This document shows positions 1-64,000 of a stretch of DNA of 64,000 nt, in pieces. Origin of the DNA: Chondrosia reniformis (taxonomy: Eukaryota > Porifera > Demospongiae > Chondrillida > Chondrillidae); contig OX359201.1 of the NCBI GenBank assembly GCA_947172415.1, positions 4,278,001 through 4,342,000 on the forward strand, in the 5' to 3' direction. Each line of letters opens with the position of its first letter. Position 1 is the first letter of the stretch. Under the pieces are notes generated by a model. It ran no database searches, was not told where the DNA came from, and worked only from the letters and a program-made list of their open reading frames with translations. The translations under genes and the position numbers were made by a program.

Positions 1-149
1 GGGCCATTCGAAACTAAGAGGAAAGATATAATGTAGTCATAAATTTTCAGCCATAAAATGTGACATATATTTAACGTTTGAAATTAAGGAACCTAAGAGT
101 GCAAACTTTTGGGATCCAAAAGCATTTGAATCTGGGTTTATCCTTCTCA

Positions 150-330
150 TTTAAGTCTACGAAGGTACAATGAGTTGATGGAGAGAACAAAAGCCCACCT
201 AGTGGGAACCAGACTCTCACACTGCCACTGAAAAAGATGTTTGAGCTGTAGACCTGTTCAGGGAATCCATCAGTACAGTACACAATGTAAGTTTGGATTT
301 CAGTTTTACCCATTGACCTGTTGCACTTTT
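150..330 (-). mobile_element. Degenerate fold-back element with hammerhead-like core (copy A)
   Basis: On the minus strand positions 278-246 read CTGTA, then CTGATGG, a decayed middle, then GTC and TACAG. CTGTA pairs with TACAG as hammerhead stem I. The last A of CTGATGA is changed and the CGAAAC box is damaged, so this copy should be inactive. The surrounding sequence (gggaaccagactctc, then a CACT-AAAAAGATG block) matches the element at 12090-12300 in the same orientation, so both belong to one family. It lies in the 3' part of the ATP13A1 gene. Confidence 0.5.
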
Positions 331-454
331 CAAGAGACGAGTGGGTGGGGTAAATCCCGAGTTAAAGGATTTTTAACATGTACATTGTACTGTGTAGTGT
401 CAAATTACAGTTAGGTGTGGTCTTCAGATGCAGTGATACTTTATCTAAACTCAC

Positions 455-3400
455 ATCTGAAGGAAAAGGAACTACTTCTAGGGATTCACTTAGCTCTGGA
501 ACAATTCCAGATGCTAAGAACATCACCAGACCTACTGTTGCTAGGAGACAATAGAGCAAAGGCTTATTATCTTTCAACCCCACCATAAAAGGCTCTCCCT
601 ATAGAAAGGTATATAAGTGTGTGTCATAGAAAAACAGTTTAGAATGAACTCTTTGTGAACAATTAAGTTGGTAAATGCTATATGCAGGTTAGCTCACCTG
701 ATAATTGACAATGAAGTTAGATACCTGCATAGTGATAGATAAAATGAACACAGCACTATTAACTATTCCTTGCTCAAAATCCTTCTCCAAATCTACAAAT
801 TCTTCAGAGCTGTAAAAAATAGAACTATATCTTATAAACCTCTGAGACAGCAGGCATGAAGGCTGACTTACAGAGGTTCCAACTGCCTTGCTTGATTAAG
901 AATGAAAATGAGACAGGAGAAATGCACTATGAACTGGAGCAGAACTGTGACACTAGTGAAAGCGTTGAATATAGTAGGCAGAGGTCGCTCTTTGTTAAGG
1001 TACGTCAGAGGCTGGGAAAATATACGTACAAATAAAGATGACACTTAGACATAAAATGATGACTATACAATACTTCTTCCATAAATAGATATTAACCGTC
1101 CTTCCTAGTAACTCTCAATAGAAACATAAAATTTATCACTTTTGTATTTTGTATGTACCTTTGACTGGGAAATGAAGAGAAAGCAAACTGCTATCAAGAT
1201 TCCTTGAATTGTATATTGGCTAATGGAAGGATAAAAAAGGCCCTTAACTCTAATACCTATAGTAATCATCACATGTTTAATTGAAATCAGAATAATGTAT
1301 TATATACATCTTAAGACTCTTTCCCACACCATACTACACTGTTAATGGCTTGAATGACTACTGCAGTATTAGAAGGTGTCAACATAGACTACAGCCCAGA
1401 GGCTATACATGTAAAAATTAATTACCCTTACCATAATTAGAGTTTTTCTGTGCAAAGGGAAATAAATATTAGAGGTGTCACTTTTAAAGTCACACAGTAA
1501 TTTTGTAAATAGTACCATGGTGACCTTTGGAAATGGAGGCACCTACACCTCTCAAAATGAACAAAGTTTACAATTTCCATGCACACACATATCAACATCA
1601 GGTTATTGAGGCTATTGAATTCTCCCTCGCCACTTGCATTGTAACAGAAACGAGAACCAGAGGGTACATGTAAGCAAAGAGGTGATAGAGTGGCAGAACA
1701 TCAAGACATCGGTACACTCCTAGGAGAGGAGAATGATGTCATCCGGAGAATGCAGCTTGCAAAATGGACATTTCAGAAGATGTTTTGGCTGTTTGCAGGG
1801 ATTAGGGCTTCACTAAGTCTCAAGGTCAGGCTTATGAATACCTTTGTATATCCAGTCCTATTGTATGAGTGTGGCACATGGGGGCTCACAGTAGTGCTAA
1901 CAGAGAAGCTACGTATGTGCACTACACAGGTGACACCTGCGAGTGATGGCAGGTCCCAGCACATCAGTAACACGCACTACTATACAGGTCACACCACAGC
2001 TGCATAATGTAAGTAGTGTAGAATACTTACGTATCACTAAATTTGACTCCTTCCAAATAGAGTACACTTTGTGAATATGCCAACACCAAAGCATTTAATG
2101 CCAATATCTTAAACATTTGTTGAGTTGTAACAAGAGTACACCTTCCTAATCTGATCAGGTGACACACTAGAGAAATAGGCAGTGCAGCACAAATCACACA
2201 TATACAGTACATGTGTATAATCTTCATGATTCCCACAATAATGAACTCATACGCAATCAGACATATTGCATATTCCGTATATCTAAAATTTAGTCTTTAC
2301 ATATACGTACGTACATCACTGAATCTGCTACCCTATAATATACATAACTAAGCTAACATTCATATAGTTGATAAGTGATAAGTGTATATTCTTAATCCAG
2401 GCTTCAAGTATTAAATACATTCAATGTACATGTACAGTACGTATATATATATATTTACTTGGAATCTGTATGTCTTTAACACCCTAAAGATGGGGAGGTC
2501 ATCCTATTCACTTACCACAAGATATGCTGGAGTGTTTACTGGTGAATGGGCTGGCTATGGATGCATCTCCCAGTTTAACCGGTTGCACACCACCACTACT
2601 GAGGTCTTCATTCAGCTGGCTGCGGAGCAGTCCCTGTGTGTATGGACCATGCAACCCTACACAGGTCACATGCTATGTTAGACACTGACATACACCTACC
2701 AGCTGGTCATTCAGCGGCTTCCCTGAGGAACTAGTCTGCCCAGGTTTGCTGGCGGGCCTAGGAGGTCTTGCAGAGAGCAGTTTTGGTTTCCTTTCACCTG
2801 GTAAAGTGACCGGGGCTCCACTCAATAAAGCCACACCTCCAAATTAAAATAGGCAGCGGTTAAGTAAAATAAAATTCACTCTTACAATACATTTATCGAA
2901 TGTGAGCAAAAATAAAACAAACTTCCCTATCCAAAATAATCTTACCAACGTGTGCATGCTTCAATGCTCCAACATCATTGGTCCCGTCACCACACATTAG
3001 AGTGACATTGCCAAGCTTCTTCAAGTCAGTGATAACAAACTGCTTCTGTTTTGGGGTCATACGAGCAAAAACACAAATCAGCTGCAAAACTGAATCAACT
3101 TGGCTGAGCGACTTCAAATACTGCAGTCCCTGCCGTTCAAAGGACTAGCATAAAAGACACCAACCACTGCAACATGACAAGTGACTTTGCAACTTACTTC
3201 TCCAGTAATACACAAGTCATACTCTGGGGTAATCTCTTTCAAATTGGCATATGAAAAGGTAGAGATTACTTTGCCGTCAGTAGCCTTCCAGCACCATTCT
3301 GAAGGATTATCTATTGAATCAGAGAGGAGAGACAAAGGTTATGGCTATAAATTAGCCAGAGCTTCTCTTCAAATATAAATACCATCCATTTTGGATAAGA

Positions 3401-6400
3401 TGACTGTATCTTTCTTGGAAATATTAAGTTCCTTTGCAATATGACAAGCTGTCAGAGGGTTATCCCCTGTAATCATAACAGCCTACATGAATAACAAAGA
3501 AGTAAAAACTGATTTAAAGGTACTTTATGCATGATGATTGGAGCCGTAAATGTAGTCAAGGAAATCAAGAATTACACACTGAAGAGGCAATTTCAATTCA
3601 CACAGTTCATCACCACAAACTAATGAACAGACACGGTAATAAAAGGCATACAAACACTATATATGGTACATAATAACAATTTCACAAGGCAAACTTATTG
3701 AGACATAATCAATAAGTCGGTACATTAACCTTATAAAGCTAATCACTCACACGATGAGATGACTCAGTGATAGATTTCATACTCTCCTTTGTGTCCAGCT
3801 TGATAGGACTGGTGGCTACTAGGAATCCTACAAAGTCTAAAGCACACTCCGTCTCCTCACGATGTACCCTATCAGCCTGTATAGGCCCAAGCACATCATA
3901 ACGGTCAGTTGGAACAAAGTTAAGGACATACATATATAGAATAGATATTATATTCAACGGTAGTAGTATGAAATACTCAAATTGAGATAATTGATCACCA
4001 TACACATCAACTTTACACTGTAGTACGCACTTATCTAGTAGGTAGGTGCAGAACATAGGGCCCATGCAAAAAAATGAGTGAAGCTATTTATTATGCTTGC
4101 CTCTGTTCCTGTCAATGTACCCATTTCCTTGAAACCCAGGGCTAACACACGAAAGCCCTCTCTGGAAAGTTCAGTATACAAGTGATCATAATAACCTGGC
4201 ACCTCCTTAAACTGTAATAAAGAATCAGATAAAATGAGCTATAGTAGGAGCAATAGTATATAGTATTAAAAGAGTAAAAGTCAATATTTTGGAATTGAAT
4301 TGTTATTTTCAGGGCTGCATGGGGAGGGGCATTGCCCTCCCAAACAACTTCCTATAGAGAACATGAACTTCAATACTGTTTCAGACACCCTCATACCTTG
4401 CCCCACCCCCAAAATTTAAATTTTTATTTTGCTTTCCCCTATTGGCCTCAAGTTCTGAGAGCAGCACTTTTTACAAACTACCAAACCATCAGAGACAGTG
4501 ATGGAGGTGGTTCATCAGTGCGAGTATACTGCATGAATGTAATTGTACTGCTAACCATTGGCTTCAGGACCTCAGCTGCACCTTTAACTGTGGCCACATA
4601 CTTTACTGAAGAGGAGCCTTGAGTTTGCTGAGAGCAGAGTACTGACATTCTCTTCAGCTGGCTTGAAAAATGAAAATGGCGTACAATTTTATAAGAGTGC
4701 TTCCGATTATTCTGAGGATAGACCATATTATCTGCAAATAATGAAATTAAGCAGTTATATACCATTGAACAATATATCCTTAGCCTGTTCACACTTTTAG
4801 TGATGTTCCAGCTGATAGCTCTAATTGCTGCCTTCTCAATGGGGTCGCCCACCAGATCCTCCAACTGTACTAGCGTGTGGCAGGTAGCCAACACAGTCTG
4901 AGTGGTCAGTGGGCAGTCACAAGCAGTTGTGATGCTGCTGGGCTCCAGAGTGTCCACTCCAGCCACTCCACTGATGACCAGAGACTGGCTTGTCAAGGTA
5001 CCCGTTTTATCAAAACAACAAAAATCCACCTTTCCAGCAAATGGGATACGGAATGGCTCAGTGCAAAAAATACCTACATATTGTTATGAATTAAATCCAC
5101 CAACTTTAAGAGCAAACAAAAGTGTGGTAATGTAAACCATACATTACATATGCATACGTATAATTTTGATCCATATACCCTAGGCTGCATGCATTTTAAT
5201 TGCCAGCGTCTAATTATTGTGAACTGCAAAAGGGTGAAATATTCCCTAAATGTTAACTGCTATTACATCCTACTTAAGTGGTCACATGTGAACCTATGTA
5301 TGACATCATTCCAAACAGGTGTTTAAGAAATTCGACACTGAATATAAGTTTTACATTGTACATCCTTTAAAACTATAGCTACCAAAACCTATAGCACAGC
5401 TCTATCACTGAGAGAAATAATTGCATTTTTCTACAGTAAATCTCTTAATAAAATAAAAATGAACTTACTGCATCCAGTACAAGTAAAAAGTATTTCACTA
5501 ACCAAGAAGCCATCAATAATCTAAATACAGTATTAGACTCACCAAGCTTAGTTAAAGCAATAAGAGAATTATTCACTGCTAAAGACAATTCTATAGGCAG
5601 CTCAGGAGGCACCACTGATGTTACAATTAGTACACATTCCAGTAATAACTTGTATTTACTGCGTGTTGGGTCTTCCGTCCCTGCATTTTGGGATAAGGAA
5701 TGGCATGGCACAACATAAATATTAGTGCTACATATATACGTATATAGGATACATGTAGGCACAATATATACGTATATAGGATACATGTAGGCACAATATA
5801 TACGTAGCATACATGTAGGTACAATATATACGTAGGATACATGTAGGTACATAATGAGACAAGCCAGTGTGTAAACACTTGTAGCACAGAGCCAAAAATG
5901 CACCACACTACAGTAAGGCAGCATATGATTGCTGATGGAGCGTGATAAGAGAGGATTCTTCAAACAAAATGGCAGTGGATTTACAGACCTGTAGAATGTT
6001 TATAGTATTCCTCTATTAACAAAAAATGGTAGCAAAATTGTGAAAAAGTGAAATATGAATAATTAATTTTTACTTTTACTTTTAGTTTTACTTTAATAAT
6101 GACCATGGTTTACTGTCGACATTCACAACTGTAGACATACATACATTGTTAACCTCTCAGAAAACTGTATAGAAAACATCACCCCACGTGTGTCATGTAA
6201 ATCCACATAACAATTATAAACTGAATGCATTGCTCTCACCTTTAACCCAAACATATCCGGCAGCTACTAGAGCAAACAGGAGGAGGAACAGGATAAAGAC
6301 GAAGCTCTCCAATGTGTTGGCAGTTACTCTTTTGACGCTATAAATGATTGTTCTCATTAGCTGTCCTTGAGAGGTACTGAATGCCGTCCTCAACACATAT

Positions 6401-9400
6401 CCAATGCATCCACCATCAGGAGCTACAGAGGTTTATGATAATTAATAATAGGAGTGAATGGACCGAACAAAATTCGTTTAGCAAATTTGCATATAGCATT
6501 GCATGTGCATTCCTTAATCCAGTGCATGGCTGATTTCTGCTGTTGATTTCCATTTAAATATTTAACAAGAAAAAAGATAGTTTTAAAGTTGTGTAGTGTT
6601 TTGTAAGGCACAATATTTTAATTATGACGAGTACAAGTCCTTAGTTTAAATAAATAACTTAAAATACAGCTAAATAACAGTCTTATAACAATAAAAGTTT
6701 CAGCATTAAGATGTTTATTGTTCATACAAACATTACATTTTATACAACATATACTTACTAGGGTAAGTATGTGTACAACTACATACAGTACACATACATA
6801 CTACGTACCTTTAGGTAGTGGTTTTAGAGGGGTAGGTGTGTGTAGTACTACTTTTGTACCACCTGATACTACATGGAGCTTTGCATCTGTGTCATAGTCA
6901 AAACATCTTTTTTCTTGTAGTGATGAGATTGGTTCCTACAAAATTATAAGGTTTATGTACTTGTCCTACTCTTAAAAAGTGCTTGTGGAAAGGACAAGTT
7001 TAATTAATGAATCACACACTGTTGCAAGGAGAAATGTAGCACTATCCCTACAAACAGACATTGCGATGCATCTAACTAGTGTCACTTGCCTTTATCTGTG
7101 GTACTGATTCTCCAGTTAGGAGAGATTCGTCTACAATACATTGCCCGTGTAGGAGAAGGACATCGCAGGACACTGGGTTATCCTGACTGCTAGCTACATG
7201 AAGAGAATATGTTGCAATACAGTACAGTGTGTATGTATGTACATACAGGTACGCACTTGGGTATACAGGTGTGTACGTGTGTAGGCGCTTACTAATGGAG
7301 ATGATGTCTCCTGGAAGGACCTCGTCACTTCTTACTCTTATCCACTTCCTCTTGCGATAGACCTAAGTATAGTTAAAAGTGACAGTTAGAATTCTTAAAT
7401 ATTCAAGTACTTGCAACATGTAGTTGAACCACATCTAGAACCTTTACCAGATAAGAACTGTTCATAGTTATAAATGGCCAACAGTGGCCTGGCAATCCTT
7501 AACATCAGCCAACACACAATGTGGATTCATTCGTAAAAGAACTTTTCATAACAACCACAGTTTATCTTACCTGAACAGGATATGGCTTCGTGTTCATACT
7601 CTTTATCATTAACTGATTTCTTTGTTGCTGGATACGAAAAAACATATAAAGTCAAGTCTTACATTGTGAGGACTATAAAGGAAAAGTTAGATCTTATCAA
7701 ATAAGTAATGGTTTACATATTACAGACACTATATCCTATAAAGATGTGTGGGGTATATATCTTCTTTCTTGCTGCTCTGTGTATGTGTCTATTCGTGAAC
7801 TGAATCAGAACTATTGCGTCTTTAAACTTGCATAGTGATCGCTATAAAGAAGTGTGATTAAGTTATGGGACTGCAATGGACAGGTCAACTCATCACATTT
7901 GTCCCCAAATAAGAAGAATGGTAATGGAGCAATGCCTAATATGTGTATACTCTACAATAGAGAGGCTGGTCATCATAGATGCTATTAAGGCAATAAGCAA
8001 CTGTATGCATTTAGATGGAACAAATGAAATAGCAAAATCTGCAAAACTTTCACACTCACTTGTTTCACAATAATGCCTTCAAACACCACCAACATGACAA
8101 GTGTAAATACACTGTAATACCAGTACTCATCCAGACACCAAAGGCCGACACAAAAGACTTGAAAGACAAAGAATGGGGCACTAGCCCTCTCCTTGAACAT
8201 GGTCATAAAATCTGGAATATCAATTTCTATCCTGTGGAAGTGGTAACATTAATTTATATACGTACATACCATCAGTAAATGTTCCCTAATTTATCTATAG
8301 GCTATTAGTCATAGGAGTTAGGTGAAGGAATTACTCAATCCAGCCACCATACCTGTTTAATCCATACTTCTTTTTGAGGACTTCAACCTCCTCGTCGCTC
8401 TGAAAGCCCTGATGATTTAGGTACTTTTGCAGGGGGTCACTGAGATTAAACTTGACAGCTTCAAACTCAACACCTGTAAACATGTATCTTATCTTCTGGA
8501 ACACAAACCAGACAGTAACATCTCCAGAGTGTGGATCCTGAAGTGGGAAAGGTAGCAACCAAGTGAAGATGAAATTGTCACAAAAGTTGTTACTCAAAGT
8601 GACATTTAATATTGCTTTAGGGTAAGTCATATAAAGAAGTACCAACTGTCTCTTCTAGCAACACAAGTCTCATAAGAACACCTTACCACAGTTCGCTTGA
8701 GGGTTATCAATTCAGTAGAACCATTGTTTGGTGTAGGCACCACCATTACCAAGCTGGCTTGGCTGATACTGGCTACCTGTATATACACATAGAACAACAT
8801 TACGGCTGATATTGGCTACCTGTATATATATATACACATAGAACAACATTACGGCTGATATTGGCTACCTGTATATATACACATAGAACAACATTACGGC
8901 TGATATTGGCTACCTGTACGTATATATACACATAGAACAACATTATGGCTGATATTGGCTACCTGTATATATATACACATAGAACAACATTACGGCTGAT
9001 ATTGGCTACCTATATATATACACACATAGAACAACATTACGGCTGATATTGGCTACCTGTATATATACACATAGAACAACATTACGGCTGATATTGGCTA
9101 CCTGTATATATATACACGTAGAACAATATTACGGCTGATATTGGCTACCTGTATATATATACACGTAGAACAACATTACGGCTGATATTGGCTACCTGTA
9201 TATATACACATAGAACAACATTACGGCTGATATTGGCTACCTGTATATATATACACATAGAACAACATTACGGCTGATACTGGCTACCTGTATATATATA
9301 CACATAGAACAACATTACGGCTGATACTGGCTACCTGTATATATACACATTACGGCTGATACTGGCTACCTGTATATATACACATAGAACAACATTACGG

Positions 9401-11517
9401 CTGATACTGGCTACCTGTATATATACACATAGAACAACATTACGGCTGATACTGGCTACCTGTATATATATACACATAGAACAACATTACGGCCGATATT
9501 GGCTACCTGTATATATACACACATAGAACAACATTACGGCTGATATTGGCTACCTATATATATATACACATAGAACAACATTACGGCTGATATTGGCTAC
9601 CTGTATATATACACATAGAACAACATTACGGCTGATATTGGCTACCTGTATATATATACACGTAGAACAATATTACGGCTGATATTGGCTACCTGTATAT
9701 ATATACACGTAGAACAACATTACGGCTGATACTGGCTACCTGTATATATACACATAGAACAACATTACGGCTGATATTGGCTACCTGTATATATATACAC
9801 ATAGAACAACATTACGGCTGATACTGGCTACCTGTATATATATACACATAGAACAACATTACGGCTGATACTGGCTACCTGTATATATATACACATAGAA
9901 CAACATTACGGCTGATATTGGCTACCTGTATATATATACACATAGAACAACATTACGGCTGATACTGGCTACCTGTATATATATACACATAGAACAACAT
10001 TACGGCTGATATTGGCTACCTGTATATATACACATAGAACAACATTATGGCTGATACTGGCTACCTGTATATATATACACATAGAACAACATTACGGCTG
10101 ACACTGGCTACCTGTATATATACACATAGAACAACATTATGGCTGATACTGGCTACCTGTATATATATACACATAGAACAACATTACGGCTGATATTGGC
10201 TACCTGTATATATATACACATAGAACAACATTACGGCTGATACTGGCTACCTGTATATATATACACATAGAACAACATTACGGCTGATATTGGCTACCTG
10301 TATATATACACATAGAACAACATTATGGCTGATACTGGCTACCTGTATATATACACACATAGAACAACATCACGGCTGATATTGGCTACCTGTATATATA
10401 CACATAGAACAACATTATGGCTGATACTGGCTACCTGTATATATATACACATAGAACAACATTACGGCTGATATTGGCTACCTGTATATATACACATAGA
10501 ACAACATTATGGCTGATACTGGCTACCTGTATATATATACACATAGAACAACATTATGGCTGATACTGGCTACCTGTATATATACACATTACGGCTGATA
10601 CTGGCTACCTGTATATATACACATAGAACAACATTACGGCTGATACTGGCTACCTGTATATATACACATAGAACAACATTACGGCTGATACTGGCTACCT
10701 GTATATATATACACATAGAACAACATTACGGCCGATATTGGCTACCTGTATATATACACATAGAACAACATTACGGCTGATATTGGCTACCTGTATATAT
10801 ATACACATAAAACAACATTACGGCTGATACTGGCTACCTGTATATATATACACATAGAACAACATTACAGCTGATACTGGCTACCTGTATATATACATAG
10901 AACATTACTTGAGACCACCATCCTTTTATCAATGTAAACTGAAACATAATGGATACAATATACATAGTAATGGAATATATCTAAACGAGTACGTACTGTT
11001 GAATATTGCTCATGATTCAAGATGCAGAACATGCTCAAATCCACACAATCCCAAATAACATTGTCAATGAGGCTAAGTACCGTACCTCATAGCGACACAA
11101 TAGCGCTAACAGCAAGAACAAGTGAAAGTCTTGTTCTAGACATTAATCACCTGAGTGCTGCAGTGGTACTCATCAAAAAATTAGAACTTAAACATTTAGT
11201 CGACTATAATTAGGTAGACTAAAATGCTAAGGTGGTAGGCAGCGTTCCCCTCTCAACCTACTTACCTTTCTGCAGGTCAACATTGCTCGAAACGGAACAG
11301 ACCAAACGCAAAACAAAGCAGTTAACGAATGAAGACTGGCAACTATGGACGAGCCTAATAAAATTGGAAAGTAATCTTCCCAATCTATCCAGGCAATTGA
11401 TGCAGCCAAGCATGCGTATATTATGAAGAAAGGCCAAACATATCCATGAAGTAACCAGTGTACAGGAACGAAATACGATATCGACTTAATATCTCCCATT
11501 TTCTTTTCTTCAGCCAT
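455..11517 (-). CDS. ATP13A1: P5A-type ATPase (ATP13A1 family), 24 exons, 3' end outside the window
   Basis: This is an ER P5A-ATPase, a family known to extract mislocalised membrane helices. The exons read continuously for about 1,096 residues against about 1,200 in the human protein. Exons: 11517-11266, 8776-8687, 8537-8353, 8231-8060, 7627-7571, 7362-7293, 7193-7090, 6935-6809, 6422-6240, 5680-5543, 5073-4795, 4731-4556, 4211-4101, 3876-3751, 3482-3383, 3310-3198, 3129-2946, 2836-2700, 2633-2516, 2166-2031, 1219-1159, 1011-872, 809-725, 598-455. Motifs in order: [19 protein letters not shown], the P5A helix signature [10 protein letters not shown], the phosphorylation site DKTGTLT (about 5020-4985), [10 protein letters not shown], and the hinge [11 protein letters not shown]. 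The chosen start ATG (11517) has an A at -3 and G at +4; an upstream in-frame ATG at 11640 is possible. Two introns use GC donors (after 7090 and after 4101). The last ~40 residues lie beyond position 1. Confidence 0.95.
1690..1915 (+). mobile_element. Non-LTR retrotransposon relic, C-terminal end of reverse transcriptase
   Basis: The plus-strand frame encodes a stretch with [12 protein letters not shown], then [20 protein letters not shown] and TWGLT. This matches the usual pattern at the end of a LINE reverse transcriptase (IxxRIxxAxxxF, then LxxKxxLxxxxVxPVLLYGxETW). There is no start, catalytic core or endonuclease, so it is a short dead fragment. It lies antisense inside the ATP13A1 intron between the exons at 2166-2031 and 1219-1159. 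Confidence 0.6.
5725..5850. repeat. Short tandem repeat, about 30 bp x 4, in an ATP13A1 intron
   Basis: The unit is roughly ATATATACGTATATAGGATACATGTAGGCACA. Later copies lose part of the TATAG tract. It lies just upstream (minus sense) of the exon encoding [10 protein letters not shown] and creates open frames without coding meaning. Confidence 0.8.
8759..10895. repeat. Intronic minisatellite, 46-50 bp unit x about 47, seeded from the exon 2 splice acceptor
   Basis: I counted about 47 copies of GGCTACCTGT. The plus-strand unit is CATAGAACAACATTACGGCT, then GATAYTGGCTACCTG and a variable (TA)n-CACA tract. On the minus strand each unit reads (TA)n-CAG followed by GTAGCCARTATCAGCC, then GTAATG. 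The proximal unit, 8760-8778, is the real acceptor and first bases of ATP13A1 exon 2. The array therefore repeats a working 3' splice site plus the first 16 exon bases, each followed by a GTAATG that resembles a donor. Units differ mainly in TA length and in CTGG versus TTGG; a shortened unit recurs near 9350 and 10590. A plus-strand open frame through the array is an artefact of periodicity. Confidence 0.95.
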
Positions 11518-11889
11518 TTTAGGAGTGTTGGGTAACGATATTGGCGGATTATACAATATGCAGCCCAGTTTATCACATTCGTTTCTAAAGTACAATATAA
11601 GACTTTTGTCATTGTAGATTGAAATGTCGAGTCTGCGCATGGCGTGGTGGATCCTATTTCCTGTGCATAGTTGGGCGAGACACTAGCTATGGGGCAGGTA
11701 AATGGGGTCTAGCACATCTGACTAATCTTGATACGGCTGGATGCTGATCCATTGAATAATACTGAAAAGTCTTAACTTAGATAATTTACTAAATGAAATG
11801 TATAACTAGCTAGGTGTATTTCTAATGCTTGATACAACAGTTAATACACGAATATATACAAAGCTAGCTCGGGACTATCATCTTTATCC

Positions 11890-12045
11890 TTCATATAAAT
11901 AGTGGAAGTAGGAATGGCAGTATTGTGACTGCCAGTCACATCTGGAAGAAGTATCGAAACACGATAGTGTAAGAGGCTAACCATGCAGAAGTGGCATACT
12001 GAAACTCTTATAGCTACATCACTTCTATATGTTTGGACACATCAT
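11890..12045. repeat. Dispersed repeat, copy 1 (second copy at 15290-15455)
   Basis: The two regions share the same order of words: GAAGTAGGAATKGCAGT, then CAGTGACT-like, ACATCTG, AAGTA-CRAAAC, and an ACTTCT-GT-TTTGG block. They are same-strand, diverged copies of one unidentified repeat. Confidence 0.55.
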
Positions 12046-12089
12046 GATAGCTAGAAATCGATGTAAAACAACTATATAATCATCATTGA

Positions 12090-12300
12090 ACTATGGATAT
12101 TACCCATGTCCTCTGAGGAGAACAATGAGCAAAGGGTGGAACTGAAGTTTGCTTAATGGGAACCAGAGTCTCCCCCTAGCCACTCAAAAAGATGGTTGCG
12201 CCATAGACAGCTGTTTCGTCCTTATTATAACTCATCAGTATGGCATACGATGGAAGTTTGAGTGGCTAGTCTGCTAATAAGTACTCCCATAAGCAAAAAG
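12090..12300 (-). mobile_element. MITE-like fold-back element carrying a hammerhead (copy B)
   Basis: CTAGCCACTCAAA (about 12177-12189) is mirrored by TTTGAGTGGCTAG (about 12257-12269). Outside these, CTTAATGGGA on the left corresponds to CCCATAAG on the right. The hammerhead occupies the loop between the arms. No protein is encoded, so it is non-autonomous. It resembles 150-330 directly, and 33055-33375 in having a hammerhead at the centre. Confidence 0.6.
12200..12244 (-). ncRNA. Type I hammerhead ribozyme candidate, core intact (copy B)
   Basis: On the minus strand: GCCATA, CTGATGA, a stem II region, CGAAAC, AGCT, GTC, TATGGC. GCCATA and TATGGC form a perfect six-pair stem I. All core boxes (CUGAUGA, GAAA, GUC cleavage triplet) are present. 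Stem II is imperfect (GTTAT against AGGAC). Stem III is the minimal CAG/CUG palindrome without a real loop. Such short stems III are known from retroelement-linked type I hammerheads, which may need two copies to act together. Confidence 0.75.
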
Positions 12301-12364
12301 CTTGTGATTTCCATATCAGCAGATAAGGCATACAGCCTGTAGTTCAGAGAGCTTCCATAGCTAT

Positions 12365-12690
12365 ATAGGTTTCATGCTATACATATGGGAAATTTAAGAT
12401 TTGGTCCCTTGAATACCATGCATTAGTTGTGTTCAATGTTACACAAGTCACAAACCCTGCATGAATCAAATCTCAGGTTTCAGAGGGCATGACACCTATT
12501 TGAAATTATTTGAACTGCATGCCCGGTTTCAAAAGGTATGAAAGTATAAATTTGGAAAGGGGGCTGTGACAAACTTGAAACCAATGATATTGCTCTATGC
12601 ACATTACTTGAGCACCCTTAGAAACCTGCAGCTGGCTGTTTAAGAAGTTTCAAATAGATTTCATGCCACATATATGAAACCTGAAATTTG
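12365..12690. repeat. Dispersed ~320-bp repeat, copy 1 (partner at 18770-19085)
   Basis: Long matching blocks are shared in the same orientation with 18770-19085: TTTAAGATTTGGTCCC, CTCACAAACCCTGCATG (with small changes), AAATCTCAGGTTTCAGA, and GGAAAGGGGGCTGTGACAAA. I see no coding frame or RNA gene. Simple insertions and deletions separate the copies. Family unknown. Confidence 0.8.
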
Positions 12691-12960
12691 ATCCTGTGAA
12701 AGTTTGGGTAGAACGTAACACCAGAGGGCCTCTTCCTTACAAGTTGGAACATGGATTGTATCTCTCATACCATTATATCCTACAAAACTGGCCAGCTCTA
12801 TCTCAAAGTACAATATTTAATGATATATATATATATAAACTACATAGCAGACCAATTAACAAGGGATTGAGAAGGTCTTAGACTAGCACTGAAGCCACAT
12901 GCAGAGACAAAAACATTCCAGTGCCTATATACAGTGCAAGTTACAATATACTAAGGTAAT

Positions 12961-13020
12961 CTAATATAAATAAATAAATAAATAATATAATATAATATAA
13001 TATAATTAATTAAATAATTC
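12961..13020. repeat. TAAA and TATAA simple repeats
   Basis: About four TAAA units are followed by five TATAA units and a short AATTAATTAAAT tract. Ordinary microsatellite. Confidence 0.9.
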
Positions 13021-13379
13021 ATATGGCTCCAAGAAAGGACCTAGAAACAAAATGGGCATATCATCATAAAGTTTAGGGTATAAAACTCATTTTAAATTAA
13101 GGGATTTTTAATTTAGGCCTCCGTTTGTTAGAAAACAGAGGACAAAGTCTGCATATAAAAGGCCATAGGACTATAGAAAACCTATGGGAAATTTATATGC
13201 AAACAATGTGTTATATTGATAAAAAATTTCAATTTGTCAGATAACTGTGAAATCAACATATATCATGGTACATGTGTATAAGAAACGTCTGGCGAAGTTT
13301 TGCTTAATTAAATGAGCAACATAATCAAGATATAATGAAGAATTCAAAGTTACGATTGCGCAAGCTGGTGATGCATTGT

Positions 13380-13575
13380 GATGTTCTTCTAATGCGTCAC
13401 CAACACCTTCGTATGTCGCTCCGTACACACATTTTGTGAATCATGTGACGTTGCGTAAACGTCACCGACTCGTTGCTAAAGAAGATCATCCTTTCGAGAA
13501 CGGCTATGACAAGTCGACGCTCTCCTACGAGAAGGAGCTACCGAATAAGCGAGTTGTAGCGAAGGTTAGATAAAA
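13380..13575 (+). other. CpG-rich patch with a ~60-codon open frame, possible exon
   Basis: Base use changes sharply here: CpGs are frequent (ACGTTGCGTAAACGTCACCG and following) in an otherwise CpG-poor AT-rich region. One plus frame is open across the patch and includes RKRHRLVAKED and YEKELPNKRVVAK, ending before a GTTAGA that could be a weak donor. There is no ATG in that frame. A minus frame (13428-13237, MYGATYEGVGDAL) is also open. It could be a first exon, a CpG-rich promoter, or a gene remnant. I recognise no family. Confidence 0.3.
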
Positions 13576-14148
13576 CGTATTTGTATACGTTCATGCTAAG
13601 TTTAAGCCAAAAGTGTTGCTATATATATTGATGTAGAGAAATAAAAGAAATTCGTTTAGACGACCGTAGTAAAACTGTGGTACTTTAAGCTCCGTCATAA
13701 TCTGCTTATGTTTTCTATTACTTATCCATGTGTGTACGTGTGCAGGAGTGTAATTGGATACGTAGGGGTGGATTTGGATAAATATGCGTGCGTGCAAGCT
13801 CATGAGTTGAGTTGAGATGAGTTGAGATAACGAGTTTCACTATAATGAGATTCCACTCTATATACAGTGCAAGTAAATTCATGTACACATTCATCCATGG
13901 GCTCCTGTGTGTACCTATTTCCTCATTTAGAGCATTTTAAAAGTCTTTTGAATATGACTGTGTGTTCTGTTTGAGTTCTAGAGGTACATTCTAAGGCAAA
14001 GTCTACAATTAGTAATTTGTGTCTCAAGAAAACGTAAATGGTAGATTTCAAACTTCATTCATTTGCACATGTATAAGGAAACGAAATAATCGCTACCATC
14101 CTTTGCAGATTCCATACACATTAATGCTCTACATAAGAGTATATACCA

Positions 14149-15128
14149 CCGTATATGCGTAACTCTGATAAGAATATATATATATATAGTACTACACAGT
14201 GCAAGTTACAAATTTATACACGGATGCAAGTGACTCCCAAAATAATCACACTGAGGTAGATAATATAATACAGATGCAAATGACTCCCAAAATAATCACA
14301 ATCAGGTATATAATTAAACGCTACAAGACTTTACCACACTGAAATTCTCAACTTCTGCATACAGAGTAGTAGTCTCTACAGATCATATAAGGTTAAACAC
14401 ATGGCCTTCCAATTACCTTTTCACACCTTAGTATAGACTCAAGATGATGCATCTGCATGCCATTATCAGCAACAATTACAGTCTCATGTAGGGGGTCTCA
14501 GCCAATAATCACCACGGATTTGACTTGCCTTCAGTGTGAGGTAGGAGTACTGTTGGTTGCTTGGATACATTCACCAGAAATAACAGGGTTAGAGACAATT
14601 GGGTAACTTGCACACAGGGACATAAAGGCTGGGGCCTTTGATTTATTTCATAATGAGCCTTGTGTGCAAGTTACCCAATTGTCTCTAACCCTGTTATTTT
14701 TGGTGAATGTATCCAAGCAACCAACAGTACTCCTACCTCACACTGAAGGCAAGTCAAATCCGTGGTGATTATTGGCTGAGACCCCCTACATGAGACTGTA
14801 ATTGTTGCTGATAATGGCATGCAGATGCATCATCTTGAGTCTATACTAAGGTGTGAAAAGGTAATTGGAAGGCCATGTGTTTAACCTTATATGATCTGTA
14901 GAGACTACTACTCTGTATGCAGAAGTTGAGAATTTCAGTGTGGTAAAGTCTTGTAGCGTTTAATTATATACCTGATTGTGATTATTTTGGGAGTCATTTG
15001 CATCTGTATTATATTATCTACCTCAGTGTGATTATTTTGGGAGTCACTTGCATCCGTGTATAAATTTGTAACTTGCACTGTGTAGTACTATATATATATA
15101 TATTCTTATCAGAGTTACGCATATACGG
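14149..15128. repeat. 980-bp near-perfect palindrome, 468-bp arms, 44-bp spacer
   Basis: Left arm 14149-14616 and right arm 14661-15128 are reverse complements of equal length. The only difference I noticed is CCAGAAATAAC against CCAAAAATAAC. The spacer contains a small hairpin (AAAGGC TGGG GCCTTT). Each arm carries two direct copies of GACTCCCAAAATAATCACA and a GTGCAAGTTAC word that also occurs near 12948, with variants near 13872 and 19930. No coding frame is present. It may be a fold-back transposon, a recent inverted duplication, or a fold-back artefact of assembly. Confidence 0.9.
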
Positions 15129-15289
15129 ATATATACATATATAAGCATGCATACACTTACATCATATAGTACATATAATACACAATTTTAAACATCAATC
15201 AATCAATTCATCATGCATGCAGCTCATCTCCTCATGAACAGTAGGAGGTTGCTGTAACATATAAAGAATACTAAAATTTTTATCAGTTA

Positions 15290-15455
15290 CTATATACAAA
15301 AATGATGTTAGAAGTAGGAATTGCAGTGTTCACCAGTGACTAGTACATCTGCAAAAAGTAACAAAACCAGACAGTGATCATGTGATAAAGCTTATCATAG
15401 ACTGCATATTTACTGAAATTTAAGTAACTTAACCATACACTTCTGTGTTTGGGCG
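15290..15455. repeat. Dispersed repeat, copy 2 of the 11890-12045 family
   Basis: Same word order as copy 1 (AGAAGTAGGAATTGCAGT, CAGTGACTAG, ACATCTGCAAAAAGTA). It lies between the palindrome and the first collagen-like gene fragment. Confidence 0.5.
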
Positions 15456-15859
15456 CACCAAGCTGAAGTAGGAATAATACACCTATAAAGTTCTTCCAGT
15501 TATAAACTTTATGGGCATCTCATCCTTATAGCCAGGTTGATTTTAAGAAGAAAAAATGTAAATTTGTAGTTCTTGTCGTTTATAAGTATCTGTAAGTTGT
15601 TACCCGTCTGCGCATGACCATGACAAACATTCAATGACTTCTGTAACATATATGTGGAGGTGTGTGCATATTGGTGAGTATAAATATATATATGTACGTA
15701 CAAAGTAGAAGTTCCATATTTAATTCCTTATTAATAATATTTCTTAAAATATATATGTGCCCAGTTTCATTCTCTGAGTCAGTGAACAAATCCAACAGTT
15801 ACAGTGTCTTGAGGGAATATAACAATCTAAGATATCAACCAAGTTCCACAGGTAGCTGC

Positions 15860-16010
15860 AAGATATTCCTACAATATGTACTAGTACTAGTATTGACTGC
15901 CTATGTAAATGCTCAGTTGAATGAAGGAAAATGCCATATATTTCCATCACTGCATATCGTCCGAGGTCCTCCTGGTCCTCCTGGTCCCGGCCCCCTGGTT
16001 TATCCAATCA
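15860..16010 (+). pseudogene. Collagen/fibrinogen-like secreted gene, copy 1: signal peptide and collagen start only
   Basis: The frame reads a hydrophobic leader (FLQYVLVLVLTAYVNA) followed by QLNEGKC, and then GPPGPPGPGP, the start of a collagen triplet run. After this the frame runs into low-complexity sequence with no fibrinogen-like part. Leader and collagen segment are closely similar to 16790-16960, so these are tandem paralogues. It may be a 5' exon whose downstream exons are lost, or an alternative first exon of the next copy. I treat it as a fragment. Confidence 0.5.
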
Positions 16011-16789
16011 GTGCCAAACTACTACTCTACTGTCACGGAAACAGTATATATATATATACTCCCATAGAGACCACGTACACTACTTCACATTCACCTTCAC
16101 ATAATTGCTATATTGCTGAATCATTGGCTTGTTTAATATTTGAATAACCTCGTTGGCATGGATTCAGTCAATGAATACATTTAACAAATAAAGTACGTAC
16201 GTATATACTAATTATACTTCGATGGTCAAGGGGAGTCTAGTTACATTTCGAATTATGTAGCCATACATGTGTGTGAATGCATCAAACCATTAAGTTTGCC
16301 TGTATGCATGCAACACATGGCTACTGGGTTATAGACCATTGTACCATGTAAAGAAAGTAAAATTAATGCCATTAGTTGTCATTCATATAATATATATGAA
16401 TAATATAGTACAAAATGCACTACAAAAGGTACAAAGATCTTTAGTCTTTTAAGGGTCTCAAATTAGTAACCATAGCAGATTTGATGTGTGCATGCCAACT
16501 TGTGTATGTGTCATCTCGTGTGTCTAACTACCTAAACTTCCACAAGTGCATGTCTGACCCCCTTTTCCAACTGAGTTCCCTATGTTTGGAAGTCTATAGG
16601 ATACTAACTTTCCTCTTCATCTATAGCTAATAGTTATTATAAATACTTCTGTATATTAGTTATCTATGAGTAGTATATACGTATATATAACTACTAAGAC
16701 CATCCACTGTCATTCACATTCAGACTAATTAGCTGTTCCTGGAGTAATTAAAACAATCTGAGATACAATTATCAGTCAGGTTCTTTCTG

Positions 16790-17840
16790 TATCTACAAAC
16801 TGTTCCTGCTGTATCTACTAGTATTGACTGCTTATGTCAATGCTCATTTGAATGAAGGGAATTCAACATATATACTGCAACTATCAATCACCGTGTATCA
16901 TCCCTGATCCTCCTGGTCCCCCTGGTTCTCCTGGTCATCCTGCTACTACGTAAGTCACTGAAACAGTTTATATATATATAACTACAGAAACTCCCGTAAA
17001 GACTACTACTTACTGTGTACCTTCACCAAGTCCTTCTCCATCAAGTTCTCCTTGTATTGGCTCGATCCACTCCAGACCAGCCTGCTTCTTCATGCCGTGA
17101 TGTCTACTGGGACAATAATCTTTGTCCTTCTGGTCTCTATTGGATCTCCACTGAATCATCTCCACAACAAGTCTACTGTGATATGGATACCACAGCATGT
17201 GGAGTGAGAGGAGTCATGCGTATAACCTATTTGGATACCAGTGTATCAGACACCTGTCCCAGTAATCTTCCTAAGTATGAGGTCAATGGTAAAACTATGT
17301 GTGGCAGACATAACAGCACTATTTCCACTCAACCATGTAATTCTGTATATTACCCATCTGAAGGTGCATATAGTACAGTCACATTTGTGGTATGCTCACA
17401 GTGGTGGAGATACATGTGCATTTTCATGATTCAGCAACAACTGAATCCATTAATGATCTATCTGGTCTTGCCTAACGATCGTACCCTTGTCTGGACTTAG
17501 GCTAGTGGTTATCAAGAGACCCAAAGTAATAGTGTAATAGTGGCAACTATCCCTGTGCTCCAGGTGGAACACAACCTCCTTCCTTTGTTGGAACAACTAT
17601 TTCTGTGAAATCAGACACAAAGTATTCTCCCGCACTTATTGGCAAGTGGTAAACTAACTACACAATGTGACAAGGCAATTGTTATGAAGGTAGCAACTGT
17701 TGTCCTGATGATGGAAGACCATGGTTTAATGTAGATCTTGACAGTCCCATTATTCAAGATATAGAAGTACGCTGGTGTGGAATTATACGAGTGAGTAGCT
17801 GGATTGACAACATAGGTCTTGAAAATTTACATATTATTTT
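16790..17840 (+). pseudogene. Collagen/fibrinogen-like secreted gene, copy 2, frame broken
   Basis: In order: leader (LLVLTAYVNAHLNEGN), a short collagen run (PDPPGPPGSPGHPATT), then from about 17080 a cysteine-rich domain: SCRDVYWDNNLCPSG, YWISTES, QVYCDMDTTACG, RGVMRITYLD, CPSNLPKYEVNGKTMCG. That is the start of the fibrinogen-C-like module of sponge and other invertebrate collagen-linked proteins. After CSQ (about 17400) the frame shifts. Later parts survive in other frames (PCAPGGTQPPSFVG, GNCYEGSNCCPDDGRPWF) with internal stops, for example at 17499 and 17650. There is also a stop between leader and collagen run unless an intron removes it. The gene is probably dead, though sequencing errors cannot be excluded. 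Confidence 0.65.
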
Positions 17841-17986
17841 CGTTACTATATAGTTCTAGTACTTTCTACTAACAGAGATAGTTAGCTATAACTGTAGAAC
17901 CATGCTAAATGAATCATTTAGATGAAGCCATATTATTCACAGCTGCAGTGTATGATCTTTGTCATAAACTTTATGATTGTTCTTAG

Positions 17987-18006
17987 CCCCCCCCCCCCCC
18001 CCCCCC
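17987..18006. repeat. Poly-C tract, 20 bases
   Basis: An uninterrupted run of 20 cytosines on the plus strand, just downstream of the copy 2 pseudogene. Its length is likely unreliable in assembly. Confidence 0.9.
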
Positions 18007-18229
18007 AGCTTGCATGTTGATCACATCATTAATAAGAGTTGAATTACAATGATTTACCTTGAGATGCTCTATATATACGTAAGTGTACATGCATATAGAC
18101 CCGGTATATATGTATATAGAGAGAGATTGGGCAAATATGAGTTCATCTCATGGTATTTTTTTAACTGTTTGTCATTGGTTATAAGTGATCAGTAGTGTCA
18201 AGTGAGTTCTTCCATTGTCAAACCTGTCC

Positions 18230-18690
18230 TGGTCTAGCTGATGAATCTCCTGCCATTGCTGCTACAAGTGTATCAGATACCTGTCCCAATATCGTAGCAC
18301 TATATATATTATACTTCCACTCAATTACCATATGATTCTATATATTACCCATCTGCAGGTGTAGAGTATAGTCACATTTGTGTTAGAGCAGTGGGGAATA
18401 CAAGCTGTACATGTGCATTTCATATATACGTACTCTTCCAAATATACAACTGCACAATAACAAGAGGTCCTTTTAATGATCGTACTCATCTTTGGAGCGT
18501 ATAACTGCACATTGTCATTGTAACTGTCCCTGTGCTCCAGGTGGAACTGCTTCTCCTATATAGTTTTGTTGGAAACAACATACTATTTTCGTAAATCAGC
18601 CACAAATGTATATTAGCCTCAAGAGCAATGGCTATAGGAACACAATGTGGCAAGGCAATTGTTATGAAGGTAGCAACTGTCGTCCAAATA
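18230..18690 (+). pseudogene. Collagen/fibrinogen-like gene, copy 3, heavily decayed
   Basis: Recognisable pieces follow the same order as copy 2: SVSDTCP-like, YYPSAG, a TCTCAF-like piece, CPCAPGGTASP, and GNCYEGSNC, in different frames and separated by AT-rich insertions and stops. DNA similarity to 17250-17720 is clear (GGCAAGGCAATTGTTATGAA is shared exactly). This is a third tandem copy, more degraded than copy 2. Confidence 0.6.
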
Positions 18691-18769
18691 GATAAATTTC
18701 ATAGGTTTTAAGATTTTAACTTCTATATTTTGGAGTTTATACATGCCTTTATTTCTTTTGAAACCTGAT

Positions 18770-19085
18770 AGTTCAAGGTTTCATGCTATATATATTGGAA
18801 TTTAAGATTTGGTCCCATGCATGCCATGCATTAGTTGCATGTGTCCAATGTTGCATGAGTCTCACAAACCCTGCATGGATCAAATCTCAGGTTTCAGAAG
18901 GCATGACACCTATATAGCTAGCTATTAGGAACTCTTTGAACTGCCAGCTTTTAAAGGTATAAAAGCATAAATTTGGAAAGGGGGCTGTGACAAACTTGAA
19001 ACCAAAGATATTGATCTATAATTAGCACATTACTTGAGCACCCTTAGAAACCTGGCTGTTTAAGAAAATAGATTTCATGCCATAT
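18770..19085. repeat. Dispersed ~320-bp repeat, copy 2 (partner at 12365-12690)
   Basis: Matches the first copy over most of its length in the same orientation. Next to it, 19100-19180 contains inverted parts of the same unit (GGTGCTCAAGTATGTGCTAA against TTAGCACATTACTTGAGCACC, and GGCCCCCTTTCC against GGAAAGGGGGC). The full element may therefore be a fold-back structure. Confidence 0.75.
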
Positions 19086-19461
19086 ATGTATATCTTGAAC
19101 AGTTAGATTTCAAAAGGTGCTCAAGTATGTGCTAATAGATTAATTTCTTGGGTTTTTAGTTTTTAACGGCCCCCTTTCCAGTCTTAGTTTCAGACCACAC
19201 ATGCACTAGGTTAGATTATCTCTCACAGCATTTATCGATATTTTGTAACTTGCAATCGCGCATATCAATCATATCATGTACTATACAAAGCAATACAGAT
19301 TTATATACAGTATATATGTGAATCCTTCTTTGCCTGTTTATAGATCTAGAGAGGCAGGATATTGATTGTGAAATGAGTAACCTATTCCAACTATTGCACA
19401 ATGATGGAGTCAGGACTTGTGCCATTTATGCAGAATCTGATGTTTATGCCCTATATATAGG

Positions 19462-19545
19462 TCTATTGAACTATATGTATATATATTATGCACATGTACT
19501 AAAACTATTGAACTATATGTATATATATTATGCACATGTACTAAA
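19462..19545. repeat. Two tandem copies of a ~41-bp unit
   Basis: The unit CTATTGAACTATATGTATAT plus ATATTATGCACATGTACTAAAA occurs twice in a row. Confidence 0.8.
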
Positions 19546-19735
19546 ATACAAGATCGGCTTCAGACCTATATATATATATATACACTAATAAAACTTTCAA
19601 ATATAATGAAATGAGGTAAATGCAGAGCTGTTTGCAGAGAATGTTTGTACCATATATATATGTAACCATTTTTATCACCTAATTTTAAAAGTACACAATG
19701 CTGCAAAGCAGCACATTGAATATACTGCAGCTTTT

Positions 19736-20773
19736 TCAAAGATTTACTTCCTCATAGGTGTTGTTCACGACATCATACAGAGGTGGAGGAGCTGACGCAG
19801 TGGATGCCGAAATACTATATACAAATTAGGTAAAATATGAAGTCCATTTAACATGCATATATACGTATATACATACATACTACAAATATAACAGTATATA
19901 CGTACAGTATATGATAACTCTCTAGCTATATACAGTACAAGTTACAATATACTATATATATATATACATACAGATATATGAAGGAATTGGGAGTGCTTGT
20001 TGCGATCATTATAAGAGATTGCTGATGAAGATCTCAGGGTCGAAACGTTAATTTATCAATTCATGTTGCTGAAGCTCAATAAACCTTCATCTCTTTAGGT
20101 TTAGTTCCCCTATAGGCTCTTTTTTACAGAATAGGCATATAGCATGTAGGAAAATGGTATCTTAGATTTTTCATGTATAATTCGTATAGTGTCTCTTTTA
20201 TATAGTGTATGTAGGATGGTATATAGAAAATAGTTACCTTTCATAAGCAGTGTGGTCATACATTTTGGGATATTTATACATATCCATCTCAATTCCCTTT
20301 TGGTCATCACCTAGGTACGACTGAAAAGCTACAGATCCTTGAGACAAAGATAGAGTGCTGTTTTTGTAATAAGCTTCAGCAGATGGTGTATCATAATAAT
20401 TCCCATCACAGATTGGAGTTACTTGGACCCTCTTTATCTTATTATGTGTTTTTATCTTGCACAAGCAAGCCATCCCAACTGCCACCAAAATGACAACAAT
20501 CAGCAACACTCCAACACTTCCAAGAGATGCACCAAGGATGGTGGGAAGGTCTACTGCCTCCACTGCATTAGGTGAAACAAATGATTTAAGAGTCAGTGAA
20601 TCAGCAGTGAGGTTGTGTCCATTGAAAATGAAGTTGATAGAATTTGGAGAAAGATCCACAAAATCATTGACTATTGCTCTTAATGTGCTTTCATCTTGAG
20701 ATGACAGACTAAATTCAACTATGATACTTCCTTGAGTCACCTCAATGTCATATACTGTAGTGCCAAGCAATTG
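19736..20773 (-). CDS. Fibrocystin-L exons 21-22: juxtamembrane part, transmembrane helix, cytoplasmic tail
   Basis: Exon 21 (20773-20238) ends the extracellular region, then has a helix (LGSVGVLLIVVILVAVGMA) and a basic stop-transfer (CKIKTHNKIKR), followed by a tyrosine-rich tail (NYYDTPSAEAYY and more). Reading on gives a stop directly after AYER, but the bases AG/GTAACT there fit a donor. Splicing to 19814 (TATATAG acceptor) keeps the frame and adds SISASTASAPPPLYDVVNNT and then YEEVNL before TGA at 19738-19736. The spliced tail gains a PPxY motif (PPLY), which WW domains bind, and two YxxV motifs. I favour the spliced form. Confidence 0.75.
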
Positions 20774-23700
20774 CTATAGATATGATAAAGAATTACAATG
20801 TTTTAGATTAATACGTATATACGTATATTTGTCAACATACGTACATACATGTGCGTTGAGTAAATATATGTACCCTTTTGAATAGAATTGAATGGATTAT
20901 TGTTTTCCTATATATATACATATGTATATACGTTACTTATATGTACGTATATAGGGAAAGCCATAATGTATGTACGCGTATATGTACATAATGCATAATA
21001 CAAATGCATATACATCTATCTTCTTAAAAGGCTAAATGCTACATAACTCTTACCTCTAAGTATTCCTTAAAAGCTGATATAAACTCATTTTCCATTCCAA
21101 CAACAACTACTCCAAAGTCAGCTTCGAAAATGACCTGAAGTGTAGCCACAGCTACAGCTTTGATTTCAAAGGAAAGACTTTCAATGGAAGATGGAAATGA
21201 TTCTTCAAATGAGGTTGTTTCAGGGACAGTTAAAGCTGTAAACCTAATTACATAAGAACCCACTGTATTGAGGGTGATATTTGAAAAGTATGCAATTCCA
21301 TCAATCAACTTTTCTGTAAGATTGTTAACAGGTTGTCCATCTAACAAGAAAGTAGCCTCAATACTCCAAGTTCTACCTCTCCAACCATGGTTAGTGACGA
21401 GTGCACCAGAAGTACGCTCCACTAATTCAACTGTAACATTATCACTTTGAGGAAGGCCAGGATAACTGGAAGTAGGTTGTGTCCTTACTCTTAGTTTCAA
21501 TGGTCTCTCTGCAATAGTAATGTCATCTGGATAATCACTAGAGAAAGCAGCTGTTGGTGGATAGGATACCATAAAGTATACCTGATAGTCACTACCAGGA
21601 TGACTGATAGTTAACTCTGTAAAGTTAGCCCATCCATTCACAAATGGTACCTCATTGTTCAATAAGATTGCCTCTTGATTGGAGCCTGTTTTTATCTCTG
21701 CACCTAACAACCATGACTGCCCAAAGCCCAAGTTATCAACAGCATTACCCAAACCATCCAAGATTCTAAATTTTGGCTGGATTGATAGGGAAATTCCCTC
21801 AATACCAGTGGAGACAGAATCCTCATAAAGCTCCAAGGTAGTAGGAATGGAATACGATGTAGGAGATGACTCTTCATTCTGTTTTTCTAAATCTTCTATC
21901 ACTTGAATTTCCGAATATGTGAGGGTATCATTACCCACTTCATCAGGTAATGGGCCTCCAGTTCCATTGGTAGCTCTCAATCCTCCAGTAGGATCCACTG
22001 CTGGTGGTTCAGGTTCTTGTACAGCTGCAGATAGTATAGTGACATTCAAGCCACTAGCTAGCTCACCTGTCTGTACTTTGTTGACTATTTCTGTTGTAAG
22101 ATTTCTTAGTTGAGTATATGTAAACCCATCACTTGTACTTGCATTACCACTTACATTAGTAGCATTATCAGACATTCCTTCATCCCCAATTTCAATGTCT
22201 ACTACTGTTGTGCTTTCCCTTTTCTTTCTACTAATTTGCGAGTCTTCAGCTATGGCTTGCACAATTCTTATCTTTTGCTTAGGAATATTAAATAATAGAG
22301 CCAAATTTTGGATCAAGTTGGTTTCAAAGAATTCATCCACAGTAACTGCAGCCATGTGGAGGGAGAGCTGGATGACTGGGGCAATTTTGATGACAATTTC
22401 TCTTGATCCTCTCAGGATAACAGTAAGAGCCTTCTGTGGTCTATTGTAGGAATTGCTTCCATGAGTATCATCCATTGAGACTGCTCCATTGTAGTTTGGA
22501 GATATATATTGACCATTCTCATACCGACCTGTTGCTGGATTAAAATGTCCATTAATGTAGACATCTAGTCTCTGGGATGTAAAGTAGATTATATTGATGA
22601 TGATAAATGACTTAGGTTCAGCATCTAGCATGAGGATCCGCATCTGCTGAGGATTAGTGCTGGTTAATGCTATTGAATAATTGAGTCCAGTGGCCACTAT
22701 CCCATAGAATGTAGAGATTCTTTCTTGACAGGTATATCCTCCGCACCATCCATGATCTTGTGGCCCATTCAGTAGGTCTATAAATCCTGAGCCACCAATA
22801 CCAATGGGTGAAAGTCTTCGAACTTCTGTGTCAGGATCAAGGCTCTCCAACAGAAGCAACACATGATCAAGGTCTTTGCACTCATATGCTCTCCAATTTT
22901 TATTATACAAACAGTCGTCTTCATCATTATAACCTCTTACTATTCCTTGGTAAGGGTAAATGCTATCAGTTGGGATCTGTGAGCCATCTGGATTCGTAAG
23001 CATGGTTTTTGGTATGCGGAAATCTCCAAATCCTCTTTTTCTATCTCCATTCCATTCAAATTGAGCCACTGCTGTGATAGTTCTCCTAAAACCACTTTCT
23101 GTAAAACTTCCATCCAAGTCTTTGATAAGAGCATGTTTATGACCATCACAGTCCATATCAACACAGTCTGAAGGATTAACGTGAGCCAGTGGTGGCTCAT
23201 GCATATATAAACTGCACTGATTTGTATCACTATTTTGCCAATTAATTCCTTCTGTGGTTACTGGATGGATGGCATCATCTGCAAAAGGGTTTGTCATTAA
23301 TGCTACATCACAGCTCCCACATGTAGTGTTGAAGTCATTAAAAAGTACATCTCTATACAATGATGACCCATTAATTGCTGGATAAGAAGTAATAGTATGC
23401 ACAGCACTTTTAGGAAAGAGTCCACTTGATGAAGTAAAGGCTGACATGATAATACCAACATGTCTTCCTGATGTTGTGGATATTCCACGAAATGATTTTG
23501 GATGTCTAGTTACAACTGGTACCTTCTTATCACTCTCACAAACATCATAATTGCAGAGACCATCTTTCGATGGAAAGTACGATGAGATCAAGACGTGATC
23601 AAGTATGACATTCTTGTCATCAATTACATGTGTTAGAGATGCTGGTCCAATCACATTAGTGTGAATAGCTGCTTTATTATTGACAAAGATACTTCTCTTC

Positions 23701-26700
23701 ACCATAACACTGGCTCTACTATAAGCCATGAGGCCATATTGGTGACAGGAATACACAGTAAATTCTCTGTAGAGGCCGCATCCTGCAGGATGCCCGTCTC
23801 CATACAGAGTAAACACTCCGTGGAGGGTAGAATGAGCAATATTCCCATACCATGATTCTAAAGATTTGTCATCATTACAGGGTTCTCCTCTTGTTCTGAA
23901 TCCCACTCTTTGGCCACCAGCTGCAGAATTTGCTATTAAAGTCAGATCTTCAGCATTAAATAGCTCATAATTGGCAGTGTAGTCAGAATTTTGAGGCTCA
24001 TCAGCTCCTCTATATAATCCAGGAAATAGGGCAACTACAGCCAAGTTCTTCTTCAAAACAAATCTCTTTCCAGCCAGCTGAAATGAGTGCCCAACTTGAT
24101 TGTGAATTACATTTTCTTCAAGTTGTAGATAATCTGTTCCACTTGATCCAACTCCAATGTTATACCCATCATGAAAGGATGACTTACGTACGTATGAAGC
24201 ATTACCAGCATCACCAATATTCAAAAAGGCTAATGCAAACCTTGGGTCCTTAACAAAGGTATAATCCTTTTGTCCACAGCCATCAAACTCTACACCATGG
24301 ATCTGAGCTCTACCAACATAGGAGAGACCATTTTCAGTCATGTGACCAACTAGCAGTCTACAACCAAAAGCTTCATTGTCACTCAAATTTGGATTTCCAT
24401 TTATAACTTTAATTTTACGACTTAGGACTCCAACTTCAGCACGGATTGCATATGGAAAGGTATCAATCACACCAGTTTGGGATAAATGTTCATATTTGAA
24501 TTTTCCATCAATGGATATGGTAAGGCCGTCACTACTGACATCGGAAATAGTAAATGTTTCTGCTTCAAGTGGCTCATAAGAAGTAGAGCTAATCACAATT
24601 TCTTCACCTTCTACCCAAGTAACAGGCTCAATCAAAGTCAGGGTAGTGTCATTTGGACATACAGACTTAGCTAGGAATGTCCATGTGACTGCATGTGTAT
24701 TTGCATACATGGATAGCTCTCCAAATACGCCAATTGCCTTGCTGCCAACTGCTGGGGCCCTCAGCGGTACTGGAAATTCAGGAGTTGCTAAGGAATTGAA
24801 AAGGAGAACAGTGCATAAATCATTGAAACATTTCACAGTTGGGGTCATATAGTGTTATACTTACTGGTATTTCCATTCATGATAAATGTAACATTGTTTT
24901 GGAATGGTTCTGTCTCATCACCAATAATAAGCTTGCCTCCTTTGATGAATATTACTTCAGTTTCAATTATATGGGACATAGAGTCATTAAGTTTCAACAC
25001 ACCACAAATTTCAATTGATTTCAGCCTTGGAATAGAAGTATCTAAGATGACAAACTGACTACAATTGATGAAAACAGCATCACCCTCTTGTGGTAACAGT
25101 CTTCCAGGCCATGTCTCATTGTCAGACCAGTAAAATGTAGCATTTGGTGGGGGAGGAAGAGTAGGATCAGGAGGTGGAGGTGGAGGAATGCAATCTAAAT
25201 ATTCACACTTGTATGTAGTAAATCTAATAGTGTTGTCTACTCCCTCTGAACAGGAAGTCTCCCCATGTCCTTCAATTAAATAGTAAGCAGATTTTAGCAC
25301 ATCACTATAGTACCAGTCCCCATTCTCACCGTCCTGTGCATCAGGTATAGATTCTTTGGGCTCACTCATTACACCATTAATAAGCAGTCTGTCTATCTTG
25401 AGGGGAAATTTATGATTAAACCAAAGATAATCAGTTGAGTTCATTTTGTTGAATCTAGCAGTGTATGATATATTTGTCAGGCTGGTGTTCTGCCATTGGA
25501 GATTAAAATGACTCCATAGAGGAAGAACTGCCATAAGTCCTGGGATACCAGTCAACCTTTTAAGTGCCCAGGGTACTCTTGATGTACCTTCTCCTTTGCT
25601 GTTGGTGATAAGGAGATATCTGAAATCAAGTGATGGTGGCAGTAAACTGTCAATAGCTACTCTCTGTAGTTTAACTGAAGGATTACAGACTGCACTTTGA
25701 GGTCTATCATTTCTTGTGGAACTGGTTACAATCATTTGGCATTCAATTGGGTCTAACGCTGCATGGTAAGGTGTTAGAGAGGATTTTGCATGTCGACCTG
25801 TCAGTGAGCCATCTAAATCGAAATAAACATGTTCATGCTCCCATTTCCAGTCTACCTTTTCAGGTGAGTTAATAAATTCTAAACCTTCAAAGTTGGTTCT
25901 AAAGCCACCTTGAAATATCTTACAATGTGCACAGGCTGTTATAGCATGGCAACGACTTCTGTTGAAATTGAAAAATTTCACATCAGAAACTGTGAGATAG
26001 TCAGATTTTGGTGTTTTAATTCCGGACTCTGTGCAAAAATCATTTTCCGTTTCATCTATTCCTTGTGAATGACCAACAATTGTTACATTCTTAATTAAAG
26101 GACCCTCGTCACCCCAGCATGTCTGGCTGAGTTCAACAACTTCCACACCAGCTAATAGATTATCCACCAGTATAGAATTAGTCAATTGCAATGATCCCAC
26201 TTCTGTAAATTCCACCCCACGTGTGTTTCTCCAGGCAACAAAGTCAGAGAAAACAGATTTTTCAAAAGGAGCACTGGAAGAGCAAGAACCTCCAGCTCGA
26301 GGATGATAGGAAGGAAATACCCAAATACCGTACCAACCAAAGGAATGTGCTGTGTTACCAGAGAATTCTTGTACTGGAATGTGTCTTGGGCACACAGTTC
26401 TGGTTGCAGAGGGGCCAGTGGGATGCTGATCCAATCTATACCAGAAACCAAAATGTGTACCTCCAGCAGCTGCGTTCCTTCTAACAGTGTTGTTGGGATT
26501 GACAACCCAGAAGGTAGCAGGTGTGATATCAACATTTAGCAAGCTACTTGATGCACGCACAAATATGCCAAGATTATCTTGTATTACATTTCCAATTTCA
26601 ATGCCATCCTCCAAGAAATAGGCATGACCCAGAACATTAAAGGCCACATTCTTCTCTACCAGAAGGTAGTTGACACCATGAATTGTGACAGCTCTGTTGA

Positions 26701-29700
26701 AGGTATGATGAATACCGCAACCTCTTACATATGAACCAGACACATTTCCATTCAGATGGAAATGGATCGGATATCTTCCTAGTCTAAATGCTTGTCCTGC
26801 ATGTGTCACCTCAACATATTCTATTCTCCCAGTTACATGATGTTGATCCTGCTCCCTAGCATGAAGCATTATCTGAGATCCAAACTGATCTGTTTCGATT
26901 TCAGCTCCAAATCTACCTCTAAAGCAAGTCTGAGTTTCAAACATGCCCACATTGAATTCCTGTGGACAGGCTTCAACCACCTCTAGCCATTCTTTATTTA
27001 GGTTACCCCTGACTATTACATTTCTTGTCAGATAACCAACTTCAGCACTCATATCTACAACTTGGCCATCATAAGTCTCTTTGACAGAAATATGTTGATA
27101 CAATAGGCCTAGGGATTGTGATTCATAAGGCCTTGGAATTCTTTCTATTGTAATAGCAGTTCTTGACTTGTCTATACCTGTGATGTATGCTTCCTCATTT
27201 TCTCTTTGACTGAAATTTGTGGCTGCTATGACGACTCTCCCTCCTATCTCCCAGTCAACAGGTTCCTGGAGATAAAGTGTGGTATCTCCCGGCTGAGCAG
27301 TTTGGGACAGTCTGGTCCAAGTGACATTTAAAGGCTTGCCATGAAGATCCAAAGTACCTTGGCGAACAGCTAATGTCTTAGCTCCAAACAAGGGCACCTC
27401 TGTAGACAAAACATGACCATATAAAACTATCTCTGCATGATGTTGGAAAGGTTCATGTTCAGTTCCAACCTAAATAACAAACCCAAAAATGGAAAATAGA
27501 TTATTGATGTATGAGGTGTACAATATAAATAATAAATGCCTAAGGTAAAAAGAGAATGTATAATATACTGATAACTTACCTGAAATACTCCATCATTAAC
27601 TATTAAGATATTCTCAGCTCTCAATGTAACATTTTGATTGTCATCAAACAGAAGTGTACCACCATCAATTAGCAGAATCTTCAACACGGGTGTGTGTACA
27701 TCTAGTGATAGTGTCTGACCTTTAGGGACTATCACAAAGTCACCTTCTTCAGGTAGTCTAGAACCATTCCACGTATACACTGAACTCCATAAGTCAACAT
27801 AGCGATACCTAGTTAGTACTGGATTAGCTGAATATGCCAGTCCTTTGCCTTCCACATAAACTTCTACCTGGGAGGTGACAGTTCTTCGACTAGCACCAGT
27901 TCGGCATGTTATGTGACTGGAATTCTGTTCACTAATGTTACAAGGAGTTTCTGCAATGGTAACAGTAACGTTTTCATTTTCAAACCCATATCCTTCTATA
28001 ATTATGAATGTTCCACCAGCAGAACCTCCTTGGGTAGGAGTTACTTCTTTAATCAAAGGGGTGAGTTCATCACTGTAATTGAATGCTCCATAAAGAGTTT
28101 TGCTAACCCCACTTGTAGTTACAAGTACGCTACAAGAAAGTACTTCACCTGAGCCAGGTGTATATTTGCTAATTTCTGGAAGAATACAACTAATCTCACT
28201 AATACTTGGCTGTTTGAGTGATGGAGTACAAGGAAGGCCACAAACCTCAACTCTCACATCAACTGGGTCAAATCCTCTACCAATTATTACCAACTCTGAT
28301 TGACCTGCAAAGCTTCCTTGTTTCGGTGTGACATCTTCTAATACTAAGACATACTCATAGTATTCTTCTCCCTCTGCAAAGCCAAATGGGTTAACCCACA
28401 CTCTAATGGCTTGCATTCCAACAAAGTATGCAGGAACTTCACAGAAAACCTGAACTGCTTCATTACTGTAAAGTACAGATAGTAGCTCACATCTTTTCTG
28501 ACCAAAATGTACAGTTAAATTGCTTTCTGAAGCAACATTGGATACATTCAATGTCACATTGTCACCAAAGTTACCAACTGTTGGACTGACTGATTCAATA
28601 AAGGGGGTAGCATCAGAGGAATAATTGTAGCTAAATTCTGCAGGTATTCCAAGCACTCTTATTACTCCTTTTACCAATCCTTCAGTATGGGATGGAGTTA
28701 CACAAGTGACACTATGAAAACTGACAGCTGTCACTGCACAGACAGAACCATTCAGAAATACAGAAATGTCCTCAAGAGATTCAGAGAATCCTCCACCACT
28801 TATAGCTATTACAGTGCCACCTGCTGTGCTACCAGTACTGGGAGTTATAGATTCTACAACAAGTTCTACCGTGACATCAGGGATAGTGTCATTGGGTGCT
28901 ACAGCGTAACCATATACAGAGTGTTTAACCAGTGTTGCATACTGACCAGCAGAGAGTTCAGGCAATACACAACTAAACATTCCATCCATAAACACTACTT
29001 CACTGCAACTAGGTAAGACATCACCATTGGTGTCTGTCTCCAGAGTACTTCTGGTTATATGACTGAGGGACCTCCTTTTCCTAAAAACCTCATTGTTTTT
29101 AGAATTAAGTAGCAAAAGGTAGTATTCTGTATATTCATCATAACTGAAACTGGAAATATATGGGGTGAAATAAACAGTGATGGTAGATTCGTTAACATTG
29201 GTGCTGTTTGTGTATTGTTGCAAAAGTGATCCACTTATGATAATGGTAGAATTAGGAGTACCAGGAACAGAGGATGGTCCTAATGAATCGAATATCACTG
29301 TAGAGTTATACGAGTAAGTAATATTACAGTCACCATTACAGACAGCTAATAAGGTTTCTCCATCTGGTAGAGTAACAGTAACATTGATGGAAAGTGTTTC
29401 AGTTTGGTTAGAGAAAATATCAGGGGCAAGGCATCTGATTTCCAAGTAATCAAAATCAACAATTAAGCAAGAGTAGCTGCCAATTTCCACTGAAGGGTAC
29501 CCTGAAAATCCATAACCAAATATGCTTATAACTGCTCCTCCCACAATTGACACAGAAGGTGGAAATACTGCAAATATTTCAGGGTAGAATGTAATTCTAT
29601 CACGTCCATCTGGTGAAGCAATCAGTGCCTTGCCATAAGGAAAGACATTGACATATAACTGGAATGGAACACCCACTGGTGGCTCATCTGTAATATCCAA

Positions 29701-32700
29701 TTGGCAGGATATCATATCATCAGAGACAAAGTGTATATAACATGGATAATTACTTTCATTTGGGCTTTCTAGACTAGCTGTAACAAAAGTAAAGTTACTT
29801 GAACTGTTGACCAGTGAAAGATAAATGAAAATTTCATCATTTGGGCTGGCCCAGGAACCATAGAAAGAAAGCACTTCTGGTGTTGTTCTCAAGCTGTATG
29901 TAAAGTTAACATTGTAGTTATAGAAGAGGTAATCTACACTGTTGCCGAATTCAAAGTAACTATTGTCAAAATAGGTCGAAAATCTGCCTACACTTACAGA
30001 AACATCACCTTGAATGGATAAACGAGGTCTTACTTTAACTTCACCTGAAAAATCTGCAAGACCAATTACTGGATAATTTTGGTAATAATATACTCCTTGG
30101 ATATCAAATTGATATTCAAACGAGCCAGAAGTTACTCGAGAACTTCTGAAGTGATCAAGATAGGGAACTGAGCTGTCGTTCCCAGGATCCACCTGAGATA
30201 ATCCAAATGCAACATTAATACTGGAATAATCCCAAGACCAAATTACAGTATCTCCAATTTCAACATCAATAGTATCAGGATTCCATGCAAAACTTGTAAA
30301 TGAGTTATCTAGAGAAAGGAAATAACACTAATAAAATCTTAAACATTATATATGTAGATATACACGTATACTTGTATATACATATATATATATATATATA
30401 AAATACATGAATTTACATGTACGTATATGTTAGTATATAAGTATACTCACCAGAGACTAATTTGACATGATGGTTCTTCTGCAATCCTGAGGTTATACAT
30501 TCAATAGATGTGTGGCTAACAGATGAAATGTCACATTCTCTGCCATCAACTGTAACTGCTACTTCTTCACTTAAATTTACAGGGAATCCTCTTCCATATA
30601 AGGACAATTGTGTTCCACCAAGGACAGAACCAGAGAGTGGATAGATAAAATCTAAAGAAAATTCTATCTCCACTATGGGATGGTCTTCCAGTGAAAAGGA
30701 ACAATTGTAAATTGAACCGTTACAGTACACTGGGAAGCCATATTCTGGAAAGTAGACCATTACTATATGATATCCCAAGTCCAACTGGCCCCCTTGAAGG
30801 GTACAAGTAAATTGGCTGCTATTTGAATTCTGGATCTCACACTTCTGTGAATAGCTACAGTTTTCAGCTTTGTCCAGCCAAACTTCAGGGACCACATCCG
30901 GGAAAATTCCATAAAAATTTAGCACCACATCATCTAGTACAGATGTCACAACTGATTCAAAGCCAGTAAGATATGGAGTGCTGCTATTTTCATAAGTGAA
31001 AGCATTTTCAAGGAGAACCTGCCTCTCATTAATTTCTATTGTCACATTGACTGATTGCTCAACAAGAAGTGGATTTGCAGGAGACACACATGAAATATGT
31101 GTTAGGTTAGAACTAAGCACCAAGCAAGGTTGTCCATCAACTTGCACTAAACTATAATACTGATCTGTCATGCAGGTTGTATAGTTTGCATATTCCTTGG
31201 TATCATTGGTAAAATTGTAAGGAATTCCCCCACAGTTTACTGCTGAATACAAGCAGTCCTTACAATCAATAGCAAAGTTAAACTGGCCTCCTATTCTGTA
31301 ACACTGAATTTGAGAAAGTGGAATATCCCCAACATCTGGAAAACCATTTCCAGTTATATTCAGTATAGTTCCACCACCATGACCTCCAACATCATTACTG
31401 ATAGAGTCGACTGATAGTTGATATGAAAAAGATATTTCTCCCTCTGTATGTTGTGCAAAACCAAAGTTGGGCACCAAAACATTGATCTTATGAGGACCAG
31501 CTTTGTGGTTACCAGCTTCACACTGAATAACAGAATCATTAATCAAAGTAACTCTACATGCAGCTTCTCCAATTGTCACATTCACTGATCCATCAATGCT
31601 TGTAAAACCTTCTCCTAGAATAGTAATACTAGTGCCATCTGATCCTCCGGAGGGGAAGGAAAGGAACACTTTGGGGGTCAGCAAATCAGTGTGATGGAAG
31701 GAGCAGTTGTCAAATGGACATGAAGAAGGAATGTTGTTTATCAGTACTTCCACCTACGTATTAGGAGGTAGAATGTTATAATAAACCTGTGTGGCTAGGT
31801 TCATCAAAAATGATTTAGATTCAAAACTATCACTAACCAAATAAGAGATTTACATCCAACGATTCAGTAGCAATCTCAGCTACCTTCATTACGATAATGA
31901 CAAAGGGATATATGACGTAGCTCCACGGTTTTTAATTGTAGGTTTGTATAATGATTTGTGGTGATTTTAGTGAAGCTATATCCCTTTGCCATTGATCCCT
32001 GATGTACATACATATGTATACGCATGTACATGTAACTTTGGATCAAGTTGCTACGCACATATATACGTACATATGTACGTATGATAAACAATCTCAGCTA
32101 CCTTCATAGTACGTATGTACATTTTTCTATTTCTATAGTTGGATTTACAAGTACTTAATGGGGAATACATACATACATATATGTACGTTGTATATACGTA
32201 CGTATAAGACTATTCATACTTACCTGTGGGTCAATGTAGGGTTGTCGAAGCATATCTCCCCGGATTGGTCTTAGAAGTATTCCCCCATGGATGTCTTCAT
32301 GAACTGTAGCAGAAACTGTAGTACCTCTTGAGCTCAGATCGTGAACATTAACTTGAAAGGCAGGTTGGTCACCTCCTTTATTGGACCACTCAATCCTCCA
32401 TTCCCTTCGATAGCACTGTGGATCTATAGACTCAATTTCAAATTTATACCCAGATAAACTGTTTTCTAGATGTTCCTTCAAACCCTCTGTTTCGGTATCA
32501 AATTTTATATCCCTGATAATAATACCTTTGAATGATAAATCAAAGGTTCCTTCAATTGGAGTGCTACCTAGACGAATGTTAAAACTAGTGATGCAATCTT
32601 CTTCACAATTGCCAGACACATTCAACAGCAACTTAGGTAAGTAGCCTTGGCAGTAGTGTATATGGTAAGTAATCTCATAGAATGCAATAGGGAACATGGA

Positions 32701-35700
32701 CGTTCCATTCGAGTAAAGTTCCATATAGTTAGTTAGACTGCTTCGGTTTACAATTGATGTTTCCTCCATGAAAATATTTTCAGGTGGAAATTGTAGTCTT
32801 TCTATTGATACATCGTCAATGAAAACTCCATTTGGTCTCATTGGATCTTGTCTAAGTGTCAGGAGGTAATCTGCAAAACATTGAAGCAATAAAAAATATG
32901 CAGTTAGCATATACGTACATATACGTACATACACACAATGTGTATGTATATCATTTATATGTTAATCACTACTTATATACATACATGCAGCTTATCTAAA
33001 GCCTTTTCAAGTATCTCAATAGTTTTTATCTACGTATATATACATACGTACTAAGTGCAAATAATAAACACCACTGGATATTTCGTCAACCAATCAAGTG
33101 ACAATTGTCTACTTGGCTGGGGGACCGAAGTCCTACTCAGTGGCAACCAGTTATGACCTCCCAGTCATCCAATGATGGCAAAAAATCATCAATGAACCAC
33201 AGACAGCCATTTTGCACTCTTTAGGGCTCATCAGTGTGGTATACATTGGTAGCTGAAAATGACTGGGAGGTCATAACTGGTTGCCACTGAGTAGGACTTC
33301 GGTCTCCCAGCCAAGTAGACAATTGTCACTTGGTTGGTTGGTGTAATATCCAGTGGCATTTATTATTTGCATTGATAGCCCAGCACAGGCTTACATGCTA
33401 TTAATTCCCTTTTCATATACATACTAAGTGTATGTCACAATTATAAACCTAAGTACACAAAAGGATGAAGAGCACCCACTTGGATTGGTTAGAATCTGCC
33501 AATCAATTGAAGAACCTTGATGAATAGAAACTTCATCTATCCAAAAGTCTTTTTCTGCTCTGTAGAAAAGCAAACTTGTAACAACATGATCCCTCCCTCC
33601 TGAGAGACGTTTATCAGTTGTATCCTGTAATATAAACTGTGATAGGTCTACACAGTGGTACCTCCACTGCTCATAGGACTCCTTGGCTGAGAGGTCCAAT
33701 GGAATGTTGTAAGTCCAGTGAACAAAATAATTGTAGTTAAGAGGCTCAAAATTCACAGACATTCGTAGGATAGTTCTAGGTATTTCACCAAGATATGCAA
33801 AGCATACCTAAATAATAATAAGATCAGAAGTTACATAATCAGTATAATTCATACACATGTACGTACGTATATGTACATTCATATGTACTTACGTATACGT
33901 ACTTATGTACAGTATATGTTTGCAGTAGGAAGGTACGTAAGTTATAGGGACAGCTGTATAATACAGTACATAAATTGAAACTCACTAAGTTGTATATTTG
34001 AATATCAATTCCTCCTGTGCCACTAACAAGTGGATGCTCATAGTTATTTCTGTAAAATAACTCAGGATTCCTCAGGGAGTACCTTCCACAGAAGGGATCA
34101 ATTGAGGTGTCTCTTACTCCCTGATAGCCTCCTACATTCTTCACATAATCTCCCTCATAATCTTGATACCAAAAGAGATCACGATCAGTGATCCCAGCAT
34201 ACAGATTATCCTTGTCACAGGACCATTCCATCAAATCCAAAATGGATGTCCTTAAATCTTCAGCTGACAAAGTAGTAGTTTCCAACAGATCACTAGCTTT
34301 TCTTATATCAGGAAAGGATAATGTAAAATTGTCTGGAGCACTACCCCAAGTCACCTCTGTGTCAATGGTTGTGTTTGAGTTGTTAGAGATGAAGCTATAC
34401 CAACTAGCAATATATGGCCAACTGTAGAATGTATAGGTCAATGTAATATCCCAATTAGAAACATTGGAAGCATCAACTGTGACCACTGCTGGACCTGTTG
34501 CAAGAAAGATATATGCATTTTCATTATAGAGATAGAAATACGTACTTCATTATGTGAAGTTGTATCATTACAACATACGTACCTAACGAATTCAAGTAGT
34601 TTTCTATCTCTGATACTGAAGTATTAGTGGCTACAGTGTAAATTACTGTTTCATTTAATTCAATATTATACCAGCAAGGCCACACATCACAAGAAATGTT
34701 CAGATACACCACTGTAGGGGCAATTTCAATAACCATGCCCTAAGGATAAAAGCATACATATGTATGTATAGATACGTATATAATATTTATTAGATTTTTA
34801 AAGTCTTCTGGACTATATACATACGTACATACATATATATACATTACCTGTTTAGGAGAAATTACAGGTGATTCAATGATTAAACGCTGAACTTCATGCT
34901 CTGCTGGAACCTCTGATCTTGTCAATGTGGTATTGTGGTACTTAGCCCCAAGATACAGGTAGTATGGTCCACCTCCCTGATTGTGCAATACCTCAATATA
35001 GTGAGCTTTGCCACTTTCCAGGTGAATAGGTTTTGATCTTTGGCTTTTATACCTGTCCCATCTATAAGAGGTGTGAGATGGAGCTTCTGCTATTAGCACC
35101 TTGGCTGCAGGATCTCCACTGAGGCTGAAAAACAGTTGGCTGATGTCATCAGATAAAATATCAAAAGTGTATATCCCTGTTTCTGGAGGGACAAAGAAAC
35201 CGCTCTTTCGGTGCATAAAGTAGGCAGACTCATTCAATTCAGAAGGATATCCTGTCTCTACCCAGGCTATGTCTGTAGTTCCACTAACATAACCAGGATC
35301 TGAACTAGTCAGTGTAGCAATATGTGATATTCTCCAATTAAAGTTTTCAAACCAAATTTCACGTTTTAGTCCTCTTGAACCTACAGTTTAATATACGCAT
35401 ATAAAACTAGCATATGTTACTTGTACAATAATTGTAAACCATTGAAATAGGTACATGTATGTATAGTACATACGTATATATGTATATATGTTGTAGGTTT
35501 CCATTGTTATGTTCATTACAGTACATACGTACGTATGTATATAGATAGGGTTCATCAAAGAAATAATGAAAACGTTGTTACTGAAGGGTCTCAATTAGCT
35601 GATTCAATTCACATACAACCTCAGCTTTCAAAATGTGCTTTAATTGGATTTCAGACTTGCTATAAGGATGCATTTTTTTTCATATATATGCTTTGTGGTG

Positions 35701-38700
35701 AATATTTTCTCAAGTTATATACGTACCTGGATAATACTGATACTTGGGAGGTTTTGGTCCACTCAAGCATTTTATTTCATCACTCCTGTATGAAAGGACT
35801 GCACACTCAACACCTCCAACTAATACTTTAATATTATTTTGACTCTGTGGGTAGAATCCACTGCCAGATATAGTAACTACTGTACCCCCCTCAATACTTC
35901 CCTCATTGGGTTCAATGCTGTAGATTTCAGGAAAAGTTTGATAAAAGTAAGGTTTGAAGCCATTGGCACTCAGGCCAAGGCGATTGGAAAGGTATCTTGA
36001 ACTTCCTGTTCTCTCATGAATGTAATCAAGAAAGAAGGAATCTGTCGATAAATAATATAAAAGATACTTGTTATTTCATTAGAAATACATAATATTATTA
36101 TACATTCCTATATACGTACATACGTACATGTATAGATACGTACGTACATATGTAAGTAAGTATGTTTATATGATAATCTGACTAATTCAGCATCAGCAAC
36201 ATCTATTGAATCAATTATCTGGATGTTTCAACTCTAACTCTTCTTCAGCACAAAGTAATAAACAGGAACATTAATTGATACAACAGTGTTGCCAATGCTC
36301 AATAAGTCAGGTTTTCATAAAGAACATTATAAAACTTCCTTCAAAGACTCACAAAAGATCAAGAAGAAAACAAAGATTCCCAAGACGAAGAAAAAAGGAA
36401 GATTCCAAAGATCAAACAAAGATTCCCAGTGCCATTGATGAAGGGTGGAATTCCCAGAAACAGCTGTCTGGCCCAGAGGAGAAGAAAAGTAAACGGAGAA
36501 ACCTCTTGTATCCTCATCTAAAGCTCTCACTAGATTTTGTTCCCTAATAATAGTATATATAGGCCTTTTATTCTAAAGTTGGAGAAGAGAGAAACCTATA
36601 GTACACATGTATTTACTCACCAATTGAATTTCCTGTGTTTGGTAAACAAGTAAGATTTCCAGTGTTATCTTTGTTAAGGAAAGCTGGATAATATTCCAAA
36701 CCACCTTTGTCAACAGAACACTTGTATTTAACACCAGACGAAGACAGTATTATACTGAAAGAAAAAGATATATACAATAACTGTTTTAGATTGAACTTAA
36801 TCAACAAATGTATGGAAAGGGTAGCTACGGAAACACAAGCAGTCAGCAAACATACGTATGTACGTATATAACAGATTGTTAACACATGTATACACCAGTA
36901 TATTCTTTAATAGTATTATACAAAAATACAAAGCATAATTGTATTGTACTGTACTATTTGTTTATTACCTATAGATTAGCACAATGCCAGTAAAAAGGAA
37001 CAAATATTAACAGGCCATTAAAACAAAACTAGGAGGCAGAGGTGTTACAGTATACACGTATATATACTTCCTTTTGAAGTCAAAAAGGTTATATATACGT
37101 ATATACATATGTACGTATATACACACAATAGGTTAAATCGTTAAGACATTTAACCCACTCTGTAATAACATCTCCATCAGGGTCTTCCTCATCTTGCTTG
37201 ACAACATCCACTGCATACAGTCTTCCTCTAATCAGAATTGGTTTACCAACAGGACTACTTGGTGTTACATACCACAACTCAGGGTTATCATGAGGACGGT
37301 ACTACATACGTATGTGTAAATATTTGTACCTACTTGAAAAAATCATAACACATACGTATGTACAACAGTATCAATATCTGAATTATATTACGTATAATAT
37401 ATGTATGTAATATACGACATATGTACATATGTAAACATTATATGTACGTACGTATATACTTACATGGAAATATCTTCTAGAATGTTCCACTAATTCTCCA
37501 TCAACAATTACAATAATTCCCACATCTGCATTCTTACCAGTTGGACTGGGCCTACGAGTGCGCATATATAGAGTTATAGAATAAAATACGTACTTAAGAT
37601 GTATGTACTTATAATTGTTATTTTATGTATACACAGTTTAACCTTTTTCACAATCAGAAATTACACTTACGGTGTAAAACAGACAATTTGTTCAGAATTG
37701 GTATAGTATGTTTCAACAGGACATTCCACCATTTGTCCATCATAAATAAAATAAACCTGCAGTTCATGCATACAAAGTAGATATAACAATAATCCTGTAC
37801 ATTTAAAATATATTATGCATATACGTACGTAGATCAAATTTATGGCTTTTGTGTCACAATAATTAACTGTGTATGCACCAGCACACATGTAACAGGACAA
37901 AATATTAAACCATTTGCACCTTTTTAAGGTTGGCAAATATTATTCAATAGCTCTTTGGCACCAATTAATAAAGGTTACCTTATTTCCAACACTATCATCT
38001 CCAAGGGAAAAAGGGTCGGGACTGAAGTGCCTTCCGGTTATAGTCATCCTTGTACCTCCATTATAAGAACCATACCACGGATGTCTGCCGTGCACAACTG
38101 GAGAGAAAAATCAAGTTAATTATATACGTACAATGCATCCCATCATACAGAGCCACAACATTTGTGCATTAGTAACCAGCATATTAACTGCATGAGATAC
38201 TTAAATTATGTGAAACACTATTTCCTGTAGATATACAAATATAAGGCTAAGGAAAATATAGAAATAGAATAGAACAGACTATACGTATATACATAGGCTA
38301 TATTTCCCTAGAAATCTCATTCACACAAAGCCTATATATAGAGCTAGTTTTAGTGAAGATATAGATATGCATATGTATAGTATGGTGTGAAGGTATATGT
38401 TATGAGAGGAACTCCATTAAGGCATCAATACATTGCATGTAGAAGAACAACACCAGTACAAGGTTATGTGAGAAGTCTGAACCAACCAGGTCTTGGAGCT
38501 GTTGGGCCTTCCTTGCTATCAGGAACAATAGGTCTTTGATTGTCATAAGCTAGTAGCATAAAGTATAGAGCTTAATTAACATTGGCAAGGACCGGTCTGC
38601 ATATATACTTACCACAAAGCAATCCATTATAGCATATGTATTCCTCTCCACAGTCGCCACAGGGATCACCTATTAAGTAAGGAGGCAGTCCTGCTACTGG

Positions 38701-40154
38701 TCCACTGTAAAGCAAGAGAGAATGTAGATGCACTAGTTTGCTTGTTTTATATGTGTAAATGCATACTCACATTGGGGAAAAGTGGCAGACCAGCAAGTAG
38801 GATTCACTTCTGAAGTCATCAGTGTTTTGTATCAACCCACACTTGGCTACCTCACATCCCATGTAGCCTGTCGCAGACCAGGCTATCTATATATATATAC
38901 ATATTAAAATAATAATCATAGTATATACACAAAAATGCTTCCTTTATCCATATACATGTATGTTTGGTGTAGATGGCAGGTGTGTGTGGTTTAAAGTGAA
39001 GTAGTGATATTCCTATGGACACTGGCTGTAATTCAGTGGTTGCTATATATGTAATTTGTTCCTTTTTACCTAAGAAGTTTATGACAGAACTGACTGTTCA
39101 ATGAAGACATAGGCTTATAGGATTCAGGTAAATAGATGACATACACTGTAAGCCACTGGTTCCTCATATATAGATATTTACCCTAAAGGACTTATATATA
39201 TATTTTTATGTACTTAAAAGATCAATCTGAAGCTTAAGTCCTGTTATATAATATTTCTCAGATCTATTCAGAGAGAAATCCATTTTATCATTAATTAATA
39301 GACTTTAATTAATAGGGACCTACTAATATAAAGTCCGTGACCATAGCAATATTGCTAGCTATAGACCATAGGGGAATGGTGTTACAACAGTATACATGTA
39401 GCTGTTAATCTGTACAGAGAGACTGCTTATTGTCACAATGAAAGTAAATATTGCAGGTATTTGTGTTGTCCATTATCAACAACTACTACTAATTTCAACA
39501 CCTGCATCCTATAAACTATACTCATTTCAACACCTGGCATACATATCCTATAGGATGCATTGAGTAACTGTTGTTATATACCAATATTTTGATCAAGAGT
39601 GCATGAATGAAAAAAGAATTCATTTACATACCCTGAGGTAATTTAAACAATTTACGACATCTGAAGGTGAGAGATTTTCACAGCTATCCTTCTGCTGAAA
39701 GATCGATTTACCAACACTAAAATCTTCCATAATATCAGCCTCTATGTTTTCGTCTGGTTCGTCGTGAAGTGGAGCTATATACTCTCCGATGTGAGTAGTG
39801 AAAGCTGATGTAACGCGTTGGCTTGGCTTGCTTGGCTCGTAGACACACCGATCAGCATGTTTCTTTGCGTTACCAGCCAGTTCTTCGTGCCAAAGCTACG
39901 TATAAGGATTAATTATAGATATAATCTTGTTATTAATTGTAAAATGTAACTAAAGATCCTTAAAAAGTAGGTATGGTCTCTCGTCTTACCATGAGCTTTA
40001 TATTAGATGCTCCTTCCAACCTAGCTTCCTCCTCTCGAAGTTCGTTTATAGTATCCAACAGGACCTGCTTCACACTTGTCTGAAGTAGAGCTGATACTAA
40101 GGAACATTGGAGGAGGGCTATAGTTACCAGAGCAAAGGATATGATTCGTCTCAT
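19736..40154 (-). CDS. Fibrocystin-L (PKHD1L1-like) giant receptor with an N-terminal CAP domain
   Basis: About 22 coding exons, roughly 4,900 residues (human fibrocystin-L is about 4,240). Exons: 40154-39990, 39895-39632, 38886-38771, 38704-38613, 38549-38487, 38097-37979, 37756-37671, 37551-37464, 37301-37126, 36754-36621, 36041-35727, 35380-34848, 34739-34583, 34494-33986, 33807-33480, 32870-32224, 31753-30451, 30308-27580, 27469-24865, 24787-21054, 20773-20238, 19814-19736. Order: signal peptide, CAP, IPT/TIG repeats, PA14, a fibrocystin-specific region, more IPT, a cupredoxin-like segment, more IPT, two G8 domains each followed by parallel beta-helix repeats, a transmembrane helix, and a short tail. 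Apart from CAP and tail this is the fibrocystin-L plan, a large type I membrane protein. The CAP and IPT parts join through exons in compatible phase, but transcript evidence would be needed to prove one mRNA. Confidence 0.88.
20014..20090 (+). ncRNA. Penelope-type hammerhead-like motif, probably inactive (family 2)
   Basis: Plus strand: CTGATGA (20022-20028), stem II GATC/GGTC with a TCAG loop, then GAAAC (20042-20046). AGATTG upstream can pair with TAATTT downstream as stem I. The cleavage triplet next to GAAAC is GTT or a shortened GTC, so activity is doubtful. It is followed by AGCTCAATAAACCTTCATC. The arrangement CTGATGAAG, CGAAACG, then CAATAAAC matches the ends of Penelope-like elements as I know them. 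It lies in the last intron of fibrocystin-L, antisense to it. Confidence 0.5.
20091..20185. repeat. Dispersed ~85-bp repeat, copy 1 (partner at 53233-53315)
   Basis: Both copies carry AGGTTTAGYTCCCCTATAGG, then CTCTTTT, GGCATATAGCATGTAGGAAA and ATGGTATCTTAGATTTTTCA, at high identity. Here it directly follows the hammerhead-like motif and may be part of the same element. Confidence 0.85.
21054..24787 (-). CDS. Fibrocystin-L exon 20: second G8/beta-helix region and membrane-proximal ectodomain
   Basis: A single exon of 3.7 kb. It starts inside the second G8 domain (LRAPAVGSKAIGVFGELSMY), continues through parallel beta-helix repeats (SYVRKSSFHDGYNIGVGS and similar) and the most conserved fibrocystin block: SLDPDTEVRRLSPIGIGG, NGPQDHGWCGGYTCQ. 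Downstream is SRKKRES (about 22232-22211), a likely furin-type site at the place where vertebrate fibrocystin-L also has a basic cluster before an IEIGD motif. The rest is N-glycosylation-rich. It joins exon 19 in frame. Confidence 0.93.
24865..27469 (-). CDS. Fibrocystin-L exon 19: first G8 domain and beta-helix repeats
   Basis: Starts at the end of the first G8 domain (VPLFGAKTLAVRQGTLDLHG) and runs into parallel beta-helix repeats with the family landmarks GRIEYVEVTHAGQAFRLGRY, PIHFHLNG, GGTHFGFWYRLDQHPTGPS, and later DLDGSLTGRH. A proline run (PPPPPPDPTLPPPP) links to the second G8 domain (FYWSDNETWPGR). The match to the fibrocystin-L core is continuous and without stops. Confidence 0.93.
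27580..30308 (-). CDS. Fibrocystin-L exon 18: cupredoxin-like segment, IPT array, start of first G8
   Basis: Opens with the segment that vertebrate fibrocystin-L also carries (IDVEIGDTVIWSWDYSS ... GSFEYQFDIQGVYYYQ), which resembles a plastocyanin fold. Several IPT/TIG repeats follow, each with a GSxxGGTxxxIxGxGF pattern (STAGGTVIAISGGGF, SAGGTFIIIEGYGF). The exon ends in the first G8 domain (SSVYTWNGSRLPEEGDFVIV). RKRRS (about 29088-29068) is a second possible convertase site. One exon of 2.7 kb. Confidence 0.92.
30451..31753 (-). CDS. Fibrocystin-L exon 17: IPT/TIG repeats
   Basis: Begins VEVLINNIPSSCPFDNCSF, the conserved cysteine segment that precedes the IPT array in this family. It then holds about four IPT repeats (SDGTSITILGEGF, HGGGTILNITGNGF, VLGGTQLSLYGRGF among them). 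Acceptor TACGTAG and donor GTGAGT frame the exon. Rich in Asn-X-Ser/Thr. Confidence 0.92.
32224..34739 (-). CDS. Fibrocystin-L exons 13-16: fibrocystin-specific region between PA14 and the IPT array
   Basis: Exons 34739-34583, 34494-33986, 33807-33480 and 32870-32224. Landmarks shared with fibrocystin-L: FCGRYSLRNPELFY (vertebrate CGRYSLKNP), RYHCVDLSQF, FWIDEVSIHQG, and REWRIEWSNKGGDQPAFQVN. The intron between the last two holds a fold-back element with a hammerhead remnant (33055-33375). I cannot assign a named domain to most of this stretch. Confidence 0.85.
33055..33375. mobile_element. MITE-like fold-back element with central hammerhead (copy C)
   Basis: Arms about 33055-33170 and 33263-33375 are close reverse complements, including GACAATTGTCTACTTGGCTG, then ACCGAAGTCCTACTCAGTGG and CAACCAGTTATGACCTCCCA. 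The loop holds the hammerhead-like sequence. No coding frame. Inserted in a fibrocystin-L intron. A relative with a deleted centre is at 52281-52459. Confidence 0.85.
33196..33240 (-). ncRNA. Type I hammerhead-like motif, damaged core (copy C)
   Basis: Minus strand: ACCACA, CTGATGA, stem II region GCCC-TAAA-GAGTGC, AAAA in place of GAAA, GGCT, GTC, TGTGGT. Stem I (ACCACA/TGTGGT) is perfect over six pairs. The conserved GAAA has become CAAAA and stem II has a mismatch, so cleavage is unlikely. Confidence 0.6.
34848..35380 (-). CDS. Fibrocystin-L exon 12: PA14 domain
   Basis: One exon encodes a PA14-type domain: REIWFENF near the start, then SGFFVPPETGIYTFDILSDD, QLFFSLSGDP, KPIHLESGKAHYIEVLHNQG and YYLYLGAKYHN. 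PA14 is a beta-barrel found in adhesins, glycosidases and fibrocystins and is often carbohydrate-binding. Its place after the early IPT repeats matches vertebrate fibrocystin-L. Confidence 0.9.
35727..38097 (-). CDS. Fibrocystin-L exons 6-11: first IPT/TIG repeats
   Basis: Six small exons: 38097-37979, 37756-37671, 37551-37464, 37301-37126, 36754-36621, 36041-35727. The first IPT reads HPWYGSYNGGTRMTITGRHF and continues VYFIYDGQMVECPVE with EQIVCFTP, like the first fibrocystin-L IPT. Exons 8-9 carry the second unit. Exon 11 carries the next (EGSIEGGTVVTISGSGFYP, VLVGGVECAVLS). The exact border at 37126 is ambiguous because GTGTGT offers two donors. 36330-36540, rich in repeated GAATCTTTG, has an open minus frame, but I leave it as intron. 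Confidence 0.8.
38487..40154 (-). CDS. Fibrocystin-L exons 1-5: signal peptide and CAP (SCP/CRISP) domain
   Basis: The start at 40154 gives a signal peptide (MRRIISFALVTIALLQCSLV) directly followed by a CAP domain over exons 1-4: LLDTINELREEEA, LWHEELAGNAKKHADRC, IAWSATGYMGCEVAKCG, YLLVCHFSP and GLPPYLIGDPCGDC. This follows the CAP order HNxxR, WxxxLAxxAxxxAxxC, WxxTxxVGCGxxxC, LVCNYxPxGNxxGxxPYxxGxPCxxC. The usual His of the first motif is Ile here, and the GQN motif region is HIGEYI, so putative metal residues are not fully kept. Exon 5 is a short linker to the first IPT. An in-frame ATG further upstream (40205) would hide the signal peptide. Confidence 0.82.
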
Positions 40155-41740
40155 GGCTGGCCCTGTGCGTTTGCTGAGGGCCGGTATACTGCAGTAAGCT
40201 GTCAAGTTTTATTTTATATACGTTGCATACAATCTACACCTGCACTGGGATCATGACCAAGTGATCACCAATCAGCACTTGGCTAAAATATAGAGTAAGG
40301 ATTTTAACAACGTCGAACCTATATTCTGGAAGGCCATATCTAGCCATTATGGGTGTAAAGGAGGAGCCATTGTCTTAACGATATGGTCTGGATACTGTTA
40401 TTGCTACCACATTTGTTCTCTGTGACTATACAAGCGTATAATCCCGATGGATAGCGGACGACAATGGAGGATAGCCTTAAGTTTGCGTACAGAGGCTGTG
40501 AGAAGGTCATTTGGCTTTACAAGCGTCTACCTCATGTCCACTGAGATTATTCTGTCATGGGTAGATAAGGAGATAAATCCAGAAACACACAAGATTCCTT
40601 TCTTCTGCCGAATCATATGGAGGAATAACTGGAAAAATGGAGGTACCACACAACAAGCTATACATTACGTATACATTGTAAAACATCTATATACATGTTC
40701 CATAATTACCTTTGAGCAAACGTTTATTGTACTCTTCAAAATATAAGCTCGTGACATTGGCGTGACACCAGCTAGAGAAAAAATGTTAGAGTTGAATTTG
40801 TTTTGTTGATGTGGGTCCTTGAGGAAATGGTTAATTACTGCATTACACTCTACTGGTTGAGCTCGGGATTGAGGGTAATTTATCTAAATCTAAAAGTATT
40901 AGTTCAAAGAGATTTGGGCATGTACTAATTTACGTACACAAACTATATTTACAGGCAGGAAATATAAATGAAGCACACAGTCTCCTCATGACATAATAGA
41001 TTATAAATTATAATCATTGTAATAGTGATTTTCCTTAATTGATGGTACCCCAGCAGCAGCATTGCCACTCTTGGAGGAGGAAGTGACATGAGCATGGCTC
41101 CCCTGTCTCTGACTTGAGGTTTATAGTGTCAAAGTTCGTGGAGGAACTGCATGGATGGCCTCTGGTCTCATTGATCATATATTTCAGCTATTACGTGCAG
41201 GCTTTTGTGAATGACATCCATATAGGATTGATATTTTATCTATCATCATTCAAATCTGTCTCAACAATAATTGTGTACAAGTTTCAATCAGAGGTGCATA
41301 CTTTAAATTAATGAACTCAATTAACTTATTATTTAATCAGAGGAAGGTCTGAAACTTGAAAATTAGTAATTATATAAAAGTTTTATAGGAGCACAACAGA
41401 GAAGGAGATGAGGTTTGGCTTATTAATTGTAATTGCTATTATGTTAATTCAATTAACATCCTGTACTGTAAACCCCCTTTCAAAAATATCTAATCCAAGT
41501 TAGCAAATAGAATCCTGAGATAAAAATATAAATCTCCCCTTTTCTGTAAGAATGTACATTTGCTTTCAGAATATGTTACCACAAACCTTATTAATAAAAT
41601 AATATTAAAAATATAGATGTCTCTTGATATAACTGTAGGCACAATATTGACTATAATCCCAACTTAGGCATTAATTCTTTCAACTAATAAATGTTATGTG
41701 CAAGGGTAAGATACGTACATACATACATTCCAGCAAAGGG
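40155..41740. other. Region between the divergent fibrocystin-L and 7TM-Roc genes
   Basis: The two genes point away from each other. A plus frame at 40447-40640 (MDSGRQWRIALSLRTEAV onward, ending NNWKNGG before GTACCA) could be a first exon in a shared promoter, but I see no family match and no clear second exon. A 65-residue plus frame at 41114-41311 is unrecognised. The rest is AT-rich with no clear signals. Confidence 0.35.
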
Positions 41741-41748
41741 TATAAAAG
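41741..41748 (+). promoter_or_regulatory. TATA box of the 7TM-ANK-Roc gene
   Basis: TATAAAAG stands 58 bases before the ATG. A start 25-30 bases downstream would leave a leader of about 25-30 bases. No acceptor-like or donor-like site intervenes, in line with an intronless gene. Confidence 0.6.
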
Positions 41749-41798
41749 TATTCAGCTCGTACTGTATACACTTTCCTAGTCTTTGAAGCTTCTATTAA

Positions 41799-44522
41799 AT
41801 GGATAAATCTGATCCGAAAGCTTTGGTTCCAAACGATCTTTCCAAGTTTTGCCTTGTTGGGACAGGTCAGCATGGAAATGGCTCTTTTCCATTGGGCGAT
41901 AAGTTAACTCCTCACATATGGGCTATCAGTAGACCCATTTCATTTGTAGCTGTGCCTTCAGTAATTTTATTGATCAGTTGCTTGCTGTGTGTCATGATAT
42001 GTTGCCTTGTAGTGAAAAGTAAAAGTTTTATGAAGGCTCAAGGATGTGCTCACATGCTATATGCCATTCTAGGTTTGCTTTTTGCTATTCTATATATTCT
42101 TGGTAACCTCTTACTTACCTTCAGGGGAGCTTGGACATTTGCAATTGGAGAAGACACTAATTGCGGACGCCATAAATTATGTTTTGCTGCTTTATCTGTT
42201 CTTGCTTCAATAGTGGCAGTACAGGTTATCTTGGCAATGGCCCAGTTAGAATTTTCCTTCACTAGATTCTCTCACTTTCACAGGAGATTGCATTGTGTTA
42301 GTATAATTTCTTTTCTTTCTATCTATGCTGCATTCACTCTTACTCTCTTCTTTATGTCTCTACTCATCTTTCCATTCATTTTCCCATATTTTAATCCTGA
42401 TTTGGGTTTTTGCATTTGGTCATTACCACAATTCATAATATTTTATGTAGCTCTCTTTGGAGCTAAATTGATGCTTTTACTGAAGCAAGTTTGTGTGCCT
42501 CTACTACAACCGCCAGAAGTTTTTAACTCTTATTCAATCCGAAGGCTTCCAAAAGTAATGAATACACTTTCACCAAGATTTCACTTTCAACCTCTCACAA
42601 TGATTGAATTAATCCGAACTTTGTCAGTATTATTTCTGTTTGGCTTAATTCCATTAGCAGTTGCCTTTATATTTAATGTTACGTCAGAGGTACATTCTGT
42701 TCTAATCATGTTAGTCCTTTCTGGCTTGTTTATCAATAATGGTATCTCTACTCCATTCATAATGATAATTTCAACTCAAGAATACAAAAAAATTGTTAAG
42801 AGGTACATTTCACTGATTAGAAATCATACAAGAATGAGAAGAGGCTTGGCTACTAGAAATATGCATCCATTAACTGACCATAATTTAACAGGTAGGGACT
42901 TTACAAATATGCTGTATCTACTTAAAGCTGGAAATTTGTCTGTTATTAACTCTATGAAAGGTAAACTTATGACCCAATTGCAGGACAATGGCATTCCAAA
43001 GACTCCACTTATAATTGCATCCCAAAATGGACAGTTGAAATTAGTAGAGGCACTTATAGAAGCAGGTGCCGTAGTTGATCAAGTGGTTGAAGGAGATTTG
43101 ACTACAGCACTTGAATATGCTTGTTTCCATGGGAAAGATAGTGTGGTAGAGGTTTTGTTGAAGAAAGGTGCTGATGCAAATGGGAGAGGCCCAGCATCAA
43201 ATGTTACAGGTATACCACTCATGGAAGCAGCAAGGCATGGGCATGCTAACATTGTAAGAATGTTAATTTTGTATAGAGCTGAGCATAACTTAGTTGATTT
43301 AAATTTTAGTCGTTCTGCTTTGCATTGGGCAGTCATCAATGAAAACTTGGAAACTTGTCATTTTTTACTCAAAGCTGGTGCTAGTTTATCTTTAAAGGAC
43401 ACAAGTTCTCAAATGCCAATTGATTATGCAACCCCCAAATTGAGGTTATCTCTTCAACCTAACCTAAACAATACCATATTGCAACCTAGTAAGCCTATAG
43501 TACTTTTAGGTGATCAAGGTTCTGGAAAGAGTACCCTAATAACTTCATTAAAAAACGAGAGTAGATGGTATTCTCTATGTAGACAGCATTACAGTACAAC
43601 TTATTCCAGTACGGATGGGATAGATGTGGTTTCATTTGAAAGCAGATTCTATGGACAAGTACAGTTTTTGGAGTTTTCTGGTCGTGAATGTTACCAAGTT
43701 TCACACCAACCTTTTTTACGAGCACTCTTTACAAGACCACAGATCTGTCTGACTGTAATAATGTTAGTCAATTCCACACTTCGGGAGCAAGATATTGTTT
43801 CACAAATGAAGAGGGGGCTTAACCTTTTGAAAACATGCTTAGATTTACCAACGGGTGCAAGGGCTCATGTAATTACAGTTGGTAGCTTTGCTGATCAATT
43901 AAGGACACCAAGGAACACTGCAGTTGTCATGATTCAAGGATGTTTGCATCAAGTTACAAACGACATGGTACTCCCAAATTGGATCAATTTCAGTAATACT
44001 CCTTGTGTTATCAATTGTAGGAATGCTAAATCTTCTGGAATTGCAACTATTCAAAATCAGCTCACTCATCAGTGTAACAACCAACCCAAAAGTAAATTAG
44101 TATACAATATCCAGTGGCTAGTTGCAGAAATGAAGGAATCAGCACTTGGTAGTGGCTTTAAGTTACATGAATTCAGAAAATGGATTGATAAAAGTCATTA
44201 CAAACTACCCATTTACCTTCCATCATCTGAAGAAGTATGCCAAGATCTAACTACAGCAGGCTATGCTTTGTATTTCCCTATCCCAGAAAGCAAGGATGAG
44301 AGTTGGATTATATTTGACCTAGTATATGTACTACATGATGTTTATGGTAGTGTTTCTCACAATTTTTGGATCACTTCCCCAGAAGGTGTTCAAACCTTAA
44401 GCTTGTCACCTGAAGCTATAGCAAGATTTAACAGGAATATAGAAGTACTACAAGAACCAGAAGCTGAAACCCCTTTACTTCAGCAGCCAGAGCCTGGGTA
44501 TCCTATAAGATTGACTGGTTAG
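41799..44522 (+). CDS. Single-exon 7TM receptor fused to ankyrin repeats, a Roc GTPase and a COR-like tail
   Basis: 907 residues without intron. A 45-residue N-terminus is followed by seven hydrophobic segments: about 48-72, 84-108, 126-150, 164-196, 204-229, 268-293, 297-324. The seventh ends NNGISTPFIMII, reminiscent of NPxxY, and EYKKIVKR starts the cytoplasmic side. Residues about 368-548 hold roughly five ankyrin repeats (TPLIIASQNGQLKLVEALIE, ALEYACFHGKDSVVEVLL, PLMEAARHGHANIVRML, SALHWAVINENLETCHFLL). From 565 a P-loop GTPase of Roc type begins: GDQGSGKST (571-579), FLEFSGRE in the DxxG place, and VGSFADQL (694-701) where Roc and DAPK-type proteins have GSHAD. The stretch 770-850 (WLVAEMKES ... 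GFKLHEFRKW ... WIIFDLVYVLHDVYG) fits a COR winged-helix segment. The tail ends in acidic and proline-rich sequence. ANK-Roc-COR is known from ROCO proteins; the attached 7TM part is what is odd. Confidence 0.85.
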   Translation: MDKSDPKALVPNDLSKFCLVGTGQHGNGSFPLGDKLTPHIWAISRPISFVAVPSVILLISCLLCVMICCLVVKSKSFMKAQGCAHMLYAILGLLFAILYILGNLLLTFRGAWTFAIGEDTNCGRHKLCFAALSVLASIVAVQVILAMAQLEFSFTRFSHFHRRLHCVSIISFLSIYAAFTLTLFFMSLLIFPFIFPYFNPDLGFCIWSLPQFIIFYVALFGAKLMLLLKQVCVPLLQPPEVFNSYSIRRLPKVMNTLSPRFHFQPLTMIELIRTLSVLFLFGLIPLAVAFIFNVTSEVHSVLIMLVLSGLFINNGISTPFIMIISTQEYKKIVKRYISLIRNHTRMRRGLATRNMHPLTDHNLTGRDFTNMLYLLKAGNLSVINSMKGKLMTQLQDNGIPKTPLIIASQNGQLKLVEALIEAGAVVDQVVEGDLTTALEYACFHGKDSVVEVLLKKGADANGRGPASNVTGIPLMEAARHGHANIVRMLILYRAEHNLVDLNFSRSALHWAVINENLETCHFLLKAGASLSLKDTSSQMPIDYATPKLRLSLQPNLNNTILQPSKPIVLLGDQGSGKSTLITSLKNESRWYSLCRQHYSTTYSSTDGIDVVSFESRFYGQVQFLEFSGRECYQVSHQPFLRALFTRPQICLTVIMLVNSTLREQDIVSQMKRGLNLLKTCLDLPTGARAHVITVGSFADQLRTPRNTAVVMIQGCLHQVTNDMVLPNWINFSNTPCVINCRNAKSSGIATIQNQLTHQCNNQPKSKLVYNIQWLVAEMKESALGSGFKLHEFRKWIDKSHYKLPIYLPSSEEVCQDLTTAGYALYFPIPESKDESWIIFDLVYVLHDVYGSVSHNFWITSPEGVQTLSLSPEAIARFNRNIEVLQEPEAETPLLQQPEPGYPIRLTG

Positions 44523-44931
44523 TTCACTCATTAAAAATGTATTAATCAGTAACCTTATATATATACCATAAAACAATAATCACGATAATATAAGTCAAAC
44601 AATGAGATATTGTACCCAAAGTTAAATGGTTTTAAAACATCTCCATATTTTTATGAAGTGATAGGGAGTAATTTTAGTTGCGTTCATTATGATAGATAAG
44701 TTTATTGGAGCTATCTGCAACGAAAATTGAGTTAGATTAAGCGTTTCGACCCGTATATCTTCATCAGCAATAATGAGGAAAGGATTATAGCAGTTGGTTT
44801 AAATAGAAAAAATGATAGGAGTTAAAAATTGAATAAAATGGCAACATGAAAAAATTAATTCTAGTGTTAATTGAGTAGGGATGGCCAGTATTACAACAAC
44901 GATTATATAGCACGTACTCTTTTACACAGGA
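44523..44931. other. Spacer between the 7TM-Roc gene and the CARD-Death gene
   Basis: Holds a hammerhead-like motif (44731-44772, minus) and AT-rich sequence. The genes are on the same strand, about 400 bp apart. Confidence 0.6.
44731..44772 (-). ncRNA. Penelope-type hammerhead-like motif (family 2)
   Basis: Minus strand: TTATTG, CTGATGA, AGATATACGGGTC (stem II weak: GAT against GGTC), GAAAC, GCT, TAATCT. TTATTG can pair with TAAT plus a wobble as stem I. The cleavage triplet is GCT rather than GUC, so it is probably inactive. Downstream on the minus strand is CCAATAAACTTATC, again like the end of a Penelope-like element. Confidence 0.45.
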
Positions 44932-45875
44932 ATGGCTACAACCAGTGATGAATTAATCATTAGAAAGTTCCTACATAAAAATCATGATTTTATCAAGAAT
45001 GAATGTAATTTTCAAAAGATAGCAACTGATCTTCTTCAACTGGGTGTAATTACCAAAGGAGAATGTGATACGATACTTCGTGATCCTGACAAAGCAAACC
45101 AGTGGATGTACCTAAATCTTTTACGAGATATCTCTCTCAGTAAGCTCCTCAGATTTTCTGAGGCACTAGAAAAATATGAAGCCCATGAAAATAATCTGAA
45201 ACTTGCTGCAAGCATAAGAGAAACTTGTAAGTATATAGCTAGTAAAAGTATGTACAATAATATACAAATATGTCTGCTTGCAAACTATAGTAATTATTTT
45301 GAGTGTGCATGTTAATTAACATTTGGGTGTTTGTGTTTGTATACTTAAATACACATGCATACAGTTTCAATTAAATTTTTGTTTAAATGTACAGTTACTG
45401 CAGAAGTCACCATTGACTCCAACATTTTGAAATTAATTGAGCAAGTTTCCATAGATTGGGTGCGGTTTGGGGAACACCTTGGAATTGAACCCCGTCTCAT
45501 TGAAGAGATAGAACACAGTCACAATCTACCAAAGAAGTGCTTATACTTATTTATCCGGTGGCTACAGAAGGATGTTAATACAGGTATATATTGTTATGTA
45601 TTGCTGCTTAATAGCATGTTTATTATGTATAAGTTATAGCCCGGAAGCGAGGAGGGTACATAGCCAGAATATATGAGACTGAGACAAATCCAAGGCCGAA
45701 TAATTATATAGTTAATGCAGTGAAAAATGTCTAATTTGATTATATATGAATATTTTCATTGCTGTGTGTCCATATAGGAGACAGTCCGCGTACATGGAGA
45801 ACTATTGTGATCGCTTTGAGAGACTTGGGACAGAGGCAATTTGCAGAGGAAATTGCAAGACAAATGCATATATGA
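44932..45875 (+). CDS. CARD + Death domain adaptor, RAIDD/CRADD-like
   Basis: Three exons (44932-45226, 45395-45583, 45778-45875) give 193 residues; human CRADD has 199. Exon 1 is an all-helical CARD-like domain (FLHKNHDFIKNE ... LLQLGVITKGECDTIL ... NLLRDISL). Exons 2-3 give a Death domain: IDWVRFGEHLGIEPRLIEEI, CLYLFIRWLQKD, then TWRTIVIALRDLGQRQFAEE. The order CARD then Death is that of RAIDD/CRADD, an adaptor linking Death-domain platforms to caspases. All three junctions keep frame with GT-AG ends. It lies about 400 bp downstream of the 7TM-ANK-Roc-COR gene. The CARD assignment is weaker than the Death domain. Confidence 0.75.
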
Positions 45876-47034
45876 TCTAACAAGCAACATATATTTTAAA
45901 AAGCATATATAAATTATAAAAACATATCATGACATTGTCAATTATTCAATCCTGATTATATGTAATTTATAGATAAGATGAACTCTTGCACATTATATTA
46001 CTAGTACTTATTCTAACAACAATTGGTAATACATTCAACCATATTCTGTATAATAAGTCTATATATACATTTATAACTTATATAGTCACGTCAAAAAATT
46101 ATGTTATTAAATCTTAGTAGGTATTTTTTCCTGGATCATCCGGAAGATGCATAGGCTTATATATACATATTATGTACTGTGTAAAAGTATGAATATTATG
46201 TACATATATACAGCTGAAGTCAGAAAAATGTGCACGATGTACATAATTAACATTAATGTGTATATATATACATTTCTATATACGTAATTATATCAACACT
46301 TGATTTTGTACCTGATGAAGACCTATATATGTACTAGTATATTAAAACAAACCTATTCTTTGTTACTGATGTTCAAAGAATTATTTAAATATTTGAAACC
46401 TAAAGGAAATATGCAACAATACAATTTCCAGATGACTTATAAAGGGCTGTACTTATCTAATAACCTAAAATAGCTTTACTTAGAACATGGGGAACCTGCT
46501 TCGGGCTGTACATTGCTAGCATTTGCTAATTATTAACATTATATAGACTGAGAGAGAATATTTTGATCTGACTGGTCATTCACACTATTAGTCTTGTTTT
46601 GTATATATATATCTTACACAAAATCACCCATTAACACATGATTGTATAAAATTCAAATATAGTAGTATAGAATTTTTAGGGATCCAAACAAAGCATAATT
46701 ATATTCTATTAAAACATTAGTGAATCTATACATATAGCAACATACAATTACATATATATTATGGTTCTTAAAGTTTGAATCCACCAAAATGTGCCTCATA
46801 CATTAGCAATTATTCCAAAGAGACATGTGTTATGGTTGGAAGTCTCAGTACACAAGTCATTTTTGGCTTCAGAATTTTAAGTTATATAATATTTAAATAA
46901 ACAATTGTCTCTTATATGGCATCCCAGCTTAGGCCAACATATATAAATACTGATGTTACAAAGGTTCTATATATTGAAGTCGTATCATTGCATATACCTG
47001 TGTGTTTATAGGTACGTATATGTGATATATAGTG
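45876..47034. other. AT-rich intergenic region
   Basis: No coding frame or RNA gene seen. CCTGATGAAGACC at 46312-46324 resembles a hammerhead box but has no matching GAAA. Confidence 0.6.
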
Positions 47035-50000
47035 ATGGAAGCTAGGCTTGTGTTACTACTCTTGTGCCAAATCTGGACTAGCACTGGTCAACTGAGTAAA
47101 AGTCAACTAATACCATTTGGTGTGGGCAATGGTGATACCATTTTCTTTGCGAATGATGATAACACTACAAATATTTCAATGCCAGTTAGATTTCCTTTCT
47201 ATGACAGATTGTATCAACGTGTTTATGTAGGTAACTTACAGATTAAATCATTTTGACTATATATAATTAAAGTATACTATATAAGTAGATACTATACAGA
47301 TATATACACTTATTATGTATGTATATAGACAAATAATGTAATTATGTATGTACATATTTTATAGAATCACCCTATTTTAATTTAGCTGTTTGCCTTGGAC
47401 TATTATACAGTCCTCACCCTGACCTTTACCTATATCAATGTTTAGTAAATGCTACTTCTATTTTTTGTATATACATACATCATTCAGATCAACAACAATG
47501 GTCTCCTTTCCTTTGAAGCTCCAGTCACTGCTTTCACTCCAGTTGACTTTCCCTTTCTAGCAAGAGTAAGAGGCATTGGAGGTGCATTTATAGCACCTTT
47601 CTGGGCAGATGTACATACTACAGAGGATGGGGCAGGTGGTGCAGTGTATTTTAGAAGGACTACAGAAACTGCTACTTTAAATCAAATAGAAGGAATAATT
47701 CAAGGATCTCAATCTGGAAAAGGATTGTGTTTCAGACCTACTTGGGCTCTTGTTGTCACTTGGGAAGATGTTGGGTACTACAGCAAACACAATGATAAGG
47801 TAGGCTACAATTTACAGCAACCATATATGAACTAGAGCAATTTGAGTAGTCTTACTATCTGTGTCCTGTACGTATGCTTATATGCTACAGACAAACACAT
47901 TCCAAGTAGTCCTGGCAACGGATGGAACATTCTCCTATACTATATTCCAATATGTGAAATTAGAATGGACCACTGGAGATGCAAGTGGAGGTACTGAAGG
48001 ACTAGGAGGTACTCCAGCAATGGTTGGTATAAATGCAGGAGATGGAGTTAGGTTTAAGAAACACAAGTATGGATTCACTAATGATGTGTTAAGAGTTGCT
48101 GAGGAGAGCAACATGGATGGCTGTTTTCCAGCTGGTAGATATGTCTATCAGATAGATACTGAAGTACTGGTAGGAGAAGAAAGCTGTGTTGATACAACTT
48201 CTACACCTGTTCTGCCAAACGTTTGTAAAACAGGTACTGCATTGATTTCATTTATACAACACAGCTATATCCACACTGTTGAATCGGTTCACTATAGATT
48301 CAATTAAAATTTAACCTTGATATACTATTTATAGGAAAACTAGGCTTAACCCCATCATTTGGAACTATTCATTCTGGTGGATATATAATAGCTACAGGAT
48401 ACAACAGTAATGAACTCCACGATATACAAAGCAACTCTAGAGATATTTTTGTTAAGTTTGGTGTAAACAGTGTCAAGTATAAGTGTGCATATGTGGTCAG
48501 AACAATGATGACAGTGATTATCATCTGTCCAATACCCCTGTTCTCACCCGATGATGTTGGTATGAAGACTGTAACACTTCTCATAGATACTTGTACAACT
48601 GGACTGACAGGACAGTTTAGAGTTGGTTAGTGGGACTATATATACATGCCATATATAGAGAGATATCAGTTGCTAATACAAAAAAGTATATACTGTAATA
48701 TATGCTGCAAAGAACTAATAAATTGTTGGTATTAATATATGTATGTTTTTTTAATTTAGATCCACCGGCATTACTGATTGATGGAAATATTCAGTTTAAA
48801 ATGGTCGACTGTAACCAACCTCATAATAATCCAGTTTTTGGAATCAACTCTCTATTCTGCATAACCTGGGATCCTAATCTTTTTCAGTTAAAAGGATGCT
48901 CTACAACTGCTTCTGGTAGTTCCGCTACAACTGGAATTGCCACTCTGTACATTCTTGGGGATACAAGTTTAGTAACTGTAGATGCTTCTCCTTGGAAGAT
49001 AATAAGACTCAAAGGCAAATTCATTAATCAACATCCCTCTATTAGTGCTGGACAATTAAAAATTGACTTTAAAAACCTGGAACCAAAAGTTACAAATGAA
49101 ACACAGAATCCAAAAGATGTCTTAATGTTTATACAACTATCTGCTAAAGTTGAGGGGATAACAATCTTTTATAGTACTCCTCTTGTGTCATATGTACCAA
49201 AGATTTTCTCATCGAATCTAGGTGGATCGGTGGGTGTCACAGCTCAAACTAGCATGCAAACACTGACAAATCAATGTGAAAGTGTCAAGAGTATACTAAC
49301 AGCTCATAATGTATCATCACTTCCCCCATGCCCTAGGAACTCAGACCAAGCCTTCTTGGATCCATCCTTTGAAGTAGACCAAGGATGCTCCAGAAAGGAT
49401 CCTAATCCACCGTTCAACTGCCACTTTCATCCAAAAGCTTCGGAATGCTTCTTTCAAATGTAAGTGACATCTAGGTTCCTCTTTAATGCCCTTATTTTCA
49501 GACATTCGGTTTTTAGTATGGCTTCCTGTTCGTAACCTTGTATACAAAAAAATGGTGGACGTTAGGCTGGCTTTTGCTTTTAATTCTCTCTTCCATTTTA
49601 TGAAAAGGATTTAGAGACCACCTTAATTAAGAATGAACTATGCAATGTAAAGCCTGTGCAAAAAGGATTTCTACGAGATATGCCCTTGAAATTAAAATTG
49701 ACAGCATTCCATTCCTTTCCACTTACTTTGTACAATTATAGGCTTATGGAAGAACAGCAATATATACTTTTTAAAATAGTTTGTGATATTTTTAAATTTT
49801 CATACAAGTATATAATAATCCTTAAAACATTAGGTTAGTGATGTCTACTTGCTTTATATATAATATTGTTTACAGGGTAAATGATTCCATAGTTGGTCAA
49901 TGCTGTTATGACAACAATGGACTATATATACAAGCTAAGCCTGGTAAAGGATTCATGAAAAGAAGGGATCCACTAAAAGATTTCAAAGGACATTTTACAA

Positions 50001-53000
50001 GTGATTTGTGGCCAATTTTTGTTTGCTGCTCCCAACTGCAGACACCTGATAGCTTGTGTGAAAGTATCTTGGAACATTATGAAGGAGCTTCTACTCAAAA
50101 TTATGTGCCAGTCAGACCAGGTACTGTTATATATACAAGTAAATGTATTGCACATATATAGTGGTTAGGGGTGCAGCAGTCATGATCACCTATTATATAT
50201 ACTATACATAGCTCCACTAAATATAACCCTTAAAAGAATGAATAAATAAACATTAAAACTGTAATGAAACACTATACAAATTTATAACATTTAATATAAT
50301 GTATCACATATATTAATTTTGTTAGTCTTCTTTGGAGGAGATCCCCACTTCCGCACACTTGATGGGAAAGCTTACACCTTCAATGGACTTGGGGAGTATA
50401 CATTGGTCAATGCATCATCACTAGAGTTTGCTGTCCAAATAAGAACAGCACTAGCTCCCAGTTCAGAGACGGTGAATACAGCTGCCACTGTCATTTCTGC
50501 TATAGCAGTTCAACAGGGTGGTGGTGACAGGTTGCAGGTGGAGTATAATGAGCGCTTCGGAGTAACAAATTACATAAATGGGGAGAAACAATTGTTCACA
50601 GGAGAATCAAGGCAGAACTTTGATGGTTTTACCATATTCCACTCAGGGATAACTTCCAACTACACCTTCTCTACAGGGGTGACCATCAGTGTGACTGGGA
50701 AGGATGATGTCCTAAATGTAGGTTTGGGATTTTCTGAAAGGTTCAAAGGTGAGACAGTTGGATTGTTGGGTACTTGGAATGATAATCCAGATGATGATCT
50801 GCAAGCAAGGAATGGAACAATATTACCAGCTGATGCCACAGAAGAAGAAATATTTTACCAGTTTGGGCAAACATGTAAGTAATTAGTCTGAAGAATTTGT
50901 TGCTGAATTAGGAAATTTCATATGAGAACTATAATACACATATACAATATGCAGGGATTACGTATTCTATGAATTGAGAATTATTGTCTTCAAAGACATA
51001 CAGGAATTGAAGCCAATGGAAGATTTTAAGTTACATTTCCTAATAAATAATATAGGGCTAACAAAAGATGGAGTATCACTCTTCTATTACAGAGGATTAG
51101 GTAGGGAGTCTTTCACAGATGAGAGCTTTGTGCCACAGTTTGGATTACCAGATTCCATCACAGAAGAAGAGAAAATGAAATTAGAGGAAATGTGTCATGG
51201 TAACACAGAATGTATCTATGACATAGCAGTGACTGGCAATATGGATATTGGGATTTCAACAATGATGAATGGAGAGGTCTTTGAAACTAGGGAGGCTGGT
51301 TCATTACCAGGTATGTGTGTGATATAGGCTATGTCCTTGTTGCAGTATTATATTTATGTAGGCTTTATCAGCTATAAGTTTATTTTAGTTAGAAGTTGGT
51401 GAAATCTACATTCAAATGTCCTAAACTATAACCTGTTCATTAATATTGCTGATGCTTATAAGGATGAAATGTGAAGTGTGAAGGATATGAATTCGAACAC
51501 ACTTGACTACTTTAAATTCCTTTGTTATATAAAATCTATATTCTTAGAGATCCTACGTATATATATATATATACGTATTCAGTCACAAACTGTATATAAA
51601 GACTATACAATGTTAGCTGCCTTTCCATGGCATTATACAGTTATTTGTGATCCACCTTGTCAAAATGGTGGAGAATGTGTTCAAAATGATACTTGTAGCT
51701 GTATACTGGAGTACACTGGACCAACATGTGAAAGTCAGTTATCATGATTAAATCCAGAAATATTATTAAGTGGATGTATTTTCTTTCACAGACAAAGCTT
51801 ATATACTAAATAATATGCACAAATCTACATCCATTTGTAAACGTACGTGTACATATACGTACAAACAGCATCTCTCTCTTTCTCCTGGTTTGATTCCTAG
51901 CAATTTTTTCTTTGTACTTTTCCTTCTTCATCATGTTTGAAGATGATTACTTGTGGTTTGATTATCACTTTGATTACTCATCTACACGTACATGAATAAT
52001 CTAAAACAGCTTTTCCTATGTACTAAATATATTCTTTGGTAAAAGGTCCATAATTAACTAAACATGTGAAAGCTTTTGATGAGGATACAATATTAAGAGT
52101 CCTCTCGTTATTCTTCTGCTTCTGGGAATACCATCCTTCACCAATAACCCTGGACATGCATGTACTTGTATGCAAGTTTGGGAAACAATACTGTTATTAT
52201 TATTATATTATTATAATTTTCAGTATATCCCAACTGAAGCCACATTGTATACATAACTTATAAGTATAATAAGCAAAACAATCACTTGAAAATATTACAA
52301 CAAAACCAGCCAAGTGACCAAAGTCTTATCTTGGCTAGGGACCGAAGTCCTATTATATTGTCAACCAGTGATTGTCTCCCAGTCATCCAAGATGGAAAAA
52401 GTCACCATCAAAGAACTTGGCTGGTGTAATTATATAATATTTTCCAGTGATTGTCTTGCTTATCATCATAGCCTTATATAACTTGCACAGCTCAATGCAA
52501 TTCCCTTTATTAACTTATCAATATACATATGTGTATATAAATTACTTCAGGTGATATGTTTGTAAGAACCTCTGACAAGCTCTCTCAAACCACAGTCTTG
52601 ACTGCACCTCTTTTGTTGGATGATCTTTCAAGTGAAAAACTGGGAATAAAGAAGATGCCTCTCTGTTATCAAGTTCAAGGAAAATATGGTAAAACATTTG
52701 CACTTGTGTCAGATATATGTCTAGCTATCAATGTGGAGTACAAACGACAAAGAGGCTCTACCATGAGAACTTTGATCAACAGAGTGGGAATTATAGGAAT
52801 AGACGATAACAGCAGCTGTATTAATTTAGAGGTCTCTGCTAGCAGCTGTACTGTCAAGTTAGGAGGACAGCCACTTATGAACAATTACAATGAAAGTGGA
52901 CTTGTGATAACACTACTGTCAAATGGAGTAACTGTTCATCTACCAAATTGTGAATTCAGATCTGCTGAAATAACTGTAATTTGTAATAGGTTTAGATATA

Positions 53001-53683
53001 CAAACCAAGAGAAATTAGAATTGATATTATCAAGAATGTTCAACTTTCAGCCAACTTCTCATGGCCTGCTGGGTTAGTTTAATATAGTTGATAGGAGCTT
53101 TATTAGTTAATGTATAATTTGGAAGGGAATAAATTAAGGTTTATGATTTCATGTATATTACATTTCCAATTTTCTTTTCATTTGTTGCTTTACCAAATAA
53201 TCGATCTGTTAATATGCATAATATATTCTCTCTTCAGGTTTAGCTCCCCTATAGGCTCTTTTATAGAATATAGGCATATAGCATGTAGGAAAATGGTATC
53301 TTAGATTTTTCATCTATATATATATTGTGAAATTCAATCTGTCTATATTTTAATTATTTATATATATGCATATGTATATACGTACAGGTCAGTTTTGGAA
53401 TGTTCCTGTAACCTTAAGCAATACAGGAAATACAATTGATGTTGGCTCTGTAAAAGATCTACCAGTGTATAAAGTTAAAATAGCAAGGGCTGGTGGCCCA
53501 ACACAAATATTTACAGGTTTTCAGTATCCATACACTTGGGACCTGGATGATGAAACATGTCTTTATGCTGGTAAAGGGCAAGCTCGAGGGGTAATTGAAG
53601 GGAATTTGCAAGGATATCAGGTAGGAGGGATATTTGCCACTGATTTTGCCTATACACAATTCCGTGGAACTTGCATAGTCTAA
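47035..53683 (+). CDS. Secreted NIDO-AMOP-VWD-EGF adhesion protein (MUC4-like core)
   Basis: Eleven exons: 47035-47226, 47488-47799, 47891-48233, 48335-48625, 48760-49459, 49876-50120, 50326-50874, 51056-51310, 51641-51733, 52551-53072, 53388-53683; about 1,265 residues. Signal peptide (EARLVLLLLCQIWTSTG). NIDO at about 65-240 (INNNGLLSFEAPV, IAPFWADVHT, WALVVTWEDVGYY, VVLATDGTFSYTIFQY, AMVGINAGDG). AMOP at about 563-694 (LPPCPRNSDQAFLDPSFEVD, GQCCYDNNG, CCS). VWD at about 698-870 (FFGGDPHFRTLDGKAYTFNG). A post-VWD segment (TWLTKDGVSLFYY, FVPQFG) and one EGF (CDPPCQNGGECVQ) follow. NIDO-AMOP-VWD is the MUC4/SUSD2-like arrangement. The last two exons (about 270 residues) are unrecognised, and no transmembrane helix is seen. 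Acceptor 51056 was chosen because an upstream AG (50955) gives an in-frame stop. Confidence 0.85.
51865..52000 (+). mobile_element. SINE body, copy 2 of the family at 59712
   Basis: CTGGTTTGATTCCTAGCAAT is a decayed B box/T-arm. It is followed by CTTCTTCATCATGTTTGAAG and ATGATTACTTGTGGTTTGAT with TATCAC, then TTGATTACTCAT. The same order occurs on the minus strand at 59712-59870. It sits in the intron between the EGF exon and exon 10 of the NIDO gene. Confidence 0.6.
52281..52459. mobile_element. Deleted relative of the 33-kb fold-back element
   Basis: CAATCACTTGAAAATATTA at the left is mirrored by TAATATTTTCCAGTGATTG at the right. AGCCAAGTGACC, GGACCGAAGTCCTA and CTCCCAGTCATCCAAGATGG match 33100-33180. 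The hammerhead half is missing, so this is an internal deletion copy. Confidence 0.65.
53233..53315. repeat. Dispersed ~85-bp repeat, copy 2 (partner at 20091-20185)
   Basis: Near-identical to 20091-20185 over AGGTTTAGCTCCCCTATAGG through ATGGTATCTTAGATTTTTCA. Lies in the last intron of the NIDO gene. Confidence 0.85.
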
Positions 53684-54288
53684 TGAGAATTAAGACAGAT
53701 ATAAATCCATGCACTGAATGCATGTCTTTTACAGTTACTTACCTTTCTTCTACATGCACATTATTTTTGTGTATTAATTAGACTGAGATTCATGCAAACC
53801 AACCATGTAATGACTGATCATGAGATTTGAGAATTCAAGTTAATTATTTTGTATGCATGATAACCCAGGTTCAGGGAATTTCCCTTAGTAAATACTAGAA
53901 TGATGAATATATATACTAAACCTTGTCAAGTTGACAGAATATATATACGTATACGTATGTGTGGGTGTGTTTGTATATTATATCTAAACCTTACAAGTTT
54001 GCAATATAAATGTATAAAATACATTTATATTTCCCAAAAGGTCAAGGAATCCACATATATATTCATAACAAAAACTGGATTCAACCATTTGAATAACATG
54101 CTAATTGAGGTTCATCTCAGTCTTAAGGTCTCCTATATAGTAATGGGATATAGAATATTACTTTTAACACATCTTAATGTTAAGATATGGTAATTATTAG
54201 TCGTCTATAACCCCTGCATTACACATGCAAAAACGTGTCTCACCATCACGGCGGAAAATTGGCCCCGACTTATGGGCTAAGGTAATGA

Positions 54289-54387
54289 AAGAAAGGTCTT
54301 GGAGCAGTAGACTATACGAACTCACAACTATACCAATGTGCTGGTATAGTTGTGAGTACGTATAGTCAACTGCTCTAAGACCTTTCT
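54289..54387. repeat. Inverted repeat, 46-bp arms, 6-bp loop
   Basis: AGAAAGGTCTTGGAGCAGTA with following bases on the left (to 54335) is the reverse complement of 54342-54387 with about three mismatches; loop ATGTGC. No coding content. A small fold-back element or hairpin. Confidence 0.9.
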
Positions 54388-54481
54388 TATATTCCTTCTT
54401 CTCATCAACCCTTCTAATACTAAAATCAATCTATGGCAAGGTACACTTGTACACACAACAACTAATGATAGGAATATTATT

Positions 54482-54640
54482 AGATGGTACATCTTTCGAT
54501 TCTTTGAGCATCTAAAAATGCAGTTTGGCTTGATAAATCTTTTGGTTGAAGGTTTCAACCCTGAGGGTTTGCATCAGTGATTATTTTATCAAGCCAAACT
54601 GCGTTTTTAGATGCTTAAAGAATCAAAAGATGTACCATCT
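54482..54640. mobile_element. Fold-back element with hammerhead-like centre
   Basis: Arms 54482-54537 and 54583-54640 pair with few mismatches (AGATGGTACATCTTT against AAAGATGTACCATCT; TGCAGTTTGGCTTGATAAA against TTTATCAAGCCAAACTGCG). The loop on the minus strand (54579-54541) reads CTGATGC, AACCC-TCA-GGGTT (perfect five-pair stem II), GAAAC. The A of CTGATGA is C here and no cleavage triplet with a stem I is evident. Confidence 0.7.
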
Positions 54641-55420
54641 TAAAAATAAGTTCAACGCAGTTAGAAGAAATCCTTACTCTATTATAATTAATGATGGGAA
54701 CATGCCTATGAAAAAAACTTCCTTCCAGTGCCTCCACATCTCATTAATATCCTCATAGTCAACCTTTCACTGTACCTGCCAAAGATCAATGAGCAAGTGA
54801 TTCACATTATTGCTTCTAAATGCCCTGACCTTCCTTATTTTATGACCACTATATTGAGGACCCAATCCCTTCCTTATCACATGCATAAACAATAAAATGA
54901 TAATTCAAACCAGCATCCAAACACACATGCAGACTTCCTAATAACACCTTGGTCTTTGACATAAATGTGATCAATCCTGCAGAGTTCTAATATTCTGTGT
55001 AACCCTAGTGGACTCCTGGATCATCTGGGTCACCCTAGTGGCCTCCTGGATCATCTAGGTCATGCAAGCCACACTCTCTAACCATGCTACCCAGTTGCTT
55101 GCCCGCCTTATTAGTGCTACCCAGTAGAAGTTAATCAATATTTACATTCTCCATAATCAAAATCTCTTTACTTGCGCCAGAAAATGGTATACCTTGTCAG
55201 AGACCTGCTCACAAATAGCATGGCACCATTTATTATACTGCAGTCCCTTCTGATTACACCAAACCAATTTTCCACACTTTACACAAGGGAACCTGTAGAC
55301 TGGCCCAGGATTAGCCTCATGCACCACCAGCAAGAATCAGCAACAAGCTTGAGAAAGTTCAAGGAAGCGGTAAGCCTTGCATGCTTTCTCACAGTACGGG
55401 CAGCACATGTCTAACCCCGA
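54641..55420 (-). mobile_element. LINE relic with NPGP (2A-like) remnant, PHD-like zinc finger and endonuclease remains
   Basis: Minus-strand frame: EANPGP (55318-55301), then FPCVKCGKLVWCNQKGLQYN, KWCHAICEQVSDKVYHFL. That is the PHD-like finger at the N-terminus of many invertebrate non-LTR retrotransposon ORFs, usually preceded by GDVExNPGP. Farther on, pieces resemble an apurinic endonuclease (ENVNID, LGSMVRECGLHDLD, CRIDHIYVKDQG), with stops and frameshifts. No reverse transcriptase follows. Dead 5' fragment. Confidence 0.6.
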
Positions 55421-56002
55421 TGGCAAATAAGATGGCTAAGGAAAACTATACAATGATAAGGCCAGGCAAATTCAATTCCCAGTTTATCGTCCCGCCCTGC
55501 TTTTGTGAGCACGCTGTCCAACTTCCATTTTTTATTATATAAATAGGTGCCAATAACTTATGGTTACAACTTGTTTCTGTGCTCCTTTATAATAAATATT
55601 CAACTTTAATACTGTGTGTTCTACTTTAATATGTACAAGTTACTATTGAAAAATTCAACTCAGTGAGTTTTGTATGTCTGATGACTGATTGCATTTTTAT
55701 TAATGAATAATGAAAAATGACCTCCTTCCCTCATGCTATTTTCAAAACTGCTGGACAATAAACTGTGAATCAAATTTGCATGGCCTAATCACCATTCATT
55801 CAATGATAATTACCATTGATTCATTTATTGAGGCCAGAATCACTCTTCTTAAATTGTCAAAATAAACGCTGTCAAACGGAATTTAGCATGGGCTACCATT
55901 TTGGATTAGATTTGAGTGCATTACTTCCGTCAATATAGTTTCAATTCCCATCTCACTAATTTATTGTAATTATATTTTCATTCAATAATTTAAAAAATAA
56001 AA
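55421..56002. other. AT-rich intergenic region
   Basis: No supported coding frame, RNA gene or long repeat was recognised here. Confidence 0.55.
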
Positions 56003-56250
56003 AGGAAATTGTACTCCGGAAGAAATTATAGTTGAGTCGGGAGACCATAGACAGATCGGAAGATTTAGCAAGTGTGTGCATAGATTAACAGTACCTTTAG
56101 ACAATTTTCAATCGCTAAGTCCTGTAACCTGCGAAAGCACCGGTAGAAATTATTGGAAATTGTCGAGCGCATTGTGCATGTTAACTAAATCGTTATACCG
56201 ACCTATTAGCAGGGCAAAGTGTTATCAAGCCCATGCAAAGCTGGCAAGAT
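56003..56250 (+). other. Unassigned open frame of ~84 codons, possible exon
   Basis: A plus frame reads GNCTPEEIIVESGDH, CVHRLTVPLDNFQ, ESTGRNYWKLSSALCMLTKS and ends LARYV before GTACGT, a fair donor. The patch is richer in GC than its surroundings. No family is recognised, and no partner exon was found before the VWD pseudo-exon. Low confidence that it is expressed. Confidence 0.3.
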
Positions 56251-56571
56251 ACGTACGTACGTATAAGATATACATAATTATACTCTTTCTTATAATTTTG
56301 ATGTCGTAATTTAACTTTGGCGATCCCCACAAGTTGTAAGACGAAATCATATCCAATCAAACCCAGAGAGGCGTGCGCCGTGTTAATAAGTTGATATAGT
56401 GAGTTCTACCTCAAAAGTATAATACCTCCCCAACTTTTACCAGTGCAAGCCTAATTTTGGGTGTACTTCACTGTAAGGTACTTTTTGTAACTATCGGTAC
56501 CAAAAATTTGCTACCGTTACTTTAAAACTTCCAACTACCCACGTAAAAATAATTTCCGTGCCTACCGTATA

Positions 56572-57095
56572 CATATACATTGGTCAATGCATCATCACTA
56601 GAATTTGCTGTCCAAATAAGAACAGCACTAGCTCCCAGTTCAGAGATGGTGAATACAGCTGCTACTGTCATTTCTGCTATAGCAGTTCAACAGGGTGGTG
56701 GTGACAGGTTGCAGGTGGAGTATAATGAACGCTTCGGAGTTACAAACTACATAAATGGGGAGAAACAATTGTTTACAGGAGAATCAAGGCAGAACTTGGA
56801 TGGTTTTACCGTATTCCACTCTGGGATAACTTCCAACTACACCTTCTCTACAGGGGTGACTATCAGTGTGACTGGCAAGGATGATGTCCTAAATGTAGGT
56901 TTGAGATTTTCTGGAAGGTTCAAAGGTGAGACGGTTGGTTTGATTGGTACTTGGAATGATAATCCAGATGATGATCTGAAGAAGAAATATTTTACCAGTT
57001 TGGGCAAACACGTAAGTAATTAGTCTGAAGAATTTGTTGCTGAATTAGGAAATTTCATATTAGAACTATAATACACATATACAATATGCAGGGAT
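56572..57095 (+). pseudogene. Duplicated, truncated VWD exon of the NIDO gene
   Basis: Nearly identical to 50396-50960, including the donor and about 80 bases of the following intron (GTAAGTAATTAGTCTGAAGA). It lacks the exon start (GGDPHFRTLDGKAYTFNG). A 40-base deletion after GATGATCTG removes the stretch ending in GCCACAG, between short GAAGAAGAAA-like repeats, and shifts the frame. Without the VWD start, leader and partner exons it cannot make the domain. High identity points to a recent duplication. Confidence 0.9.
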
Positions 57096-58285
57096 TATAT
57101 ATACCAGATATATATACCAACATACACTGCACTAACTGCCTTAGTTAACAAGGTTGAACAAGATCTTGTTATCCTGCAAAAAAACAGCTTAGTTAACAAG
57201 GTTTAACAGACTTTGTAGTTAACAGACTTGTACACCACTCGCGACTTCGTCATTAATTATAATGTGTGATCTCGCGCACATGGTAAAACGTTGCATTGGA
57301 TTGTGGTGTACGTAGTGCTTAGTTTCCTCTCTCTACACCAGCACCATAGCTACTTTTGGGACGTAACTCGAAGCATCACGCCGATTGATAGAAAGAGGTG
57401 CAGGTTTCATAATTTAAGTTAATGTACAGTCTAGCTCTGCAATTCATATAGGCCAGCGTGAGTGGGTGATCTGGGAACATGTAGCACCTCTAGCTCTTTA
57501 TGACAATTTTCATATCACATACACGTACTTCCCGCAATGTTCATGTGAACATAACATTTGTAAGTGCACAACTGATGTCATCAACAATATTTATATGCAC
57601 ACTTTGAATGATGCATGCTTGCAAGAGTTGCTAGCACAAATATATAGGTATATAGCTGTTACTGAATTATTCTTATATGTTCAATTGTGTGACTTAGTAA
57701 AATAAAATATATTTCAGGTGTTTATCGTAACAAAATTTGACTGTACATGTTGTTTCGAATTGTCATCATGTACACATGTACACTGTGCAAAAAGTCCCAG
57801 TATGCAAGAATATACTTTCGAGTAAGCAAGGAGTATCAAAAAGTAGTGTATCCAGGAATATAAATGTTTATATACCTTGTATGAATATTATCATGATTAT
57901 GAATAATGTTAACTGAAGTGATTCAAAGATATTAATGATTGTGGGCAGCTATTGTCACAGGCACAATAACCCTTCAGTAATTATAAAATAACTGATCAGG
58001 TATATACAATTCCAAACTTTTAAGCCTAGAGCAATACGTAAGTAGAGAACTGCAGCTGAATTTATAGCTCTATGTATGTGTGTAAGTAGTTTTATTCTCG
58101 GTTAGGATTGCAATGTCATAATATTTCTATGTCTTCAAGTGGTTAATATCAACCACATGCAGAGAGATGCCATAGCTATCTTATCGCTTGCGAGAATAAG
58201 TGTATTTCTACATTCAACTGAAAGTCACCTTCTTTGCTTTGCTTTCTAAAAATCGACAGCTGTGATTCAAGGTTAATTGGTAGAT
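57096..58285. other. Intergenic region
   Basis: No confident gene. TTAGTTAACAAGGTT occurs twice (57141-57200). A 79-residue plus frame at 57466 has no recognised features. 58128-58205 repeats 58355-58430, the 3' part of the neighbouring decayed gene (TCTTCAAGTG, CAGAGAGATGCCATA-like, TCGCTTGCGAGAAT-like words), as a partial local duplication. Confidence 0.5.
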
Positions 58286-60150
58286 TCAGTTTAGTAGTTT
58301 CTTATAGGCATCAACGTTTTCCGTTGCAATTTTGTAATATTCGAATTCGTATTTCTTCAAGTGTATGTGGTGGTTAAAATCATCCACAAAGAGATGCCAT
58401 ATCTCATCACTTGCGAGAATGAGAGGCACACCTTTCATAAACTTAAATACACCTTCCTGAGACAGCAGAACAGCTGAATGCAACAGTTGTACAAAGGCAT
58501 TGTGAGATTTACCATCTTCATAAAGGAATAGATTTCCTAGAGCTAGCTTCATTTTTAACGTAATCAGTGTAACAAGTTGGTTGGATCCTGTGTCTCTCAA
58601 TTCCACCATTGTCACTTCAGTATGTCTAGAATGGATACGCTTGTCTACTTTAATCCGGCCAACAATAGGCTCACATATAGCATGTAACTTATGTGACTGC
58701 TCTTGCTTAGGCACACCTAGCTGTTTTTCCTGTTTCTAGTTTTTACATATGCTGTTATATGATGAAGGGCAAACTCGTGAAGTAATGCCATCACAGCGAC
58801 CTCGTATCGGGTCTCTACTTTCTCATCATCCAACCAATAGTAGGAAGTATTGCATAAGTATTAAGCATACTTCAAAATTGAGTTAGTGGGAAATGCTCAA
58901 TTTCAGGGGCAGATTATCAACTGTTTCCCAAAGATTTCCACATTTTACCATCCTTATCATTTCTAGACACTCTTCAAAATTAAATACCATATTTAGGTAT
59001 GCTAAGGAAACTTCCCAATTGGCATTCACAGGTGCCTATATATATATATATATACAAAGATAAAATTTCATTTATATCTATATATGTATGTATGTGTATA
59101 TTGATTTGAAAGGCTTATTGTTGTTAAAATATATTACAATTAAAGGAATTATATACAATGTATGCACTTAGTGGAGTATATACTGTAGCTTATATGAACA
59201 ACATTATGGCCTGTAGTCTATATATACCCAACCCTGCATGTATAGCAGATGCCATTTTATTTGATACTTCTCAGGGTCTGGAAAAGTTTAGTCCCTAAAC
59301 CATTGCACAGGGGTGGAGTCAAATTGATAAGGTACTAATATATATAGATGATTCCAAGTTCATTAATCATGCAATTATTAACAGAAAATCTTACTCTATA
59401 TATATTAATGATTCATATATACAGCGAGAAGTCCAAAAGGGCTTATTGGTCATTGGTCAGTATGCTGATGTGGTTGCAAATTGCATTATATTGTAGACTT
59501 TATGTAGTAAAGTCCTGGTCAGGATTGTACATGTCTTGTACAGCAGACACTATTTTATTTGCATAAACCAGTCCAGTTGCACTTATTAAGAACACAACTA
59601 AAAATGTTTTGAATTAAGTATTCATTGTAGGCTTACCAGCTTTTTCCATTCATCCTCAAGCTTACAAATATTTATCGAATTTCTTAAAGGAAGCAGTGTA
59701 CCATTCTTGGCTACATATACATATGAATAATCAATGTGATAATCAAACCACAAGTAATAATCAATCAAACATCATAAAGAGGGAAAAACATGAAAGAAGC
59801 AATTGTTGGGAATCGAACCCAGGACAGCTGGTTATGACCAGTGTTTAACGTTCACTGTATTGCTTGCAAACATTTGAAGTTGCAATGCATATATATGATT
59901 GATTGACTGACCTTATAATTCTGAATAATCACTGCATGTAGTGCATTTTGATTGCCATTCATAAACTCTAACAGTGATTGAATAGGCCTACTTTCCAAGT
60001 ATTTTATATATAGATTTATATTAATTGAGCCACCATGTGAAACAGATCGAATCCTTAAATTATTATGTACCTGTAGATCGTCTGTATTATTGCATGCTTC
60101 AGCAAGGTCATATTTAATGGTTTGTTTTTCAATATCATATGTATATATAT
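58286..60150 (-). pseudogene. Multi-exon gene of unknown family, probably decayed
   Basis: Four coding-like segments follow each other on the minus strand. About 60150-59912 (QTIKYDLAEACNN ... IKYLESRPIQSLLEFMNG) ends in GTCAGT. 59710-59637 (AKNGTLLPLRNSINICKLED) has TATGTAG and GTAAGC borders. About 59037-58880 (APVNANWEVSLAYLNMVFNF, ECLEMIRMVKCGNLWETVDN). 58850-58286 (YYWLDDEKVETRYEVAVMAL, then KQEQSHKLHAIC and DEIWHLFVDDFNHHIHLKKY, stop at 58286). Segments 3 and 4 are separated by a stop and a frameshift, with another break near 58735. A SINE (59712-59870) sits in the first intron. No known domain recognised. Confidence 0.4.
59712..59870 (-). mobile_element. tRNA-derived SINE candidate
   Basis: Minus strand: a tRNA-like head (CAGTGAACGTTAAACACTGG, TCATAACCAGCTGTCCTG) with an exact B box GGTTCGATTCC in a T-arm context (CTGGGTTCGATTCCCAAC). 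It is followed by the body CTTCTTTCATG, TATGATGTTTGATTGATTAT, TACTTGTGGTTTGATTATCA. The A box is decayed and the T-arm cannot close fully, so this is not a working tRNA. The body is shared with 51865-52000, which marks it as a dispersed family. Confidence 0.65.
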
Positions 60151-60339
60151 ATCTCGTTGTGCATGCATACATGCATATATATGTTGCTCAGTGTACAGTT
60201 CTATAATATAGGCATATATATGTATATAGTGTCAGGTATATGGTTGAGTTCAATACAAGTAGTATAATAGTCATTCTTTTTTCAGTTGTTTTTGAACTCC
60301 TAAGAGGACCATCCTGCCTGCCCTAGTGTCTCCCTCCAG

Positions 60340-61020
60340 TATCTTATTCCTATAGTAGTGTCGTATGCTTAATTTCGATTTTTCATATTCTATTTTTTAT
60401 TTATCCAATTCTATCTTTTTTTGTTCTAGCTTATCTCTATATTGCCTACTTGAATAGACTGCCTTTTCCTCTAAATCTTTAAGTTCATGTAAATACGGTT
60501 TAACTATGTATTGTTCTGGTAAATTTAATTTTTCTCTAATAATTTTTTCAGTTTCATCCTTATACTGACTATGTATTCCTTTATTTATGCGTTTATGTTT
60601 AATTTCCTCCTTACCCTTACCAACCTTATCATATATACACCTTACATTTATTTACCCAATCTAATGTTCTTAAATAGTTTATTTCTTTATAAACTGGGTC
60701 CCATTTTTCATAGTCATAGGATCGGATCCTCTATATCGGGCTCAACTAGTCTGAGATTAGGCATATCTCCCTCAGTTATACTATAGTAATCCTCATGATC
60801 ACCTGCAGGATCCTTGCATGTCCCCCATGGCCACTTCTTGCTGTATCTCGGGCTTCAGAATCTGGTGGTGTTATATTGGTTCAGCTGGCCATGCAATAGC
60901 CATATTTGGATTAGGATCATACTCAAATAATCTCCTCACTGGTAATCCTTATTAAATGCTGTCTCTTCTTTTGCCGTCGTCTCTTAAATCTTAGTTGTTT
61001 TGGTGGTGATGACCTGGCAT
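60340..61020 (-). pseudogene. Decayed coding region, lysine-rich, family unknown
   Basis: Minus-strand pieces in shifting frames: RLFEYDPNPNMAIAWPAEP, DYYSITEGDMPNLRLVEPDI, YDYEKWDPVYKEINYLRTLD, WVNKC, then a charged helical part (KDETEKIIREKLNLPEQYIV, LKDLEEKAVYSSRQYRDKLE). Codon-like composition is clear but several stops and frame changes interrupt it. It could come from a transposon; I cannot name it. Confidence 0.4.
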
Positions 61021-61129
61021 ACTGAGTGAGTATATAAAAAGAAGCAAGCTTTAATGCATGAATCTTCAATATACATCTTTTACATATATTATGCACATGT
61101 GCATATATATATGTTACTGGCTTCTAATT

Positions 61130-62570
61130 GATAGGTCCAACCTGAAACAGGTTCCCCACGTCACTGTTACTTTTACCTAAATGACAGGTCCAACCTGAGA
61201 CAGGTTCCCCACGTCACTGTTACTTTTACCTAAATGACAGGTCCAACCTGAGACAGGTTCCCCACGTCACTGTTACTTTTACCTAAATGACAGGTCCAAC
61301 CTGAGACAGGTTCCCCACGTCACTGTTACTTTTACCTAAATGACAGGTCCAACCAGAGACAGGTTCCCCACGTCACTGTTACTTTTACCTAAATGACAGG
61401 TCCAACCTGAGACAGGTTCCCCACGTCACTGTTACTTTTACCTAAATGACAGGTCCAACCTGAGACAGGTTCCCCACGTCACTGTTACTTTTACCTAAAT
61501 GACAGGTCCAACCTGAGACAGGTTCCCCACGTCACTGTTACTTTTACCTAAATGACAGGTCCAACCTGAGACAGGTTCCCCACGTCACTGTTACTTTTAC
61601 CTAAATGACAGGTCCAACCTGAGACAGGTTCCCCACGTCACTGTTACTTTTACCTAAATGACAGGTCCAACCTGAGACAGGTTCCCCACGTCACTGTTAC
61701 TTTTACCTAAATGACAGGTCCAACCTGAGACAGATTCCCCACGTCACTGTTACTTTTACCTAAATGACAGGTCCAACCTAAGACAGGTTCTCCATGTCAC
61801 TGTTACTTTTACCTAAATGACAGGTCCAACCTGAAACAGGTTCCTGTTACTATTACCTAAATGACAGGTCCAAACTGAAACAGGTTCGATTCCCCCACGT
61901 CACTGCTACTTTTACATAAATGACAGGTCCAACCTGAGACAGGTTCCCCACGTCACTGTTACTTTTACCTAAATGACAGGTCCAACCTGAGACAGGTTCC
62001 CCACGTCACTGTTACTTTTACCTAAATGACAGGTCCAACCTGAGACAGGTTCCCCACGTCACTGTTACTTTTACCTAAATGACAGGTCCAACCTGAGACA
62101 GATTCCCCACGTCACTGTTACTTTTACCTAAATGACAGGTCCAACCTAAGACAGGTTCTCCATGTCACTGTTACTTTTACCTAAATGACAGGTCCAACCT
62201 GAAACAGGTTCCTGTTACTATTACCTAAATGACAGGTCCAAACTGAAACAGGTTCGATTCCCCCACGTCACTGCTACTTTTACATAAATGACAGGTCCAA
62301 CCTGAGACAGGTTCCCCACGTCACTGTTACTTTTACCTAAATGACAGGTCCAACCTGAGACAGGTTCCCCACGTCACTGTTACTTTTACCTAAATGACAG
62401 GTCCAACCTGAGACAGGTTCCCCATGTCACTGTTACTTTTACCTAAATGACAGGTCCAACCTGAAACAGGTTCCTGTTACTATTACCTAAATGACAGGTC
62501 CAACCTGAAACAGGTGCCCCACATCACTGATACTTTTACATGATTGACAGATCCAACCTGAAACAGGTTC
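61130..62570. repeat. Satellite-like array, 53-bp unit x about 27
   Basis: Unit: ACCTAAATGACAGGTCCAAC, CTGAGACAGGTTCCCCACGT, CACTGTTACTTTT. Most units are nearly identical. A variant block (a CTAAGACAGGTTCTCCATGT unit, a shortened unit lacking CCCACGTCAC, then a unit with CAGGTTCGATTCCCCC) occurs at 61770-61920 and again at 62135-62290, so part of the array has doubled as a higher-order unit. AACCTG/CAGGTT within the unit can form a small hairpin. Edge units are more diverged. Confidence 0.95.
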
Positions 62571-63179
62571 CCCACATCAATAAAATGTATTCTAATTGAT
62601 CTGGTCCATTGCAACATCTGTATCCATATTATAATGTTTGATGGGTGCATCGAATATTTATGAGTCAAACTGTTAACTTAATTACATTTTGATATACAGC
62701 TTAAAATCAAGATTATTCAAATTCTGTGAAGGTATAAAGCTGTTAACACATTGCTTAATACAGGGGCAGAACAACACAAATTTAACCTTTCCTCTCTATA
62801 TATATATAGATGATATCCCTCCAAAATGTCATGCCCTTGTCATGTGATTTACTATTTATATCGTTTATCATTGACAAAAATGAGTCGATTTATTCTTTAT
62901 TACAGAGGTAAACGTACATATATTTATACATCACTGTTTTTCATCCATTCATAATATATCTATATATATGTTCGAGGAAAGCCAGCATGCATATGGACAC
63001 TGCACACGTACGGCAGGTAAGTCTTTAGTTATAGAATCATTTTATGGAATTTTCTTTCACTCTTTATTTTTTATACAGATTCGAAAGATTACTCAAAGCT
63101 GTTTTTTGAACATTGTCTGGATAGAACTTCTATCCTGAAGTTTTATTTATACTTTGTGTAATTTTTATATGTTAAGTTT
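62571..63179. other. AT-rich intergenic region
   Basis: No gene or notable repeat recognised between the satellite and the GGTACC-rich patch. Confidence 0.55.
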
Positions 63180-63420
63180 TCTTTAAGTGAAAACGTTAAG
63201 TAGCGATAATATCTTTAACGAATATTAAAGATACCTTTACTTACTGTAAAGACAAAGGTAGACATAAAGGTACCTTTACAGTCTCCGTAAAGTGGTGCAT
63301 AACGGTCTTTACACTTACCGTAAAGGTTACCATAAATTATATCTTTAAGCGTTTCCATAAATGTACCATAAAAACGCCTATACGGTGCCTTTCTGGTACC
63401 TTTCCAGGCACATAAAAGCG
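63180..63420. repeat. Cluster of interleaved AAAGGTAC/GTACCTTT inverted words
   Basis: Words such as AAAGGTACCTTTA, CCGTAAAG/CTTTACGG and TAAAGATA/TATCTTTA recur many times in both orientations, giving overlapping short hairpins. No coding frame. Nature unknown. Confidence 0.5.
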
Positions 63421-63496
63421 ACTAAAAATTACAGTGGAAATTGCTTGTATAGGAAAATGGCTGACTTGTGCTGAGCTCACATTTTATATATAGTGC

Positions 63497-63550
63497 ACCA
63501 CACTGATGAGAGCCAAGAAGCTTGAAAATGCTAGTATAGCTGTCCGTGGT
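63497..63550 (+). ncRNA. Type I hammerhead ribozyme candidate (copy D)
   Basis: Plus strand: ACCACA (63497-63502), CTGATGA (63503-63509), stem II AGC-CAAGAA-GCT, GAAA, a stem III hairpin GCTA-GTA-TAGC, GTC (63542-63544), CGTGGT. Stem I pairs five of six bases (one C-A mismatch next to the cleavage site). All core boxes are present, and unlike copy B it has a real stem III hairpin, with two unpaired bases at its base. No terminal inverted repeats found around it. Confidence 0.6.
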
Positions 63551-64000
63551 TCTATATATTTCTGTTATGTTGCAATTGATTTTTAAAGATATATAATGTA
63601 CAGCAATTTACATGCATAAAATAATTTATATAGGTGTACATATATTTAATATGACCTTCCATGGGATTTTATTATTTTATTGCAGATTTCACAGCTTTAT
63701 AATATTATTTAGATCTAGATGTATATACTAATTAAATGCCTCTATATACATATGGTGTACGTGATACGTATAATAGCCATAATATATAATTTTATTAATA
63801 TTGTTATTTGAAATTGCACACAGTTATGCAAGAAGCTCTATACCATGTGCCTTTGAGCATGCTCAGACCTATTTTAGATGTTCCATAAAAAGTATATAGT
63901 ATATATGTAATCTCAAGCTCTAAATATACAAACCTTCATTGATTCCAATGGACTGACACTGTAGGGAAATAATAAAGTCAATCGATATATAATGTCATTT

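What the first reader, a model, noticed from the sequence alone, without database searches (positions are those of the whole stretch)
41799..44522. Seven-transmembrane receptor fused to ankyrin repeats, a Roc GTPase and a COR-like tail in one exon
The sequence shows an uninterrupted 907-codon frame with seven hydrophobic segments, about five ankyrin repeats, a P-loop (GDQGSGKST) with a Roc-style G4 region (GSFAD), and a COR-like tail. ROCO proteins are normally cytosolic with LRR, ANK or kinase parts. A receptor-like 7TM module on the same chain would place a G protein directly on its own receptor. I know of no described protein of this kind.
Basis: partly seen in the sequence, partly recalled or inferred. 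Interest (0 to 1): 0.88.

Follow-up and report, generated by a model that had tools for sequence, protein, structure and literature searches.

The report
Seven-pass receptor fused to Roc GTPase
One animal gene, probably from a sponge, appears to join a seven-pass membrane receptor to ankyrin repeats and a Roc-type GTP switch, and may also carry a cell-death adaptor domain at its end, so the receptor would bring its own signalling switch instead of borrowing one.

Summary
A 907-codon frame (41799-44522, +) starts with an ATG right after an in-frame stop. It encodes seven hydrophobic segments, four to five ankyrin repeats (Pfam 2e-22) and a Roc-type G domain, with coding-like codon use across the 7TM-ANK border. 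Roc lies below Pfam's cut-off (19.9 of 27 bits) but stands out against 44 bacterial Roc-COR sequences (hhalign score 52.1; best of 100 shuffles 22.7) and has G1-G5-like motifs in order. The COR-like tail did not pass. The 7TM part has GPCR-like topology but matches no GPCR profile or PDB chain, so 'receptor' is inferred. The protein may thus be 1100 aa, 7TM-ANK-Roc-COR-CARD?-Death, like DAPK1 with its kinase replaced by a 7TM. Eight text searches found no such protein. Transcripts, orthologues and the last splice are untested.

The parts
41741..41748 (+). TATAAAAG, a TATA-box-like site 58 bases before the ATG (weak evidence)
   Evidence: TATAAAAG occurs 5 times on the + strand of the window, the looser pattern 293 times
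41799..44522 (+). 907-codon open frame, ATG to TAG, in-frame TAA directly upstream
   Evidence: codon-use score highest of six frames in all 17 windows from 41775 to 44474
41946..42770 (+). seven hydrophobic segments, residues 50-324 (TM borders set by eye from the hydropathy peaks)
   Evidence: seven long helices in a low-confidence model
42774..42821 (+). amphipathic helix-8-like stretch TQEYKKIVKRYISLIR after the seventh segment
   Evidence: sequence; helix 326-352 in the low-confidence model
42891..43433 (+). ankyrin repeats, residues 365-545
   Evidence: Pfam Ank_2 2e-22, Ank 5e-21 with four stretches; PDB ankyrin matches to residues 402-545
43491..44033 (+). Roc-type G domain, residues 565-745: G1 GDQGSGKS, G2 STDGIDV, G3 LEFSGRE, G4-like GSFAD, G5-like NCRNAK
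44103..44378 (+). COR-like tail, residues 769-860 (by position and appearance only)
   Evidence: no Pfam match; hhalign 18.0, 95% level of shuffles 18.5
44518..44929 (+). possible phase-1 intron: donor CTG|GTTAGT at 44518, acceptor TTTTACACAG ending at 44929
   Evidence: not tested with RNA
44930..45226 (+). exon for a CARD-like region (ATG at 44932)
   Evidence: in phase with the 7TM frame; no Pfam match for this part
45395..45583 (+). exon for the first half of a Death domain
   Evidence: Pfam Death 6.9e-7 on the joined three exons
45778..45875 (+). exon for the second half of the Death domain, with stop TGA

Best explanation
The locus encodes a membrane-anchored ROCO-like protein: an N-terminal seven-transmembrane sensor with its tail in the cytosol, followed directly by ankyrin repeats, a Roc GTPase and a COR-like region. 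Most likely mechanism: a ligand or a membrane change shifts the 7TM bundle; the shift passes through helix 8 and the stiff ankyrin stack to the Roc-COR unit; its nucleotide state changes and alters Roc-COR dimerisation, so receptor and switch act as one unit without a diffusible G protein. Output is by protein contacts, probably through a C-terminal CARD-like/Death module if the downstream in-phase exons belong to the same transcript. Shown here: the open frame, seven hydrophobic segments, ankyrin repeats, a Roc-type G domain with ordered motifs, and a Death domain encoded just downstream and in phase. Inferred: receptor function, topology, coupling, COR fold, the splice to the Death exons, and the output.
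For: One unbroken frame with coding-like codon use across the 7TM-ANK border. Seven hydropathy peaks; K+R 3, 3 and 4 in the inner loops and 9 in the first 35 tail residues, against 2, 0 and 0 in the outer loops. Ankyrin 2e-22. Roc is the top Pfam family of residues 546-907 (19.9 bits; Ras 11.2); hhalign to 44 bacterial Roc-COR sequences gives probability 90.4 and score 52.1 against a maximum of 22.7 in 100 shuffles. Ordered G1-G5-like motifs. Death domain 6.9e-7 on downstream exons in phase with the frame. 7TM receptors fused to effector enzymes are known.
Against: No Pfam, NCBIfam or PDB-sequence match for the 7TM part; class A consensus alignment reached by 102 of 1000 shuffles; Foldseek gave nothing significant. 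Roc is below Pfam's cut-off, and by HMMER against the bacterial profile it is barely above the best shuffle (8.7 against 8.1 bits). COR is unconfirmed. G3 has E for D and G4 is SFAD, so GTP hydrolysis or even GTP binding is uncertain. No transcript and no relative was seen. The N-terminus has 5 K+R in 49 residues, so the charge bias is not one-sided.
Confidence: 0.6

Rival explanations
1. The fusion is real but ends at 44522 (907 aa). The CARD-like/Death exons are a separate small adaptor gene of the RAIDD/CRADD kind (recalled comparison), its ATG at 44932 preceded by a 5' exon elsewhere or a trans-spliced leader. The receptor then signals through partners bound to ankyrin repeats or Roc-COR. 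This concerns the 3' end only and is compatible with the rest of the best explanation.
For: ATG two bases after the acceptor; AATAAA at 44832; codon-use score negative between 44475 and 44924; the three exons alone make a 193-residue protein.
Against: The donor at 44518 is the best-scoring GT of those in 44498-44929 and in the top 6.3% of all + strand GTs by the stricter model; the frame stays open across the join, with phase 1 at each junction; among GTs between 44523 and 44929 none scores above -1.87, so a 5' exon in that gap is unlikely.
Confidence: 0.5
2. The 7TM part is not a receptor of the GPCR kind but another polytopic membrane anchor (a channel-like or transporter-like piece), and simply tethers an ANK-Roc protein to a membrane.
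For: No GPCR profile, PDB sequence or significant fold match; class A hallmarks DRY and NPxxY absent by reading; alignment to the class A consensus not better than segment-wise shuffles (102 of 1000).
Against: Exactly seven hydrophobic peaks and a helix-8-like stretch; TM7-helix 8 resembles class A slightly more than shuffles (224 of 5000 reach it); 22 of 41 weak Foldseek rows are GPCRs by my count of the titles, with TRP channels as the next group, all non-significant.
Confidence: 0.25
3. Two ordinary neighbouring genes (a 7TM gene and an ANK-Roc gene) are run together by the genome assembly or by my reading, and are separate transcripts in life.
For: No transcript seen; no orthologue seen; each half is plausible alone.
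Against: The frame is open through the border without a stop; helix 8 and the first ankyrin unit are only about 20-25 residues apart; codon-use score stays highest of six frames in the border windows (0.07 and 0.28).
Confidence: 0.1
4. The P-loop domain is not Roc but another P-loop NTPase (AAA, STAND/NACHT or ABC-like).
For: Weak Pfam matches to several P-loop families at 0.006-0.1; PDB matches are to P-loops of midasin, ABC-F and others only, none better than 0.025.
Against: Those matches cover about 15-45 residues round the P-loop, whereas the Roc match runs on through switch I (STDGID) and G3 (FSGRECYQVSHQPFL) in register with bacterial Roc; Roc is the top Pfam family of that part. I did not run other GTPase families as a control.
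Confidence: 0.07

Closest known systems
DAPK1 group of ROCO proteins (kinase, ankyrin, Roc-COR, Death)
   Same: Ankyrin repeats before a Roc-type G domain, no LRR found; a Death domain at the C-terminus if the downstream exons belong
   Different: A 7TM stands where DAPK1 has its kinase; no kinase in the frame
Placozoan ROCO proteins with CARD and death domains (at least 17 putative genes in Trichoplax, PMC4104024, section read in part)
   Same: Roc-COR next to CARD/Death modules in an early-branching animal
   Different: No 7TM mentioned there; Figure 1 of that paper not seen
GPCR-bigrams (GPCR-PIPK, GPCR-TKL, GPCR-INPP, GPCR-AC, GPCR-PDE; PMC5784254, passages) and GPCR-TKL/K and GPCR-TK (PMC12716839, passages)
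   Same: N-terminal 7TM and a C-terminal signalling enzyme on one chain; PIPK and TK forms are reported in sponges
   Different: The fused module is a GTPase (Roc) behind ankyrin repeats; the words ankyrin and Roc do not occur in the main text of either paper
Ectocarpus ROCO proteins with a C-terminal part like transmembrane proteins (Zambounis et al., as told in PMC4104024)
   Same: A reported link of ROC-COR to membrane-protein-like parts
   Different: LRR-based, membrane-like part at the other end, a brown alga; no 7TM receptor described in what I read
LRRK1/LRRK2
   Same: Ankyrin repeats N-terminal to Roc-COR (PMC6337361, passages); FSGRE in G3 resembles the FAGRE of LRRK2 (recalled)
   Different: No LRR, kinase or WD40 found in the frame

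Membership tests
ROCO (Roc-COR) proteins | Roc GTPase domain | tested here: met
   hhalign 52.1 against at most 22.7 in 100 shuffles; top Pfam family of that part but below the gathering score, 19.9 of 27 bits; ordered motifs
ROCO (Roc-COR) proteins | COR domain directly after Roc | tested here: inconclusive
   no Pfam match; hhalign 18.0 against a 95% shuffle level of 18.5; only position and appearance speak for it
ROCO (Roc-COR) proteins | Roc-COR sits in a multidomain protein | tested here: met
   ankyrin repeats and 7TM on the same frame
DAPK1 group | ankyrin repeats, no LRR | tested here: met
DAPK1 group | protein kinase N-terminal to Roc | tested here: not met
   no kinase family among 17 Pfam families listed at E up to 1
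DAPK1 group | C-terminal Death domain | tested here: inconclusive
   Death domain encoded downstream and in phase; splice untested
GPCR, class A | seven transmembrane helices, N-terminus out | tested here: inconclusive
   seven peaks; charge bias mostly fits; no dedicated predictor was available
GPCR, class A | match to the 7tm_1 profile | tested here: not met
   no Pfam family at E up to 10
GPCR, class A | DRY and NPxxY motifs | tested here: not met
   sequence reading; STPFIM at the NPxxY place, no DRY after the third segment
GPCR-bigram | 7TM GPCR domain plus catalytic accessory domain in one protein | tested here: inconclusive
   7TM plus GTPase domain on one frame, but neither GPCR identity nor GTPase activity is shown
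GPCR-bigram | expression as one transcript | not testable with these tools
   no RNA reads available

The most novel reading that the evidence does not exclude
A seven-pass death receptor: 7TM-ANK-Roc-COR-CARD-Death on one 1100-residue chain, in which a GPCR-like sensor controls a built-in Roc switch that nucleates a death-fold complex. It would be a DAPK-type ROCO whose kinase was replaced by a receptor, joining GPCR sensing, ROCO GTPases and apoptosis or immune adaptors without heterotrimeric G proteins.
Probability: 0.35. Interest if true: 0.88.

Novelty: new variant of a known kind. Interest (0 to 1): 0.66.

Why it matters
What sets the nucleotide state of the Roc domain in ROCO proteins such as LRRK2 and DAPK1 is debated. 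A natural chain with a seven-pass sensor at the input end of ANK-Roc would be a direct test system for how an upstream event switches Roc. It would also add a GTPase to the effector modules that eukaryotes, early animals included, have fused to 7TM receptors. If the Death exons belong, it would show a seven-pass route into death-fold signalling in an early animal.

Tried and rejected
Structure: AlphaFold2 on single sequences was too weak to serve as proof (7TM part mean pLDDT 54.8, pTM 0.36; ANK-Roc-COR part 37.9, pTM 0.35). Foldseek of the 7TM model gave 41 matches, none with E at or below 0.001. The ANK-Roc-COR model was not searched. The VIA-align library was not available.

Relatives: the whole protein gave no confirmed relative in genome contigs (51 pattern stretches) or viral contigs (7); the Roc-COR and 7TM parts alone gave none in viral contigs (3 and 11). 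These collections are prokaryotic or viral, so the absence says little about animals. No own genome is held. Metagenome scans were capped at zero and none was asked for. A self-comparison found no second copy in the window.

Class A membership was tested and not supported. COR by profile comparison was not supported. NCBIfam matches of the ankyrin part to bacterial ankyrin proteins and a TRP model are far below their cut-offs, and I read nothing into them. Rfam (gathering threshold) and tRNA scans of the window were empty.

A first splice-site model that included the neighbour's GTTAGT donor rated 44518 in the top 1% of + strand GTs. Leaving that donor out gave the top 6.3%, which is the figure I rely on. 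The donor model mixes six or seven sites read off by eye with recalled consensus frequencies, and the acceptor score uses recalled frequencies only, so both are rough. By my rough reckoning a chance donor of this quality near the end of a frame is not rare.

Counts: 535 of 577 pattern stretches encoded a Roc relative and the best 80 were kept; 77 were long enough and 44 remained after thinning at 80% identity. The HMMER score of the window protein against that profile was 8.7 bits; of 1000 shuffles 222 were reported, the best at 8.1. The motif-order pattern with 0 of 200,000 shuffles was written after seeing the sequence, so it illustrates and does not test.

Full report
What is there. The + strand frame 41799-44522 is 907 codons long and opens with an ATG that directly follows an in-frame TAA. 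Shuffles of the surrounding 8 kb gave at most 169 stop-free codons in 200 trials. A codon-use score trained on 3744 codons of other frames in the window is highest in this frame, of all six, in each of the 17 windows from 41775 to 44474 (values -0.03 to 0.34) and drops before and after. The border windows 42675-42974 and 42825-43124 score 0.07 and 0.28.

Seven-transmembrane part. Seven hydropathy peaks lie between residues 54 and 312, with means 1.87-3.14; the next peak, 1.52, is inside the G domain. With TM borders set by eye, K+R counts are 3, 3 and 4 in the inner loops, 9 in the first 35 tail residues and 2, 0 and 0 in the outer loops; the 49-residue N-terminus has 5. Glycosylation-type sequons fall at residue 27 (N-terminus) and 293 (outer edge of TM6), but nine more fall in the part taken as cytosolic. 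A single-sequence AlphaFold2 model shows seven long helices and a further one at 326-352, at low confidence (mean pLDDT 54.8). Foldseek gave no significant match; the first five of 41 rows, and 22 of 41 by my count of the titles, are GPCRs, best E 1.7. No Pfam family and no PDB sequence matched the 7TM part at E up to 10. A recalled class A consensus aligns no better than segment-wise shuffles (102 of 1000 reach it), and the TM7-helix 8 stretch alone is reached by 224 of 5000. I read class-A-like traits in WTF after TM2, cysteines 122, 128 and 205, FLFGLIP in TM6 and NGISTPFI...QEYKK after TM7; DRY and NPxxY are absent. The topology is supported and GPCR identity is not proven. Krishnan et al. 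(PMC4302439, abstract and passages seen) report that sponge rhodopsin-type receptors form sponge-specific groups, so strong divergence is not unexpected if this is a sponge.

Ankyrin, Roc and COR. Ankyrin repeats are clear (2e-22; PDB matches). For Roc, Pfam gives 0.0044 on the whole frame and 0.00089 on residues 546-907, under the curated cut-off. I therefore fetched 80 bacterial Roc loci, of which 77 were long enough and 44 remained after thinning. HMMER gave 8.7 bits with G1 to G3 in register, barely above the best of 1000 shuffles (8.1). hhalign gave probability 90.4 and score 52.1 over 65 columns, against a maximum of 22.7 in 100 shuffles. Other GTPase families were not run as a control there; in Pfam, Roc (19.9 bits) leads Ras (11.2 bits). 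The motif chain P-loop, [ST]xGI[DEN][VI], [AGS]G[QR]E in the right spacing occurred in 0 of 200,000 shuffles; the pattern was written after seeing the sequence, so it illustrates and does not test. G4-like GSFAD and G5-like NCRNAK follow. The COR-like tail did not score above shuffles (18.0; 95% level 18.5) and had no Pfam match. PMC4104024 states that ROC is invariably followed by COR (part 1 of section 5 read), which makes COR likely by position only.

The frame's last codons read ACT GGT TAG. Cutting at ACTG|GTTAGT (donor at 44518) and joining to the acceptor ending at 44929 keeps the frame and leads into exons 44930-45226, 45395-45583 and 45778-45875. The joined product of these three exons carries a Death domain (Pfam 6.9e-7, above its cut-off); its nearest PDB sequences are the death domain of 'leucine-rich repeat and death domain-containing protein' (0.0016) and PIDD-CC (0.0017). 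The first of the three exons codes a region that looks like a CARD to me, with no profile support. The donor at 44518 scores in the top 6.3% of + strand GTs when the neighbour's GTTAGT donor is left out of the model, and it is the best of the GTs scored between 44498 and 44929; the acceptor is in the top 3.4% of AGs and the best in the gap. The neighbouring NIDO/VWD gene appears to use the same donor hexamer over an in-frame TAG (48626). The two downstream introns are also phase 1. Against this, the exon begins with an ATG two bases after the acceptor, an AATAAA lies at 44832, and a stand-alone 193-residue adaptor would look like RAIDD (recalled). I put the fused form at a little under one half. 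Trichoplax ROCO proteins are reported with CARD and death domains, and the DAPK1 group lacks LRR and has a Death domain (PMC6337361, passages).

How it most likely works. The 7TM part senses; the ankyrin stack, attached by a short basic linker after helix 8, carries the signal to Roc; the Roc nucleotide state controls Roc-COR pairing; the C-terminal end recruits partners. All of this is inference from anatomy and from described ROCO behaviour (passages of PMC6337361). The E for D in G3 and the SFAD in G4 leave open whether the domain hydrolyses GTP, only binds nucleotide, or is an inactive switch that serves as a dimer.

Known or new. GPCR-bigrams and GPCR-TKs show that 7TM-effector fusions exist, also in sponges for PIPK and TK. 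ROCO proteins with membrane-protein-like parts are mentioned for Ectocarpus. I found no 7TM-ANK-Roc protein in eight text searches bearing on it, all of the open PMC subset; I looked at listings and at passages of a few papers, not at supplements, figures or subscription journals. Databases of eukaryotic proteins were not available, so unnamed orthologues may well sit in sponge annotations. I file it as a new variant: a 7TM-effector fusion whose effector is a ROCO module.

Noticed in passing
44930-45875 (+): Three exons with phase-1 introns encode a CARD-like region plus a Death domain (193 aa if read alone); either the 3' end of the 7TM gene or a separate RAIDD-like adaptor gene.
   Followed up: partly
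61124-62579: Tandem array of a 53-base unit, 27.8 copies, 91% matches; it yields two identical 50-residue frames 368 bases apart on the - strand (61853-62005 and 62221-62373).
   Followed up: partly
50397-50960 and 56574-57097 (+): A VWD-domain exon of the NIDO/VWD gene and a partial copy about 6 kb downstream, 95% and 93% identical in two pieces, with part of the exon missing from the copy.
   Followed up: partly
21039-31753 (-): Large gene on the minus strand with G8, CEMIP-type beta-helix and many TIG domains, of the fibrocystin-like kind (name recalled); Pfam matches in four frames.
   Followed up: no
47028-53683 (+): Secreted-type gene with a nidogen-like domain and a VWD domain; at least one donor reads GTTAGT over an in-frame stop (48626). 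The end of the gene was not worked out.
   Followed up: partly
39620-40208 (-): Two frames, one with a signal-peptide-like start, that looked CAP/SCP-like to me, but no Pfam match at E 0.01.
   Followed up: partly
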